Assembly (NCBI GenBank): GCA_030068145.1
Contig: JAPJBO010000494.1
Coordinates: 103,636-167,635 of the forward strand
DNA length: 64,000 nt
Origin: Diplonema papillatum
Taxonomy: Eukaryota > Euglenozoa > Diplonemea > Diplonemida > Diplonemidae
Reading direction: 5' to 3'
This document shows positions 1-64,000 of the stretch, in pieces. How positions within the stretch are numbered: position 1 is the stretch's first letter; every line of letters begins with the position of its first letter. Made by a program: the position numbers and the translations under genes. The notes under the pieces were generated by a model. The model saw only the letters and a program-made list of their open reading frames with translations, ran no database searches and was not told where the DNA came from.

Positions 1-1
1 C

Positions 2-1747
2 GAGCTGCTTTCATCGACGGATGAATCCGACCCAGTTAATTCCGGAACAACTGCCATTGTGTCCATTCCGTTGATTGTCAACACGAAGGATGATATTACT
101 ACTCAAGCAGACACTGAAATGCCCGCCGGTGGGCCTGGTCAAGGGCTGAAAGCGATGGTAATTCAACCGAATGCGGTCACCCGTTCCGCGCTGTGCCACT
201 ACTTGTGGAACAAGAAATACGCGGTGTCCGTAGCTTCAGTAATGGACGACGCACCCGACTTCAGCAACATCGACGTGCTCATCACGAACACGGAGGACAA
301 CGACTTCACCGATGACTTCTTTGAAAACATCAAGACACCGCACCTGCACCTCGTCCTCACTGCGTACCAGCCGACGGCCGACTTCAAGAAGCTGCTGAGT
401 GACAACGGAGTCTTCCTTCTGCCGCTGCCCCTCCAACCGCTCCAAGTCGCGCAAGTTCTTGCAAGGGTCGAAGAAAGCGTGTCCAAGGCAAAGGCTGAGA
501 GAGACCGCATCGAGAACATCCGGAGAGCTTTCAGAGTGGAAGAAACCGGCAGCTGCCCGTGGGAGCGGAAGCGAAAACTCGGCACCGGCGCTTTCGGTGA
601 TGTGTACGAGGCTATCGATCGGATCACGAAGGGCACAATGGCTGTCAAGATCCTGAGGGTGCACAACAAGGAGGAAGAGTTGATCAACGAAGTGCAGCTG
701 ATGTCGAAGCTCCAACACCCGAACATCATCCACTACTTCCACTCGCAGCTCGAGTGCAACAGCGAAGGGACGAACCAGGTGCTTATTTTCATGGAATTCG
801 CCGATGGCGGGTCCCTTCTAGACGTCGTCCAGAAACAGGGCATCGTAGGCGAGGAACGCGCCTCGCAATTCATAGCAGACATCATCAAAGGCGTTGCCTA
901 CCTGCACTCCCAGAACGTCATCCACCGCGATATCAAAACGGCGAACATCCTCATCGTAAACCGCGTGGAGACGCAGGAGCAGGTCTGCAAGGTCACCGAC
1001 TTTGGCACCGCGAAAGAGTTGGCCCCGATAGAATCCGGCGCTGAAGGCGATGGATTGGCACGCTCGCTCAAAGGAACGCCGAATTTCATGGCGCCCGAGG
1101 TTATGAACGAGGAGCCGTACGATTCGAAAGCAGATGTTTGGTCCATCGGCTGCGTCCTCCTTGAGCTTGTCACTGGCAAACCGCCATTCTCACACATATC
1201 CGAGAACCCTTGGAACGTGATTCGTTACGTCTGCTCGTTGAAGGTGTCGACGGATCCTGACAACCCGACCCCTGTGAACTACGGCACGGCCAAGCTGTTG
1301 CAAGTAATCGTCATCTTCCTACAGGCCACGGTGATGGTTAACCCGGCGGACCGTTTGCCGTGCACGGAGCTCAGCAACCAGCCTTTTGTGTCGCATCTCA
1401 ACGGGGGCGGGCAGCGCTACCGCGATTTGCTGCGCGGGTGCAAACGGGCGTCGTTGGGCGGCACCGCGAACCGAGCAACCCCGGCGCGAGTCACCTTCGG
1501 AGACAAGTGGGGCGAAAACAACCAACAGAAGGATGAAGAACCGCGGGAGGAAGTGGGCAAGGACGACGCCTCCGACTTCAGCGGCTGGGGCTCCGACGGA
1601 GATGACAAGGTCGAAGAAGAGCAACCCCATCTCCACCCAGGCGGCGACGCCAGTACGTCGGGCAACAAGTCGCGCTTCGCGCGCTGGCGGGCCAGCTTCG
1701 AGGGACACCCACTGCCCCTCGAAAATTGGCAGGGGTTGGACTCCTGA
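2..1747 (+). CDS. Protein kinase, STE11/MAPKKK-like, with N-terminal degenerate receiver domain (5' partial)
   Basis: The frame is open to the left edge of the window and has no ATG before position 118, so the 5' end is missing rather than starting at the GTG at 59. Positions ~155-490 read like a response-regulator receiver fold: a beta strand and helix after 'KAMVIQPN', a third strand 'DVLITN' where the usual phospho-Asp position is Asn, a 'LTAY' strand with the conserved Thr, and a final 'LPLPL' where the family has Lys-Pro. It is therefore probably a non-phosphorylatable pseudo-receiver. From ~575 a complete kinase domain follows: glycine loop GTGAFG, ATP-binding Lys in MAVKIL (647-649), catalytic HRDIKTANIL (~925), DFG (~999) and GTPNFMAPE (~1075). 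The C-terminus is acidic and low complexity. Ser/Thr kinase activity is well supported; the STE11 assignment rests on the HRDIK..N and APE-region signatures. Substrate unknown. Confidence 0.85.
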   Translation, partial: ELLSSTDESDPVNSGTTAIVSIPLIVNTKDDITTQADTEMPAGGPGQGLKAMVIQPNAVTRSALCHYLWNKKYAVSVASVMDDAPDFSNIDVLITNTEDNDFTDDFFENIKTPHLHLVLTAYQPTADFKKLLSDNGVFLLPLPLQPLQVAQVLARVEESVSKAKAERDRIENIRRAFRVEETGSCPWERKRKLGTGAFGDVYEAIDRITKGTMAVKILRVHNKEEELINEVQLMSKLQHPNIIHYFHSQLECNSEGTNQVLIFMEFADGGSLLDVVQKQGIVGEERASQFIADIIKGVAYLHSQNVIHRDIKTANILIVNRVETQEQVCKVTDFGTAKELAPIESGAEGDGLARSLKGTPNFMAPEVMNEEPYDSKADVWSIGCVLLELVTGKPPFSHISENPWNVIRYVCSLKVSTDPDNPTPVNYGTAKLLQVIVIFLQATVMVNPADRLPCTELSNQPFVSHLNGGGQRYRDLLRGCKRASLGGTANRATPARVTFGDKWGENNQQKDEEPREEVGKDDASDFSGWGSDGDDKVEEEQPHLHPGGDASTSGNKSRFARWRASFEGHPLPLENWQGLDS

Positions 1748-2398
1748 GCGGGGCCCTTCTACGAGTCAACCAGCTCCTACAGTTTCTACATGGCAAATCA
1801 AGAAAGTTCCTCGAATATCCGTAGATTCAAATCCGTAGGTCACAGTACAGTACCCAACCAGTTCCTATAGGGGCAAGTTAGAAAGTTCCGAAGCCTCATT
1901 TTGAATCTGTGTGGAGGGTTGCAACCCGAGAAACCCTAACCACTTGTGGTAAACACTTGCAGTATACATATGCGGCAGCCTGTCAGTCTGATGACGATGT
2001 ACACGACAAACCTTTGCTTGCAGAGCGTTTGCACCCGCCTGACGGACCAATAGCATGAGTTGCTGCTCGCGCCTCCATCTTCTTTTTAGCCGTTTCGCTT
2101 ACCTCTTTTCTGCCCCGCTCTTCCGAGCCGTGGGACGGAAAAGCGGCACCAAATTGTGTTGAGAAATATTTCCTCCATTATGCCTTTCGCCTCATCATCA
2201 TCAGGCTTGCAAAAAACCCGTGGGCTCCGTGTGTTCGCTGCGGAGTTCAGGTTCCTGTTGTCACACTTGGCTCCCGTGTAGCAGGCTTTCCCCGGTGCTC
2301 GCAAAATGGGAGGTGCTGCTGCTCACGTCCTGAAGTAGTCGCGCTGATACCTGATTCCAAAAGGTGAACCAAATAGGAAAGCAGCCCCTCACGGCCAC
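1748..2398. other. Intergenic region
   Basis: About 650 bases between the kinase stop and the RING gene. No convincing coding exon, RNA gene or repeat was seen on either strand. It presumably holds the kinase 3' UTR and the 5' leader/trans-splice acceptor of the next gene, but no single acceptor stands out. Confidence 0.6.
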
Positions 2399-3629
2399 AT
2401 GGACGTATCGAACCCAGCCGCATTGGTACGACGCCCGGACGGCAGCGATGGGCTGCACTTCAAGGTGTGCTGCAATGCGTGCTGCGCTGAGCTGAACAAC
2501 CCCGAGGGAGTCATGACCAGCTGCCGGCACTTCTTCTGCGTTGTGTGCGCGCGCCAGCTCGACCCCCGCGCTGGCAGCGCCCCATCGTGCCCCAAGTGTC
2601 GAGCACCGTGCAAGGTTATCCGCCTCCGGAACCTGCCGCAAGAGGTCCGCGAGATGCTGACCATAGACATTGTCCAGTTCACCATCGCTACGGCGCAGAG
2701 CATCCAGTGGCAATTCATGCAGAATCTGCTCGCTCTGCAGCAGAAACGTCGGCTTCTCGACAACGTTCGCAAGCAGCACGCGCTTGTGCATAAGAAGGTG
2801 CGCCCCCCGCCCGCCCTATTCATCCGTGCAGATTTCCGAGCGCTATCCCTCGGGGCAATTGTCTGCGGGGGAGCAATCCCGGGCGGTCTTGGACCATGCG
2901 TCTGACTGCTCTCAGCCAAACGCTATTGACGACTCTCTTTTAGCATCTTAGCGGCCCGGGCGCAGCGAAAACGAAGGCTCGCGGCTGTATTTCTTGTAGT
3001 AACACCAGCGTTGTACACACGAAAAAGAGAACGCTGGCAGCGTGTTTGGAAGAAGATTAGCCTACCGATCATATTCGCTCACGAACAAGCCAATCCTTCC
3101 CCAGCACGTACAAACAAACACACGCATACATACTAATTGCAGAAGTCGGTTTGTCAAATTGACCTTTGGGAAACCCGGTGTGCACATGCACCCCCCACCA
3201 CACATACAGCTGGCGCAGCAGGTGCAGGAAGCAGCGCATCTAGACAAGAAGATAGCGCAGCTGAAGCAGTATTCGAGGGGCACCGCAGGCGGCGTCGGGA
3301 GGTCGGCCCCCCATTTGCAGTCAGCCCGCAACGACACGCAGCAAACGTCGTACTCGTGGCTGCCGGAGACACCGCGCGCACCTCAAACCTCAGCTCAAGA
3401 CGGGCTCGCCGACTCAGTCTCCTTGTTTGCGACCCACACTCCGCGCATGCCCGGCAACGACATGTCGGCACCAAGGCAGAACCACTCGTTCCTGGGGACC
3501 CCGCGAGGCACGCAACAGGGGGCCCAAGGCTTCCTTTCTTCGGCGGCGAACGGGCTCTTCTCCGCCAATCACCGGCCAGGCACCACAGGCACCACGTTCA
3601 CCAACATTATGAACAATGTCGGTCTTTGA
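2399..3629 (+). CDS. RING-finger coiled-coil protein of the RNF212/Zip3/HEI10 type (two exons)
   Basis: Proposed exons are 2399-2797 and 3210-3629, with a phase-0 intron starting GTGCGC and ending CATACAG; the joined product is 272 residues. The RING has CxxC (C25, C28), CxHxxCxxC (C42, H44, C47, C50) and CPKC (C64, C67), followed at once by 'RAPCK', which resembles the 'KAPCR' that follows the RING in RNF212. Splicing makes a long coiled coil continuous (about residues 95-165: ...LVHKK joined to LAQQVQ...). The tail is Ser/Thr/Gly-rich. Known members of this family are SUMO/ubiquitin E3 ligases that stabilise crossover sites in meiosis. The architecture (short N-terminal RING, coiled coil, Ser-rich tail) fits; the meiotic role is inference. 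The end of the gene lies in a 100-bp tandem duplication. Confidence 0.65.
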
Positions 3630-3784
3630 GCACACATTGCAAGCCTCTTCAAAATGAACCGGTTATGTGCTGGTTGCTGTCAATGAAGGCACCACGTTCA
3701 CCAACAACTGCGACCAACGTCGGTCTTGAACACACATTGCAAACCTCTTCAAAGTGGACCAGTCAGTGCTGGTTGCGGTCTTTG
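3587..3784 (+). repeat. 100-bp imperfect tandem duplication across the stop codon of the RING gene
   Basis: Two copies offset by exactly 100 bases: 'accacgttca' at 3591 and 3691, and 'cacacattgc' at 3631 and 3731. Copy 1 contains the last codons and TGA of the RING gene; copy 2 is 3' UTR and has diverged at several positions. Confidence 0.9.
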
Positions 3785-4620
3785 ACACACAGTACCTTTT
3801 GAAGCGGTGATTGTGACCGCTATTACAGTCTCTGCGGTCAAAAACTGACGGGTCAGAGTTGCCGTCAGAAGCATGGCTGATCCACAGTGTAAGTCCCGTA
3901 GTCCTGGGGAGTCGGTACACAACACGCGGGTGGCGGATGGCAATCTTGACCCCTCTTTCACCTTTTTTTTTCTGGCACGGGTGCCGCCTTGCACCGCGCC
4001 GTCCATCTCTCATGCTTCGTTGCCAGTCGCGAGAAGCTCAAAGTAAATGAATGTCCAAGACATTTCCACCCCCTGCCTGCCTCTTTGTTCCTGCGTTCCA
4101 ACTGGACAACCTACAAGAGACCGAGGCTTTGCGGCAAGCCTAATAATCGCTGTGACGGCATCGGTTTTTTGCATCACCCAGGCTTGAGAATAGTAGCTGC
4201 ACCTTTTGAAGTTTCCTTTCATGGCCCGAGCAAAATCCCGTGTCATGCCCCGTGCCACAAACCGGTCGAGAAGTGACAGTGGGGGGAGAAGTGTGAGGCG
4301 GCCATGCACTTTACTTCACCGTACAGCGAATCTCTCGGTCAGGTCGTTTTTCTGTATCCCACACTGCGTGAAAGTCGCCCTCAGAAAATACTCGAGGGGC
4401 CGTTATGCTCGTTTTGACAGAGAAGCTAGAGGAGGAGAAACAATGCAACGGCAAACTGGGTCTTTTTTTGAACACTTGCGCCCGCAACTACAACTAAACC
4501 CATCTTTATCTGTGTTTCGTGTGGACTAGCACATTTGCCTCCTTGCTGGCTTGCACCAACTCAAAGTCGCGAGACCCACATGTATGGGTTAAAAAGGGTT
4601 CTTCCAGGGTTCTTTTAGAA
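3785..4620. other. Intergenic region
   Basis: No gene seen. Contains a short T-run near 3962-3971 followed by mixed sequence; short ORFs present on both strands lack family features. Confidence 0.55.
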
Positions 4621-4643
4621 TCCTTTCTTTCCTTCCATTGTAG
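4621..4643 (+). promoter_or_regulatory. Candidate trans-splice acceptor for the dihydropteridine reductase gene
   Basis: A pyrimidine-rich tract (tcctttctttccttcc) ends in TAG at 4641-4643, 52 bases before the first ATG of the downstream gene, with no ATG in between. In a trans-spliced polycistron this is where a spliced leader would be added. This is inference from context; no leader sequence is visible. Confidence 0.4.
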
Positions 4644-4695
4644 GCGATTGTTCTGAGCACCCTGCACACACGGGAGCACCTGCACTTTGAAAGCA

Positions 4696-5587
4696 ATGGC
4701 CATGAAAAGAGTAGTGGTGTACGGTGGGTCCGGCGCGCTGGGACGCGCAGTCGTGAAAAAGTTCGCGGCCGAGAAGTGGCAAGTCGTCAACGTCGACCTC
4801 GTCTCAAATGCGGACGCGAGCTTCGAAATCCTGGTCGATGACAGCCTCACGTGGAAGCACACCAGCGATCGCGTCTTGGCTATCACACGCGACGAACTGA
4901 AGGGCCAAAAGTTAGACGCCGTCGTCAACGTTGCAGGAGGCTGGGCGGGCGGCAACGCAGCCAGTCCAGAGTTCCTCGCAAGTGTAGATCTTATGTGGAA
5001 GCAGTCCGTGCATAGTTCGGTCATTGCGGCGCAGCTGGCAAGCGCTCATATGACTGATTCCGGGCTGTTGGTTCTCCCTGGAGCGGCAGCTGCTGCGCAA
5101 GGTGGGACGTCGTTCATGATCGGATACGGCATGGCCAAAGCAGCGGTTCACCATTTGGTCTCATCTCTGGCTCAACCAGACTCAGGACTGCCCACCGGCG
5201 CACGCGTCGTCGGTGTCCTGCCGTCGGTTATCGACACTCCGGGAAACCGCGCTGGAATGCCTGATGCCGACTTCACCTCGTGGACGCCTCCGGAGGCCAT
5301 TGCCGGTATGCCTCGCCTCGTTTCGCTTTTCTGCGCAAGAACACCAACATCGGACAAAAGGAAGCCGCTTTCTGGAGGAGGGGGGAGTTTTACCCTTTTC
5401 TCGGAGTCACCGCAGGGTTCGATGTCCGGAAAACGTGGGATTATGTTCGGAAATCTAGTTTTACGCACCATGCCTTCACACAGAGTCGATCTTTTCCTGG
5501 ACGAGCAACGCGCCTGACAACGGAGCGCTGGTGGCGTTCAACACGGCCGCAGGAAAAACCACGACCGAGAAAGTTTCTCACGCGTGA
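4696..5587 (+). CDS. QDPR: Dihydropteridine reductase (quinonoid), two exons
   Basis: Exons 4696-5305 and 5484-5587; the intron starts GTATGC and ends CACACAG and splits a Glu codon. The joined product is 237 residues, close to the roughly 240 of animal QDPR. It is an SDR enzyme that regenerates tetrahydrobiopterin from quinonoid dihydrobiopterin with NAD(P)H. Visible features: Rossmann motif YGGSGALG at the N-terminus, NVAGGWAGGNA, the DLMWKQS helix, and the catalytic YGMAK (Tyr-x-x-x-Lys), then the family's DTPxNR and SSWTP-type segment. Exon 2 restores the conserved C-terminus (PDNGALVAFNT), which the unspliced frame lacks. The TTG at 4687 is not used as start; ATG 4696 is the first in frame, and a second ATG follows two codons later. 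In a flagellate without a biogenic-amine pathway the likely role is pterin recycling. Confidence 0.93.
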
Positions 5588-6320
5588 TAAAGGCGCCCCC
5601 CAGCTGCAATCCAGCGACTGGCGGGTGCTACCCGCTTTGCTCAGCACCAGCACTTGCTCAGCACCAGCACCAGCAGGGGTAACAAATAGGAAAACGTCCA
5701 ATGCTCCTGGCCATGAGCAACAGAAACTCGGTAGTGGTATTTTTCCCTCATTCGTCTGCGTACTCTTTGGACCATTGCTTGTCCTCACCTAACCTTGCCT
5801 GACAGATGAGTGGAACTATACTGCACTGGCCAAATGCAGAGCTTCCGTACTGCAAGAGCAAGTACGAAACTCTCGGTATCCACGTGTCGCACATCGCACA
5901 GTAAAGAGGAGGGTCAGCGAGCTGCGCTTTATGAGCCCGCATGAGACGTGCATTGCTTGGCGCTCAGCTCCCGCACTGCCTGCCTCATCTCCCTACCCGG
6001 GTTGATATGGTGAAAAATAATTGCGCCGCCTCTCTTTGCCCTCCCCCAGGAACCAGCCTGCATCCCCCAACCGCTCACCGGTTGGGTTGGCGATGCTTGC
6101 CGGCTTTCCATTACATCGATCCGCCGGAGTCCGTTTGGCTTACGGTCAGGCTCTTGTTCTCCCCGAAGCAAGGGCGCTGCGCTGTCCCACCGACTATTGT
6201 CGTGCACACTGGCAAAAAGAACTTTAACTCTAAAAAAGAAGCCAAAACGGCGAGAATTTAGCGCGAGAAAGGCCACGCGCACTGAGTAAAAAGAAAACGT
6301 TATCACAAGCGCCCGCCGTT
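5588..6320. other. Intergenic region
   Basis: No gene seen. A short 'cagcaccag' reiteration lies at ~5640-5665. The remainder has only short unconvincing ORFs. Confidence 0.55.
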
Positions 6321-6345
6321 CCCCCCCCCCCCCCCCCCCCCGCAG
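6321..6345 (+). repeat. Poly-C run (21 C) followed by GCAG
   Basis: A homopolymer of 21 C (6321-6341) is directly followed by GCAG and then an ATG at 6346. The arrangement matches a pyrimidine tract plus AG acceptor abutting a start codon, but a simple homopolymer expansion is equally possible. Confidence 0.85.
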
Positions 6346-6606
6346 ATGGCAAACGCGCAAACTTCGCTAATAAAGGAAGAGAAACGTTCGAAAGTCGGCG
6401 CGATCGGCAGACTGCTACACGCTTGTCTCGTCTTTCCCCTGCCTTCGGTTACAGCATCAAAGGTGTGCTGGATGTGCTGGGTGTGCTCGCGTTGTGCAGA
6501 ATGGAAAGGCATCCGGAGCAACCTGGGAAATCATCGGGCGGGGCTCCTCAATTTGATAGAAGCTGAGAGCAAAATACGAAGCATCCGGCAGCAGCGAGCG
6601 GGTTGA
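6346..6606 (+). CDS. Small ORF after poly-C/AG, hypothetical (86 aa)
   Basis: An ATG-initiated ORF begins immediately after the AG that ends the poly-C tract. The product has a basic, Lys/Glu-rich N-terminus, a central hydrophobic/Cys stretch (residues ~22-46, with three Trp and four Cys) and a polar C-terminus. I do not recognise a family. Position relative to a possible trans-splice acceptor is the only argument that it is real; it could be chance. Confidence 0.2.
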   Translation: MANAQTSLIKEEKRSKVGAIGRLLHACLVFPLPSVTASKVCWMCWVCSRCAEWKGIRSNLGNHRAGLLNLIEAESKIRSIRQQRAG

Positions 6607-7026
6607 TATCTGTAACGACACGTCCTCTGATTTGGGATAGTTCTCGGCGTGAATGCGTCGAATTTGTCCCAATGGAAGACGCCTCGCATTGCACTGTCGT
6701 CTCTGTACGAACGAGACCGGGTCTTCATCCTAACATTCAATGATAAACCCGAAGACAGAGCCTACCGTTTCATCTTTGCACCGGGCTGTCGGGTTAGAGC
6801 ACGAGAGACTTCAATGCGAGTGTTTCTCAGCGAAACAACCCCCCGTCTTTTCTACGAGTAAACACTATACTGTTGATCTCGACTGGTTTGAAGCTTAGTT
6901 CATGTTTGTGAACCGTGTCCTTGGGGTACGAAAACACATTCATACACAAGAATATATTGCGCGCGATTCATGCGGAAAAGAAGCCAACAGGTGCGGGAAC
7001 ACACCTTTACGAAAAGAAGCACCAAA
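6607..7026. other. Intergenic region upstream of esterase A
   Basis: No gene or repeat recognised. An in-frame ATG lies at 6970, upstream of the preferred esterase start, but it would place 19 basic residues before the signal peptide. Confidence 0.5.
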
Positions 7027-8649
7027 ATGCGAACTTTTGCAACCTTAGCTCTGGTGCTGGTGCCCCTGGTGCTGGGTCAGACGACTGTGGTGCAAACGAA
7101 GCACGGAGTTGTGCAGGGCCGCGTTAACAATGTGACGGGCTCGCAGTACTTCTTTGGCATCCCATTCGCTGCGCCTCCTGTAGGCGCTCTCCGGTTTGCC
7201 CCGCCGCAGGACGCACACAACTGGACAGGCGTCAAAGTGTTGCCGGACGAACCCGAGCCTGAGTGCGCACAGTCGAACAACGGCAGTGCTGTACACGGCC
7301 AGGAAGACTGCTTAACGCTTGATGTGTATCGACCCAGCAACGCGGCGCAAGGCGACAAACTGCCGGTGCTGGCGTGGATTTATGGAGGAGCCTTCGTGCT
7401 CGGGTCTGATGACGACGGCAACAGCTACAATGGCCAGTCGTTCGCGGCGTACCAGAATGTGGTTGTGGTGGCGATGAACTACCGGGTCGGGTCCCTCGGC
7501 TTCCTGGCGCTGGACTCGCTGTTCAAGGAGCACAACACCACCGGAAACTACGCGCTGCTCGACCAGCAGTTCGGGCTGAAATGGATCAGCGAGAACATCG
7601 CCGCGTTTGGCGGCGATCCGGACAAAGTCACCATCTTCGGCGAGAGTGCTGGCGGCTGCTCGGTGGTGGCCCAGCTGGCCATGCCGGGGTCGCAACAGTA
7701 CTTCCGCGCCGCTATTGCAGAGAGTTCGATGCCAGTGAATGATATAACGTGGTCGAGCTACGAGAACGCGACTGCCTTCGGCAGTTTGTTTGCTGAGCAC
7801 ATCGGCTGCGGGTCTGTCGAAAACCAGACGCAGTGCCTGCGCGACCTTCCGGTTGAACTCGCGTTGGAGCACTCTCTCGACTGGAGGCGGTTGTACCCCA
7901 AAGGCATTGAAGAAGTCGCCCCTCGCATGATGCCTGTCATTCCTTACTTTCCGGTCATCGACGGGACTACAATTCCCCTGGCTCCGATCGATCTGGCGGC
8001 TGCCGGCAAGTTCCCGGACAAGCCGTTCCTCATCGGAACAAACAAGAACGAGGGCACCGTGTTCTCAGAGCTCACTCCGCTGATCGTCAACACCTTCCCC
8101 CCTGTTGTGTTTCCTCTGGACAAGAGAGGCTATGACGCCACACTCGCCCACTTCTTCAACGCGTCCGTTCAAGAGAAGGCGCGAGCCTTCTACAGCAGCG
8201 AGCTCACGTACACCGGAGCCATCAACACGCTCATCCGAGATTACATGTTCACTTGCCCGACCCGTGCTTTGCTTCGCAGCATTCAGCAGAACACTCCAAA
8301 CCGCACGCAGGCACTGTTCACGTACCAGTTCCGTCCTGACTTGCACGACGTGTACCTTGGCGACTACCACTCATCGGAAATCCCATTCGTGTTCAACTTG
8401 TCCAAGCCCACGTGGACCCCCGCCCTTTTCAAACTTGCAGACACGATGCACTCATACTGGGCCTCGATGGCCCGCGACGGCGCGCCGAACTGCCCGTCTT
8501 GTCCGGTGTGGAAGCCGTACTCTTACAACAAAACCACGGACACCGACAATTTCCTCGCGCTCGAAACTCCGGCGCCGACCAACGAGCAGAACCTGCTCCA
8601 GGCTAACTGCGACTTCTGGGACTCGATCGGTTACAGCCAGAACCCGTGA
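7027..8649 (+). CDS. Secreted type-B carboxylesterase A
   Basis: Uninterrupted 540-residue product of the carboxylesterase/cholinesterase (alpha/beta hydrolase) family, the usual family length. ATG 7027 is preferred over 6970 because it begins a typical signal peptide (MRTF + hydrophobic core ending LVLGQ). Family features in order: YFFGIPFAAPPVG, the EDCL..DVYRP motif, oxyanion-hole segment YGGAF, nucleophile elbow GESAGG (Ser207), acidic residue in NKNEGT (Glu342) and catalytic His in DYHSSEIPF (His448). Spacing matches the Ser/Glu/His triad of cholinesterases. Several N-glycosylation sequons (for example NNVT, HNTT, ENAT) fit secretion or surface location. It is expected to hydrolyse carboxylic esters; the substrate cannot be read from sequence. 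A paralogue lies directly downstream. Confidence 0.92.
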   Translation: MRTFATLALVLVPLVLGQTTVVQTKHGVVQGRVNNVTGSQYFFGIPFAAPPVGALRFAPPQDAHNWTGVKVLPDEPEPECAQSNNGSAVHGQEDCLTLDVYRPSNAAQGDKLPVLAWIYGGAFVLGSDDDGNSYNGQSFAAYQNVVVVAMNYRVGSLGFLALDSLFKEHNTTGNYALLDQQFGLKWISENIAAFGGDPDKVTIFGESAGGCSVVAQLAMPGSQQYFRAAIAESSMPVNDITWSSYENATAFGSLFAEHIGCGSVENQTQCLRDLPVELALEHSLDWRRLYPKGIEEVAPRMMPVIPYFPVIDGTTIPLAPIDLAAAGKFPDKPFLIGTNKNEGTVFSELTPLIVNTFPPVVFPLDKRGYDATLAHFFNASVQEKARAFYSSELTYTGAINTLIRDYMFTCPTRALLRSIQQNTPNRTQALFTYQFRPDLHDVYLGDYHSSEIPFVFNLSKPTWTPALFKLADTMHSYWASMARDGAPNCPSCPVWKPYSYNKTTDTDNFLALETPAPTNEQNLLQANCDFWDSIGYSQNP

Positions 8650-9755
8650 GTCACTGTGTGTCTGAGTTGATGGTGTGCGATAAACGAACAACTACCGGAA
8701 CTCAAACAATTTACTCCGCGCAAGCACACTCTGCCCCCTAGACTTGACAACGGCACGTAAATGGTTATTTGTTTCGACTCCGGGGGTGTGAAGGAAACCC
8801 CCAATTCCTGGAACAGAGCTCTGCAAAAACCAAGTAGTTGTCGTGAGTATTTCCCGGTTTTGAGATTTTCTCCGGTCTTTGACTACTTTCGGAACCTCTT
8901 TGGGTCCTGTACCCGTTAGAGGCACCACGAAGGCATTCGCCCTTTTTCACATCAGTTGTTCTGAACGTTGTCATATCCAACATTCTGCTAGCCAGCGGTT
9001 CTTTTTAAATGCAACATCTGCACTCCGAGTCCTGGTCAACCTTGCACCCTTGTTTTTGTGTCTAAATGCGATTTGTCAAGAACATCCATGGCAGCGTACT
9101 ATCCTACCCTGAGATTCGTGCCCTACAACCTGTTGCAAGTTTGATTTCACGCGATTTGCGCAGGTTGTATGGGGGTCTTCGAATTCTTCTTTGTTCTTTT
9201 CATGACACGCGTGTGCCCTACCAAAGCCCTCTTCCCTTCTCCCTACAACGGTTCTTGCTTCGAAAACAAATATACATGCCGGAATAACAGACTTTCTCTC
9301 TTGTCGTGCATCCCTCGCCTTCATTCGCATACCCTGCCGACAAATGGTTTTACGGGCAGCTGCTCCCAACAGACAACGACATACTGACTGATCCTGATCA
9401 GTCAGTATGTGATCATAGTATGTATTCGTAGCTGGAAGATCCTCTTGTCGCTCCTCTAGGCATGAGTCTGGTCTGAGCCATAGGTCTAGTCGTTTTGTTG
9501 AAAATAAAACCGCGTCGCGAAATACATGGTGCCAGGTTCGTTTGTAGATCTTTGTTAGATTAACCCTGTTGCCGCCGGCCAACGAAGGTCGCCAGGCTCA
9601 CTAACTCTAGGCAAAGAGTAGCAGCAAACAAAACTGGGTTTGAACACTTGATTCTTTAGGCCCGTTTCAATATAGCAGAAAGGCAAGGTCTTCGGACCAC
9701 AATTGTTCCAACGCAATCCCTATCCCTGCAGGCAGTGCAATACCACTCGTTGACA
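8650..9755. other. Intergenic region between the esterase paralogues
   Basis: About 1.1 kb with no supportable gene. It holds one perfect 14-bp inverted repeat (listed separately). The stretch before ATG 9756 ends in 'ctgcaggcag', a plausible acceptor for trans-splicing. Confidence 0.55.
9380..9409. repeat. Perfect 14-bp inverted repeat with 2-base loop
   Basis: Arms 9380-9393 (catactgactgatc) and 9396-9409 are exact reverse complements with CT between them. It lies between two same-strand paralogues, so it could mark a transcript-processing hairpin or a protein-binding palindrome; function unknown. Confidence 0.85.
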
Positions 9756-11369
9756 ATGCGTATTTTCAGCGTCGCAGCCGCGCTGTTGGCATGCTCAGCT
9801 GCTGCTCAAGACACGACAGTGCAAACTGTGTACGGCCCCGTGCAGGGTCGCGTGAACGAGAAGTCAGGAAACCAGTACTTTTTTGGAATTCGTTACGCTG
9901 CCCCCCCCGTCGGCAAATTACGCTATGCTCCTCCTGCGGCACCTGAGCCGTGGACGGAACCAAAGGTGCTCGGTGACCACCCAGAGCCGGAGTGCGCGCA
10001 GGCTAACATGAACGGAGTTATCCAAGGTCAAGAAGACTGCTTGACTCTCGACGTCTACCGTCCGAACACTGGGGCGTCAGGCTTGCCGGTGTTGGTTTGG
10101 ATTTACGGCGGTGGGTTTGTATCCGGCGATGACGACTCGGGAGATAGGTACAATGGCGACAAGTTCGCGGCGTACCAAAACGTCATTGTTGTGGCGATGA
10201 ACTACCGCCTCGGGTCTCTCGGGTTCCTCGCTCTGCCAGCACTCAAGGGTGAGCACAACACGACTGGCAACTACGGGTTGCTCGACCAGCAGTTTGCGTT
10301 GAAATGGGTTCATGAAAATGTGGCCGCCTTCGGAGGCGATCCCGCGAAAGTGACCATTTTCGGCCAGAGCGCCGGCGCCGTGTCCGTGGTGGCCCAGCTC
10401 AGCATGCCGGCGTCTCAAAGGTACTTCCGCGCAGCCATCGCGGAAAGCAGTCTGCCTGTAGGCGACATCTCGTGGGCGTCATACGAGAATGCGACAGCGT
10501 TTGGCCACGCTTTCGTGGAGAAGGTAGGCTGCAACACTACAGATATGCTCGCTTGCCTGCGCAACCTGCCAGTAACAGAGGCTCTCGAGCCTGAGCTCGA
10601 CTGGAGGAGAAACTACCCAGGCGACTTCTCTGAGATCGCCCCTCGATTGATGCCTGTCATGCCGTATTGGCCAGTCATCGACGGCAGCACCTTGCCCATG
10701 TCCCCGATCGACCTGGCCGAATCGGGGGGTTTCCCGGACAAACCGTTCATTATGGGCACCAACAAGGACGAAGGCACCGTTTTTTCGGAGTTGACACCGC
10801 TCATGGTCAACGTGAAACCACCCGTCGCCTTCCCTTTGACGCAGCATGGCTTCAACCAGACGATGCTTCACTTTTTCAATGCGACCACAGCCCGTGCGAT
10901 CATCGACTTCTACGCGAATGCGTCAAGTCCTACCGTCGCTGCGAACACCGTCATCCGCGATTACATCTTCGCCTGTGCTGCCAGACATCTTTTGCGGACC
11001 ATTTTGTCACGGACTCCCAACCGGCAGTCACCGCTTTACACTTATCAGTTCCGACCGAACTTGCACGACAGCTACTTCGGTGATTACCACTCCGCCGAGA
11101 TTCCGTTTGTTTTCAACCAGAGCAGCCCGTTTTGGACCGCCGAGTTGAAGGACCTTTCAACGGTGATGCACTCGTACTGGGCATCCATGGCAACTGAAGG
11201 CAAACCTTCGTGCCCGCAATGCCCGGGTTGGAACCAATATGCTTTCGACAAGGCAACCGACACCGACAACTATCTCGTCTTCGAGACACCGACTCCGAGG
11301 AATGACAAAAACCTCCTCTCGAGCACGTGCGACTTCTGGGACAGAATTGGTTACAAGCAGAATCCATGA
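9756..11369 (+). CDS. Secreted type-B carboxylesterase B
   Basis: Uninterrupted 537-residue paralogue of the upstream esterase, similar along its whole length including the C-terminal CDFWD.IGY.QNP ending. The start is ATG 9756 (the GTG at 9735 is not needed) and gives a signal peptide (MRIFS + AAALLACSAAAQ). Triad: Ser205 in GQSAGA, Glu339 in NKDEGT, His445 in DYHSAEIPF; oxyanion segment YGGGF. Compared with paralogue A, the residue before the nucleophile is Gln rather than Glu and the oxyanion segment has Gly rather than Ala, so substrate range may differ. Tandem duplication followed by divergence is the simplest origin. Confidence 0.92.
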   Translation: MRIFSVAAALLACSAAAQDTTVQTVYGPVQGRVNEKSGNQYFFGIRYAAPPVGKLRYAPPAAPEPWTEPKVLGDHPEPECAQANMNGVIQGQEDCLTLDVYRPNTGASGLPVLVWIYGGGFVSGDDDSGDRYNGDKFAAYQNVIVVAMNYRLGSLGFLALPALKGEHNTTGNYGLLDQQFALKWVHENVAAFGGDPAKVTIFGQSAGAVSVVAQLSMPASQRYFRAAIAESSLPVGDISWASYENATAFGHAFVEKVGCNTTDMLACLRNLPVTEALEPELDWRRNYPGDFSEIAPRLMPVMPYWPVIDGSTLPMSPIDLAESGGFPDKPFIMGTNKDEGTVFSELTPLMVNVKPPVAFPLTQHGFNQTMLHFFNATTARAIIDFYANASSPTVAANTVIRDYIFACAARHLLRTILSRTPNRQSPLYTYQFRPNLHDSYFGDYHSAEIPFVFNQSSPFWTAELKDLSTVMHSYWASMATEGKPSCPQCPGWNQYAFDKATDTDNYLVFETPTPRNDKNLLSSTCDFWDRIGYKQNP

Positions 11370-12582
11370 GCAGCGGCACTGCATGGTGTCAACTCCAGTG
11401 TCTCCTGGAACTGCACCGAATTACCCGCCGTTGTTTCGGTAGTCTGTATCGACATCAACTTCCGGTGATGAATCCGGCCGCAGAATTTGGTGGACTGCCT
11501 TCAGCACACGGTCACGTGGGGCTGCTTTGCCATTGCTTCGCTGTCGTTTTCCCCCACTTTGTATCGAGCGCAGCTGCATCTCCTCGGACAGTTTCCACGC
11601 AACGGGCGTGCCGACCTTCCTCCACAAGCATCGTGCAACAACAAGAATGTTTTGCCCTTCGGGGCTTCGTGAGAGCCAGCGCGTGGTATTGATATCGCTC
11701 TCTTCAACGTCACCGCGTTCGATTGCTACGAACACGGAATCCGTGCAAACAAAGCTATCCGACGCCGAACCAGAGCGACGAAAACACCTTCGGTTGGTCA
11801 GCAATCAAAGAAGCTTCGTAGTTCGCGCAGGTTTCGCACCTTGTTGAACTGATAGCAACTGACTGTGCAGACGTACACGACCTGCAACCACAAACGCTTA
11901 CCAGAGCGATTTATTTCATTGGGACCAACACACGAAAATGATTCTGCACATTCTGCACTCCAGTCCATCGTGTTTGACACGCACGTATACCAAATATTCC
12001 AACTTTTTTGTTCAATTGCGGGGGCGACACTTCCATGCGCCAACCGCGAGTTTCTACACCGCATTCTGGCTTTGTATGCAAGCCGCTGTCGCAAAAGGCG
12101 ACGCGGGTTCGTTTCACTCAATTTACGAGTTCAGGTTGACTTTCAACGAAGACTGCAAATCGGTAGCAGGTTGAAATCACCCCGCGTGATTTCTGATCCA
12201 GTGCTTCAATCCTTTTCCCTACCCTGCATTGCATGAGTGGCTCAATGGAAGAACGCTTGACTGCGTCTGTTGGTGGTAGCAACACTGAAGTTTCTCTCAG
12301 TGTTGGGTGCTCTCTAGCGAAGAGGGTGCAGGTGCTGCCATCTTCTTGCGTTTTAGAGATCATTGTTGCAATCGTTACAAGGGGCTTTCGACGCCACCTC
12401 CCTGCGCAGTACCAGGTATAGCGGTTAGATCCTCAGGCTAGTACCGAGCACCCCATGCAGCTCGTGCTAATCTGTGCTTTCACCCCTCACGTCCCCGACC
12501 ACGGTATCCGAATCTCGTAGATCATTAATCACGAATGATTGGGCAATCCACTTGCTAATCAGGTTCAAGGGGTGGCGTAAAG
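11370..12582. other. Intergenic region
   Basis: 1.2 kb; short ORFs on both strands show no family features and no repeats were seen. Presumably 3' UTR of esterase B and the leader of NAA25. Confidence 0.55.
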
Positions 12583-15500
12583 ATGTCTCGGGGTCCAATC
12601 CCTGGGGAGGCGAAGCTGATGGCGATTCTAGACTGCATAGACAACAGGCAGTATCGCCAAGGGCTGAAAATGATGAAAACAGTGAAGCAGCAAAGCCAGC
12701 TTCTTGATGCGATGAAGGTGTTGTGTCTCCAAAAGACCGGCAGCCACGAAGCGGCACGGCAGGTTGCTCTTGCAGTGGTCAACGAGCAACGCGGTTTCGA
12801 CAATGAAACCTCGGTACAGATGCTCTCGAAGTGCATGCGTCGTATGAAACTCGACTCCGAATTCGCGCGCGAGCTGCACCGAACCTGCGAGGCATTGTCG
12901 TGGCAAAACGACTTTCTGGTGCGCTATCTTGCCGCGGAGTACGTCGCCATGCGGGACTGGCCCTCTCTTCAAAAGCTGTCGGTGAAACTCTTCAAAAAGG
13001 ACAAGCTTCCGAAGTACCAAGTGTGGTCGATCATGGCCAACTTGTACCAAGCCCCGGAAGGCGATCCATCTGCGATGCTGTTGGTTCTGTCGAGCAAAAT
13101 GCTTGAAAAACTGATCAGCGAGAAGTCGGTCACACAACCCGCCTCGCGCGACGTCGTGTGGACATACATCCACTGTCTGAAACGAATGAACAAGACCGAG
13201 GACGCCCTTCGGTACTTATCGTCGGAAGCCGCTGCGGATGCGTACCCGATGGAGGCGGACAGACTGGCTTTGCTTTGCGAATTGTACGAGTCCTTGGGAA
13301 ACTCGCAAGCGAGGAACGCGATTTCGAAACACGTGTTGACAGCGTACAAAGATGAGCGGGATGACTGGGCCTGGTGGACTGCTTACTTCACCACGCTCAC
13401 GGATCTTGTTGCCAATGATCCGGCGTCTCTCGACACAGTAGTAATCCCTACTAGGCACGGGACAGAGGCACAATCTCTGCGCTTCGACTCGTCATTTGAC
13501 TCCGCGACGGCATTCCTGAGCGACATCAAAGATTTGGAAGACCAGGTCTCGATCGACGGTCCTTTCCGACGACCGCGCAGGGCTGCCAAGCTAGCCACTC
13601 TTCATCTGACATGGCTCCAAGTGCAGCAAGGCGCATCGTCCCTCGGGAACGATTGGGTGCAAGGCATAGCGGCGTTCTTGGCAATGCTAAAGTACAAACC
13701 GCAGGGACACATGGATGTGGCAAAGTTCTACCCCGCGGTACAGAAGGAAGGGCTGGCGGAGAAATTGGTGGAGGCAATCGGAGCACCTGCAGACAGCGAC
13801 GAGGCCTGCACTTCATCGCCCGAAGCGCTCAGGCACAAATTGCTTGAGTACAAGGTCAAAATCGCAACCGGCGTATTCGACAATGCGTCCGATGACGTCA
13901 CCCTCATGACGGTGCAATCCCTGATGAACCTCTACGAGCGATCACTTCCGCTGTCCAAAAACCTCGAGTGGAGCGAAAAGAGGTACGAAGACGACTGCGT
14001 GCATCTGGCCTGCCTCGTCTGCCTGCAAAAATACGCCGAAACCACGAACAAGCGCTGGCTGGCCCAGTGTCTCGTCAACCTTCAGGCCCTTGTCACCCCC
14101 AAAAACAACACCCAGCTGCAGATGTGGCTCCTGCTTCTATCGCCCATTCTCGGGATATCCCGAACCGGCGTCGCAGAAGAGCTTGACATCAAGGCAGTCA
14201 TGCTCGAAAGCCTTGCGTATCTGTTGCACAGTACGTACCTCACACTCGAGCCGAGAGACGCGGCGAGTAGGCAAATGGCTCGCATCGCCGACTGGCACCT
14301 GAAAACAGTTGCCGACTACCCCGAAATCTCGCAGAAAGCATGGCACAATGCGCTGTGCGTCAAGATCGGTGACGGCGACCGCTTCACCAGATGCTTGGCA
14401 GGTTCCATTGTGCGCAGGGAGGCCACAGTCGAGGGGATAGCGTGCAATTCAGTCCTTGACGTGTCGCTTAACGAAGCGCAGATGCTGGAGTACCTTCAGA
14501 ACCATGTCCACGAAGCGTTGGAAAGCGACATGCGAGTCAGCCCGGTCTTCGACAACAAAGATCTTGAGTGTGTTGCTGCCACCCTTCTTTGTGCGCCGAG
14601 TACCGACAGAAGCAACCTCTTAATGAATACCCTCTTGAGCAGCACAAACGCCACGCACGACGTATGTTAGTTTGTCTCCTTCATCCTGCGCACATTCTAT
14701 CCTTTTTGAGCTTCGATATCTGGCTTCTATCGATCAAACGGCAGATAGTAGTCGCCTCAGTGTGCTTCCAGATCACATGCTCTATCGGGGATGAGGTGGT
14801 GAGCGGGGGAGATTAATGCTTTGCGATAAGAGATTTTTGAGGGAGCTTTTCACTGCAAACCCTGGGAGCATACATCGCGAGGGGAGAAATGTGACAAGCC
14901 TAGCGGCGGCTTTGCGTTCAAACAACCACACTTCACAGCCACAAACTCACCGCCTTCCGTATGCCGTGGCGCAGTACCAAACGCTTCGAGCCATGAAGGC
15001 ACTTCTGCAAGTATCAACTGCGCCAAAAGCCTCGGACGAGCCGAAGAAGCCCGTGAAGAAGGGCAAGGACAAGAAGCAAAGCAAGGAACCTCCGCCGGTC
15101 AAAGAAGTCACGAAAGTGGCTCCCGCGGTGGACCAGCAGGCCGTCTGCTCAGGTATGACTTTGGGGTCCTGAGTCCTCCTGTTCGAGTGAAACCGAGTCC
15201 CATTCGACGTCGGCGATCGACGTTTTTGCGTGCGGGCTCAACCGGCATATTATTATTGTTCTAGTGTGCGCGTGCAGTCACCACATATTTGCAGTTTGTC
15301 ACCGTGCGCTGCCAACCGTAACCTTACTGAGATAATACAAGCGTGCTTTTTCCATCCAACAGAACTTTCCTAACGAAGCTCTTTGCAGTAAGAAGTCAAT
15401 GGGAGCGTGTCGCACGAGGTGTATGCACAGTGCTGGCACGGAACACGCGGACTTTTTGTATCCCTCCCTTCTGACGAATGGAATGTGGTGACCTGTGCTT

Positions 15501-16893
15501 CGCATGCCAAGAACACCACACAGATGACGCGAAAGCAGCGAAGGAAGCGTGGTCGCAGATACCAGCCGGCGCTCTTAAACACCTTGCCGACGATGTCACC
15601 GCGTATGTACTCTTGAACCGGGGAAAGGAATCAGGAGACAACTGTGATTCGATCGAGGGGAGTACCCCTCGTACTCCAACCCACCAAGTACTTGAAGGTA
15701 CAACGTATACCGAATTCCAACCAGAAGATACGGTGACTTCGGCAGGTCACCACATGTTCGCAGGCATTGCTCCGCGTTAAGGATGGCTTCCCCACAAGTA
15801 CGGTTGTGTGCTCTGCCAGGGGTTGAGCTGAATTGGCTTGACTACCCACTGTCGATAACGAGTTCGTCACTACAAGAACCATGAGCATACAACACTACAG
15901 ACAAGCGGGAACTGCTCTGCTGAGCGCTGTATTCCACCTTGTGGAGAGTCTCAGCCACAACGACTCGACTTCTGACGACGCACTCAAAGCTGTGTGCGAG
16001 CACCTTGCTGCCGTCGCTGTGTTACTCGAAAGCCAAAGTGAACCATGGAAGGACAGCCGCTTTCATGACACGAAGCACATCGTCTTCCTATTTCGGCAGG
16101 TCCTCCCTTACACGACACGATGTTTGCGACACTGCATCGGGTACTTCAAGCTCAGTGCCCATGTCAAGGAACCCGCTCAGCTCGACGACGCTTTGCAAAA
16201 GCTGCTGTCGGCACTCGGCAACGTCCTTGCATCTTGCCGCCCGTTTTCCTCCGCCCTCAAGAAGTCACCTTCGGATCGAGAGGGCGCAGCAAAAACGTTG
16301 TCAGGTCTGTATTCGTCGAAGTGGTTTTGTAGCTTGTGTGGAAGACCTAGCACGAGATGTTCTGGATTCACGACAAAATCCATCCCACCTTTGTTAACCT
16401 TGATAGACACGAGTGTTGACAGTCAAGCTTGCGTGTCTATCAAAACGCGTCGGATGGCAGCATGCTGTGCTAAATCACTTAAACCAGGGTTTACACGCAA
16501 GCAAAGCAACACTCCTGCTACGTCAACATTACAACAAAGCTGTCTGCAGTACATGAGTCCAAGCACTTCACACGCTGAAGCCGAAGGGCAGGTTCCGCAT
16601 TTGGTGACACATACACATTCCCTTCTTTTCTATCCTCTTTCCAGTCAGTTCTTTTGCCATTGAACTTTTACACAACTACAGACCTCACCGAAGCGGGCGC
16701 AGAAACCGAATGGTGCGGCAGCGACAAAGCACTCGTTGATCTGTCGCAACGGGCCGTGGCAACCTGGTCGGCATCGATGAAAAGGTATCATTGCTCACAA
16801 CCAGCAACACAAGCGTTGCCACCGCGTCGTTTCAGTCACTTTCTTTGCCCTGCACAGACCCCGCCGCAAAAGCTGCCATTGTACGGTTGTTAG
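12583..16893 (+). CDS. NAA25: NatB N-terminal acetyltransferase auxiliary subunit (NAA25/MDM20), five exons
   Basis: Proposed exons: 12583-14661, 14939-15152, 15524-15602, 15901-16304, 16682-16893. Donors are GTATGT, GTATGA, GTATGT and GTCTGT; acceptors end CACAG, CACAG, TACAG and TACAG. All four junction phases agree (0, 1, 2, 1), giving 995 residues, near the ~970 of human NAA25. The N-terminal half is a helical TPR-like array: LDNRQYRQGLKMM, LCLQKTGSHEAA and QVWSIMANLY resemble the start of NAA25, and DDWAWWTAYFTTL resembles its DDWQFYLTYF segment. Exon 2 carries a Lys-rich linker, also seen near the end of the human protein. NAA25 anchors the catalytic subunit NAA20 to ribosomes; the complex acetylates Met-Asp/Glu/Asn/Gln N-termini. 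The last exon end is uncertain: a 51-base in-frame intron (16785-16835) could be removed or retained without changing the stop. Confidence 0.78.
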
Positions 16894-18103
16894 CCGGCTT
16901 CTGCAGTCACGCCGTGGTACACTTTCGGGGTTTGAATGTCGATGCACAAGTAGCGCAATCCAGCGGACAAGGTTGTGCTCCGTTTCTGTTAGCAAACCCA
17001 GCAAAGGGCAGCAACGCGACCCCACAAGATACGAATGTGCCGGGAAACGAATAATGCACACAACCACAGAATAATCCGCTTTGCGGAAGAAACCGAATCT
17101 GACGTCAGCAGTCTCGCTCAAGACCTCGCGAAAAAGTAGGGGACGAGCAGAACAGGCCGCGTGAGACCCAGAAGCTGCTTGTATCAGATGGTCCCTGCAC
17201 ATTAACTCGTGTCTCGCGCCACTTTTTTAGTACTTACAATCATGTGGGTCGCTCTGCAAGGTATTGCGAAGGCTAAAAAGACGTAGGCAGCGTGTTTTGG
17301 CGGCTGATTAGAATTGTTAGCGAAAGAGGCTTTCTTTCGTTTTAAGAGTAGGACTTCTGGTCAACCGCAAACCCGCCCTATCTATGATCGGACAAGGTGC
17401 ATCAACGGCGTCAATCCGCTGTGCGCATGCAGGCAAGAAGAGGGCACACTGGTCATCACTTGTGGGTGACGTTGCCAATCCGCTATCGATACAACATATG
17501 AGGGTAACAACCTCCCCGTTTACCCTCGTATGCCCGAACTTCCTCATTAGAGCTGCTGTAGAGCTGAGGGTCTCAACTCCTTTTTGCTTAAACTTTCCTT
17601 TCTTCAAAGGTATCCGCCGCATCATCGTTGTGTTCCTCGCGCAGGATTGTTTTTTTCCACCGGTTCGGGCATTTCATGATTTTGCACGAACGGAATGACA
17701 CACACATAGACCCAGTGGAAAACCTTGGTAGCGTGGTCCCATCAGCATGCCGCGGACTCCCCACCACGAAGGCCCCGATAGGCTGCAAAGTTAAGGAGCT
17801 TTGAGGGGTCTCCATGAAGCTCTAGAGTTTGCTAGTCCATTGTAAGCGCTTTGAATTGAATGAAGACGGGAATGTGAACCCAGCGATCTCCGCGAGCACG
17901 GATCTTGGATAAAACTCTGTAGTCAGCGCGGCAGCCAGCGGCAACCTATTTCTCACAGGACTTTTGTGGGTCGTGGGGGGTTGTCGGGGTACTGCATGAT
18001 CAACAGTGTTGCTGACAGTGGCGCGCGGGAAGAGGACGAGAGGCGGTGCATCGGGAAGGAAGAGCTTCCTGTTCACTTGCACAGTTCGATCAAGGTGAGT
18101 GTA
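16894..18103. other. Intergenic region
   Basis: 1.2 kb. A frame at ~16858-17054 reads like protein (AAIVRLLAGFCSHAVV) but its phase does not fit the preceding exon, so it is not included in NAA25. Otherwise nothing recognised. Confidence 0.5.
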
Positions 18104-18143
18104 GGCTCTAAGGCTCTAAGGCTCTAAGGCTCTAAGGCTCTAA
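18104..18143 (+). repeat. Five perfect tandem copies of the octamer GGCTCTAA
   Basis: Copies start at 18104, 18112, 18120, 18128 and 18136, ending 18 bases before the ATG of the PH-like gene. A GTGAGT (donor-like) sits just before the array (18095). The reverse strand reads TTAGAGCC. It lies in the presumed 5' leader. Confidence 0.95.
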
Positions 18144-18161
18144 GGTGTCGCCAGCTGGGCG

Positions 18162-21159
18162 ATGCCGCTCATCCAGTCAGCGCAGCCGCATGACTCCGTG
18201 AAAGATGTCTTTGGCGCTTGCAAACACGTGTACCTGTTCAGATTCGTGAAGAGGGTCTCTCGCAAGGCCAGCCGAACCGGGCAAGAACGGATACTGATTG
18301 CCAGCGCCACCGATATCTTCATGTGCGACTTGGATGCGCACGTGAAGCGCGTGGTCCGCCTTAGGGACATCGACAAAGTGTTCATTCAAGAGAAACGCGG
18401 CGGAGCGCGGTTCATTTTCACAATGCGAGCAAAGCCTGGAGCGAAGGATCCGTACCCGTTCATGTTCGACTCCTTCTTCTTACTGAGGAACAGGGATGCC
18501 AACGACTGGTACGAGTTGTTGCAAGTGGTGAACAAGTTGAGAATGGCAGTGACCGGCATGTCCTTACCGGCACAAAGGATAGACCCGGAAGAGAATGTTG
18601 ACGACCTGCTCAACGAAGCATTCGGCCATCACCACGCCCGTGAAAAGAGTGAAGACGAAAACTCCAACGAGCCCGCGCGTCTGGCATCCTTAACTGAACA
18701 CGCTTTCGAAACTGTGTACAACAATGGCCCGCTGAAAGGGGTCAACCTCGAAGCCCGCTTGAACAGCCCTACCGCCAACGGTTCAGCGAACAAAAGAGCG
18801 TCGGCAGAGCGGCCAAAACCGTTTGAACCTGTTCGCAAGGCAGAACCTGTTCCCAAGGGCGAGTCCACTCCAAAAGTCCAATCAGTCGCTGGGGCAGAAT
18901 CTTCTGGCGTCGGGCAGCGAATGCACCCCGGTGAATGGAGAGGAACAGACCGGGACCAGTGGTGCTCCCTGCAGTCGAAGGTCGACGGCCCGTTGTGCAC
19001 CCACGGCGACACCATCCAACGGCCGCACTGGTCTTGCTGCGGAAGAACCATGAACGATGCCGAACCGTGTCTGCTGACACAGGCATCGACACGGGTACCC
19101 CACTACCGTATATCTCCCAAAAGCGACTCCCCGCTGCAGCCTAAAAAGCGTACCGGCGACCTGCACGTGCATGGGGACGATGGGAGGTACTATGACCCCC
19201 CGAAGGCTGGCGTTAAGAATCTGCATGCACAAGTCCGAACTTTGTCCCACGAGCCCCGAAAGCCGTTTCTGACCAACGACGACCACCCAGAACGACCCCT
19301 GGTTGACGGGAAGCCTCGCACTGGAAAGCACGATGCGCGCCACCCATTTGTGGCGGGCATGCGGAAGAAGTACGAGGGAAAGTCCAACAATTTGCTTCCT
19401 GAGCGGGCCTCGTCGGAAGGAGACACAGCGACTACCGACGAGTTGGTTATGAAGTCGCTCGCCGGCGTCAAACAATCAAAGAAACTGGTCAGCCCAGTCA
19501 AAGAGCAGCTCATCCGACGGCTCAGGAGGAGGCAAGGCGCACGCGACCTCCTCAGCGAAAGCGTGGCGTCCGACTCAACGTTCAAACCGTTTGGCGAACC
19601 GGTGCCAGGGAAACCTTTGCCACCGCACTACGCCGCTCCCCCCTTCATGCATGACCCTCTCATGCCGGAAGTCTTCGACTCTTTCGACGGCTCGCCGCTG
19701 CTGCAACTCCCTTCGCGCAAGCAAAAGCGCTCTCACAAAAAATACAAGCGCTTCCCGGGGGCCCCACAAGACGACTTTCGCAGCGAGCTTCCGAGTCCAG
19801 ATGAACTGGTCAGGGACATGGACAAGGTATGCTTTACATCAGTTCGACACGTCGGGTGCTTTCACCTGATTCGTAGTTGCCCTCACATCCCACGTGGGTT
19901 CGGCCTGGACGGACCCGGCAGGTGAGCAGCGACAATTTCCCTGCGAGCACATATGTACCGAGGAATGCCTGCTACACGGGACCAAGCTTCACGTGCTCAG
20001 GTTGCGGTATTGCAGAGCCACTGACCTATGGGTCAAGTGGCTACCGTTCACTTACAGCATCGGTATACCTCGGGGGTTGTCGCTGGAGAACCTGTAGAGA
20101 CGGGTTTTCAGAGGGCAGAGCGGAAGAGTTTATGACACTGCGCTACCTCCGACCCAACTTTTGCATGCCGCCGTTGAACGTTACACTTTTGCCCCAGAGC
20201 GAACTTCTGCTTCTTCTTGTTGGAGCTTGTCTACAAGCCCTCACTTACGCGAGCTCGAACGAGGCACGACGCTCTATTTATTGGTCCTGCAAAATATATC
20301 AAATTACTATCAGGCACCCCCGACCCGCGCTTCCTACTTTCATCGCCACTCGCGCAGCCATCTGCAGCTGGTAGGTGCCCCGAGAACGAGTCCGGTAAAG
20401 CTGCACGAGGACATGTGGGCAAACATACCCGGGCCCACCATTGAAGATCGACCGCGGGAAAAGCATCACCGCCACAAGTCGCACAAGGCCGTGAAACAAC
20501 ACAAAAAGCAACTGCGCAATGAAAGTAACGCGATTGTTGAGTCGATATTCGGACCGCCAGACACCAATGCCTCCACGGGAAAAGGATCTCTGTGTGACGT
20601 TGTTGTGCGGGCAGAACGCGAAGGCGAGCCACCATACCAGCAAGCTCCGACTGTCAAGCGCAGGTTCGCAGTGGTCGAATGGGAAGGGCTGGGCCCGTGC
20701 GTTGTGCTTACGACGTTAGACAAGGAAATGACAGGTCTCCGACCGGAGAGTACTGGTTGGACCGAGTACATGCAGTGCAGCCATCTGCGCAAGGCCGGAT
20801 ACGCCTCTAACGATCTCGATACAATCATTCTTTCCACCGGCCTGCAACACTGGCTCATCCACATGTCGACCACTGCAGCTGCCAAATGGCTAGCTGTTGT
20901 TTATGACTGCTGCTATTGGCTCAGACCGACCGCTGATGGTACGCCATACACAGCCCCCGGGCACGGCACGCTGCCTCCCGGCACATACATTGGAAGTTCA
21001 AATCCCATTCTGCCTACACCTCTTACACGAACAACTCTGAAGCAAAATGCAGGTGCCGGGAAGCTGACAAACATTGTTCAGATAGGTCCTGGCGTGCACA
21101 CCAGTGTCAAGCCGGAAACCCTACAACCATCTCGTTCAGACTGGTACGCTGTACTATAA
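18162..21159 (+). CDS. PH-like domain protein, unknown function (two or three exons)
   Basis: Exon 1 is 18162-19826, ending in a GTATGC donor (phase 0); exon 2 is 20368-21159 with acceptor CTGCAG (a second phase-0 acceptor at 20313 is also possible). This gives 818 residues. Residues ~15-130 look like a PH-like fold: 'RILIASATDIFMCDLD' followed by 'VVRLRDIDKVFIQ' and a final helix 'DANDWYELLQVVNKLR', the pattern of PH-like modules common in flagellate proteins. The middle is polar, basic and probably disordered. Exon 2 contains a Lys/His-rich stretch and a second compact region (KRRFAVVEWEGLGPCVVLTT ... LQHWLIHM) that may be another beta-rich domain. A third exon 21281-21628 is possible with donor GTACTA at 21151, phase 0, reading WYA|FWLGPKKE and extending the product to ~931 residues. 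No enzyme motif seen. Confidence 0.6.
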
Positions 21160-22297
21160 ACGGAACTAGCGTTTCGATTCACATCTTTATCATGCGACTT
21201 AATCGTCGAAAATTCTATACAACCAACTAGATCCTTAGCCATTTCTTGTTTGTTTCTGAGGTTAGCTCCTTCGGTTGCAGTTTTGGCTCGGTCCCAAGAA
21301 AGAAGTGAGTGCTGCAGCGACCGGGCCAGGAGTGGCGGACAAGCCAGCGAACAATCAACAATTAGACCACGCACGCCTGATCCGCAACATCCGTGACTGG
21401 CGACTCCTACACGTCACTCACAGAAAGATCGTTGCCCTCGCCAAATATGGCTTCGTTTATGTCTCCAATTCCGCGGTATTTGATTCGACTCGATCACCGA
21501 CTGGACAGCAATACTGTTCGGATTGGGCCGAACTCGGGGAGTTGTTTCAACATCTTTTTCGAAAAACGATGAAACAACAGCCAGAGGAACTTCCCGGAAC
21601 CAAAAAAGACGGGTGCCCCCATTGGTGATCTAGTTGACTTGGACCAAAAATTGTGAAATGAATCGAGTGCCGCGAAATTGGTGATATATCCGCTTTGAAG
21701 CGCCCTGCGCTTGTAGTTAGATAGCAAGCATCACACACACCCAGGCGTAGTGTTGATTGAGTCTTGTGTTTTAGCTTTGTCGTCTTCTCTCTCAGACCTG
21801 TCAATACGCCTTTTCCGAACATCGCGTCTGCTTACAAGAATCAGCTCAAACATTCCCTCCAACCCCCTTCCCGTTCTATTGTCTTGCTGCCAATTAGACG
21901 GAGAGCGAGCGTCAATTCAGTAGCATTCGCATAGGCAGCCCTGTAAGCTGTAAGTCATTGTTTTTTGTAAGACCAGCCACAGTCAATGTTTATCAATCAT
22001 TGCACCTGAAAGCTCCCAGAGAAGTATCCGCGACTTTTAAGCTCAGGTGTCCGCTCCCACGCGACAATCATTCTCTTTTTGCCACGTCGGCCTAAGTTTG
22101 GGGCAGTGGCACCCATGTGATACAGCTTGGAGTGCTCGCGAGAATTCTGCTGTATGAATTGATTTGTAAACGAGTTGCGTATTCACAAGATGATTCGAAA
22201 GAAGAAGTAACAGCGAGAGAGTAGCGTATTCGACCCCGTACATATAACCCACAGGGTGAGTGGGGTACTGCCAAAGCGGATCGACCCGAGAGTGGTG
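21160..22297. other. Intergenic region, possibly containing a third exon of the PH-like gene
   Basis: The stretch 21281-21628 reads as coding (LDHARLIRNIRDWRLLHVTHRKIVALAKYG) after a good acceptor TTGCAG at 21275-21280. It is best seen as a candidate exon of the upstream gene. From 21630 to 22297 nothing else is recognised; 'ataacccacag' at 22244-22254 may be the acceptor for the next gene. Confidence 0.45.
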
Positions 22298-25200
22298 ATG
22301 CCGCTTCAGCGAATGAGCAGGGTAGACAATGGCTCACATGGCGCCGGACCGCAGAAGAAAAAGGGGAACGCGCTGGCGAGGTTCGTGAAGCGCATCGGGC
22401 GTGACATCCACAACAGCATCTTCGGCGACATGCTGCACAACATGCACCGAAGTGTTTGCCTCGGCCTCCTCATTTTCGGATTCATTGTCTCCTTCGTTCT
22501 AATGTGGATTATCGCCGTCGACATTTTCGAGGTAAACGCCGCGGTCACGTTCAAAGTCACCTTCCAAACCGAACCTTCGCTGTCCGTAATGATGGGTACG
22601 AGCTTCGATCCCTTCTCCGTCTCGATTGTGAAGGCCAGTTCGCTCAGTAAGGTCGACGGCGCGACAGTCACGATCTTCGCAGTGCCCACTTCGCCCGCTG
22701 AGCTGAACCTGACCCTCCCACGACCCGGGGGGCTCGCGGGCGTACCGGTCCACACGAGAACGGTTTCGTGCCTGAACTACTTGTATTCAGATGCATCCTT
22801 TTTTGATCTGGACGACGCGTCCGCTTGCTTGGTCGCAACGCGGGGCGGCGAGGCTGTCAGCATTGACGGGGTTGCCACCTTCTCGGACTTTGCTATATTG
22901 AGCGGGCCGTCGGCGGAATACTTGCTTTTGCTGGCGACCAAAGTTCCCTCGAGCGTGTTGAGTGATGGAGACGTCGTCATTGGAGGGAATGTTGAATGGC
23001 AGGTGTTCGTGAAACCGGCTGTTGTCGGAGTTAAGGTTGAAACGGCGCTTCCTTCAGTGATTGAAGTCGGGGTGACACATACGGTGGTCTTGGCGGTCGA
23101 ATACGCGTTTCAGGACTTGACCGTCCTGCAAGCCAAGCGGGCTGCCGTGTCACTGCTCCCCCACTTACTCACCGCAGACATCACTGGCAGGCATGCCGGT
23201 GAAGTTCCTTTGCCTCTGACCCTCGACGCACTTCGGGACGGAAAAGCTGCTATTTACGAAGAAATTTCGAAGGAAAGTTTGCAATTCGCGTTTTACGGCG
23301 AACTCAACGATTCCTCGTTTCTCGTTGGTTCGTTGGCTGCAACGATCACTCTGCCTGTCGTGGTCAAATCCGCCGCATCTACATACTTTTTCCCCGCAGT
23401 TCTGTACGGCGGTCGCCACATTTCCACCTCCACGCAGGACAACGACCTCTTTTCTGAGCCGTCCACCATAGCTCCGGTGACCCTTTCCGAAACCTCACTC
23501 TCCGTCTCTGTTTCATTGCGGAACCCAGCTCTTCTGTCAAATGGAAATCATATTGTTGAAGTTCCAGAAGGAATAACCACCGAGCTTTCCGTTGTCGACG
23601 TTTCCAATGCAGCCGGAACACCTTTGGGGGGCATTCGTGTGTTGACGAAAGTTGTATCTTTCAACGGAGAACCGTGGCCGGCCTTTCGTCATGGAAAACC
23701 TGATCAGGATGATTCTCACAAAGCGCTGATAGCTCCGTGGCTTTCCGAGACCGATGCAGACGGTTCAGTCACAGGTTTTGTATTGTTCAGTGAAAAGGGT
23801 GCTTTGGGCATATATGGCGTGGTATTCGTTGTCAACGGCAGGGAATCTCCAGCAATTATCTGCAACGTCACATCAGCGGTCGCCGGCGTGAACGTTCTTT
23901 TCGAGCCTACGGGTTGGGGTAATAGCGCACACGAGTACACCGTCGGAGAACCGTGGGACAACGCTCCTCGGTTTTTCGTCTTTGACGCCAGTGGCGCGCC
24001 TATCCGCGGCAAGAAAATCACGGTTGTTCCATCGCATGCAGCATCCCTGGGTTTCCACTACGAAAGCTTCGCTTCCGATGGCCGTGGCTCCGTGTCGTTG
24101 GCTGACATCAGGGTCACGTACGCATCCACCTCAGGTGAGCATACCGTCATTTTTCTTGTTGATGACTTTGTTGCGCTGACCCTGACCGTCAACCTTCGAT
24201 ACCCGACAACAGGGATATCTCCATTTGCTTGTGCGCATATTGCGACCTTCTCCAATGTGGGTGTGCACTTAAGCGTCCTAGACACGTCTGTAGTGGAAGT
24301 CGCTGTTTACAACTACAGAGGCATGCCGCTGCCAGGGGTTTCCGTCCGAGCCGCATTGGGCGGATCGTCTTCTGAATCGGTTGCCCCCGTCAGTTTTGTG
24401 ACGAGTGCGCAACCCGACGCTTTGTATTGCGGGCAGTCGCGGGAAACACCATACGTCACCACGAATGCCTCAGGTATGGCTCGTATTCCGTTGTCCATAT
24501 CCTGCGCACTGCCTACCATCGCATCGCTCAGCTTTGCATGCTTTGGCAGCACCCGTCGCTTTCCACCTGCGGGTATTCTCGCTTCTGTCTCGCAACCATC
24601 GGGCCTCTTGTCGTATCTTGATTCTGTGACGGTTAGCATTGCGCACACCACTACCCCGCAAGGTGCTTCTACAGCGTCGGAAATCACACTCCGCGCTGAC
24701 ATGCCAACAGCCGGTATCGTTAGCAGGATTCACGCTATCCGCTATCCGTCCCGCTTGTCAAAAGTGCTTGGCGTGGCTGCTCCTGTGTCCGCGGCGGCAT
24801 CGTCGACGCCAGAAATTACTCTCAACGCCGTTGATGCCCCGGGGGACTACACGGTTGCAGTTCAAGCATTTGGCTTGTGGAGCACGCGTACCTTCCACTT
24901 CAGACTGCGTTCTCCGGTGGAAAGTGTCAATGTTGTCCAACAGACTCGCACTTACAGTGAAGCCATCAATCTTTCTTCCGGGAACATCAACATCGGCGAG
25001 CCTTTCTCAACCCAGCCATCTGTTCGTCTTCTGAGTTCTGAGGGGTATCCCGTGCCTGGAGCTCGTGTGGTTGCTCTGACGGGTCCGCCCACACACGCCA
25101 CGAATATCTTTTACACGGGTTCCGCCCTGTACCACGGCGCCCTCGCCGAGATGTCGATGACGGCCGACTTGCCCTTGAGCAGTCCGGCCGATGTAAACGG

Positions 25201-28200
25201 GATAGCCAGCTTCTCCAACTTAGGGTTCGTCGGCGGACCTACAGGTAGCGCATTCCGTATCTGCTTTGCATTTCTGAACATTAATGAAACGATCACAAGT
25301 CTTGATGGAGTTTTCACGTGCGAGGCGACGTCACGTACAGTTTCCGGGAGCGCCACTGCTGTCTTTCAGACGCAAGCAGTGCCCATTGCCTTGGCCGGCG
25401 GAGCTGTGAGTATCTCGCCTGTGGTCGCCGTGTTGAGCAGCTTGAACGTTCCATACTCTCACCTGTTGGCTGTAGTCGACATAGTGCCGTTTGACTCAGA
25501 AGCCAAGCTGGTTGGCAGCATTGATCAGAAAGGCGTCGTTTTTAAAGGCGTTGCCGCCATGATTCTAGACGGGCTGACCTTTTCCGCGAGCAGTGATGTC
25601 GGCATGTACCGTTTGAAAGTCACTGTTCCAGGGTCGGAAGCTGTGTCAACCGGCATTGTTTTGTCAAAAACACCGCATGCCTTGCAGCTGTTCACCGATG
25701 TTCCAAGCCGAGTGTCAGTCGGTACCCCGTGGACTATTAGAGTGGCCGCTCGTCTTGCCGACGGCGAGCCCGTTTCAGGAGTGGTCATTATAGCGACCCT
25801 AGTACAGGAATCGTCCGACAAACCTTGTTATACATCGCCTTGCAGTGCACTTTCTTCTGATTCGGACTCAGCAGTAACAGACATCTACGGCATGGCGACA
25901 TTTCGCATTATCGTCTCTTCCGCGATGACAGGAAACTATTCCCTCTCATTCTCAGCGAGCAGCGATGTTTCGGGGTTTGTGGACGCGGCAACCAACTTCA
26001 AGGAAGTTGCACTTCAATACGGCGGTGCGCGGGTGCCCGTTAACAACATAGTTCGCATCCCTGACCAAGTACAAAGCTACGCACAGTCTCGAGTCGTCAA
26101 CGATGCGGTGTATAAGATAGCCTCGAGCCTTGTCAGTTCCTTCACATCTTTTGCGTCGCGGGTGACGGTAGACTCAGCGCAGTTCGAAGTGTACAACAGC
26201 GTCGTTTTGATTAACATAACGAAGCAACCTGCCAGCGGCACGTACACGGCAAGTACTGGCAACTACGGCTCCTTTACCGTGCAGCCGGTGGTGAGGGTCC
26301 TGGGCACGGGAGGATTTCCGCTGGCTTTCCAGGATGTCTCCGTGACTGTTGTGGAAGGGACTGTGGTCTTTGAGTATGATACCACAGTGCGCACGGATGA
26401 AACAGGGGAGTACGCTTTCCGAGACCTGCGGATAGTAGCAGGCGACCCGGGTGAGTATCGCTTGGTGTTCCTGTGCAACGGGGAGCAGTCTGATCCGTCG
26501 GAGCCGATTACGCTGCTGCCGTTCAACGATGTCATCGATTTCGGATCGACGTACGTCAAATCATTAGCGATTGGCTGTTTGGCCGTTCCTTGGCTCGCCG
26601 CCAACACACCGGGAAGCGCGGCTGCCTGGTCGGTGGTGGCCCTCGGCATATCTGTGCTTCTGCCCCTGCTCATGATAAAAATGATCCCCGGAATCTTTGA
26701 CACGGAGCACACCTTTGTAAAGGCGACTCTCGTCTTAACTATGGTTTTGTGGCTTGCGATCACCGTGCACATAGTCCGCTTACTCGTCAGACAGCATAGA
26801 GGCGTCCGTGTCGACAGGCAAGATCGGTTGACCAATACGTACCGGTACGTTCAATGGATTGCGCGACATGTTCCGTTGGTCGCAAAGAAAGACCTGAAAA
26901 ACTACCGCGAGATGCAAGCAGCCGCATCTATCGGTTGGATCCGCGGATGTGTGCTTTCCGTGTACAACTGGTACCTGGCTTGCAGATACGGCGCTGAATG
27001 CAGAGTCAACTTGACAGGCGATTCCAACGAGCCGACATGGGTTATCGAGGGCGGCATTACATTGCATCGATGTCCAACATCATATGAAAACCCGATTGAT
27101 GCCTTGCGATGGAAGTACGCCAGGCTCTTTACAAAAGCGACAAAAGAGGAAACGAGGGTCGCCTTCAGTTTGTATGGCGTTTCCGAGCGGATTCTGGTGG
27201 AGGAGGAGACAGCGACGGTTCAAGAGCTCACCGAGGTGTTCAATCGCCCCGTGTCGAACGTGTACGTCACCAGTGCGCAAGACAGTGGGTATTTAGCAGT
27301 CTGCTACTTGCACGTCACCATCGATATGCCCGCAGATGAAGTTGTCGCTACAGCTAAGAAGAAGCTGCTGCGGCAGAAATTGTGCGGGGGTCGCGGGCTA
27401 GTACACAGCATTCATTATGTTGAAGATGGAAAGAATCGAAGAGACAACGATTCAGAGTGGACCATTTGGGATACACTCGCACTGAAGTTTTATTTTTTGG
27501 TGGTCCCCGTTATACTCGAAGTCGGCTCGACGTCAACTTGCGCAACCAAGGAGGTCACAGGCGAGGGCGACGAAGAGACCACAAAGTACCACCTCGGCCG
27601 CATGTGGGTGCGTCATCAATTACCACCAGGGTTCAATCGTTCCAACGGCGACCCGTATCCGGATTTTTGGTCGCCAAACTACAGCGCAGAAAACGCGGTT
27701 GTCCTTCAAGAGGTGACAGGGGAAACACAAAACCAAGTACCACTCGACATTCTCAAACCGGAGCACGGCGGCCGGCCAGAAGGTGTATCGGAGCCCATCT
27801 ACTATCCATTCCGCTTCCTCCTCAGTGCCGCTATTTGCGCAGTGGACATTGTCGTAATGACACTGCTTTGCTGGTGGATCTTTACGGTGCTGAGCGCATA
27901 CCTGCTGCTCCTGCAAAACAACTTGCCGGAGCCGCCTGACATGTCACAGTCGGAGAAAGACGACCTCAACAGCGACATTCAGAAGTATTTGTCAGCGTCC
28001 ATTGAAGCTGTTGCCGAAGCAGATCCGCGGTTCGTCTTCATGTCCAGTTTCGTGCCGACCGTCGAGAACGTCGATTTCGTCGAATTGTGGAAGCGCGCGT
28101 ACTACCTGACGAACCAGCTGATCTGGTCAATCAGACTAGGGGGCATCATGGGCACCGCAGCTGGAACACTGGCCACGTGCATGAACTGGATTCTACTCGT

Positions 28201-30892
28201 TCGCAATGCGCCTGTAGTCATGAAGCGGACGCGCCGAAACGACCCCGTCGAAAAGACCATCGCGACCAAGGCTCTCTGCACCAAGGCCGATGCTTACGTC
28301 GGGCTGCAGGCGGTCCACCTGGTTCTGGCGTACATAGTCGTTTTTGCTATAGTGTGGATAGTTTCCATTGTAGTTTTCACGCCTTGGATTATCAACCAAG
28401 TCATCAGCACCATCGGTTTCACCTTTATCCTCTCCACTCTTTCTGGGATGACGACACTTTTTGCAGAAATGTTTGTTCGTGCAGCTTGGGCACCGGGCAC
28501 CCGGGTAAAAGAGCCGGTCCGATACTCACGGTGGCAGTTGATTGCCTTGATATTTCACATCATGTCCGCTCTCGTCGCCACAGCGTCGCGCTGGATTACG
28601 AGCATTGTGGCACAGACGCTGTTGTTTGCTCGATTGGATCTTGAGCTCTTCCCCTCAAGCCTGAAGTCTCTTGACAGGGGATACTGGACGTACCACTCGA
28701 TGATGTACACCGACGAAACGCACAACAATCCTATTATGCGCGTGTTCATGGCCATTATGCTGACGGATTATCTCTTTAAACCGCCTGTGGCCCCACCCCT
28801 CACAGTTCAGTACATCCGATTTGTTCCAACGGAGGCACGGAAGGGATCGTTTGCCAGGATCAAGTCAATTCGCGTTTACACAGACCGCGAGCCACTGTCT
28901 CCCTGCGGTCGCGCTCTCATGCGAAAATGCGCCTACGACAAGCGACCCGACTTTCGATTCTACCGATCGCCGCTCCCCGTGCACTCTTCTAAAAAGGAAG
29001 GCGATGGCTGTTTCATTTGTGGTTCGAGGAACATGACCGAGTACTTTGCCCCTCAGTCACCGGGGCTTGTGTCCTATGTCCGTGTCCTGCGCAAGAACTT
29101 CGACGGCTCTTTTTCCAGCTACGCCGACGGCGCGCGGCTTCGGACGCAAGAACCGTGCGAGGTGACTTCTGCGGTGATTAACGGGGCGGCCTGCATGAAA
29201 TTGAGCGAACCAGCGCAGGTAAAGGGCTACTGCCTCAAAGGAGAGGCACCGCCTGGTGAGTGGCGGGTGCTGGGCTCCGCAGACGGGGACCTGTGGGTGA
29301 TTCTTCACGAAGAGTCAGCGGAACAAATGACGTCGAGTATTTGGTTCGATGTGTCAAAGGAGCCGAGCTCTCTTGCTCTTTGCACGGCATGCTATACGAG
29401 AAAGAGAGTCGCTGAAGGGCGGCAACGAGAATTGATTTCTGTGCCTTTGCGGCTTCACCGGTCTCCGCGTGCGGACGGCAATCGTCCGGACAACATCGAA
29501 CCGAAATCAGGTGTAGAACACGTGACACCTTGCTGCATAGGGGGCGATGTCGCTTTTGACAGCAAAGACGGTTTGACCTTCGTGACAGACTGCCCGGTCG
29601 ACCACTTGCGGGGTTATGATGTTACGACAGGTTTGGACGCCGACGATGATCCCATCTCGTGGAAGTTGATGATCTCGTCCGATTTAAGCACTCCGGCAGA
29701 TGAGTGGCTGGTGGCGCATGAAGTCCACCGCACGCCTTTGAAGCGCGACGTGCGGGGCATGACGACCCCGATTTTCCCCTGCTGGCCCACGCCGGCAGCG
29801 AATGTCGTTCAGCTGCACAGGCAGTCGAATATTCTTCGTGAAGTTGAAAACTTCCCAGTCATGCGCAGGCTGGTTCAAATCCGAGCTCTTCACGTCTTCG
29901 GTGCCGGTGCCGCAGACGCTGTCGGTGAAAACGCCTGCCATGTCAGCGACGAAGCTACTTACGAGTTGTTCGCCCCAAGAAAGACGGGGAGTAGTTTCTT
30001 CGCTCTACGCGCCGAGCGGGAGGCGTATCGGAACATGCGGTGCCACAAGGGAAAGTGGGCATTGGCTTTTATGTTGGTGATGAACCCGTCTCTTTTGAAA
30101 GAGCGCAAAGTACCGCGGTGCGCTGCTACAGCAGGTCGATCATTCAGCGTCGCCGCCAGTCACAGTGCTGCACTGCGCATGCGGACGAGTATCGACATGC
30201 GAAAATGGAGACAGCCTGAATTCGACGAAGACGCCCAGGAAACCAGTAGCCAGCCTTCGCCGGCGGCATCGTCCCCCGGCGAAATGGCCGGTTCGACCAT
30301 TACCGTCACGTGTCCCGGTTGTCCTGAAATTGAAGGACAGTACCAACCTTCGAAGACCATCCGCGTTCTCCGCGTGCTCAACGGAGACACAGCGGCGATC
30401 CCTCCAGGCTCAGTCGCTGCGATTTGCAGAGCATACGTTGATAAGGTCGACCTTACAGGACACGTTCGATCGCTGGTTGCCAACACAGGCCTTAGCATTG
30501 ATTTGCGGCCTTCGGAAGGTGATGCTGTCCTGCTGTCTCATACGATGGCAGATAACGCCTTTGACCCATCTACAGGCGAATCAACGGCAAAAGTTCTCGT
30601 CGTTGAGTATGAAGAAGTGTCGTGGGCCCGACCAGAAGCGTCCCAGCAAACTCTCTTCGGGTTCGACCACGAAGCGAACGTTTCGTGCTGCATCCATCGC
30701 CGAGCTGAGTCGTGGTTCGTTGGACCTGCTATTCCCGCGCCTGGGTTTTCGTTCTCCTTTGCGATCACCGAGCCAAACCCCGTCGTGACTGACATCGTCT
30801 CCCCGCTACTAAAGTGGCACGTGTGGTCTTCACAGGACGCAGCGTGGCCTAGCAGCGCACCTCTTACCGTTTCTCGAAGCTGCCACAACTGA
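22298..30892 (+). CDS. Giant membrane protein: Ig-like ectodomain plus STRA6-like (RBP-receptor) membrane domain
   Basis: Intronless, 2,864 residues from ATG 22298 (the GTG at 22256 is not a plausible start). Order: basic N-terminus; transmembrane segment ~52-76; a ~1,330-residue ectodomain of repeated beta-rich Ig/invasin-like units (recurring 'G.P..GV.V', 'TD..G.A.F' and 'G.YTL.V' patterns); then about eight hydrophobic segments at ~1437-1463, 1471-1498, 1837-1872, 1940-1968, 2001-2032, 2037-2058 and 2078-2110. The last runs into DLELFPSSLKSLDRGYWTYH (Asp2126 at nt 28673) and 'HNNPIM', which aligns with the corresponding C-terminal segment of vertebrate STRA6 (LDPGYYTY, then HPAM). A second STRA6-like signature, KGKWALAF..VMNPSL, occurs at ~2584, separated by a ~440-residue insertion that has a CxxC pair and two discoidin-like 'W.vlGS.DG..W' units. 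STRA6 carries retinol across membranes; the ligand here is unknown. The final ~270 residues are soluble and unrecognised. Confidence 0.75.
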   Translation: MPLQRMSRVDNGSHGAGPQKKKGNALARFVKRIGRDIHNSIFGDMLHNMHRSVCLGLLIFGFIVSFVLMWIIAVDIFEVNAAVTFKVTFQTEPSLSVMMGTSFDPFSVSIVKASSLSKVDGATVTIFAVPTSPAELNLTLPRPGGLAGVPVHTRTVSCLNYLYSDASFFDLDDASACLVATRGGEAVSIDGVATFSDFAILSGPSAEYLLLLATKVPSSVLSDGDVVIGGNVEWQVFVKPAVVGVKVETALPSVIEVGVTHTVVLAVEYAFQDLTVLQAKRAAVSLLPHLLTADITGRHAGEVPLPLTLDALRDGKAAIYEEISKESLQFAFYGELNDSSFLVGSLAATITLPVVVKSAASTYFFPAVLYGGRHISTSTQDNDLFSEPSTIAPVTLSETSLSVSVSLRNPALLSNGNHIVEVPEGITTELSVVDVSNAAGTPLGGIRVLTKVVSFNGEPWPAFRHGKPDQDDSHKALIAPWLSETDADGSVTGFVLFSEKGALGIYGVVFVVNGRESPAIICNVTSAVAGVNVLFEPTGWGNSAHEYTVGEPWDNAPRFFVFDASGAPIRGKKITVVPSHAASLGFHYESFASDGRGSVSLADIRVTYASTSGEHTVIFLVDDFVALTLTVNLRYPTTGISPFACAHIATFSNVGVHLSVLDTSVVEVAVYNYRGMPLPGVSVRAALGGSSSESVAPVSFVTSAQPDALYCGQSRETPYVTTNASGMARIPLSISCALPTIASLSFACFGSTRRFPPAGILASVSQPSGLLSYLDSVTVSIAHTTTPQGASTASEITLRADMPTAGIVSRIHAIRYPSRLSKVLGVAAPVSAAASSTPEITLNAVDAPGDYTVAVQAFGLWSTRTFHFRLRSPVESVNVVQQTRTYSEAINLSSGNINIGEPFSTQPSVRLLSSEGYPVPGARVVALTGPPTHATNIFYTGSALYHGALAEMSMTADLPLSSPADVNGIASFSNLGFVGGPTGSAFRICFAFLNINETITSLDGVFTCEATSRTVSGSATAVFQTQAVPIALAGGAVSISPVVAVLSSLNVPYSHLLAVVDIVPFDSEAKLVGSIDQKGVVFKGVAAMILDGLTFSASSDVGMYRLKVTVPGSEAVSTGIVLSKTPHALQLFTDVPSRVSVGTPWTIRVAARLADGEPVSGVVIIATLVQESSDKPCYTSPCSALSSDSDSAVTDIYGMATFRIIVSSAMTGNYSLSFSASSDVSGFVDAATNFKEVALQYGGARVPVNNIVRIPDQVQSYAQSRVVNDAVYKIASSLVSSFTSFASRVTVDSAQFEVYNSVVLINITKQPASGTYTASTGNYGSFTVQPVVRVLGTGGFPLAFQDVSVTVVEGTVVFEYDTTVRTDETGEYAFRDLRIVAGDPGEYRLVFLCNGEQSDPSEPITLLPFNDVIDFGSTYVKSLAIGCLAVPWLAANTPGSAAAWSVVALGISVLLPLLMIKMIPGIFDTEHTFVKATLVLTMVLWLAITVHIVRLLVRQHRGVRVDRQDRLTNTYRYVQWIARHVPLVAKKDLKNYREMQAAASIGWIRGCVLSVYNWYLACRYGAECRVNLTGDSNEPTWVIEGGITLHRCPTSYENPIDALRWKYARLFTKATKEETRVAFSLYGVSERILVEEETATVQELTEVFNRPVSNVYVTSAQDSGYLAVCYLHVTIDMPADEVVATAKKKLLRQKLCGGRGLVHSIHYVEDGKNRRDNDSEWTIWDTLALKFYFLVVPVILEVGSTSTCATKEVTGEGDEETTKYHLGRMWVRHQLPPGFNRSNGDPYPDFWSPNYSAENAVVLQEVTGETQNQVPLDILKPEHGGRPEGVSEPIYYPFRFLLSAAICAVDIVVMTLLCWWIFTVLSAYLLLLQNNLPEPPDMSQSEKDDLNSDIQKYLSASIEAVAEADPRFVFMSSFVPTVENVDFVELWKRAYYLTNQLIWSIRLGGIMGTAAGTLATCMNWILLVRNAPVVMKRTRRNDPVEKTIATKALCTKADAYVGLQAVHLVLAYIVVFAIVWIVSIVVFTPWIINQVISTIGFTFILSTLSGMTTLFAEMFVRAAWAPGTRVKEPVRYSRWQLIALIFHIMSALVATASRWITSIVAQTLLFARLDLELFPSSLKSLDRGYWTYHSMMYTDETHNNPIMRVFMAIMLTDYLFKPPVAPPLTVQYIRFVPTEARKGSFARIKSIRVYTDREPLSPCGRALMRKCAYDKRPDFRFYRSPLPVHSSKKEGDGCFICGSRNMTEYFAPQSPGLVSYVRVLRKNFDGSFSSYADGARLRTQEPCEVTSAVINGAACMKLSEPAQVKGYCLKGEAPPGEWRVLGSADGDLWVILHEESAEQMTSSIWFDVSKEPSSLALCTACYTRKRVAEGRQRELISVPLRLHRSPRADGNRPDNIEPKSGVEHVTPCCIGGDVAFDSKDGLTFVTDCPVDHLRGYDVTTGLDADDDPISWKLMISSDLSTPADEWLVAHEVHRTPLKRDVRGMTTPIFPCWPTPAANVVQLHRQSNILREVENFPVMRRLVQIRALHVFGAGAADAVGENACHVSDEATYELFAPRKTGSSFFALRAEREAYRNMRCHKGKWALAFMLVMNPSLLKERKVPRCAATAGRSFSVAASHSAALRMRTSIDMRKWRQPEFDEDAQETSSQPSPAASSPGEMAGSTITVTCPGCPEIEGQYQPSKTIRVLRVLNGDTAAIPPGSVAAICRAYVDKVDLTGHVRSLVANTGLSIDLRPSEGDAVLLSHTMADNAFDPSTGESTAKVLVVEYEEVSWARPEASQQTLFGFDHEANVSCCIHRRAESWFVGPAIPAPGFSFSFAITEPNPVVTDIVSPLLKWHVWSSQDAAWPSSAPLTVSRSCHN

Positions 30893-32521
30893 TCATGGCG
30901 CGATCAAACTTTTGATGGCATTATGTTACCCTGCAAGCGTTGACCTTCAAACCCGCCACCATGGAACGGGGCGCAGTGCACCAGCACACAGTCCAAAGTC
31001 GCGAGACCTTCCTGAACGCATTCCTGCGGCGAATCAAGGCCGAGCATCTGCGATACAGTCTTCTATGTTTCATTGAGAATAGGTAACAACCGGAAACTCC
31101 CCGGTTGTCATACAAGCTACAGTGCCAATCTTCGTATCAGTAGGTCGTTCTTCAAGCTTCGTCGCACTGACGTTTCTTTCTCTTCGTTTCAAGGAGGCGA
31201 TTTTTACATTGTATCACCTCCCCACCCAACACATCTGTTTCAATCAAATACATTGAGGCCGAGTGGCCCCTTGAGCCAAACAAGTTCGCAGCCCTTGCTT
31301 GTCCAACCTTTACATTTACACTTCATCGTAGAGAAAGACTACTTCCGTCACCCATTCACCTTCTTGGCTTATCTTCCCAGTCGTGGCGATGATTAACCAC
31401 GATTCTTACGAGTCACGAGAATTGAAGGAGTCCTCGGGACAGGAGGAAGAACGTCCCTGTGAGTCAACATCAAACCTACCCGTTTTGATTTGTTTTGCTG
31501 CAACAGTCCTGCACGATGCACGAGTCAACATGCGAGTTGGCACTGACTAGTCAAACAAGTTGGTAAAATGGCTGCACTATTAATAGTTGCACGTTTTTTT
31601 TTTTTTTTTACTTCTATTCGCGACTCCTTGCTACGTTAATTGTAGCACCTGCAATACGTTAAATATAGTTACAGATATTCAACCTGCGCAAACCATAAGC
31701 AGCACCACAAATACACGAAAAGAGACGGTCAGACGGTACCAAGAAGACAGACAGTCACCTACTGCGGCACCATACTGAGGAGGGCCTACCGTAAGTAAGG
31801 TATGTGGACAATGGCCGAAACCACCAATGACCAACAACCAAGGTACCCACCGATCCTCTTACCTCGTGTAGTCACCACTCTTACGACACTCAGAGCACAA
31901 AGAATATCTTCCCTTAACGACGAAGGTCACCCGGAGACCCTAAACCCCCGGAATTCAAGCGAACTTTAACTCTAAAAATGAGTTCAAAAGTCAGAATCCT
32001 TCAAATGTGGGCCCTTATTCTGGGTTGCGGGGCATTATCAGCAGGACGGGCCCCCCGATTGTTAACTGAGTTTAGCAGACATGGATTTTCCGAGCGCGAA
32101 CAGCCGCCTGAAAACCCGACACCCACTGCTGTCCTGTCTGCTGACACCCAGTTTCCGAGCTGATGATGTATGCGTCCGCAACTTAAAGACCGAACCTTGG
32201 CGCAGATGGGTGGTATGGAACTCAGAACCATTCCAAGCACGTTAACTGTAAACTTCCCTTAATAGCGCGCAGTAGCGCAGTGTAGGGGCTTGAACGTTCG
32301 AATCTTTACGTTTGACAATTGTATCGGGCTTCAATAGTACGATGACAGGGAACAAAAAAGTAACCAACGACAGCTGCTGGGGGGGTCGGGACAAAAGAAG
32401 CGAACCCAATATATTCACAAAACGAGTTGGAACATTCTCATATCTTTGAAGAAAATCTGAGAAATGCTCGGCCGGGGTCTGTGAAGTTGCGAGACAAGAC
32501 ACAGGATATTGCAAGAGGCAG
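30893..32521. other. Intergenic region, 1.6 kb
   Basis: Contains a 16-T run at 31594-31609 and one short ATG ORF (31978-32163, listed separately). No other gene, RNA or clear repeat recognised. Confidence 0.55.
31978..32163 (+). CDS. Small ORF with hydrophobic N-terminus, hypothetical (61 aa)
   Basis: The predicted peptide starts MSSKVRILQ and has a hydrophobic core (MWALILGCGALSAG) like a signal peptide, followed by a short polar part with an RHG tripeptide. RHG is the phosphohistidine signature of histidine phosphatases, but the following Arg/Glu context of that family is missing and the ORF stops 30 residues later. It may be a 5' remnant of a secreted protein or chance. Confidence 0.2.
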   Translation: MSSKVRILQMWALILGCGALSAGRAPRLLTEFSRHGFSEREQPPENPTPTAVLSADTQFPS

Positions 32522-35500
32522 ATGTCGGGGCTTGTAAAGTCGCAGAAGAGATATCAAACAAAAGATGTTTCGAACTGGCGATGTGTCGGCCGTGTAGCCG
32601 ATGAAGGGTTTCTGATGCACTCCGTTACGGAAAAGGCGCAGAAGGTTGTCGCAAAGCTGGGATGGTGTCGTCCGGACGCCGACGGGAAGATCAGAAGCAA
32701 CCCCGCGTTCACGGCTCGACTTGATACGAAGTATATAGTGAAGGCATGTCGCGTGAGTGTGTCCCCGGACCACCTCTTCGTGGGTCTTGTAGGCATTCGA
32801 AAGAAAGCCGGCGGGTATTTAGCAATCCTCGGTGCCGACGGACCTCGAAAACCGGTTATTCACCAAGAAGTCAACTCGCCGCACCCATCCCCGACTGTTC
32901 TGGGAATCGACAAGACGGTGCTCCCGCAGAAATTGTTCTTGAGTTCTTCTGCGTCGCGCTGCGTAGTCATAACGCACGACTTTCAAACGTTCATTTGGAA
33001 ACGGGTGTCGAAGACTGCCTCCGAGTGGTTTGGCGCGTGGTACAAAATAAACCACCCAGCCCCGGTGTTATTGCCTGCTTGCATGGACGTTGTTTTCCCT
33101 TCGGCTGTCGAGCTCAGGTGCACCTTTGCGAACTTGAAGCCTGTTTCCATTTTGCCCACGCAACCCTTCTCCGACCTCCAGAACATCGGCACCAGCTCTT
33201 GTTCTGACGCCTTCCTCGACAGCAAACGATTTGTAAGCGAAGGCCTGCCTGCACAGCCTGGGGCCAACCCAGGCGCCAGCGCTCCAAGCGCTGCTCCTCT
33301 CGTAGGTGCAGTTAAAAAACTGTGCTTCGTTGTGCAGTATGCTACGGTCAATCTATCGGATGCTGCTGATACTTACAGCATCAAACAGCAACCTCCTGTA
33401 GGCTCATATGGCTTGATTGACGTGGGCATGCGTGAGTATGCGACGGCGTTACCCGAAGGGGGCGGCGGGGTCAAGGATTTACCGTGTATGAAGTGGGACG
33501 AAGACGCGACGTTGCTCGCAGTGTTGCTGCAGATGGCGAAGAAGTCGTGGGTGGTGTTTTGCTGCCCCGGTTGCCCAATGCTGAACAGTGTTGTCATCCC
33601 ATCCCAGCTGACAGAGCCCAGTAGGATGGCATGGGTCAACGATGGGATATTCGTCGCGATCTGTGACAAGGCTGGCACAGCTGCAGTTCTAATATCACGG
33701 CTAGGCTCCGTAGTCACAATGGTTCCTTCCGAGCATGCATCGCCACTCAACGTCTTGCAATTCGGTTTGAAACCCGGACTTGGCTCGTTGACAGCATGCG
33801 CCTCAGCTGAGGATGGTGTCACTATGTGCATTTCCAACGGGGAAGCTTCCATCAACACAGTCCTTAGCTTCGGTGTGCCCCTGGCCCAAGCAATCCAAGA
33901 AGCGCGATTACCCGATTGGGCTGATGACGAACCGGGACAAGTCGTCCGAATCTTCGCTACTCTCCCGTGGCTAGTGACTCCGTCGCTATCGACTCACATA
34001 ACAAGTTTCATCACGTTTCTATTCACGCAGCACCTCATTGAGCTACAGTCGGCCGCAGCAGTGAACCCGCTCTCTGCTACCGACGCGAGCAGATCACGAG
34101 GGCGCCAAGCACCAAACACAAACAGCCCCGGGTCTTTGATTGTAGACAGGGTTCAGAAAATTGTAAACGTCTACAAGTCGTGCGTCCAGTCCCTTCGGTG
34201 GGTCGTGGCTTGCCTCCCCATAAACGGGCTGGCTTTTGTAAGCACCATCGCGCACAATGCAACAGTGATCATATTGCAGCAACTCTGCAGTAAGCTAGTC
34301 TCATTGCTTGTAAGCAAAGAGGCGCTTGATGGGGAGAGAAAGCAAAGCGCCGAGGGCCTCGTGCTTGTGTTCGACGCGGCGTTCCACTGCATCACCTGGC
34401 TCGAAGACGAAATGTCTACCATGACACAGTTCGGATTGCAAACCGGTTGTATCAACAGAGCCGTGCAACCCACTTCGTGGCTCTTCACCGAGTATTGGAT
34501 GACGGTCGGCACTGCTGTGACCGACTGTCTGCGAAGGCTGGAGTCGCCTGCCGACAGCCAGTCTAAGCAGAAGAAGGCGCATAACGGGCATCACCCGAGC
34601 CCCACGGGTAACGAACGAGGAAGCGGACTCCCCGTATTCAACGCAACTATCGTCGCGGAAGCAGAGAATCTGCGCACTCTGGTCGATGTCGTTTTTAGAA
34701 AACTTGTGTCGAGCAACTACAACCTCTCCGATGATGTTAGCATTCTGAGTCCAAGTGACTTGACATTGGTGCATAAAGGGCACGAGGCCTACATCAACAA
34801 ATCGATTGGACAAGGCGTGAAGCATTACCGGGAGTCAGACCGATTAGACTGCGTCTTCGCAGCTCAGTTGTCATCCGGAGACGGCCCAGGCGCAGTAGAA
34901 ACGGTTATTTCAGCGTTGCTGCCGTTCGTGGAACCGTGGAACGACGTCTGGTCGCACTCAGTGACTTTGAGACAACAACAACAGCTCTCTTCAAGGCTGT
35001 GTGTAGCGCTTGCCTACTTGTATACGATCGCCACCCACGAGGCGCAGGGTATCTATCCCTCTGTACTGCCCCCTATATTTTGTGACGGGCGAGCATCCAC
35101 GTCGTTAGTGGTCGCCGGCTACTCCGCAAGCGATCGAGAGCGTGACAAACTTGGTGACGTAGGGCATCTCTCGTTCCCCGAAGCGACGTATCACTTGCCC
35201 TTGTCAGAAAAGGAGGCTAGAAAGGTTGAGAAGAACATTTGCATGATGGCACGGGGTGAATCGGCTGAAGTTACGGTCGAAATGTGGGTAGCCCTTGGGC
35301 ACCCGTTAGAAGCTCTGCACACGGCATTGCGGTTTGGCCTTGTGGACGATGGTATTAATATTCTGAAGTTGATCAACTATCAATTGTCTGTTCAGCCCGA
35401 TTGGACGGAGTATCTCCTTCCGGTTACACTTCCGTGCCAGGCAAAAGTGAGCGCTACAGGTCCGGCGAGCTGGGGTGAGGTAAAACAGTTCGAGAGGTAT

Positions 35501-38500
35501 CATCAATGCCGTTCCGCGGTGAAAGCATACATGCTGTCCATGGGGATGAAGGGGAGCGACAGCGTGGCAAAGATGTACTCGAAGGTAGCTTCTTCTCCCA
35601 ATTCCGCAGTCCATGGCGGCTACATCTGCCCGTCGTGTGTTACGAGCTTGCTCACCTTCTTCGTCATTGATGCTTTGCGTAAGGGCTCCCCTGCTAAAGC
35701 ACAACAGTTGTTGAACATCAGCTGCGATGGCTTAAGCAAATCAATGGTGCCCAACCTCCGCGAGATGGCTGCTGGGCACATCGTCCAGCTCGCAAAAACT
35801 CTTTTGAAGTCGCTACCCGTATTTGATGTGCACGTTGACATCTCATCAACCCCGCCCCCGATCACGACAGTGCATCAAGTCCTCAAGGGAACGTCAGACA
35901 GCAGTGTAACAGACGACATCCAGAAGATACTGGTGGAGTTTTTCACCGGGACAACTGGCACGACTTCGTTAAGCTCCGCGAAGAATCCACTGGATTTTCA
36001 GAGGGCGAACACCAGCATGTTGGCAGCGTCGTATGGGACAACAGCGTCGGCCGCCACACTTGCCACCTTCTCGAGCACACGGGTCAACCAGGAGTTTTCC
36101 AGTGGTGAAGGTATTGCATCGGAACTGGTAGTGGCTGTTGTACGGCAGGTGGCGAAGCTACTGGCATGGGCTCTGATATTCCTCTGCCCTGCCACTGAAA
36201 GCGCTCGGTGCGACAGCTCGGTCCTCACTTTGCTGAGGGAGTACCGCGAAATCTACGAAGACAAAAGTGACCTCGGCGACACCCTCATCCAGAAACTGTC
36301 GCGCCAGACATCCGGCAGCCGCTGCCTGCAGAACGCGGTGCGGTACCTGTGGGCGCTGCATGTTTGGTACAAAGTTCACACCTTCAGCACCGCCGAGCAG
36401 TCACGCATTTCTCTGCCACCTGGCTGGGATGAGCGGAACGAAGGCAACGCAAAAGAGGCGAACATGGCTCCGCCGGGCGTGTCGTGGGCGTCGAAATTAA
36501 TCATGTTCTCGGGCGACATCTGGAAACCAGATGAGGTGCAGGGAGCCTTGCTCTTGACGTTAGAGCTATGCAAAGATAGCGATTCGGTGTACAAAGCACT
36601 GTGCACGAGCTTTTGTGCCACCGCAAACCGAGACACGGTGCTGACTATTAGCCAAACCAGGAAGGGTCAGTACAATCGGGTGGTGCGAGAGCTGTCGGAG
36701 GAACTGCGGGAGAAGCTTCCCCGAAAGCAGAAGGAACACTTCGAAGTTTTTAATGGGCACGTGAAGGCGGCGCACGAGAAACGAGCCCAGCTGCCGGGGA
36801 CGGATGGCTCCGTGTCCGACGGCCTGTGCTGCGCTTTCGAGATGGACACTGACTTCTGGACGTTCACTGCCCAGCTACTCAACGACAGTGTGGTGGCCGC
36901 GCCACACAAGGTGACGATTGCTGGTGAGGTTCGGGCTGCCGACGCAAACCGCCAGGGCCCCCAGCCAGGGTTGCTGAGGCTGCCCGCTGTGAGCAGACTG
37001 TTTTTCAGGAAAAAAAACGCACGAGGAATGCACGGTGCGAGAATAGGCAACACTGAGTTGGTTGTACCCTATGGAGTACAGCAACCAACTTTGGATCCGG
37101 GCACGAAGGTAAGAGAAGATGACACAGTGGTGTCAGACGACGATGACACAGAGACACCGGAAACAGAAACACCAAGGCGACACAAGCCACGGAAGTCCAA
37201 AAAATCGAAGACCGCGCGGGCAAGAAGGGGCTCGCAAGATGGATCTGGCACAGGTAACATTCATGACGCAAACAGCAACAGCGGGAACGGCGCAGCGTCA
37301 GCGAAGTCCACCACCGACGCAAAGTACCTGCACACGGTTCCTGCAGCCGTTCTGTCTGCGATCAACATCAGCAAGCCCGAGATTCGAAAAGGAATTGCAG
37401 GAGTGCCTGGCACGACTCCGACTTTGCATCTTGCTGCCACGTCCACACAGATGGCAACCAGCGGTAACTCGCCATTGAAAAAGGAAACTGCGGAAGCTGT
37501 TCTCACGAAAACAACAGCCGGCGTCCTTGAATCAAAGAAAGGCAAGAGCTATCCTCCCGTGACTTCTGACGAACCGACACTGTTCGAAAGCGAGACGATC
37601 AAAGAGTACGCAGTGGCGCGCGTGGCAAAAGGTGCCGACGTGCTAACGTTTCCTGACACCGCGTCCTGCCAGCTACCCCACATATCCGGCGCAGCAGATC
37701 CGAATCTTCCTCTCGACCTGCTACCCGTTGAGTACGGCGGGTTTCTGCTTGACGCGCAACTTACGCCTCCACCGTCACAGCCGGGTTCTCCGAGGTTCCC
37801 ATACATGCCCTACATAGGCACTCCACGGCAGCTTTTACTGAATTCGCCGCTTCGGCGTCCGGATAAGATCTCACAGTTCTTAGCCTCACCCAACACCACC
37901 CGCCACCACTCGCCTCGTCGACGTGAAGAAGCCGACTCAGGGACTACATACACCACCACCAATACAGGCACATCATACTCAGATCGCACGAAGTGCGGGT
38001 CCTGGACAGGCACACAATTGCCGTCAACACCCACGGAAGTCGATTCCGCCCCGAGTTTACGTTCGGAGAATTATGCCGTGATGGAGAGACGACAAAAAAG
38101 GAGAGAAAGACGACTTGAGGAAAGAGGCGAAAAGAAAACGGCCCAAGAAAAGGCCAGGCGTTCTAAAATCGACGACAGAACAACAGCACAACATGACAAT
38201 AGAGGGGCTGCAGAGGTGCACTACCATTACGCAGGCGAAGCGGCAACGTCACAGCATGTGCCGAGTAAGCATCGCAGAACGCGGTGCAGCCACCACGGTA
38301 CTGGTAATGCAGGGGTGTGCAATAAATGCGGTAAGCACTTGATGGAAAGGCGAATGAAGTCTGTCGAAAAAACGAAGCAGCGGGTGACAAATTCTCTCCT
38401 GCTGCAACCACCGCAGAACCCGCTTCTATCAACGGATGCCATGGTGGCTTCGATGTTGCGCGCAAAGCAAGCGGCACATGCTCCCTCGGCGGGAACAAAA

Positions 38501-39655
38501 GGTGGCGACTACCGCAATGTGTCGCTACTCGACCCGAAGAAGTTTGAACCGCCACCTCTGGTTAACTTTTCGCAGCATGCACCGCCAGTCCTCCTCAAAA
38601 CAGGGCAGCGTTGCTCCCCGACGGCGGGCATTCTACCGCCTGAACGACTTGTCGAAACAGTTGATATTCCGCCTGTTCAGCATCCTCTACCTGACCAGCC
38701 GAGCCACGCGGTGGTTCGCACTTCTCCAGCTTCAATCAGAAGGCTTTCTCCACAACACCACGAAAGAGCTCATGCTGACACCCCATCAACTTCCCACATT
38801 GTGAAGGACACCGCTGACACCGCTGACAAGGCCGCAGCAGCTGACCAATATGCCCAGAAGAACAAGCAACCTCTGAGTGAGGACGCGAATGACGATTCGA
38901 CTGCAGTGCCACAAAAAAGTGTGCGTGTTTCAGGAAGGCGCGATTCGTATGCACAAGACGTAACAATTGATACCCCATCGAGGCTCTCGGCACCGCACAG
39001 TGACATGGCAACAAGTCCTCTCCAGCGCACAGTCTCGACAGCACTCGACAGGGAGACAAGAGAGAGCCGTATCCAGAAGGAATACACGCAGCCTTCAACA
39101 CCACGCGGTGCCCCCGTGACAGACGTCGCAACACTGATAGGTCAACCGGTACTCACCGCGACGGAGGAGCTATTGTACGCAAAGTACATCAGGCATCTCG
39201 GTATTACCACCTCTGACGCTATCATCACAGGCGATATTCCCTTGGTGTCCTTTACACCCACCATCAACACGGCACCAACGGACATTCCAGACTCTATCGC
39301 AGAAATCAACGCAAAACACGAAGCTATGGCAATGACACAAGTAACCCAGTCCTCCACCAGCCCTGAGCATCTAGCAACCAAGGTTTCACCGACGAGACGA
39401 CCCACGCTCCCGCAGCCGACAACTGTGCTCGAACAACCGCAAGCAGCTAGCAGCCCAGAGTCTGCACTTGAAAAAGAGGAAGAAGCTAAGAAACAAGCTT
39501 CACTCGACGCGCTGCTCTCGAAGATGATCGAAAGACAGGAGCAAGCAGCGGCCGACACTGGACGCGAGTTGGCAGCAGCTTTCTCAGAAACACTCAAGGT
39601 TTGTGCTTTCTGCGATGCACCAGTAACTGAAAGCGCAACACTGTCACACGTGTAA
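32522..39655 (+). CDS. CPLANE1-like ciliogenesis/planar-polarity effector
   Basis: Intronless 2,377-residue product whose ATG (32522) directly follows GGCAG, a plausible trans-splice acceptor. The N-terminal third is beta-rich and WD40-like. Around residue 370 the run 'AWVNDGIFVAI..KAG..AVLIS..GSVVTM' matches in order the 'SWTHDSLFLTCMLKRGSLVLLT..GELLTL' segment of vertebrate CPLANE1 (C5orf42/JBTS17), and later helical segments (GHPLEALHTALRFG, ~924) resemble its 'LDLLFIGGLVPEAVWLAHKLG' region. Residues from ~1500 are Ser/Thr/Pro-rich and disordered, with one compact Cys/His motif (CSHHGTGNAGVCNKCGKH, ~1921) that may bind zinc, and a final coiled coil ending SETLK. CPLANE1 acts with INTU and FUZ at ciliary basal bodies to recruit IFT-A; a flagellar basal-body role is inferred. 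An alternative 3' end uses an intron 39599-39707 (GTTTGT...TTTGCAG) and stops at 39785. Confidence 0.6.
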   Translation: MSGLVKSQKRYQTKDVSNWRCVGRVADEGFLMHSVTEKAQKVVAKLGWCRPDADGKIRSNPAFTARLDTKYIVKACRVSVSPDHLFVGLVGIRKKAGGYLAILGADGPRKPVIHQEVNSPHPSPTVLGIDKTVLPQKLFLSSSASRCVVITHDFQTFIWKRVSKTASEWFGAWYKINHPAPVLLPACMDVVFPSAVELRCTFANLKPVSILPTQPFSDLQNIGTSSCSDAFLDSKRFVSEGLPAQPGANPGASAPSAAPLVGAVKKLCFVVQYATVNLSDAADTYSIKQQPPVGSYGLIDVGMREYATALPEGGGGVKDLPCMKWDEDATLLAVLLQMAKKSWVVFCCPGCPMLNSVVIPSQLTEPSRMAWVNDGIFVAICDKAGTAAVLISRLGSVVTMVPSEHASPLNVLQFGLKPGLGSLTACASAEDGVTMCISNGEASINTVLSFGVPLAQAIQEARLPDWADDEPGQVVRIFATLPWLVTPSLSTHITSFITFLFTQHLIELQSAAAVNPLSATDASRSRGRQAPNTNSPGSLIVDRVQKIVNVYKSCVQSLRWVVACLPINGLAFVSTIAHNATVIILQQLCSKLVSLLVSKEALDGERKQSAEGLVLVFDAAFHCITWLEDEMSTMTQFGLQTGCINRAVQPTSWLFTEYWMTVGTAVTDCLRRLESPADSQSKQKKAHNGHHPSPTGNERGSGLPVFNATIVAEAENLRTLVDVVFRKLVSSNYNLSDDVSILSPSDLTLVHKGHEAYINKSIGQGVKHYRESDRLDCVFAAQLSSGDGPGAVETVISALLPFVEPWNDVWSHSVTLRQQQQLSSRLCVALAYLYTIATHEAQGIYPSVLPPIFCDGRASTSLVVAGYSASDRERDKLGDVGHLSFPEATYHLPLSEKEARKVEKNICMMARGESAEVTVEMWVALGHPLEALHTALRFGLVDDGINILKLINYQLSVQPDWTEYLLPVTLPCQAKVSATGPASWGEVKQFERYHQCRSAVKAYMLSMGMKGSDSVAKMYSKVASSPNSAVHGGYICPSCVTSLLTFFVIDALRKGSPAKAQQLLNISCDGLSKSMVPNLREMAAGHIVQLAKTLLKSLPVFDVHVDISSTPPPITTVHQVLKGTSDSSVTDDIQKILVEFFTGTTGTTSLSSAKNPLDFQRANTSMLAASYGTTASAATLATFSSTRVNQEFSSGEGIASELVVAVVRQVAKLLAWALIFLCPATESARCDSSVLTLLREYREIYEDKSDLGDTLIQKLSRQTSGSRCLQNAVRYLWALHVWYKVHTFSTAEQSRISLPPGWDERNEGNAKEANMAPPGVSWASKLIMFSGDIWKPDEVQGALLLTLELCKDSDSVYKALCTSFCATANRDTVLTISQTRKGQYNRVVRELSEELREKLPRKQKEHFEVFNGHVKAAHEKRAQLPGTDGSVSDGLCCAFEMDTDFWTFTAQLLNDSVVAAPHKVTIAGEVRAADANRQGPQPGLLRLPAVSRLFFRKKNARGMHGARIGNTELVVPYGVQQPTLDPGTKVREDDTVVSDDDDTETPETETPRRHKPRKSKKSKTARARRGSQDGSGTGNIHDANSNSGNGAASAKSTTDAKYLHTVPAAVLSAINISKPEIRKGIAGVPGTTPTLHLAATSTQMATSGNSPLKKETAEAVLTKTTAGVLESKKGKSYPPVTSDEPTLFESETIKEYAVARVAKGADVLTFPDTASCQLPHISGAADPNLPLDLLPVEYGGFLLDAQLTPPPSQPGSPRFPYMPYIGTPRQLLLNSPLRRPDKISQFLASPNTTRHHSPRRREEADSGTTYTTTNTGTSYSDRTKCGSWTGTQLPSTPTEVDSAPSLRSENYAVMERRQKRRERRLEERGEKKTAQEKARRSKIDDRTTAQHDNRGAAEVHYHYAGEAATSQHVPSKHRRTRCSHHGTGNAGVCNKCGKHLMERRMKSVEKTKQRVTNSLLLQPPQNPLLSTDAMVASMLRAKQAAHAPSAGTKGGDYRNVSLLDPKKFEPPPLVNFSQHAPPVLLKTGQRCSPTAGILPPERLVETVDIPPVQHPLPDQPSHAVVRTSPASIRRLSPQHHERAHADTPSTSHIVKDTADTADKAAAADQYAQKNKQPLSEDANDDSTAVPQKSVRVSGRRDSYAQDVTIDTPSRLSAPHSDMATSPLQRTVSTALDRETRESRIQKEYTQPSTPRGAPVTDVATLIGQPVLTATEELLYAKYIRHLGITTSDAIITGDIPLVSFTPTINTAPTDIPDSIAEINAKHEAMAMTQVTQSSTSPEHLATKVSPTRRPTLPQPTTVLEQPQAASSPESALEKEEEAKKQASLDALLSKMIERQEQAAADTGRELAAAFSETLKVCAFCDAPVTESATLSHV

Positions 39656-39741
39656 AGACTCTGTTGTTACGATGGACTTAGTGTTCCCCGTTTTCACAAT
39701 TTTGCAGGCAAAACTGGCTTGCAGCACTATCGACGTTGCTG

Positions 39742-41733
39742 ATGAGTCGATTTTGTTTCCTAACCCATGGCCAAGAAAGCCCTAAAGATAGCAGAATCGT
39801 CTACAGGTTGGATCGTCCATTCACAGGAAACGTGAACTGGGTTTACCCTGTCATGAAGAGAACCCGTCGGCTGACACATTCCGAAGTTCCTCCCAAAGCC
39901 TACGTACAACATACAATCGTGAACAGAATCTTGCGCCGCAGCTTGCCGGATCTCTTGCCGAATCCTCCCGCGAAGGGCAGACCCTGGAAAGGGAAGGGTG
40001 GGCCCGCTTCTTGCGAGCTGAAGGAGTATGACTTTTCAGTTTTAAGTGTGATGGTATCCCGTCGAAAGAAATACATGCACCTATATGGCGTGGATCTTTT
40101 ACAGTGTGACTGTAGCCACCGAACCAACCCGCCAAACTCGCAGACTGCGATGCAAGCATATGCACGATCGCGACTGGACAGGCCGGAAGACGTAGGAAGA
40201 CATACAGGTCAGCAGCGCAATCTGACAGACGAAGAATACGAGAAATGGGTTGAGCGCCAACGCGCAGTGATGCAGAAGCCTGCCACCGCGGACGCAAGTG
40301 TTGATGCAGCTGAGAGGCCGGGGATTGGACTTCAGACCACGTTGCAGACTACAACTGCGAAAGAGACACAGGTAGGGGCGTACCTTGCTGTCCGCGAGCT
40401 TGATAGCTCGAACTACTTCAAGACACAAGCTGCTGATGCGGTTGCTGTGCCTCTGGTCGGACAACGTGATGACACCGCTGCGGGCCACAACTTTCTAGAT
40501 GTCCAAGACATTCGGGCAGTGGAACCAGTTCTTGACCGTCCGCAAGATACACGGGCGTGGGTGTTGCAGTCCGGAGTAGCCAGACTGGGAAGAGACATCT
40601 CGAACACAATGCAGACAGCTGATCGTGTCGATGAGACGATGCGGCACGCCACGCTGGCAGTCCAGTCCACGGAGTCGATTTTGCGCGACACCGAGCGGTT
40701 GCGCAGTGCGAGGCGAACCGCAGAATGCATTGATGTCTTGCGTGAAGAAGCGTCTCGCATTGAAGCACGGCTGTCTGCCGAAGCGAATGCAAAGCCACTG
40801 GTCTCCGCTATGTCACCTCCACGCGCAACCGCACCATTATCGCCGCACGGCGCACAGTTTGTCACAACAACAGCTACGGCTGGTGGAATGCTACCACTCG
40901 AGGCATCTCGAAACAGCATGCTTGGCAGAGTTGGACCGACAGCTTCGTCGGAGCAACGCCAACTGATGCAAGACACGATGACCGACGATTCGTGCGGGAG
41001 AGAACCTTTCTTGTGGGAAGCCCCAACGCCTTCAAGACAGGGTGCTGTCGTCGAGCTCGCACCTTCACAATTACGCAGTGAAAACACCATCCGAAGTCGA
41101 GTGGTGCCGGCCGTGCTGCTGAGTAGTGATACAGCACCATTGATGCACCACAGCCACCGAATGTCATCTCGTACCACCGACTCACATGCACAGTCGCGAT
41201 CACCGACACGGCCACTCCCGCATCAAACGGTGACTGATGTCACACAGGCGATGTCGACTCTTGCCGCTGGACACGAGTTGTTCAACCCGGCTCTGGGTGG
41301 AACCTTTCCTTTCGAAAAGGAAGTTGAAGTGACGACTCCGAGACACAGTCCGCACACACACGTGCTATCTTCGTCTGTCGCAAACGCACAGCATCCAGAC
41401 ACACAGGGAATGTTCATACACGTGCCCCACAATGTAGCGAAAGAAGTTGAAACAGAGGTGGATATCCTCACACCAGCACCATCGACGAGATCGCAACCTA
41501 GTCGTACAAAGGCACGGAAGAAGACTGGTAGTGCTCTGCAACCTCTTAGCAGTAGAATGGCAAACCTTCCCTATCGAAGTCAAAGCAGCGGCCCCAACAA
41601 GCTAGGAGCTGCAGGAATGCGTAGTCACAGCGCATCAAGCCGACCCGCAGTTCAGCAGCGTCGTCACCCTGATGTCCCATTGAAGCTGCAGAGGCAGATT
41701 GATCAACTTGGCAACCTTCTGAACGCAGTGTGA
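39742..41733 (+). CDS. Hypothetical protein closely linked to, or part of, the CPLANE1-like gene
   Basis: 663 residues from ATG 39742; only 86 bases after the preceding stop. The N-terminal ~120 residues look folded (VYRLDRPFTGNVNWVYP, SEVPPKAYVQHTIVNRILRR, DFSVLSVMVSRRKKYMHLYG) and basic; the centre has long helices (SGVARLGRDISNTMQ..., ESILRDTERLRSARR) and the rest is Ser/Thr-rich. Two readings are open: a separate gene trans-spliced at AG 39707, or the 3' part of the CPLANE1-like gene, joined through a short extra intron (for example 39746-39794, phase-compatible) or a one-base sequence error, because the spliced upstream frame (DESILFPNPWPRKP) and this frame (PKDSRIVYRLDR) abut. The C-terminus lies in a 42-bp tandem duplication. 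Confidence 0.55.
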   Translation: MSRFCFLTHGQESPKDSRIVYRLDRPFTGNVNWVYPVMKRTRRLTHSEVPPKAYVQHTIVNRILRRSLPDLLPNPPAKGRPWKGKGGPASCELKEYDFSVLSVMVSRRKKYMHLYGVDLLQCDCSHRTNPPNSQTAMQAYARSRLDRPEDVGRHTGQQRNLTDEEYEKWVERQRAVMQKPATADASVDAAERPGIGLQTTLQTTTAKETQVGAYLAVRELDSSNYFKTQAADAVAVPLVGQRDDTAAGHNFLDVQDIRAVEPVLDRPQDTRAWVLQSGVARLGRDISNTMQTADRVDETMRHATLAVQSTESILRDTERLRSARRTAECIDVLREEASRIEARLSAEANAKPLVSAMSPPRATAPLSPHGAQFVTTTATAGGMLPLEASRNSMLGRVGPTASSEQRQLMQDTMTDDSCGREPFLWEAPTPSRQGAVVELAPSQLRSENTIRSRVVPAVLLSSDTAPLMHHSHRMSSRTTDSHAQSRSPTRPLPHQTVTDVTQAMSTLAAGHELFNPALGGTFPFEKEVEVTTPRHSPHTHVLSSSVANAQHPDTQGMFIHVPHNVAKEVETEVDILTPAPSTRSQPSRTKARKKTGSALQPLSSRMANLPYRSQSSGPNKLGAAGMRSHSASSRPAVQQRRHPDVPLKLQRQIDQLGNLLNAV

Positions 41734-41778
41734 GTGCAAATTGATCAACTTAGTAACTTTCTGAGGACTGTGTGCCGA
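41695..41778 (+). repeat. 42-bp in-frame tandem duplication spanning a stop codon
   Basis: Unit 1 (41695-41736) encodes QIDQLGNLLNAV then TGA; unit 2 (41737-41778) encodes QIDQLSNFLRTV in the same frame without a stop and stays open to 41922. The unit is exactly 14 codons with hydrophobic residues spaced as in a coiled coil. Confidence 0.9.
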
Positions 41779-42472
41779 GAGTGCAATCAGGTTGCGAGAG
41801 CTTTTGTGAAGTACTCGCAACAGTTTCATCATATAGTGAATGGCACGGCAACACAAAAGGATCCTGCTCAACCACGTCAACTGCATGCACTACATACTAT
41901 TATTTACGTTCAGATAGATTAGAGATTTCTCATGAAAGGAATACCTACAGGGCAGTTGTGTGAGCGTTTGTAGAATTTGTAATTAATAGAAGTTAGTTCA
42001 CCACCGTTGAATTGCATGTGGCATTCTCGATGGTACGGATGGAAGAAAATGCAGCAAACATTCGATACAACACCTAAGAGAGTCACAGAAGTCTCTAGGA
42101 AAAGCAGTGATTGTTTACGGATATGATGCTAGCCTGTGAATTGTTACCAGTGCATCTTTCCCCCGTCCACGAGGTTGGGCTTTTGTTAAGTGAGGTCCAA
42201 CATAGAGGCATGTGATAAAAAGAAGAACTCACAGAACAAAAAAGTCGCTATTGGCTCTTTCTCTTTTTCTTCGTTTGACGTTGTTCTTGTCGATGTCCAA
42301 CACATTTTTGGGGCGTGCCACTCCTTCGGTAGACAAGTGATGGTAGAGATGTCGTCGTGTCGCGCACACTCTTTTTTCACAAGATTTTGCTCCTTTGTAA
42401 ATTGCAAAGTATGACTTCGGTACAGCCAGTAATTTAATTTGAAGGCAGGTGGGGGAATCCTATATCTTATCG
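41779..42472. other. Intergenic region
   Basis: After the open extension to 41922 there is nothing recognised up to the PDK-type gene; 'gaaggcag' at 42441-42448 is a candidate trans-splice acceptor 24 bases before its ATG. Confidence 0.5.
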
Positions 42473-44345
42473 ATGATGCGAGCCATGCATAGGGTGCAGC
42501 TCGCACTTTCGAGGCCGAAAGTGCGCGGATTTCGTCAGCACCGGATGCTGAGTGACGTGGAGCAACGCCTCGGAGAAGTAGAAGGCCGTCTTCGTGGTCT
42601 TCAACCCATGTATGGCACCTGCGAGTCACTCACAGTCGAGGAGTTCAGCAAAGTGTACGCCGAATGGGAATACTTCGTCAGAAGGAGGCAATCTCGTGTT
42701 TCGTTGGAGCAATTATTGCCAGCCGACGGCACTTTGCCGAGTTCTGTGCAAGTGCTCACATTTGCTCGCTACTTGTATCATGAAGTGCCGATCCGACTCT
42801 CGCATAGAGGCCGTGATTTGGACAGACTTCCATATGGTCTATCGCACATGGAGCCCATTCGAGAGGTCAACAGATGGTACTTCCAATCATTTGTTGCCAT
42901 CCGCAAGTCGAAGGAGCCCGAAACCATCGAAGACTGCATCGCACTCCTTCCTGTACTTCGTGAGGTGTGACTGTGTACCTGTATTTGACATTTTATGACA
43001 TTTGTGTTGTCAAGGTTCGTTGCTTAGGATTAGGAGTCTTTCTGCCCTCGAGGTTTTATTGCCACAAACGAATTCCCATGTGCAGCGGCTCCCTTATATA
43101 GAAGCAAGGTTCGACGGCAACCAACCCCAGAGGAGAGAAATAGGATGCACTCACTTCGCACACAGATCTTAGAGCGTCACAGCCAGACCCTCGAGCACGT
43201 GGCGCGCGGTATCTATCATTTGAAGCAAGTTCTTCGTTCGACTGCAGACTTGTCGCCAAATTTCTTTTTGGTATGGGTTTGTTTCCGACAACTTCCAGTG
43301 CACAGATGTACACGAGCGCACTGTATTTTCCTGAGCCCATACACTCTGCTATGTGGTCTGCAGTCATTCAGGTCCACCTAGAGAAGGCGGCAGGTCCTGC
43401 GGTGCATTGTTGGATACGTTTTGTTGCAGCAGTGATCGGGCAAGGCTATCTGCAAAGTCAGTTCCCTCTCCTCGACACGTACAATGCAATGTCCATTTCA
43501 CACAGAATTCCGATGATAAGAAGAAAAACGGATGGTGGCTATCATCATTCCCGCGTTTGCAGGGGTTTCTAAATACGTTTAACGAGAGCCGCATTGGAAC
43601 GCGATTTCTGATAGCGCAGCTGATGGAGCTCATTCTACAGGTCGGCGAGCACGAAGGTTGGCTTTCCGCGAAGGACAGGGAGTGTTCCCGCTACAATCAG
43701 TTCGGTCACAACCCTGACAACTTCGTGGGGCTTATCCTTCGCGAAATGGATGCTACGAAGGTTGTTGAGCATGCTGTCCAACAAGTGTCGAAGGAGTCGG
43801 AGGCTTTCTACAGGACGATTCCCAAGATCGGTATCGAGACAGCAGGCATCCGACAATCGGTCATTTTCGTCCCACTCTATTTGGAAACTATGGTTCTCGA
43901 GCTTCTCAAGAATTCCGTGCGTGCCGTCATCGAAACACACGGGCGCACTGCTGCTTCGCAGACGCAACTCATCACAGTCACCATTTGTACCTCCGCCACG
44001 AAAAGACTCACAATCCGTGTATCCGACAACGGTGGCGGCATTAAACGCAGCAACTGGGAACTTGCGCAAGGATACCTGTACACTACCGCACCGCCTGCCT
44101 ACGCAGACCCGCATTCTCTCGAAATCGAGAAAGGGGAAACTATGGACGAATCTGAGTCTTTCCATCCTGTAACGTCTGTTTCAACGGCGTCGCCCTTCGC
44201 AGGATACGGCTACGGCTTGCCAATTACGAAATGCCTGGCAAAGTATTTCCATGGCGAGTTTGACCTTATTGCCCAAGAAGGCTTAGGGACCTCTGCATAT
44301 ATCTTTCTGGACCCTGATGCAACGAGTAAGCTACGCGTGTGCTAA
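42473..44345 (+). CDS. Mitochondrial pyruvate/branched-chain ketoacid dehydrogenase kinase, three exons
   Basis: Exons 42473-42964, 43166-43228 (or to 43270) and 43506-44345, all phase 0; intron 1 is GTGTGA...CACACAG. The product is 464 (or 478) residues. The N-terminus is Arg/Gln-rich and lacks acids for ~25 residues, as in a mitochondrial presequence. The PDK/BCKDK family is shown by ARYLYHEVPIRLSHR (family: ARYL..ELPVRIAHR), FLNTFNESRIGTRFL, the N-box LELLKNSVRA, G1 box DNGGGI and the final FAGYGYGLPI...GLGTSAYIFL. These kinases phosphorylate Ser on the E1alpha subunit of mitochondrial 2-oxoacid dehydrogenases and switch them off. Exon 1-2 splicing gives LLPVLRE|ILERHSQTLEHVARG, matching the family helix. 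I cannot decide between pyruvate and branched-chain specificity. The donor of intron 2 (GTTCTT at 43229 or GTATGG at 43271) is unresolved. Confidence 0.85.
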
Positions 44346-45374
44346 AGCTGGTCTTCTGCTCCGAGAAGAGTCTCGCTCAGCTCGTCGGCTAAACCCCACT
44401 CAGCAGCTCACAATCGGATGCGTGTAATTACTTAGATCGGGGCTCAGACCCCTTTGTGCAATAAGAACTGTCTCATTGAGTAGCAAAGGACTTTCGCTCT
44501 GTGGCGGCAAAAAGCCCGCCTAGCGCAGCAACGAAAGCCAACCTGCCAACAAACAAGCCCATTGTTCCCAGACTTCGGTGTAGCGACGCTTAGCTTCTTT
44601 TCTGGGCCCCACACACTCGAACATAGTGATTCTTGTGTGCCGAATTCTGACTCTTGTATACGTGTTTAACTTCGCCCGAACATCGCGCCTGCGTGCTTCT
44701 CTTACACACTTGCGGTACCATAATATTATGTTCGAAACCACATTCATGGAGAAAGGAGGCCTCAGGGTTCTATCCTAGCGGAAAGTTCAGTTTTTTTGCC
44801 AACGAAACCTATGCATCCATATTTGAGCAGCCGTGCAGTTTTCTCCTTGGGCATCAAGCATCGGCTCCTTTCCGGCAGCAAGTGTAAGACACGACCCAGA
44901 AGCGAGTTGCCCTATTATTTTACCTTGTGCCTGTTCCTTCTCGCTCGTCTCCGTTGCACCAGGCAAGGTGTTTCCTGTCGTTCGTTTGCGCGTTGCGCGC
45001 AACATCTTTTATTCCAGCAGCCTGGCACCTTCTTCTTCGTTCGGTTCCAAAGAGAACTTTAGTCGAGATACACCGCTATCACAGAAGAAATCTAAAGCTG
45101 CACCATTCTAAATGTTAAATACCTGAAGGGAGTGAGTGGAGCACATTCAAAAAAAACCTGCCTGTAGTTGCACTCGCACATACCATGAGCTGTGCCCGCA
45201 TATGACCGCCCGAAGCCAAGTCGCTAAAAAAAAAGGTCGAAAGACACCAATCTGTACGTCCCGCGGGATCGTCGGAAACACAAAGGAAGCTGGTGTCCCG
45301 AAAAGCAGATCGCTATTGAAAGACAACGTAAAAAGATAACTTAGGTTGACGCTTATCCAAGGTGGGAAGGTACC
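44346..45374. other. Intergenic region
   Basis: 1.0 kb with only short ORFs on both strands, none with family features. No repeat recognised. Confidence 0.55.
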
Positions 45375-46562
45375 ATGGTGCTGTACAAGCTGCCGGAAAA
45401 TGCAGATTCCGAATGCGCTGTTTGCAGTGCGGCATTCGAAAACGAGGAGGAGCGGTTCCTCTGTGTAAAAGACTCCAGCTTAAATTTTGGGTGTTGTTGC
45501 CATACTTGCGATCTGACCCGTGACGACTGCAATTTTGTGCTGCAGGTTAACGCGGCGGAATCGACATGTCAGAACATCGCTTCGCTGTTTTCGGCTGTCT
45601 TGGCCAAGCTCTCACCGCGCACAACGCTGTCAGTTCAGCGGGTCCACGAATTCGTTGTGTGCGAGGGTTGTAAGAAGGCGTCAAATGGCAGTGCGGAAGT
45701 TTGCCAGTACTGTTATTCTTCAAAACACTCGCAGCAATGGGAGAAGTGCGAAGCCATTGATGGGGACATAATACTTTTCAAAGGCGAGAAGAGCGTATGG
45801 CCCGCGCGGAAGGTTCCACCCGAGCACCAAGAAAAGTCTAATGCTAAATCGAAGGGGCAGAAGCCACCGTCAAAAACTGTTCGGGTCAACGAGCTGCTTG
45901 CCCATGTTTTCGGGTTTGCCAAAGACTGCGGATCCGACTCCGACAGTGACACCGAGCTCTATCAGCCCAACCAGCTCTTATTCGATGAACCACAAAGTCT
46001 TACCAAGGAGCGCTCGGGAGGAAGCACTGGAGAAATAGTCGATGCACCTCAGTACAAAGATACAGCTACGACTTTGAGATCTGTTGCTAATCTCGTAGGA
46101 GGCCTTGTAGGAGGGTTCGCGCAGCAAACGGTTTCTCAGGCGTCTGAAGCGTTAAAGGACTTGAGTGATTGGGGGTCATCTGCGACTGCTCCTCTGAAAA
46201 ACTGCAGCATTTGCGGGGAGCGGATACCAGACGATACCGGGGGTGACTGCTGTTCTCGTTGTCTCTTCATTTACACCCACGTGCCGTACCGCCTTCGTTA
46301 CATCATCTGGCATGAAGTCGATGCAAACATCAGTTCTCTGCTGTTGGCGAAATTATTTGAACTTTTTGTGAGACAAGAATTTGCCCTTGCAGCGGTAGCT
46401 GTGCACATTGAAATCAAAGGAAAGCATCTGGGATGTAAGACCTGTGGCTCCTTGCGCCCATTGGACAAGTGCTTCGTTTGTGGTTCGGAGAGTCTGTACC
46501 AACCACTGACTTCGCTGATATCCGGCAGTTCGCGTAGATTCGTCCTGATGGTCCAGGTTTAA
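45375..46562 (+). CDS. Cys-rich multi-zinc-ribbon protein, unknown function
   Basis: 395 residues from ATG 45375. At least seven CxxC-type knuckles are visible: CAVC (14-17), CCCHTC (~40), CEGC and CQYC (~97-112), CSIC and CCSRC (~276-293), CKTC and CFVC (~360-373), suggesting three or four zinc-binding modules separated by a low-complexity, acidic linker (DSDSDTE) and a small Gly/Val hydrophobic stretch (VANLVGGLVGGF). I do not recognise the family. The frame ends at a TAA directly after CAG|GTTTAA, which could be an intron donor (phase 0 at 46556). A phase-0 acceptor at 50073-50079 would join it to the ORF at 50059-50820, making the 3.5 kb between them an intron. Confidence 0.7.
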   Translation: MVLYKLPENADSECAVCSAAFENEEERFLCVKDSSLNFGCCCHTCDLTRDDCNFVLQVNAAESTCQNIASLFSAVLAKLSPRTTLSVQRVHEFVVCEGCKKASNGSAEVCQYCYSSKHSQQWEKCEAIDGDIILFKGEKSVWPARKVPPEHQEKSNAKSKGQKPPSKTVRVNELLAHVFGFAKDCGSDSDSDTELYQPNQLLFDEPQSLTKERSGGSTGEIVDAPQYKDTATTLRSVANLVGGLVGGFAQQTVSQASEALKDLSDWGSSATAPLKNCSICGERIPDDTGGDCCSRCLFIYTHVPYRLRYIIWHEVDANISSLLLAKLFELFVRQEFALAAVAVHIEIKGKHLGCKTCGSLRPLDKCFVCGSESLYQPLTSLISGSSRRFVLMVQV

Positions 46563-46910
46563 CTTTTGTCTCTATGCTTGAACAGGATCCATTTAAGAGT
46601 CTGTCATTTGCCGAGAGTTCTGATTCCAGAGAGGTTGTAAACAATTGTTTCAAGTTATATTTGTGAGCGTCTTTATTACCTGATACTTTAGGCTTTTTTC
46701 AGAATATAAGATGGGGGCAGAACGGGGCCAAGACACCCCAGAAACTGTTTTGTGGGTACATTTCCACGACAGCAGGGCCCTGGGGTCTCTCGGAGACACC
46801 CCGGCATCCCATTTCTGACATTTTGAGGGTCCTTCCACCCTTCCAGGGAGGGCAGGCAGCGCTAACTATTTTGCCACGGTCTGCCAGACCAGCTTCAGAA
46901 TGGGTTAGGG
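46563..46910. other. Non-coding stretch before the repeat cluster
   Basis: No gene seen; may be 3' UTR or the start of a long intron. Confidence 0.5.
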
Positions 46911-47063
46911 AGCAAGCGGGCCCTAGAATGGGCCAATAAGCACGGAATGGATGCTAAAACGTAAACGGCAGGTCTCTGAAGGACCCGCAACCCTGCCGAG
47001 GAGGCCCCAAGCCTCCCACAACTGCAGGTCAGAGAACTAACAAGCGACAATAGGCAAGAAAAC
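46911..47063. repeat. Dispersed repeat, copy 1
   Basis: Begins 'agcaagcgggcc' and ends 'taggcaagaaaac'. A diverged direct copy lies at 48304-48474 with an extra ~20 bases near its end. Confidence 0.85.
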
Positions 47064-47070
47064 CTCACAC

Positions 47071-47932
47071 AATCACGCAATATAGCTATCCAGGCCCCTC
47101 CCCGACCACTCCCCACCCTCACACCATCCAGAAAATGAGAGTGCTGGTCACCTTGTTGGACGAGCTCCGGGAGCAAAAGCCGTTTGGCTCGCAGAATGGT
47201 TCCGTCAAGCTGATGATGAGCTGATGAAGGAACTGCGGAAAGTTCTAGATGTGTTGAGTGGGGGTGACACATCTGCTGAGGCAGGCATTTACCCGCAAGG
47301 AACTGTGGGAAACTGCTGCAGGAAGTGACCTGGCTCCATTTCTTGCAGTACAGGAAACTGCTTTGACGAAGGGAGTGTGCAGCACCCTTGCGGAGGCTGG
47401 ATGGATTCGGAAGGATCTAGATGACTGGGGTAACTCGATGGCAGTGCCATAGCCACAACAACGAGGCCAGTGTCCGAGAAGGGGTGTGTCTGCAGCCCTT
47501 TCCCCCGGCTTCGTCCTATCCAGGCATAGTTCACCATCTTTCGGGTCCCAACAAGTGTACTTAACCTCAAATCCCTTTCCAGTAAATCAGGATCGCACTT
47601 TCTTCGTGTAGTAGGGTGTCTTGTGGATGTGCATGGAAAAAACAGGGGAGATCTCATTCTCTTGCATCGGGCCGTACCGTTAACCGCAATAGGTCTCCTA
47701 TAGGCTAAAAGCCTCTGGTCAGCATCTCAGATGCGTCACCCCACTCAACACATCTAGAACTTTCCGCAGTTCCTTCGTCACCAGCCTGACGGAACCGTTC
47801 TGTGTGCCTCACGAGCCAAACGGCTTTTGCTCCCGGAGCTCGTCCAACAAGGTAACCAGCACTCTCATTTTCTGGATGGTGTGAGGGTGGGGAGTGGTCG
47901 GGGAGGGGCCTGGATGGCTATATTGCGTGATT
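47071..47932. mobile_element. Foldback/MITE-like element with ~205-bp inverted arms
   Basis: Arm 1 (47071-47281) and arm 2 (47726-47932) are near-perfect reverse complements; for example 'aatcacgcaatatagc' opens arm 1 and its complement closes arm 2, and the 'gttctagatgtgttgagtgg' region is mirrored at the inner ends. The ~445-base centre has no transposase ORF. Non-autonomous element or inverted duplication; no clear target-site duplication was found by eye. Confidence 0.75.
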
Positions 47933-47946
47933 GCGTGATTTTGTTG

Positions 47947-48003
47947 TCCCATTGGGATATAAGGGAACAAATTTTGAAGTGGTGGGATATAAGGGAAATT
48001 CAC
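47947..48003 (+). repeat. GGGATATAAGGGAA-family repeat, copies 1-2
   Basis: 'cccattgggatataagggaacaaa' followed 20 bases later by a half-copy 'gggatataagggaaattcacc'. Same motif recurs at ~48497-48566 (two copies) and 49912-50010. Confidence 0.85.
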
Positions 48004-48303
48004 CCTTTTTATTACATGATAATTTAGGCTTTTCTTTTGAAAATTATCACCAACCAGTCCCCGCCCACTGGATCCACTAGCCAGAACTCCCCCACAACCA
48101 TGTTCTAGAGGTAGTTGCTTGCCTCAGACACCTGTGAGTGCAGCTAGAATGATGTAGCAGATAAAACCCGGTTTCCCGAGTCAACCTAGCCTGGCCTGCA
48201 TGTGTGAAGGTCCTGCAGATGTGTGCTTCCACTGCTGGAGATGTGCAGAAATTGCCAGAGGCAGCCAGAATGAGGCTGAGAATGGACCCCTCTACGTCTT
48301 GAG

Positions 48304-48474
48304 GGGCAAGCGGGCCGTAGAACGGGCCAATATGCACGGAATGGATGCTAAAACGCAAACGGCAAGTTTCTGAAAGACCCGCAACACTGCCGAGGAGGCC
48401 AAGCCCCCACAACTGCAGTTTAGAGAACCAAACAGCTGGGAGTAAGACTAACAAGCGACAATAGGCAAGAAAAC
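48304..48474. repeat. Dispersed repeat, copy 2
   Basis: Direct diverged copy of 46911-47063, shares 'cacggaatggatgctaaaacg' region and the 'acaagcgacaataggcaag' end. Confidence 0.85.
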
Positions 48475-48496
48475 GTGGGAAAAAGTGGGCACGGCA

Positions 48497-48566
48497 ATCC
48501 CATTGGGATATGAGGGAACAAAATTTATTTTATTTGTTGTCCCATTGGGATATAAGGGAACAAAAT
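48497..48566 (+). repeat. GGGATATAAGGGAA-family repeat, copies 3-4
   Basis: Two head-to-tail copies of 'cccattgggatat(a/g)a gggaacaaaattt' about 42 bases apart. Confidence 0.85.
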
Positions 48567-49576
48567 TTGTGGTCATGACGATTTTTGGGGGACCCCTTTA
48601 AAATAATTTCCCGGGGGTCGAAGTGACTATTCGGACTTTTGGTGCTGTTGAAACAAAAAAACTCCCAAATCTGAGGCTGCGTTTACCTCCAAAATGAGGT
48701 TCAATTTCTCAAATTTCACTGCCACTTCGGCCCTTGTGGTCATGCGGCCAGAGGAAGAGGAAGCAACCGTCGTAACAAGATTGGCAGCAGGATCAGCACC
48801 AGCAATTTCAATTCTGGAAGCAGTCAGCACATGTTTAGCACTGCCCTACTTCGCATCCGGTTGCGCTGCAGCTTCTTGCATGTTTGCGTGTTTTACATTA
48901 CACACACGAATAAATTGGCCGATTCTTTCCATCTGCATGAGCCCCGCGTGCTCGTGAACCCGTATCCTTTTTTTACACTCTGCTCAACGACGCCTTTTCT
49001 TTTCGGGAGGGCAAAGAGGGAAGGGAGGGGACTTATTGCATCGTCCTGCGTAAAGTCATCTGCACTATGATCGACGGAATTCGCTCTCTAAGTACGGAGT
49101 CAAGTCTCGTCTGTACACGCGATGCGGTTACCGAAGCCATCGAGCGCCACGGCCAGGGATGGATACGTTTACTCGCTGATCGATGCTACGGCAGTTCCGC
49201 AAACCCACTGTGCAGCCTGAGTTGAGCCCCGCGCATCTACGCTCACAAGGCTGATCACTTCGGTGTGAGGGATCAGCCTGACCGAGCCTATTGCCTGCCG
49301 GGCGCCTGCTCCGTTGCGGTGTTTTGAAAACTTGGTAACTTTGTGCTCAGCGGTCCTACGAATCATGTTCCACGTCCTGTGATTCGTACTTTCAAACTTA
49401 ATCCATGAATCATGTTCTACCTCCTGTGATTCGTGTGGACTTTTAACAACCTTGTACCGGGGTTCTGCATCTGTTCATTGGGTAACTAATTTTGTCCCGT
49501 TTTTTCCCATTGAAAGAAACCAAGGACCTAGAAGACCCACCCTTCCTGTTGATCTTGCAGCACCAACCGCCAGGGC
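48567..49576. other. Non-coding stretch within the repeat cluster
   Basis: No supportable gene. A short inexact duplication 'aatcatgttc(c/t)ac(g/c)tcctgtgattcgt' occurs at ~49361 and ~49407. Confidence 0.5.
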
Positions 49577-49905
49577 TTGGTCTGGTCAGGCAGTCCAGAC
49601 TGGTCGGACTCTGGGTCAGCCGGACTAGACTGGTCAGGCTCCAGCCTCCAGCCTGCCAGGCTTGTCGGACTGTCTGGTCTGTCCAGGCTGTCCAGGCTGT
49701 CCGGGCTGTCTGGTCAGTCCGGGCTGGTCGGACTGACTGGTCTGGTCAGGCTGTCTGGTTTGTCCAGGCTGGTTGGACTGTCTGGTCTGTTCAGGCTGTC
49801 TGGTCAGTCCGGGCTGGTAGGACGGACCGGTCTGGTCAGGCTGTCCAGGCTGTCTGGTCAGTCCAGGCTGGTCGGACTGACTGGTCTGGCCAGGTTCTGT
49901 GGTCA
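49577..49905 (+). repeat. Degenerate minisatellite of 'CTGGTCAGGCTGTC' type units
   Basis: About 330 bases made of variants of 'ggtctggtcaggctgtc' and 'gtcagtccgggctggtcggactgact'. Open reading frames through it on both strands are by-products of the repeat. Confidence 0.85.
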
Positions 49906-49911
49906 ACAAAT

Positions 49912-49979
49912 TTTGTTCCCTTATATCCCAATGGGATTGCCTTGCCCAAGGCAATCCCATTGGGATATAAGGGAACAAA
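49912..49979. repeat. Perfect 32-bp palindromic pair of the GGGATATAAGGGAA repeat
   Basis: Left arm 49912-49943 and right arm 49948-49979 are exact reverse complements with the loop GCCC. A further half-copy follows at ~49990-50010. Transcribed RNA would form a 32-bp hairpin. Confidence 0.93.
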
Positions 49980-50058
49980 GTTTCAAGTGTTGGGATATAA
50001 GGGAATACACCAATAAAAAGACTTGCACATATCTTCTTTATAGCAACACATCAAATTG

Positions 50059-50820
50059 ATGAACTTAAAATCGTCACAGGATAAGACTTGCATCTTTACT
50101 TCAGAAGGGAGAACCGAGAAGTACTTTCAACGCATGCATGCGGAGGAGAACTTTCAGGCCAGCGAGTTGAAGCAAATCAGTAGGACTCTTGCAGAAACTA
50201 TTCATCGGTGGAAGAGCTCCTACGCGGTGGCAGTAAGAGGTCATATGCCGTTTTGCAAAGGGAGCTGCTGTGGTGCATGCCGCACCACAGTTGAGTCTCA
50301 ACAGAAGCTACAAGTGTCATCGCCATCGCGGGCATCTCGGAGCACACTCTACCAGTTAAGTTCATCGGCAGATACCACGGCTGCATCTACGGGTAAGGTT
50401 GCAATCGAGCAGAAACAACCAAACTCTGGGGCCGATGCTGCTGGGCCCCCTCATGTTTCTGTCACGGCCGACGACGATGATGAAGAAGATGAAGCTGAAT
50501 GGTTTGACCCGTCCGAAGGCTCAGCGCAGCCTGTCCAAGTCCAGCTAAAAATAGAAGCACAGCACACCACTCAAACATCCAACGTGATGTTGCCTGTCAA
50601 TGACTCACCACGAGTGCAGTTCGAGCCCGAATCCGAAGCTAGGGGTTCTGAACGAGGAAGTGAATTTGTTGGCACACAGGAAAGTCTTTCGCAAGAAGCA
50701 ACACCTCGTGAATCGTCATGGGGATCTGGCAGCTGGGGAGCACGTGGGCAGGTTCCAGCTTATCCATCTGTGCAGTCTGTGGGAACTTCGCTCAATGACG
50801 AAGAACCAAAGGAGACCTAG
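50059..50820 (+). CDS. Hypothetical acidic protein, possibly second exon of the zinc-ribbon gene
   Basis: 253 residues if read from ATG 50059 (the TTG at 50056 is not a start). The first ~90 residues are helical and basic (EKYFQRMHAEENFQASELKQISRTLAETIHRW... is a clear amphipathic helix) and include HMPFCKGSCCGAC, a Cys cluster like those of the gene at 45375. The remainder is Ser/Glu-rich with an acidic run (DDDDEEDE), probably disordered. A phase-0 acceptor (CGTCACAG at 50072-50079) would let the sequence from 50080 continue the zinc-ribbon ORF. If it is an independent gene, the start is weakly defined. Confidence 0.55.
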   Translation: MNLKSSQDKTCIFTSEGRTEKYFQRMHAEENFQASELKQISRTLAETIHRWKSSYAVAVRGHMPFCKGSCCGACRTTVESQQKLQVSSPSRASRSTLYQLSSSADTTAASTGKVAIEQKQPNSGADAAGPPHVSVTADDDDEEDEAEWFDPSEGSAQPVQVQLKIEAQHTTQTSNVMLPVNDSPRVQFEPESEARGSERGSEFVGTQESLSQEATPRESSWGSGSWGARGQVPAYPSVQSVGTSLNDEEPKET

Positions 50821-51332
50821 CAAATCCTGTGTGAATTGTAAGCAGCGGGATGAACTTCGTTAGTAGGACGGCCTTGATCCTCAGCCATGGTCCATCCCCA
50901 TTAAGTCTGGACATGCTTAGATCAGACTTGCCACTCGTGCCGAGCACTTCGTGCTGTTGCCGGTTCAAACTGTTAGGTGCCAACAGCGAGTTTTTAGTGC
51001 GCAACAGTTCGCCCTTCGAAAGCCGTGCAATTCGAGCTTGCTATATTTATTTGTACTGTGCCTTTCATTCTTTGAGGAATCGAAACAAAAGCAGCGTTGG
51101 ACTGCATTGCTCTCATCTCACTACACACTAGCCTCATTCTCACTCCGCCTAGCCTGGGTCGTTTCCTGCTTGACAACAATTCATTCGAACAAAACTACGC
51201 ATTTCTTTTCTTGAAACCGTAGTTGTACAAAAAGGCAGCAATCACGCCAAACGATTGGTTAGATCGACCCACGTTGTTACCACACCACTTTCAAAAGAAC
51301 AGAAACCGAGCACCTTGCATTGGGTGGGGTAA
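50821..51332. other. Intergenic region
   Basis: No gene seen. A pyrimidine-rich tract ending TAG at 51197-51222 is a candidate trans-splice acceptor for the next gene. Confidence 0.5.
51197..51222 (+). promoter_or_regulatory. Candidate trans-splice acceptor
   Basis: 'cgcatttcttttcttg' followed by TAG at 51220-51222, about 110 bases before ATG 51333. Inferred from the pattern only. Confidence 0.3.
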
Positions 51333-53252
51333 ATGAGCGGCCGGGGGAGCAATGCTGGTGGTGCAGGGAAGGGGCTCACAACCAGCGGATCCAAGTCTTC
51401 ACTCAAAAGCGGACTAGAGCAGGGATCACAGAAAAGCGGTGGTGCGAGTAGGTACTCCTTACAGCAGACGAAGAATTCGGGACCGGTGAAGGAAACATCA
51501 CTGGTTTCGCCACCAAGCGCAGGTAGCATAGCGAACGAAATTACAGATGCGAATAGCAGGTTCGGCGATCCAACACCACAATTGGCGTTGACCGCCTCAA
51601 CACACCCAACACCAACCTCGCAATTAGAAGCAGAAATCGGGATCCCCGGAGACGCTCCGTCGATGGTCTCCGGTGCCGTGAACGTTGAAGGAGTGACCTC
51701 TGTCCATTCGACCCCCATGCAAAAGCCTGTCCAGAACTTTTCAAGCTCACATTCAGTGCAGTCTCAAGAGGGTGCTCCGAAGGCACACATGTCAAGAGCT
51801 GGCAGCATGGGAGGCAATGCTGGCAACCTGCAGGCTCTCGATCAATCCGGCCGCAACCCCGACGAGGTGTCCGCAACGCGGTCGACGAACGTGCTTCAGA
51901 GCGTGCCGTCGGCAAATTTTGCCCCCATATCTCAGCAGCAAACACCTGGAAACCATGATCTCACCCTTCCTACGGCAAGTGCAAAGAACTCAGCCGATAT
52001 TGCAGTACCACGAGAGCGTCCACAGCACGAAGATACCCCTATTCTGAACAGCGCTTCGCTACCAGGCGGGGGTCCTGGTGATCGGGGCTCGTTCCGATTG
52101 TCAATCAAGAGTGACGGTGTCGAAATTGATCTCGGCCGACCAGCAGATGGCAGGGGGACACCTTCCAAAGAGTTGCCGCCTACACAATCCTTGACACCAC
52201 GAGTGCAGCCGAGTCCTGCTCAGAGTGTTTTGAACATTACAACACAGAGTGTGCCGTCACCTACGCACAGGGCCGCCACTCCTGTTCTGACACCAACACA
52301 GCAGCCTGTGACCGTTCCGAAAAGCCATGGCTCTTCCCCTGGAACGCCATCGTACCAAACAACTCATGGCTCCGCATCGCAACGACCAGTCATGGGCCAG
52401 TCTCCTTTTGCTAGCGCAACACATGCAGATCCTCCAGAACAGAGACGGGCAAGCATGAAGCAGAGTCCGAAAAAGGATCCGCTGCCTCAACATGATGTTC
52501 CTATCCCGGAAGACGATGACATGCAGGTATACGAGTCGTATCTGGATTCGTTGAGGGAAGCTGCCATCACATTGTGGGATGACTGCCTTTCAAGAATGGA
52601 ACGCGACAAGGCTCCTCGAGCGGATTCGAGTTTGTTAGATAAGAGACTTGGGGGTGACAAACGTCTTGTAACATGGGATGACGTAATCAGCTTGCGTGAA
52701 AATGAGCGCGCCGAGCAGTATCATGCAAGGGAACAATACCCTACAAAACGCTTTGAAGTCGTTGTCAACAACTCACACGTGAAACCGAAAACACCGCAAT
52801 CTCTTTGGGTGACTGAATCGTGCCGAAACTATGAGCAGGCTTACGGTGTGAAGCCGTTATCAGCTTCGCAAGAGCGCGAAGCACTTGCGAGTCTGTCACC
52901 CGCACGCGCTCCCCTATCCCCATCGTCCCAAAGACGAGACAGTATCCCCCCTTCAAATTCCCCGCCACATGGTGTCAGGTCCATTCAACAGACGAAACAC
53001 CTTCTTAACAAGTCTCGTTTGAATCCTGCGTGCGAAAATTCGATTGATGCCATTGCTCGGCTCAAACGACTCAAAAGGCTGTCCAATTCGCCGGCTCTGC
53101 TCACTGCACCCAGACTTTCCTCCATAACAAAGGGTGCATGCCCTATCAACCCTCATCACCCCGATTGGAGGTTGTCACCTGATGGATGTTGTATTCTACC
53201 AGATGGACGGGTTTTAAATCTTTTGCAGCACACCTCTGCCTGGAAAGCTTAG
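51333..53252 (+). CDS. Largely disordered protein with a conserved-looking C-terminal region, unknown function
   Basis: 639 residues from ATG 51333, intronless. Residues 1-390 are Ser/Thr/Pro/Gln/Gly-rich with many TP and SP dipeptides (possible phosphorylation sites). Residues ~395-500 are different in composition and helical: YESYLDSLREAAITLWDDCLSRMERDK, then VTWDDVISLRENERAEQYHAREQYPTKRFEVV. The end (HPDWRLSPDGCCILPDGRVLNL) is compact and aromatic. No known domain recognised. Downstream of the zinc-ribbon gene and upstream of the PPR gene on the same strand. Confidence 0.75.
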   Translation: MSGRGSNAGGAGKGLTTSGSKSSLKSGLEQGSQKSGGASRYSLQQTKNSGPVKETSLVSPPSAGSIANEITDANSRFGDPTPQLALTASTHPTPTSQLEAEIGIPGDAPSMVSGAVNVEGVTSVHSTPMQKPVQNFSSSHSVQSQEGAPKAHMSRAGSMGGNAGNLQALDQSGRNPDEVSATRSTNVLQSVPSANFAPISQQQTPGNHDLTLPTASAKNSADIAVPRERPQHEDTPILNSASLPGGGPGDRGSFRLSIKSDGVEIDLGRPADGRGTPSKELPPTQSLTPRVQPSPAQSVLNITTQSVPSPTHRAATPVLTPTQQPVTVPKSHGSSPGTPSYQTTHGSASQRPVMGQSPFASATHADPPEQRRASMKQSPKKDPLPQHDVPIPEDDDMQVYESYLDSLREAAITLWDDCLSRMERDKAPRADSSLLDKRLGGDKRLVTWDDVISLRENERAEQYHAREQYPTKRFEVVVNNSHVKPKTPQSLWVTESCRNYEQAYGVKPLSASQEREALASLSPARAPLSPSSQRRDSIPPSNSPPHGVRSIQQTKHLLNKSRLNPACENSIDAIARLKRLKRLSNSPALLTAPRLSSITKGACPINPHHPDWRLSPDGCCILPDGRVLNLLQHTSAWKA

Positions 53253-54066
53253 TCACTGCTTCGTTTCTTTGTGACCAATAAACTGCTGAAGACTTTTCAT
53301 TTGAGAGCTCAACAACAACAACGACCCCGGTTGTGCGATTGCTACACGGATATGCGATCCTTCATGCTGGCTGTCGAGAGTTGCTGCAACGTCTCTTAGT
53401 TGCTCAACTACTGTCAATACTGCAACCAAACAACCCTTTGGCACCTGCACTGTGTAGCACACCGTTGCTAAATCACCCTTGTCTTGTATTGTCACTAACC
53501 CAGTTGTAACCCTTCACATTCTCACATTCTAACATTCAAAGCGCTGTTGAAACACAGCAGGGCCTTCCAATGCCTTCCTTTAGGTGTTGTTTCCATGAAT
53601 CACAACCTTTGGGCTCTTGGAGAGTGTTCTTGGTCCCGCAATCCGCGCTCGAGACAGGCTTCATGGATTGCTCCGCTTTTGACCTGTCGTCTTTGGATGC
53701 CCGAGTGTTGTGTCTTATACCTTCAAGCGACCGTTTCTTTAGAATAGCCACGAGCTTGTCTCACAGCTCTACAGTACGGCGTCCCACCTTTGCCAGTTTT
53801 GCTTCCGTCTGTTGTTCCTTCTCTTTTCCCGTTCTTGCTCTGTCTGTTGTGTTAAGCCTCCAGTTGTCCTCGGTCGTGCATTGCATGCGACCAATATTTG
53901 TGCAGCTCCCTTCTTTGCCAGAGGTTACCGCTCGAAGCTGCTGGTAGGACTAACTGAGAAGACTTTTTGCGCAAGAAGTGTTGGTACTTATTTTACGTTA
54001 CCTACTCGCATCTTCGTAGCGTGAGACCACTCCACACCAGAATCCAGGGTGTAGAAATGTCCAAAT
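53253..54066. other. Intergenic region
   Basis: 0.8 kb, pyrimidine-rich in parts (53800-53880). An upstream ATG at 54057 is out of frame with the PPR start at 54067 and overlaps it. No gene recognised. Confidence 0.5.
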
Positions 54067-55200
54067 ATGAACACAAAACTGCCGACTTTGGTCAGTCGCA
54101 GGTCAGCATGGAAGTACGGTGATAAGACAGACGCTGCTGCTGCAAGGCGAATCCGTGAGCTTCTTCCTGAGATGTGGAAAGCCCGGGACATCAGGAAGGA
54201 GCATCTTTCAAAAATTCTTGATGCCTTGAAGTCTGTGAAGGAAGCAGGCTACCAGACTGGCGAGATGACATATTCGCTATGCATTGGCCGATGCGCATCA
54301 GTGCACTCTGCCGCAGGTCTTTCAGCAGCAACGAAGCTCTTCGATGATTACTGCAAAAGCAGAATTAAGCCGTCCGAACACATTCTGCACCCTTTGCTAC
54401 ATGCTGCAGTTGCTACCGGCTCACTGGATAAATACATAAAAACGGAATTCCTAGTCAAGTCGCATCTTGGACACGATGGCCTGCCAAAGACAGTTGCATT
54501 TTGGAATCTTTACTTCAAACTGCTTGGAAAGCGAACCGATATTGATTCCAGTGTGTTCCAACAAGCGCTGTATGTGTACAAGAGAATGACCAAGACATTG
54601 CACCTTGTGCCCAGCATTATAACCTTCAACGAACTCCTTAAGTTATGCAGCTCCAGCATCGACTTAGACTATGTTCTGTCCGAAATGCAAGCCTACAATG
54701 TAGAGGCCGACATGCAGTTCTCTTCCACTCTTATCAAGCAGTACGGTCGAATGCGTGATTTCGGGTCAGCTTGCAGAGTATTTAAAAGTTGTCTTGATGA
54801 TCCACATCGGCAACCCACAAGCATGACATGGAATTGCTTACTCATGGCAGCATACTCTTGCAAAGAATTCAGATACTTCGATCGCATCATTGTAGAGATG
54901 ATAGAAAAGGATCCTGCCGAGTTGTTGAATCCCAGGTCAACTTCTATAATGGTGATGCATCATTCTTCAGCTACCCGAATTTCCGAATTGTTGGCCGAAC
55001 ATAAGTCGGCAATGGATACCAGCACAAAAAAGACTTTGCAGCGTCGTGTAAATGGGTGGAAACCAAAACAACAACGTCCACCGACTCATCAGGCAACCGA
55101 TTCGGCACGCGAACACACTCGCAAGCAACCTACCTCAGAGCAGCCAATTCAGCAAGCGGCCTCAAGCTCATCGGTACTATCAGCTCTCCTTCACCACTGA
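54067..55200 (+). CDS. Pentatricopeptide-repeat (PPR) protein
   Basis: 377 residues, intronless. Helical hairpin repeats of ~35 residues are visible: 'MTYSLCIGRCASVHSAAGLSAATKLFDDYCKSRIKPSE', 'VAFWNLYFKLLG.....FQQALYVYKRM', 'SIITFNELLKLCSS...YVLSEMQAYNVEAD', 'FSSTLIKQYGRMRDFGSACRVFKSC' and 'MTWNCLLMAAYSCKEFRYFDRIIVEM', each with the typical N- or T-x-L-I..Y/A helix A and a hydrophobic helix B. PPR proteins bind organellar RNA sequence-specifically. The N-terminus (MNTKLPTLVSRRSAWKYG) is basic and Ser-rich as in a mitochondrial presequence. The C-terminal ~55 residues are Gln/Ser-rich. In diplonemids, whose mitochondrial RNAs are trans-spliced and edited, such a factor would fit, but the target is unknown. 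Confidence 0.85.
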   Translation: MNTKLPTLVSRRSAWKYGDKTDAAAARRIRELLPEMWKARDIRKEHLSKILDALKSVKEAGYQTGEMTYSLCIGRCASVHSAAGLSAATKLFDDYCKSRIKPSEHILHPLLHAAVATGSLDKYIKTEFLVKSHLGHDGLPKTVAFWNLYFKLLGKRTDIDSSVFQQALYVYKRMTKTLHLVPSIITFNELLKLCSSSIDLDYVLSEMQAYNVEADMQFSSTLIKQYGRMRDFGSACRVFKSCLDDPHRQPTSMTWNCLLMAAYSCKEFRYFDRIIVEMIEKDPAELLNPRSTSIMVMHHSSATRISELLAEHKSAMDTSTKKTLQRRVNGWKPKQQRPPTHQATDSAREHTRKQPTSEQPIQQAASSSSVLSALLHH

Positions 55201-55560
55201 GCGAACGAGTTGTATAGTACCACTGCTCTATTATCCTTTTGTGATCACAGCAAGCAGCACTGCAAATCGGCATCGTTCACTGGGCTCATAAGCAACTTCA
55301 ACGTCGCTGGCTAAGCGCTTTGAAAGGGTCATTCTGTACTCCATATAGACAACTGCCTAAACATGCGCAGATTGCTCGTCTGGATTCCACAGGGCATTGC
55401 TTGGTACCAATTCCAGTGTGGTTTCACGACAAGAAACCTGCCCAAACGGTTGATTCGATGCATTCGAGTATCTTAACGTGTATTTCTGAGGTTACATTTC
55501 TAAGTTTGATTCATACAAGGAGCACAAAAGACATTCACACAAAAAGTCTGCGGCGGGAAC
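55201..55560. other. Intergenic region
   Basis: 360 bases with no recognised feature. Confidence 0.5.
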
Positions 55561-58557
55561 ATGAAGTATGCTGGTTTAAGCGGCACATCCGAATGGTTTA
55601 GTGATGTATACCGGAAGGTTCAGAACATGGTGTCGAACAATGATGCAGGGAACACATCGAGTTCAATGTATCGAAAGAAAGCTGAAGATCTCATGGCCCA
55701 AAAACCTCACCAGGGTGCTCTGGCGGCATCCCCTGCAACGGAGACGATTGCTGCGAACTCGGTGTTATCTGAAGAGGCTCTTGCTCAAGCAACAGACTTT
55801 TACGGACTGCACACTGATGAAGAGGTAGGGGTACTGGTCAGCAAGTGGGAAGGCACAGGATCTGAGCGGTGGGTGGGTACTGAGTTCGAGCAGCTCGGAG
55901 CAAAGCTACACGAGCTGCACAAGTTGTTGTTAGACAACGTTGGTTATTTCTCCGGAAAAGACAATGTGCATATGACACAGGTCCTTATGGCAATCGTAAC
56001 AGACTGGGGAGTTCTGGAAGAAGCGGTTCTGCATGTTTGCCATGCAGCACCAAGACATGATGCCGATCCTTCAACACCCGGCAATGGATATCGCTCTTTG
56101 ATCACTGTCGTTGACATTTGCATCTGCAAGATTCTGCGTAGACTCCGCCATTGCTGCAGCCAGCGAACAAGTCTGTTGTTCAACACGGGTAGTTCTCTGA
56201 TCGACCTTCGAGAATACTCGATGATCCTCAACACACTGCGCAAAATGCTTCAGTATGCAGTTCTGACAGATACTGTCTCCCGTCGAGATACATTGTTCAT
56301 TCCTGCTGAAGAGGCTGAGATCGAAGCTCAAGCAATTGCATCCTTCCATCAGTTTGACTGCTCCTGTTTCTATGGACGTCGCGTAGCTTTCTACTACGAT
56401 GTTCCCATCCGTCGCGCATTCATTGTCATAATCTCAGCTATGGCTGGTTATGGAGCAGCCTTTCACAGACAAGATTCAAAGTCCGGTAAACAACCCAAAC
56501 CTGCTGAAACTCATGAAGAAAGCCTCGAATCTGTTCTTCGAAAGTCGCGGGAATCCAAGACACTGCGAATGCAGGCGAACCTTGAAGATAATGGCCAAGC
56601 TGGTGCCGGGCAACGTATTATGAAGAATGGCGAAAAGGCTGATATGAAACCCGAGGTTTTTGATGTTCGTAGCTCACCACCCATTCAATCACAATCTGTC
56701 GCATCAGCACCCACAAGCCACAATCAAGACCGTGCATGCTCACAGCCAAGCCCCCCTTCACCCGGCGGTTCTGCTGCACATTGCCAATCTACAACACCAA
56801 TTGACACACCAGTACTCCCAGGACAGAATGCAGCACTCCCAGTCAACCACCCCATCGGCAAAGTCGACACTTCCCAAATAATAGAAGTTCATTCTAGCAG
56901 GCCTCCTCCTGTACCCCAGCATGTTCCCCCAAAACCTGATGTCATCAGCAAACCTAATGAGACTAGTCGACAATTGGAAGAAGCAGACGCAATCGAGCAG
57001 GAAGCAAAAGCGAAAAAGATGGCTGGGCCACCCGATATCATTGGGGGTGCACGAGCTGTAATGCATGGTGTAGGCTGCTTCTTGTCACCAGCTGCCCGAG
57101 CAGAGAGCGTTGTCGAACGGTTTCGTACATGCGACATCGCCTTTGCCAAAGGGTTTTGGGGACTGACAGAGGCTCCTATTGCTCAGCATACAGGGCCCAT
57201 TGTTTCTCCGTGGATGTCAGTCAACCAGAGCATCAAAATCCCAATAACGGAAGAAGCACTGTTAAATTGCTACAATGACGGTCCACTAGCTTCTCTCACC
57301 GCTCAGGCTGTGACTCTACCTGTTTGTGAACTTGAGCCTGTGGAAAAGGAGTTCAAAAAGCTTGTTGATGCTAAACAAGTTTCCGAAATTGAAGAGGACC
57401 AACTTCTCAAAATATTTGCGAAGCGAAAGCAGAAGGCTGTCAGCCCTGTACAGCCGGCAACTCTTTACCAAGCCGTTCGCTCTTTGAGCGGAGCAGATGG
57501 TGATGGCAAGGGATGCAACAGCGATTCAGAACCAGAATCGTCCGACCTTCGGACGCGCTTGGGCAATTTCACACAGTATGTGGTAACAGCAGTGCAATCT
57601 GCGGGTGGTACAAAAGCAGAGGAAGACACTGGTCTTGGCTGGGTAAACACGCAGCTCCTTTCTTTTGACCCCCCACCTACTGGAGAAGGCCGAGCTAGAC
57701 GAGGTCTTGTGCTTCATTTTCATGGCGGAGGCTTTGTTGCCCAGTCACCGAGAAGTCACGAGGTTTATCTGAGACACTGGACCAAGTTGTTGAAAGTACC
57801 CATCCTTTCAGTTGATTACTCTTTGGCACCTGCTGCATACTTCCCACGAGCGGTTGATGAATGCTACCATGTCTATTGCTGGGCAATAAAAAACCGACAG
57901 AAACTTGGGGCTGGAGAGCAGGGACGCATTATCGTGACTGGTGACAGTGCCGGTGGGAATCTTGCTGTTGCGGTTGCCCTAAAGGCAGCACAGGCTGGCA
58001 TACGCATGCCTGATGGAGTCGTCTGCTCATATCCTGTGTTGAACGTAAAACTTGCTGCATCACCTTCCAGAATGTTGGCACTCATGGATTCTTTGCTACC
58101 ATTGGGAATTCTGGAATGCTGTTTGCGTGCCTACGCCGGCCCTCGTATGGCAGACACAACACACCCGTTGATGTCACCTATATATGCACCTGATGAACTA
58201 CTTCGTCTTCTTTGCCCTGTGCACATTGTTGCGGCAGAGCTTGATCCTCTCCTGGATGATTCTGTTGCTTTTATTCGAAGGCTTCGCGCTCTTGGCCATG
58301 ATGCACATCTTGATGTAGTGGACAAGATGCCACATGGGTTTCTCAATCTTGCTTACTTGGGGGGTGGTGACTGTATGATAGAAGCCTCTAGCCTTGTGGT
58401 TGAGCGCTTGTCACAGCTGCTCTCTCCACCGTTTTCAAACGATGACAAAGATGCTGTACTAGCTCCACCCTCAGTCAGCACACAGAGCGGAAAGGTGGAG
58501 TCGCAATACACCGATCACTTTTCATGTGAAAAACCATTCGACGCTCATGCTGAGTAA
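55561..58557 (+). CDS. Hormone-sensitive lipase (HSL/LIPE family)
   Basis: 998 residues, intronless, ATG 55561. The region ~95-305 corresponds to the HSL N-terminal domain (helical; ...FHQFDCSCFYGRRVAFYYDVPIRRAF resembles LRFYQAHVYGRCFGLQFCPSMRPF). Residues ~310-480 are a Pro/Ser/Gln-rich disordered insert. The catalytic alpha/beta-hydrolase part starts near 700: LHFHGGGFVAQSPRSHE (oxyanion HGGG, ~721), SVDYSLAPAAYFPRA, GDSAGGN (nucleophile Ser796), AASPSRMLALMDSLLP, AELDPLLDDSV (Asp895) and MPHGFL (His925). All three triad residues are present and the order matches mammalian HSL closely, including the 'AASPSR' and 'MSPI' segments, but the long regulatory-module insert of the mammalian enzyme before 'SP(I/L)' is absent. 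Expected reaction: hydrolysis of acylglycerols and sterol esters. Confidence 0.93.
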   Translation: MKYAGLSGTSEWFSDVYRKVQNMVSNNDAGNTSSSMYRKKAEDLMAQKPHQGALAASPATETIAANSVLSEEALAQATDFYGLHTDEEVGVLVSKWEGTGSERWVGTEFEQLGAKLHELHKLLLDNVGYFSGKDNVHMTQVLMAIVTDWGVLEEAVLHVCHAAPRHDADPSTPGNGYRSLITVVDICICKILRRLRHCCSQRTSLLFNTGSSLIDLREYSMILNTLRKMLQYAVLTDTVSRRDTLFIPAEEAEIEAQAIASFHQFDCSCFYGRRVAFYYDVPIRRAFIVIISAMAGYGAAFHRQDSKSGKQPKPAETHEESLESVLRKSRESKTLRMQANLEDNGQAGAGQRIMKNGEKADMKPEVFDVRSSPPIQSQSVASAPTSHNQDRACSQPSPPSPGGSAAHCQSTTPIDTPVLPGQNAALPVNHPIGKVDTSQIIEVHSSRPPPVPQHVPPKPDVISKPNETSRQLEEADAIEQEAKAKKMAGPPDIIGGARAVMHGVGCFLSPAARAESVVERFRTCDIAFAKGFWGLTEAPIAQHTGPIVSPWMSVNQSIKIPITEEALLNCYNDGPLASLTAQAVTLPVCELEPVEKEFKKLVDAKQVSEIEEDQLLKIFAKRKQKAVSPVQPATLYQAVRSLSGADGDGKGCNSDSEPESSDLRTRLGNFTQYVVTAVQSAGGTKAEEDTGLGWVNTQLLSFDPPPTGEGRARRGLVLHFHGGGFVAQSPRSHEVYLRHWTKLLKVPILSVDYSLAPAAYFPRAVDECYHVYCWAIKNRQKLGAGEQGRIIVTGDSAGGNLAVAVALKAAQAGIRMPDGVVCSYPVLNVKLAASPSRMLALMDSLLPLGILECCLRAYAGPRMADTTHPLMSPIYAPDELLRLLCPVHIVAAELDPLLDDSVAFIRRLRALGHDAHLDVVDKMPHGFLNLAYLGGGDCMIEASSLVVERLSQLLSPPFSNDDKDAVLAPPSVSTQSGKVESQYTDHFSCEKPFDAHAE

Positions 58558-59589
58558 GCACAACCTGAACACCTATGGTGCAGAGCACATTCGACTTGAC
58601 ATCACAACACTTATTCCAAAAGGCATGCTTTGTCGATCGATTTGCTCTTGTTCCGAAGGAGCTTTCGGAGGTGGGTGCACACAAGACACTGCCTCATACA
58701 AGACTCCTGTAGCTGTCTCCATGTTTGCATTCCTCAACCACTACAAGCTCTTGTTGCGCTGGTGGTATTCATCCCCATAGCCATAAGGCCGTGCTTATGC
58801 AGATGCTATCATCTGGCATGGTTCGTGTTCCAGTTGTTGGGGAACATTGCTTAAAGCAAACTTCGTTACTTCAACTCAGTAGGCTGTGCACAAATTGTGC
58901 TTCTGTGTTGGTGTTGCCATGTTCCTGAACTCTTTCCCTGTGTTTCATGCAGTCCTAACATCAGTCACCGCCTGATCCACAGCCCACATCTTGTCTCTGT
59001 AGATAGCCTCCTGCTATACTTCCTACTTCCATCAAGCACCATTCCCTACCTCGGTGCTTTGCAGAGTCCTTCCTCTGGCATTGCAATGGCGTGCACCTTT
59101 TAACTGGCTGTACACACCGTCTGCTTTTTTGCAGCTCTGTATGCATGCTCTTTTGCATTAGCAGTCGGGAACACAACTACTTCTGAATGGTTCTGCAATA
59201 CAACATTTCCCAAATACTGGTGCCATAAAAAATCCAACCTCAAATCAGCATCTACATGTTCATGCATTTATTCAACGTTGTCAACATGAAACCGCATGAA
59301 GGACCATGACACTACCCTCAGCATCTGAAATGCACTCTAGCCATCTTAGCACCAAATTCTCATTTCACCTTCTCGACCTCTAGCTTGAACCGTCAACTCC
59401 CTGATTGTTGGTTGACATTTGCTTGTCTTCATGCCTTCACATTTTATTCTTACTGTGTCTGTCTTCAAAACAGAATCCACATGCCATTTTGAGGGCACCT
59501 TGATGCATGGCTTCCAGTTTTGGACCATTTCGGAGCATTTTATGAGCACCTGAGTGGTAGGTTTCGAGTTTTGGATTTCTGGTGACGCC
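58558..59589. other. Non-coding stretch downstream of the lipase
   Basis: About 1 kb, pyrimidine-rich in places; presumably the lipase 3' UTR. Short ORFs have no family features. A degenerate copy of the following repeat (gagcattttatgagcacc, 59527) begins before 59590. Confidence 0.5.
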
Positions 59590-60115
59590 CCCCCTGGGTT
59601 TTCTGATGTTTTCCTTAAGGAATTGCCTTGTGGGAGGTGACTCTGTCTTGTTTTTGCATTCTGCAGCCATTATTTCAGCCTAAACGAGCATCCGACCACG
59701 TATTTTGCATTTCCCGAGCATTTTAGGACCACCCAAGTGGTAGGTTTCTGGATTTGAGCTGCTGGGGGCCCCCCTTTTTTCCGAAAAACAGGGTCCTTTC
59801 AGGGTCCTTTCAGGGTCCCGGCGGTTTGGCGACACATTTTGCAGGCGTTTTATGAACCCACACCGGTGTGGATCAAACTTTCCTGGGGTTTCCGATTGTT
59901 TTTGGGTTCCGTTTGCGGGTGTGTGTGTGCCTAGTCGGGCTGCTTTTTGTGGCTGCAGTTTGGGTTTTCTGATGTTTTCCTTAAGGAATTGCCTTGTGGG
60001 AGGTGACTCTGTCTTGTTTTTGCATTCTGCAGCCACGGGTTTGCGGGCCATTATTTCAGCCTAAACGAGCCCGCCCGCGTATTTTGCATTTCGCGAGCGT
60101 TTTAGGACCACCCAC
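59590..60115 (+). repeat. ~370-bp-spaced direct repeat, two copies
   Basis: The block 'gggttttctgatgttttccttaagg' through 'aggtgactctgtcttg...cagc' and 'cctaaacgagc' occurs at ~59597-59740 and again at ~59962-60114. Copy 2 has an extra 'acgggtttgcggg' before 'ccattatttcag'. Confidence 0.85.
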
Positions 60116-60200
60116 AGGGGGACAAAATCTGACTTGCCACCTCCTCGCGGTGTCCCCTGGAAACGTGTTTTTCGAAACGCGGCCAAGGCAAGCAGTACCT
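60116..60200 (+). repeat. 85-bp block shared by four loci, copy a
   Basis: 'acaaaatctgacttgcc' to 'ccaaggcaagcagtacc'. Further copies lie at ~61946-62043, ~62410-62510 and ~63167-63268; a 5'-truncated one starts at 60506. Confidence 0.9.
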
Positions 60201-60214
60201 CTCTGCTCCCTCGT

Positions 60215-60468
60215 GGGGCGAAAAGGTTGAAGATCGAAGGCTCGAAGGCAGAAGCGGCTTGACAAACCGTTTCCTCACCCGAAGGCTGGTTCTGCCCCCT
60301 TGTGGGGCGGAGAGGTTGAAGATCGAAGGCTCGAAGGCAGAAGCGGCTTGACAAACTGTTTCCTCACCCGAAGGCTGGTTCTGCCCCCTTGTGGGGCGGA
60401 GAGGTTGAATATCGAAGGCTCGAAGGCAGAAGCGGCTTGACAAACCGTTTCCGTTTCCGGAAGGCTGG
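60215..60468 (+). repeat. Three tandem copies of an 89-bp unit
   Basis: 'ggttgaa(g/t)atcgaaggctcg' recurs at ~60225, 60314 and 60403, i.e. every 89 bases, with a few substitutions. 89 is not a multiple of three, so the long minus-strand ORF across it repeats its motifs in different frames. Confidence 0.92.
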
Positions 60469-60505
60469 ACTCCCCGGTGGGTCTTTCTTGCTGCGATGCT
60501 TGCTG

Positions 60506-60677
60506 TTTTTCGAAACGCGGCCAAGGCAAGCAGTACCTTTGCTGTGGGTGAAAGCCCCTTACTTCGTATCTGGCGTCCGAGCTGCGCACCTACCCTTCCC
60601 GGGCGTAAAAGATCCTGCCCCAAGCTGCCCAGCAGGAACGGGGGGGGCGGTGCAAAGAGGCACCTTCCAGGTGAGCC
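60506..60677 (+). repeat. 172-bp direct repeat, copy 1 (copy 2 at 62460-62631)
   Basis: Both copies run from 'tttttcgaaacgcgg' to 'ttccaggtgagcc' with constant offset 1954, apparently without indels. Confidence 0.9.
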
Positions 60678-61249
60678 TTGCCAAGTTTGACTCCCTTGTG
60701 GCCCTCTCATCGTGAAGGCGGGGTAAAATCGGGATGGTTACCAATGTGCCCCCGGTTTTTTGAATTAGTTGGCCCCAGTCTGAGTGACAGGTGGCGGCTT
60801 GTGGCTGAGCCGCGGCCTTTCCAGGCCCTTAGCCGACTCTCCTTTCGTTTTTCTGAGTCCCCAGTGCCGTGGGGCAGGCGCCGGTTGCAGTGTGCAACTG
60901 GTGCGGGTTCAAACCGCGCCTGTCTGTGTTCGTGGTTGTGCCGTTTTTCGTTGTGAAGAAGTGAACCCGGAGAACCCACCAGGTCAGGCACCAGGTTTCT
61001 TGTCTGGCAAACTGTACGGCCTGGTGTTTAAAAAAAAATCAAGGCTGTCTGTGCGGTTGGCTGTGGCAAGTCCACTCCTGCATTTCACAAAATTTGCAGC
61101 AGGAGGGACTGAGTCACACCAATCGAAAAGACACCGGAGAATACCCGTGTGTCGGCCCACAAACGAAGTATTTGAACTTCCCCTTTTGGAACTTGCTTGT
61201 CTTGCCCATTTTTCCCAGTTTGCCTCGAAGGCCCCCGTACGATTCTTCC
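60678..61249. other. Unique-looking stretch within the repeat region
   Basis: No supportable gene or RNA. A 'gggttcaaacc' resembling a tRNA B-box lies near 60905 but no cloverleaf can be drawn. Confidence 0.5.
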
Positions 61250-61357
61250 AAAAAAAAAAAAAAAAAAAAAGGTTCGGTTTTCTTTTGTTCACCCACAACC
61301 CCCCTCACCATGCAACCAGCAAAAACACAAACAGGCCCAAAAAAAAAAAAAAAAAAA
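61250..61357 (+). repeat. Two A homopolymers (21 A and 19 A)
   Basis: A-runs at 61250-61270 and 61339-61357 separated by 68 bases. They might be tails of retroposed copies, but no flanking target duplications were seen. Confidence 0.85.
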
Positions 61358-61589
61358 CAACAATGCGAGGTGGCTTTGGTGGTGAACCGTTTTGCTTCCC
61401 CACAAACCCCGCAAACCCGCACTCGGTGGCCCTGCGGGCCCCCTCGTGCATTTGATGGATTCTCAGCGCTTTGATGTGGGCCTTCTTGTCCAGGTTCGGC
61501 CTCTTGTGTGAAGAGGCCGACTCGAAAGAAAACAGGATTCAGCACACACAACGCAAACAGGAACTAGAAGAAGAAAAGAAATTCACAAG

Positions 61590-61961
61590 ATGGTTCGGGT
61601 CGGAGTTGTGCTTGAAAAATCTGGTGTTCGAGAGTTCGTGTGGAAGCAGTCAAGGTATGTGAAGTTCCGAGTCAGCGAAAAGGTTCTGACAGAGCTATGG
61701 GTACATATTTTTGTTGATATTTTGACCGATGCATCCAACGAAACCGTCACAGGAATTCGAAGCTCCTACGAACGACGTTCTTTCAAGGGTCGCAACTTCG
61801 GGAGAACGTGCCCCCCCATTTCGACATGCAACAGTTGCCTATCACGTTTTCGGTGTTCCTTCAGCAAAGTGCTCCTGAGAGGTCGTGAAGTCCAAGAAGC
61901 TGGCCATCAAAGGCCCCGGAATTCTCAATGGGTGGTCTTGGGGTTGGGGGACAAAATCTGA
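61590..61961 (+). pseudogene. ORF remnant in unit 1 of the duplication
   Basis: An ATG ORF of 123 residues (MVRVGVVLEKSGVREFVWKQ..., with EKVLTELWVHIFVDILTDAS and a CxxC) is copied at 62828 in unit 2, where one T is missing in the 'catatttttg' run and shifts the frame after ~43 codons; three bases are also missing further on. The 5' part reads like protein; I recognise no family. Likely a gene fragment carried by the repeat. Confidence 0.35.
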
Positions 61962-62113
61962 CTTGCCACCTCCTCGCGGTGTCCCCTGGAAACGTGTTTT
62001 TCGAAACGCGGCCAAGGCAAGCAGTTCCTTTGCTGTGGGTGAAAGCCCCTAACTTCGTATCTGGCCTCCGAGCTGTGCACCTACTCTTCCCAGGCGTAAA
62101 AAAGGTCGGCAAG

Positions 62114-62340
62114 AAAGCAGCAGCAGCAGCAAGGCAGCAGCAGCAAGGCAGCCACGGCAAGGCAGCCGCGGCAAGGCAGCAACGGCAATGCAGCAGCAGA
62201 AGCAAGACAGCAGCGGCAAGGCAGCAGCAGCAAGGCAAGACAGCAGCGGCAAGGCAGGAGCGGCAGCAGGACAGCAGCAGCAAGGCAGCAGCAGCAAGGC
62301 AGCAGCGGCAAGGCAGCAGCAGCAAGGCAGCCAGAGCAAG
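62114..62340 (+). repeat. GCAGCAGCAAG-type minisatellite, array 1
   Basis: Variable 12-18-base units built from 'ggcagcagcagcaa' with 'agcggc' and 'aagaca' variants. All frames are Gln/Ala/Arg/Lys or their complements, so no gene is called. Confidence 0.92.
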
Positions 62341-62409
62341 ACAGCAGCGGTTAATCAGCAGGAGGAAGAGCACCAACAGAAGGCAGCAGACAGGATAGGA
62401 GCTTTGAGG

Positions 62410-62631
62410 GGGGACAAAATCTGACTTGCCACCTCCTCGCGGTGTCCCCTGGAAACGTGTTTTTCGAAACGCGGCCAAGGCAAGCAGTACCTTTGCTGTG
62501 GGTGAAAGCCCCTTACTTCGTATCTGGCGTCCGAGCTGCGCACCTACCCTTCCCGGGCGTAAAAGATCCTGCCCCAAGCTGCCCAGCAGGAACGGGGGGG
62601 GCGGTGCAAAGAGGCACCTTCCAGGTGAGCC
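62410..62631 (+). repeat. 85-bp block copy c plus 172-bp repeat copy 2
   Basis: Extends the shared block into the sequence also present at 60506-60677. Confidence 0.85.
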
Positions 62632-63332
62632 CGCAAACCCGCCCCGCAAACCCGCACTCGGTGGCCCTGCGGGCCCCCTCGTGCATTTGATGGATTCTCA
62701 GCGCTTTGATGTGGGCCTTCTTGTCCAGGTTCGGCCTCTTGTGTGAAGAGGCCGACTCGAAAGAAAACAGGATTCAGCACACACAACGCAAACAGGAACT
62801 AGAAGAAGAAAAGAAATTCACAAGATGGTTCGGGTCGGAGTTGTGCTTGAAAAATCTGGTGTTCGAGAGTTCGTGTGCAAGCAGTCAAGGTATGTGAAGT
62901 TACGAGTCAGCGAAAAGGTTCTGTCAGAGCTATGGGTGCATATTTTGTTGATATTTTGACCGATGCATCCAACGAAACCGTCACAGGAATTCGAAGCTCC
63001 TACGAACGACGTTCTTTCGGTCGCAACTTCGGGAGAACGTGCCCTCCCCATTTCGACATGCAACAGTTGCCTATCACGTTTTCGGTGTTCCTTCAGCAAA
63101 GTGGTCCTGAGAGGTCGTGAAGTCCAAGAAGCTGGCCATCAAAGGCCCCTGGGTGGTCTTGGGGTTGGGGGACAAAATCTGACTTGCCACCTCCTCGCGG
63201 TGTCCCCTGGAAACGTGTTTTTCGAAACGCGGCCAAGGCAAGCAGTTCCTTTGCTGTGGGTGAAAGCCCCTAACTTCGTATCTGGCCTCCGAGCTGCGCA
63301 CCTACCCTTCCCAGGCGTAAAAAAGGTCGGCA

Positions 63333-64000
63333 AGAAAGCAGCAGCAGCAGCAAGGCAGCAGCAGAAGCAAGACAGCTGCGGGAAGACACGAGCAGCAAGG
63401 CAGCTGCGGCAAGGCAAGAGCGGCAAGGCAGCAGCAGCACGACAGCCGCGGCAAGGCAGCAGCAGCAAGGCAGCAGCAAGGCAGCAGCGGCACAGCGGCA
63501 AGGCGGCAGCATCGCCAAGGCGGCATCAGCAAGGCAGCAGCAGCAGCAAGACAGCAGCAGCAGCAAGGTAGCAGCAGCAGCAAGGCAGCCGCGGCAAGGC
63601 AGCACCAGCAAGGCAGCAGCAGAAGCAAGCCACCAGCAACAAGGCAGCGGCGGCAAGGCAGCAGGAGAAGCAAGACAGCAGCGGCAAGACACCGGCAGCA
63701 AGACAGCATCGGCAAGGCAACAGCGGCAAGGCGGCAGCAGTTCGATAGCAGCGGCAAGGCGGCATCAGCAAGGCAGCCGCGGTAAGGCAGCAGCAGCAAG
63801 GCAGCAGCAGCAGCAAGGCAGCCGCGGCAAGGCAGCAGCAGCAAGGCAGCAGGAGCAGCAAGGCAGCAGCAGAAGCAAGACTGCAGCGGCAAGGCAGCAG
63901 CAGCAGCAGGACAGCAGCAGCAAGGCAGCATCAGCAAGGCAGCCGCGGCAAGGCAGCAGCAGAAGCAAGACAGCAGCGGCAAGACACCAGCAGCAAGGCA
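63333..64000 (+). repeat. GCAGCAGCAAG-type minisatellite, array 2 (runs off the window)
   Basis: Same unit family as array 1 but at least 668 bases, continuing to the last base. Preceded by the same 'ggcgtaaaaaaggtcggcaag' junction as array 1, so the arrays are homologous and have expanded differently. Confidence 0.93.

What the first reader, a model, noticed from the sequence alone, without database searches (positions are those of the whole stretch)
22298..30892. STRA6-like retinol-receptor domain inside a 2,864-residue protist surface protein
Two separate STRA6 signatures occur in the right order: D-x-G-Y-x-T-Y followed by H-x-N-P (nt ~28640-28745), and W-x-L-A-x-x-L-x-x-N-P-x-L (nt ~30048-30090). 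Hydrophobic segments before them align in order with STRA6 helices. Unlike vertebrate STRA6 (~670 residues), this one has an N-terminal ~1,330-residue Ig-like ectodomain and a ~440-residue soluble insertion between the two signatures with discoidin-like units. This may be an undescribed class of lipophilic-ligand uptake or adhesion receptor.
Basis: partly seen in the sequence, partly recalled or inferred. Interest (0 to 1): 0.85.

Follow-up and report, generated by a model that had tools for sequence, protein, structure and literature searches.

The report
STRA6-like core in protist receptor
A very large predicted surface protein, apparently from a single-celled eukaryote, carries the membrane core of the animal vitamin A receptor STRA6, including its calmodulin-binding piece, with large new outer and inner domains attached.

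Summary
The core observation is real. Window 22298-30892 (+) is one open frame of 2,864 residues. Pfam RBP_receptor (STRA6 family) matches at E = 1.4e-11, 44.3 bits, cut-off 25. Only the C-terminal part of the model is matched: positions 400-543 and, on a separate fragment beyond a 419-residue insertion, 578-604 (E = 0.018, alone below cut-off). Reversed and shuffled copies gave no such match (0 of 7). The first signature is STRA6's juxtamembrane loop: both partners of the salt bridge D539-R511' are kept (D2126, R2098). The second is CaMBP2, a calmodulin-binding peptide of STRA6. The insertion sits where zebrafish STRA6 has a cytosolic loop missing from its model (575-597). Not supported: the N-terminal half of the model, RBP-binding glycines, discoidin units. 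Structure prediction failed (pLDDT 51.8 and 31.1), so the fold is untested. A split gene and 14 of 14 long-frame loci on one strand suggest a diplonemid (inference). Best reading: a calmodulin-regulated sterol or terpenoid uptake receptor on a STRA6 core, not a retinol receptor. New variant of a known kind.

The parts
22298..30892 (+). whole gene, 2,864 aa, no internal stop
22298..22441 (+). basic N-terminus (aa 1-48; 9 K/R, 3 D/E), inferred cytosolic
   Evidence: positive-inside rule (established knowledge)
22451..22519 (+). signal anchor / TM (aa 52-74)
   Evidence: hydropathy
22532..26557 (+). inferred ectodomain aa 79-1420, 1,342 aa, 8 N-glycosylation sequons, low K/R; weak macroglobulin/Ig-like beta-sandwich signals
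   Evidence: repeat test negative
26621..26677 (+). TM segment h1 (aa 1442-1460); a marginal hydrophobic stretch lies just before it (about aa 1420-1437, by eye)
26720..26776 (+). TM segment h2 (aa 1475-1493), followed by a basic segment (8 K/R, 2 D/E)
26798..27796 (+). soluble domain aa 1501-1833, inferred cytosolic (but with 4 sequons), before candidate TM6; no family match of note
27809..27910 (+). candidate STRA6 TM6 (aa 1838-1871)
   Evidence: hydropathy
27911..28126 (+). candidate extracellular TM6-TM7 loop (aa 1872-1943); contains no glycine, so no YGG-type RBP motif
28127..28201 (+). candidate TM7 (aa 1944-1968), weakly hydrophobic
28304..28381 (+). candidate TM8 (aa 2003-2028); RBP_receptor match of fragments starts here
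28397..28471 (+). candidate TM9 (aa 2034-2058)
28532..28633 (+). intramembrane (IM) helix equivalent, aa 2079-2112; R2098 aligns with STRA6 R511
28634..28765 (+). juxtamembrane loop and following segment, aa 2113-2156; D2126 aligns with STRA6 D539; LDRGYWTY...HNNP
28766..30022 (+). 419-aa coding insertion (aa 2157-2575) at the place of the STRA6 cytosolic loop that is missing from the deposited model (zebrafish 575-597)
   Evidence: no family match of note; model unusable
30023..30130 (+). CaMBP2-like segment, aa 2576-2611
30131..30889 (+). C-terminal soluble domain aa 2612-2864, inferred cytosolic; its last 247 aa have no family match

Best explanation
The gene encodes a plasma-membrane receptor-transporter of a protist, probably a diplonemid. 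Its membrane core is homologous to the C-terminal part of STRA6. Shown here by sequence: the TM8-TM9-intramembrane-helix-juxtamembrane-loop block, the inter-subunit salt-bridge pair and the CaMBP2 peptide, in STRA6 order. Inferred: the protein dimerises through the intramembrane helices, which hold a lipophilic molecule between them (a sterol or another terpenoid rather than retinol, since cholesterol was suggested to occupy that site in the STRA6 map). The 1,342-residue ectodomain replaces RBP4 docking and captures the carrier, particle or prey surface that supplies the lipid. Ca2+/calmodulin on the CaMBP2-like segment and the two large inserts (aa 1501-1833 and 2157-2575) regulate release into the cell.
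For: RBP_receptor E = 1.4e-11, colinear match 578-604 on a separate fragment (14.2 bits, E = 0.018, below cut-off alone). No RBP_receptor match in any of 7 control sequences. phmmer against all PDB sequences: zebrafish STRA6 5sy1_A is the only hit up to E = 1, E = 0.19, two stretches in order. R511 and D539 are both kept, as are R525-L526-D527 and G541-Y542. CaMBP2: 12 of 32 identical, 0 of 1000 shuffles. Segments after h2, after TM7 and after TM9 are basic (8 K/R to 2 D/E, 8 to 3, 5 to 1), and the segments predicted external are not. The insertion falls in the STRA6 loop missing from the deposited model.
Against: 34 of 158 aligned columns identical in the main stretch, so distant; that stretch has an i-Evalue of 0.48 and the second, alone, only 0.9 bits (i-Evalue 280). 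Nothing matches model positions 1-399. The candidate RBP loop has no glycine. Only two strong hydrophobic segments precede candidate TM6, where STRA6 has five helices (nine in all), and the topology needs an odd number. The segment just before TM6 is acidic (2 K/R, 4 D/E) and that between the marginal helix and h1 is uncharged, and aa 1501-1833 holds 4 sequons, all unexpected on a cytosolic side. AF2 model poor; no STRA6 among the 50 of 68 Foldseek matches listed, none with E <= 0.001. PMC9333335 set aside proteins matching RBP_receptor only above position 400 as non-TM matches; the match here is also above 400, though it includes TM-like segments. Ligand, transport and calmodulin binding were not tested.
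Confidence: 0.5

Rival explanations
1. Adhesion receptor with a borrowed dimerisation/calmodulin cassette: the IM-JML-CaMBP block only assembles and Ca2+-regulates a large adhesin (bodonin- or DGF-1-like in architecture), with no lipid transport.
For: Large Ser/Thr-rich ectodomain (11.9% S, 8.2% T, 3.1% N; bodonin averages 14.8, 10.4 and 5.6%), multi-pass domain and intracellular domain resemble canonical bodonin (PMC4728078 passages). STRA6's N-terminal helices and RBP loop are not recognisable.
Against: No bodonin or DGF-1 family among the 3 Pfam matches up to E = 1. The kept parts include those around the proposed ligand site of STRA6.
Confidence: 0.3
2. True retinol or carotenoid receptor of the STRA6 kind with a diverged N-terminal half: the ectodomain docks a secreted retinoid carrier.
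For: Same family by profile; [quoted passage not shown]
Against: YGG-type RBP motif absent; N-terminal half of the model unmatched. No retinoid carrier was searched for.
Confidence: 0.12
3. Chance or composition-driven match among hydrophobic helices.
For: 34 of 158 identity is low; the IM peptide alone does not score above shuffles (59 of 1000 reach it); PDB E-value only 0.19.
Against: Pfam E = 1.4e-11, 0 of 7 controls, the largely non-hydrophobic JML and CaMBP2 peptides are the best-matching parts, and two matches are colinear.
Confidence: 0.03

Closest known systems
STRA6 (zebrafish, PDB 5SY1; Pfam PF14752 RBP_receptor)
   Same: TM8-TM9-IM-JML block, R511/D539 salt-bridge pair, CaMBP2 peptide, order of these parts
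   Different: 2,864 aa against 670; N-terminal helices unmatched; no YGG-type RBP motif; 1,342-aa ectodomain, 333-aa and 419-aa soluble inserts, 253-aa C-terminal tail
RBPR2 (second RBP4 receptor)
   Same: described as homologous to STRA6 (PMC9992173 passages); its Pfam label is recalled
   Different: no direct comparison made; S-Y-L motif of RBPR2 not seen as such in the candidate loop (by eye output)
Bodonin (Bodo saltans), DGF-1
   Same: architecture: large ectodomain, about seven TM helices, intracellular domain (PMC4728078 passages)
   Different: no such family among Pfam matches; membrane domain is STRA6-like

Membership tests
STRA6 / RBP_receptor (PF14752) | score above Pfam's curated cut-off | tested here: met
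   44.3 bits against 25, E = 1.4e-11; 36.3, 35.9 and 36.4 bits for TM fragments
STRA6 / RBP_receptor (PF14752) | match to the N-terminal part of the model (positions 1-399) | tested here: not met
   no RBP_receptor match in aa 1411-1907 up to E = 5; in aa 1391-2161 one stretch only, 401-543
STRA6 / RBP_receptor (PF14752) | nine TM helices plus one intramembrane helix | tested here: inconclusive
   hydropathy gives two strong plus one marginal segment before candidate TM6, then TM6-TM9 and IM, TM7 weak
STRA6 / RBP_receptor (PF14752) | JML-IM salt bridge D539-R511' | tested here: met
   both residues present: D2126 and R2098 in the phmmer alignment; meaning from PMC5954442 passages; the bridge itself not shown
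STRA6 / RBP_receptor (PF14752) | CaMBP2 calmodulin-binding peptide sequence | tested here: met
   12 of 32 identical, 0 of 1000 shuffles
STRA6 / RBP_receptor (PF14752) | actual calmodulin binding | not testable with these tools
   needs protein
STRA6 / RBP_receptor (PF14752) | RBP-binding residues Y336, G340, G342 in the extracellular loop | tested here: not met
   72-residue candidate loop has no glycine; residues
STRA6 / RBP_receptor (PF14752) | STRA6 fold | tested here: inconclusive
   single-sequence AF2, pLDDT 51.8; Foldseek uninformative
STRA6 / RBP_receptor (PF14752) | retinol uptake | not testable with these tools
   needs cells or protein
Bodonin / DGF-1 | sequence similarity to DGF-1 or PSA domains | tested here: inconclusive
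   no such Pfam family up to E = 1; that Pfam holds DGF-1 models is recalled, and bodonin sequences themselves were not available
Discoidin / F5-F8 type C (insertion) | profile match | tested here: not met
   no discoidin match; AF2 model pLDDT 31.1
Macroglobulin / Ig-like beta-sandwich (ectodomain) | profile match above cut-off | tested here: inconclusive
   MG4 22.6, 25.9 and 19.7 bits by fragment, cut-off 24.7

The most novel reading that the evidence does not exclude
An unrecognised class of protist surface receptors in which a STRA6-type dimeric, calmodulin-bound lipid conduit is fused to a giant capture ectodomain, showing that the STRA6 core predates animals and vitamin A vision and originally handled sterols or other prey lipids.
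Probability: 0.3. Interest if true: 0.85.

Novelty: new variant of a known kind. Interest (0 to 1): 0.62.

Why it matters
[quoted passage not shown] A distant relative outside animals, with core elements kept and the carrier-docking motif gone, would show which parts are the older machine and which the vitamin A adaptation. It would also bear on the role of calmodulin in STRA6, which PMC5954442 calls enigmatic (passage), although calmodulin is reported to promote apo-RBP4 binding and retinol export in vitro (PMC8951293 passage).

Tried and rejected
Relatives: viral-contig scans with aa 1841-2621 and with the whole protein found none; a genome-contig scan with aa 1928-2161 found none. All three used single-sequence patterns, so only close relatives could be seen, and none of these collections is of eukaryotes. 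No whole genome is held. NCBIfam gave nothing. Rfam and tRNA scans of the window gave nothing.

Structure: two AF2 jobs without alignment gave poor models. Foldseek on the first was uninformative; the second was not searched.

Ectodomain as a repeat family: the leave-one-out profile recovered 0 of 6 segments convincingly, best i-E 0.0034; one other stretch reached 6.5e-6 in one build. BLAST of the protein against itself found no internal repeat. A reading with only two helices at aa 1439-1498 and an extracellular aa 1501-1833 was set aside because the segment after h2 is basic (8 K/R, 2 D/E) and because candidate TM6 must run inside to outside; it is not excluded, since aa 1501-1833 holds 4 sequons.

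I first thought of a kinetoplastid like Bodo; set aside because a PDK-like gene in the window is split (Pfam BCDHK_Adom3 positions 1-83 at 42449-42964, and 117-159 in the downstream frame, below cut-off there), with a GT-AG intron read by eye, while introns are very rare in kinetoplastids (PMC7859406 passages).

Literature on STRA6 in protists: 'STRA6 + Bodo saltans' (0 papers), 'STRA6 + protist + homolog' (3), 'RBP_receptor / PF14752' (2), 'STRA6 + kinetoplast' (2); broader searches showed only part of their hits (20 of 1,783; 12 of 2,827). None of the listed titles is about it; of the papers found by these searches I opened passages of PMC5977736, PMC9333335 and PMC9992173 only. The InterPro species list of PF14752 could not be looked up; non-animal members may already be in it.

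Full report
Observation. Nt 22298-30892 on the + strand is one open frame of 2,864 residues. Codon usage scored against six other genes of the window is best in this frame for 7 of 9 parts; the 80-residue IM-JML piece and the 36-residue CaMBP2 piece score higher in frame +2 and are short.

Homology. Pfam RBP_receptor matches at 44.3 bits, cut-off 25, E = 1.4e-11, best stretch 464-543 of 605. Fragments give positions 400-543 for aa 2008-2156 at E 3.5e-9 to 4.8e-9 and, separately, 578-604 for the C-terminal motif at E = 0.018, below cut-off on its own. A phmmer search of all PDB sequences returns one hit up to E = 1, zebrafish STRA6 5sy1_A, E = 0.19, with aa 2002-2156 on 413-569 (i-Evalue 0.48) and aa 2576-2611 on 599-634 (0.9 bits, i-Evalue 280, so weak alone). 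Controls: one reversed, four locally and two fully shuffled copies gave 0 of 7 RBP_receptor matches; two of them had unrelated weak hits (E 0.074 and 0.048). The zebrafish JML and CaMBP2 peptides score 64 and 47 ungapped; 0 of 1000 shuffles reach either. The IM peptide does not stand out (59 of 1000), and its best ungapped place is not the aligned one.

What the signatures are. [quoted passage not shown] Residue numbers agree with those names, so D2126 (of DRGY) is D539 and R2098 is R511; both are kept, as are R525, L526, D527, G541, Y542, Y545 and P558. PMC7154012 (passages) gives CaMBP2 as a 27-residue peptide holding HWQLLYTLVNNPSLVGSR and names it as the region with the most extensive calmodulin contacts (its printed residue numbers, 554-571, do not fit a 27-mer or the numbering). 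The second signature is its equivalent, 12 of 32 identical over a slightly longer stretch, net charge +5 against +4 for the 27-mers. The insertion of 419 residues therefore replaces the loop between the JML region and CaMBP2. It is coding sequence.

Topology (inferred). A basic N-terminus and a strong signal anchor (aa 52-74) put the 1,342-residue ectodomain outside; it holds 8 of the 14 sequons counted in four soluble regions and is poor in K and R. Basic segments follow h2, TM7 and TM9 (8 K/R to 2 D/E, 8 to 3, 5 to 1), which puts aa 1501-1833, the TM7-TM8 loop and everything after TM9 in the cytosol, as in STRA6. Against this, aa 1501-1833 has 4 sequons, and the segment just before TM6 is acidic. 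The model needs an odd number of helices before aa 1501; two are clear and a third is marginal. So STRA6's N-terminal five helices are reduced, replaced or too diverged to see; there is no profile match there.

What is missing. The RBP-binding residues Y336, G340 and G342 (PMC9992173 passages) have no counterpart: the candidate loop has no glycine. Discoidin units have no profile or PDB support. Ectodomain signals are weak macroglobulin/carboxypeptidase-regulatory-like ones, and internal repeats are not established. Structure prediction without relatives failed, and Foldseek on a 51.8-pLDDT model is not evidence either way.

Organism (inferred). All 14 open-frame loci of 300 aa or more are on the + strand. 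A PDK-like gene at about 42449-44345 is split: BCDHK_Adom3 positions 1-83 in one frame (61.7 bits) and 117-159 plus HATPase_c further on. The first intron reads as GT-AG by eye, about 144 nt; a second, about 330 nt, has an AG end but its start was not pinned. Introns are very rare in kinetoplastids (PMC7859406 passages). In Diplonema papillatum nearly 90% of contigs over 50 kb include unidirectional arrays of 5-120 genes (PMC10161547 passages), and its introns are mostly GT-AG (PMC12621601 passages). A diplonemid is my best guess; no phylogenetic test was made.

Mechanism. What is kept is the dimer core, residues around the proposed ligand site and the calmodulin peptide; what is not found is the RBP4 dock. 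That pattern fits a lipid conduit fed by another capture module, here the ectodomain, and regulated by Ca2+/calmodulin. Transport, ligand and regulation are inferred. The main rival is an adhesin that uses the core only for dimerisation; its architecture resembles bodonin (PMC4728078 passages), but no sequence relation was seen.

Novelty. PMC5977736 calls STRA6 animal-specific (passage). My searches of open papers (in full listing; 38 and 66 in part) showed no title about a protist STRA6, but the Pfam species distribution could not be checked. PMC9333335 set aside proteins matching RBP_receptor only above position 400; the present match is also above 400, but it spans TM-like segments, the JML and CaMBP2.

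Noticed in passing
window 42449-44345 (+): Pyruvate/branched-chain dehydrogenase kinase-like gene split by introns: BCDHK_Adom3 1-83 upstream, 117-159 and HATPase_c downstream; argues against a kinetoplastid.
   Followed up: partly
window 60118, 61947, 62410, 63168 (+): Repeat-rich end of the window: a 33-base block occurs four times without mismatch, with CAG-rich arrays nearby (by eye).
   Followed up: partly
window 6970-8649 and 9735-11369 (+): Tandem pair of carboxylesterase-family genes (COesterase E 5.1e-106 and 2.6e-107).
   Followed up: no
window 55561-58557 (+): Hormone-sensitive-lipase-like protein with both HSL_N and an abhydrolase domain.
   Followed up: no
window 32522-39655 (+): 2,377-aa protein directly downstream with no Pfam match at E up to 0.01; might be a ciliary scaffold (guess).
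   Followed up: no
window 2-1747 (+): Protein kinase whose N-terminal part looks like a response-regulator receiver domain by eye; Pfam gave no receiver match at E up to 0.01.
   Followed up: no
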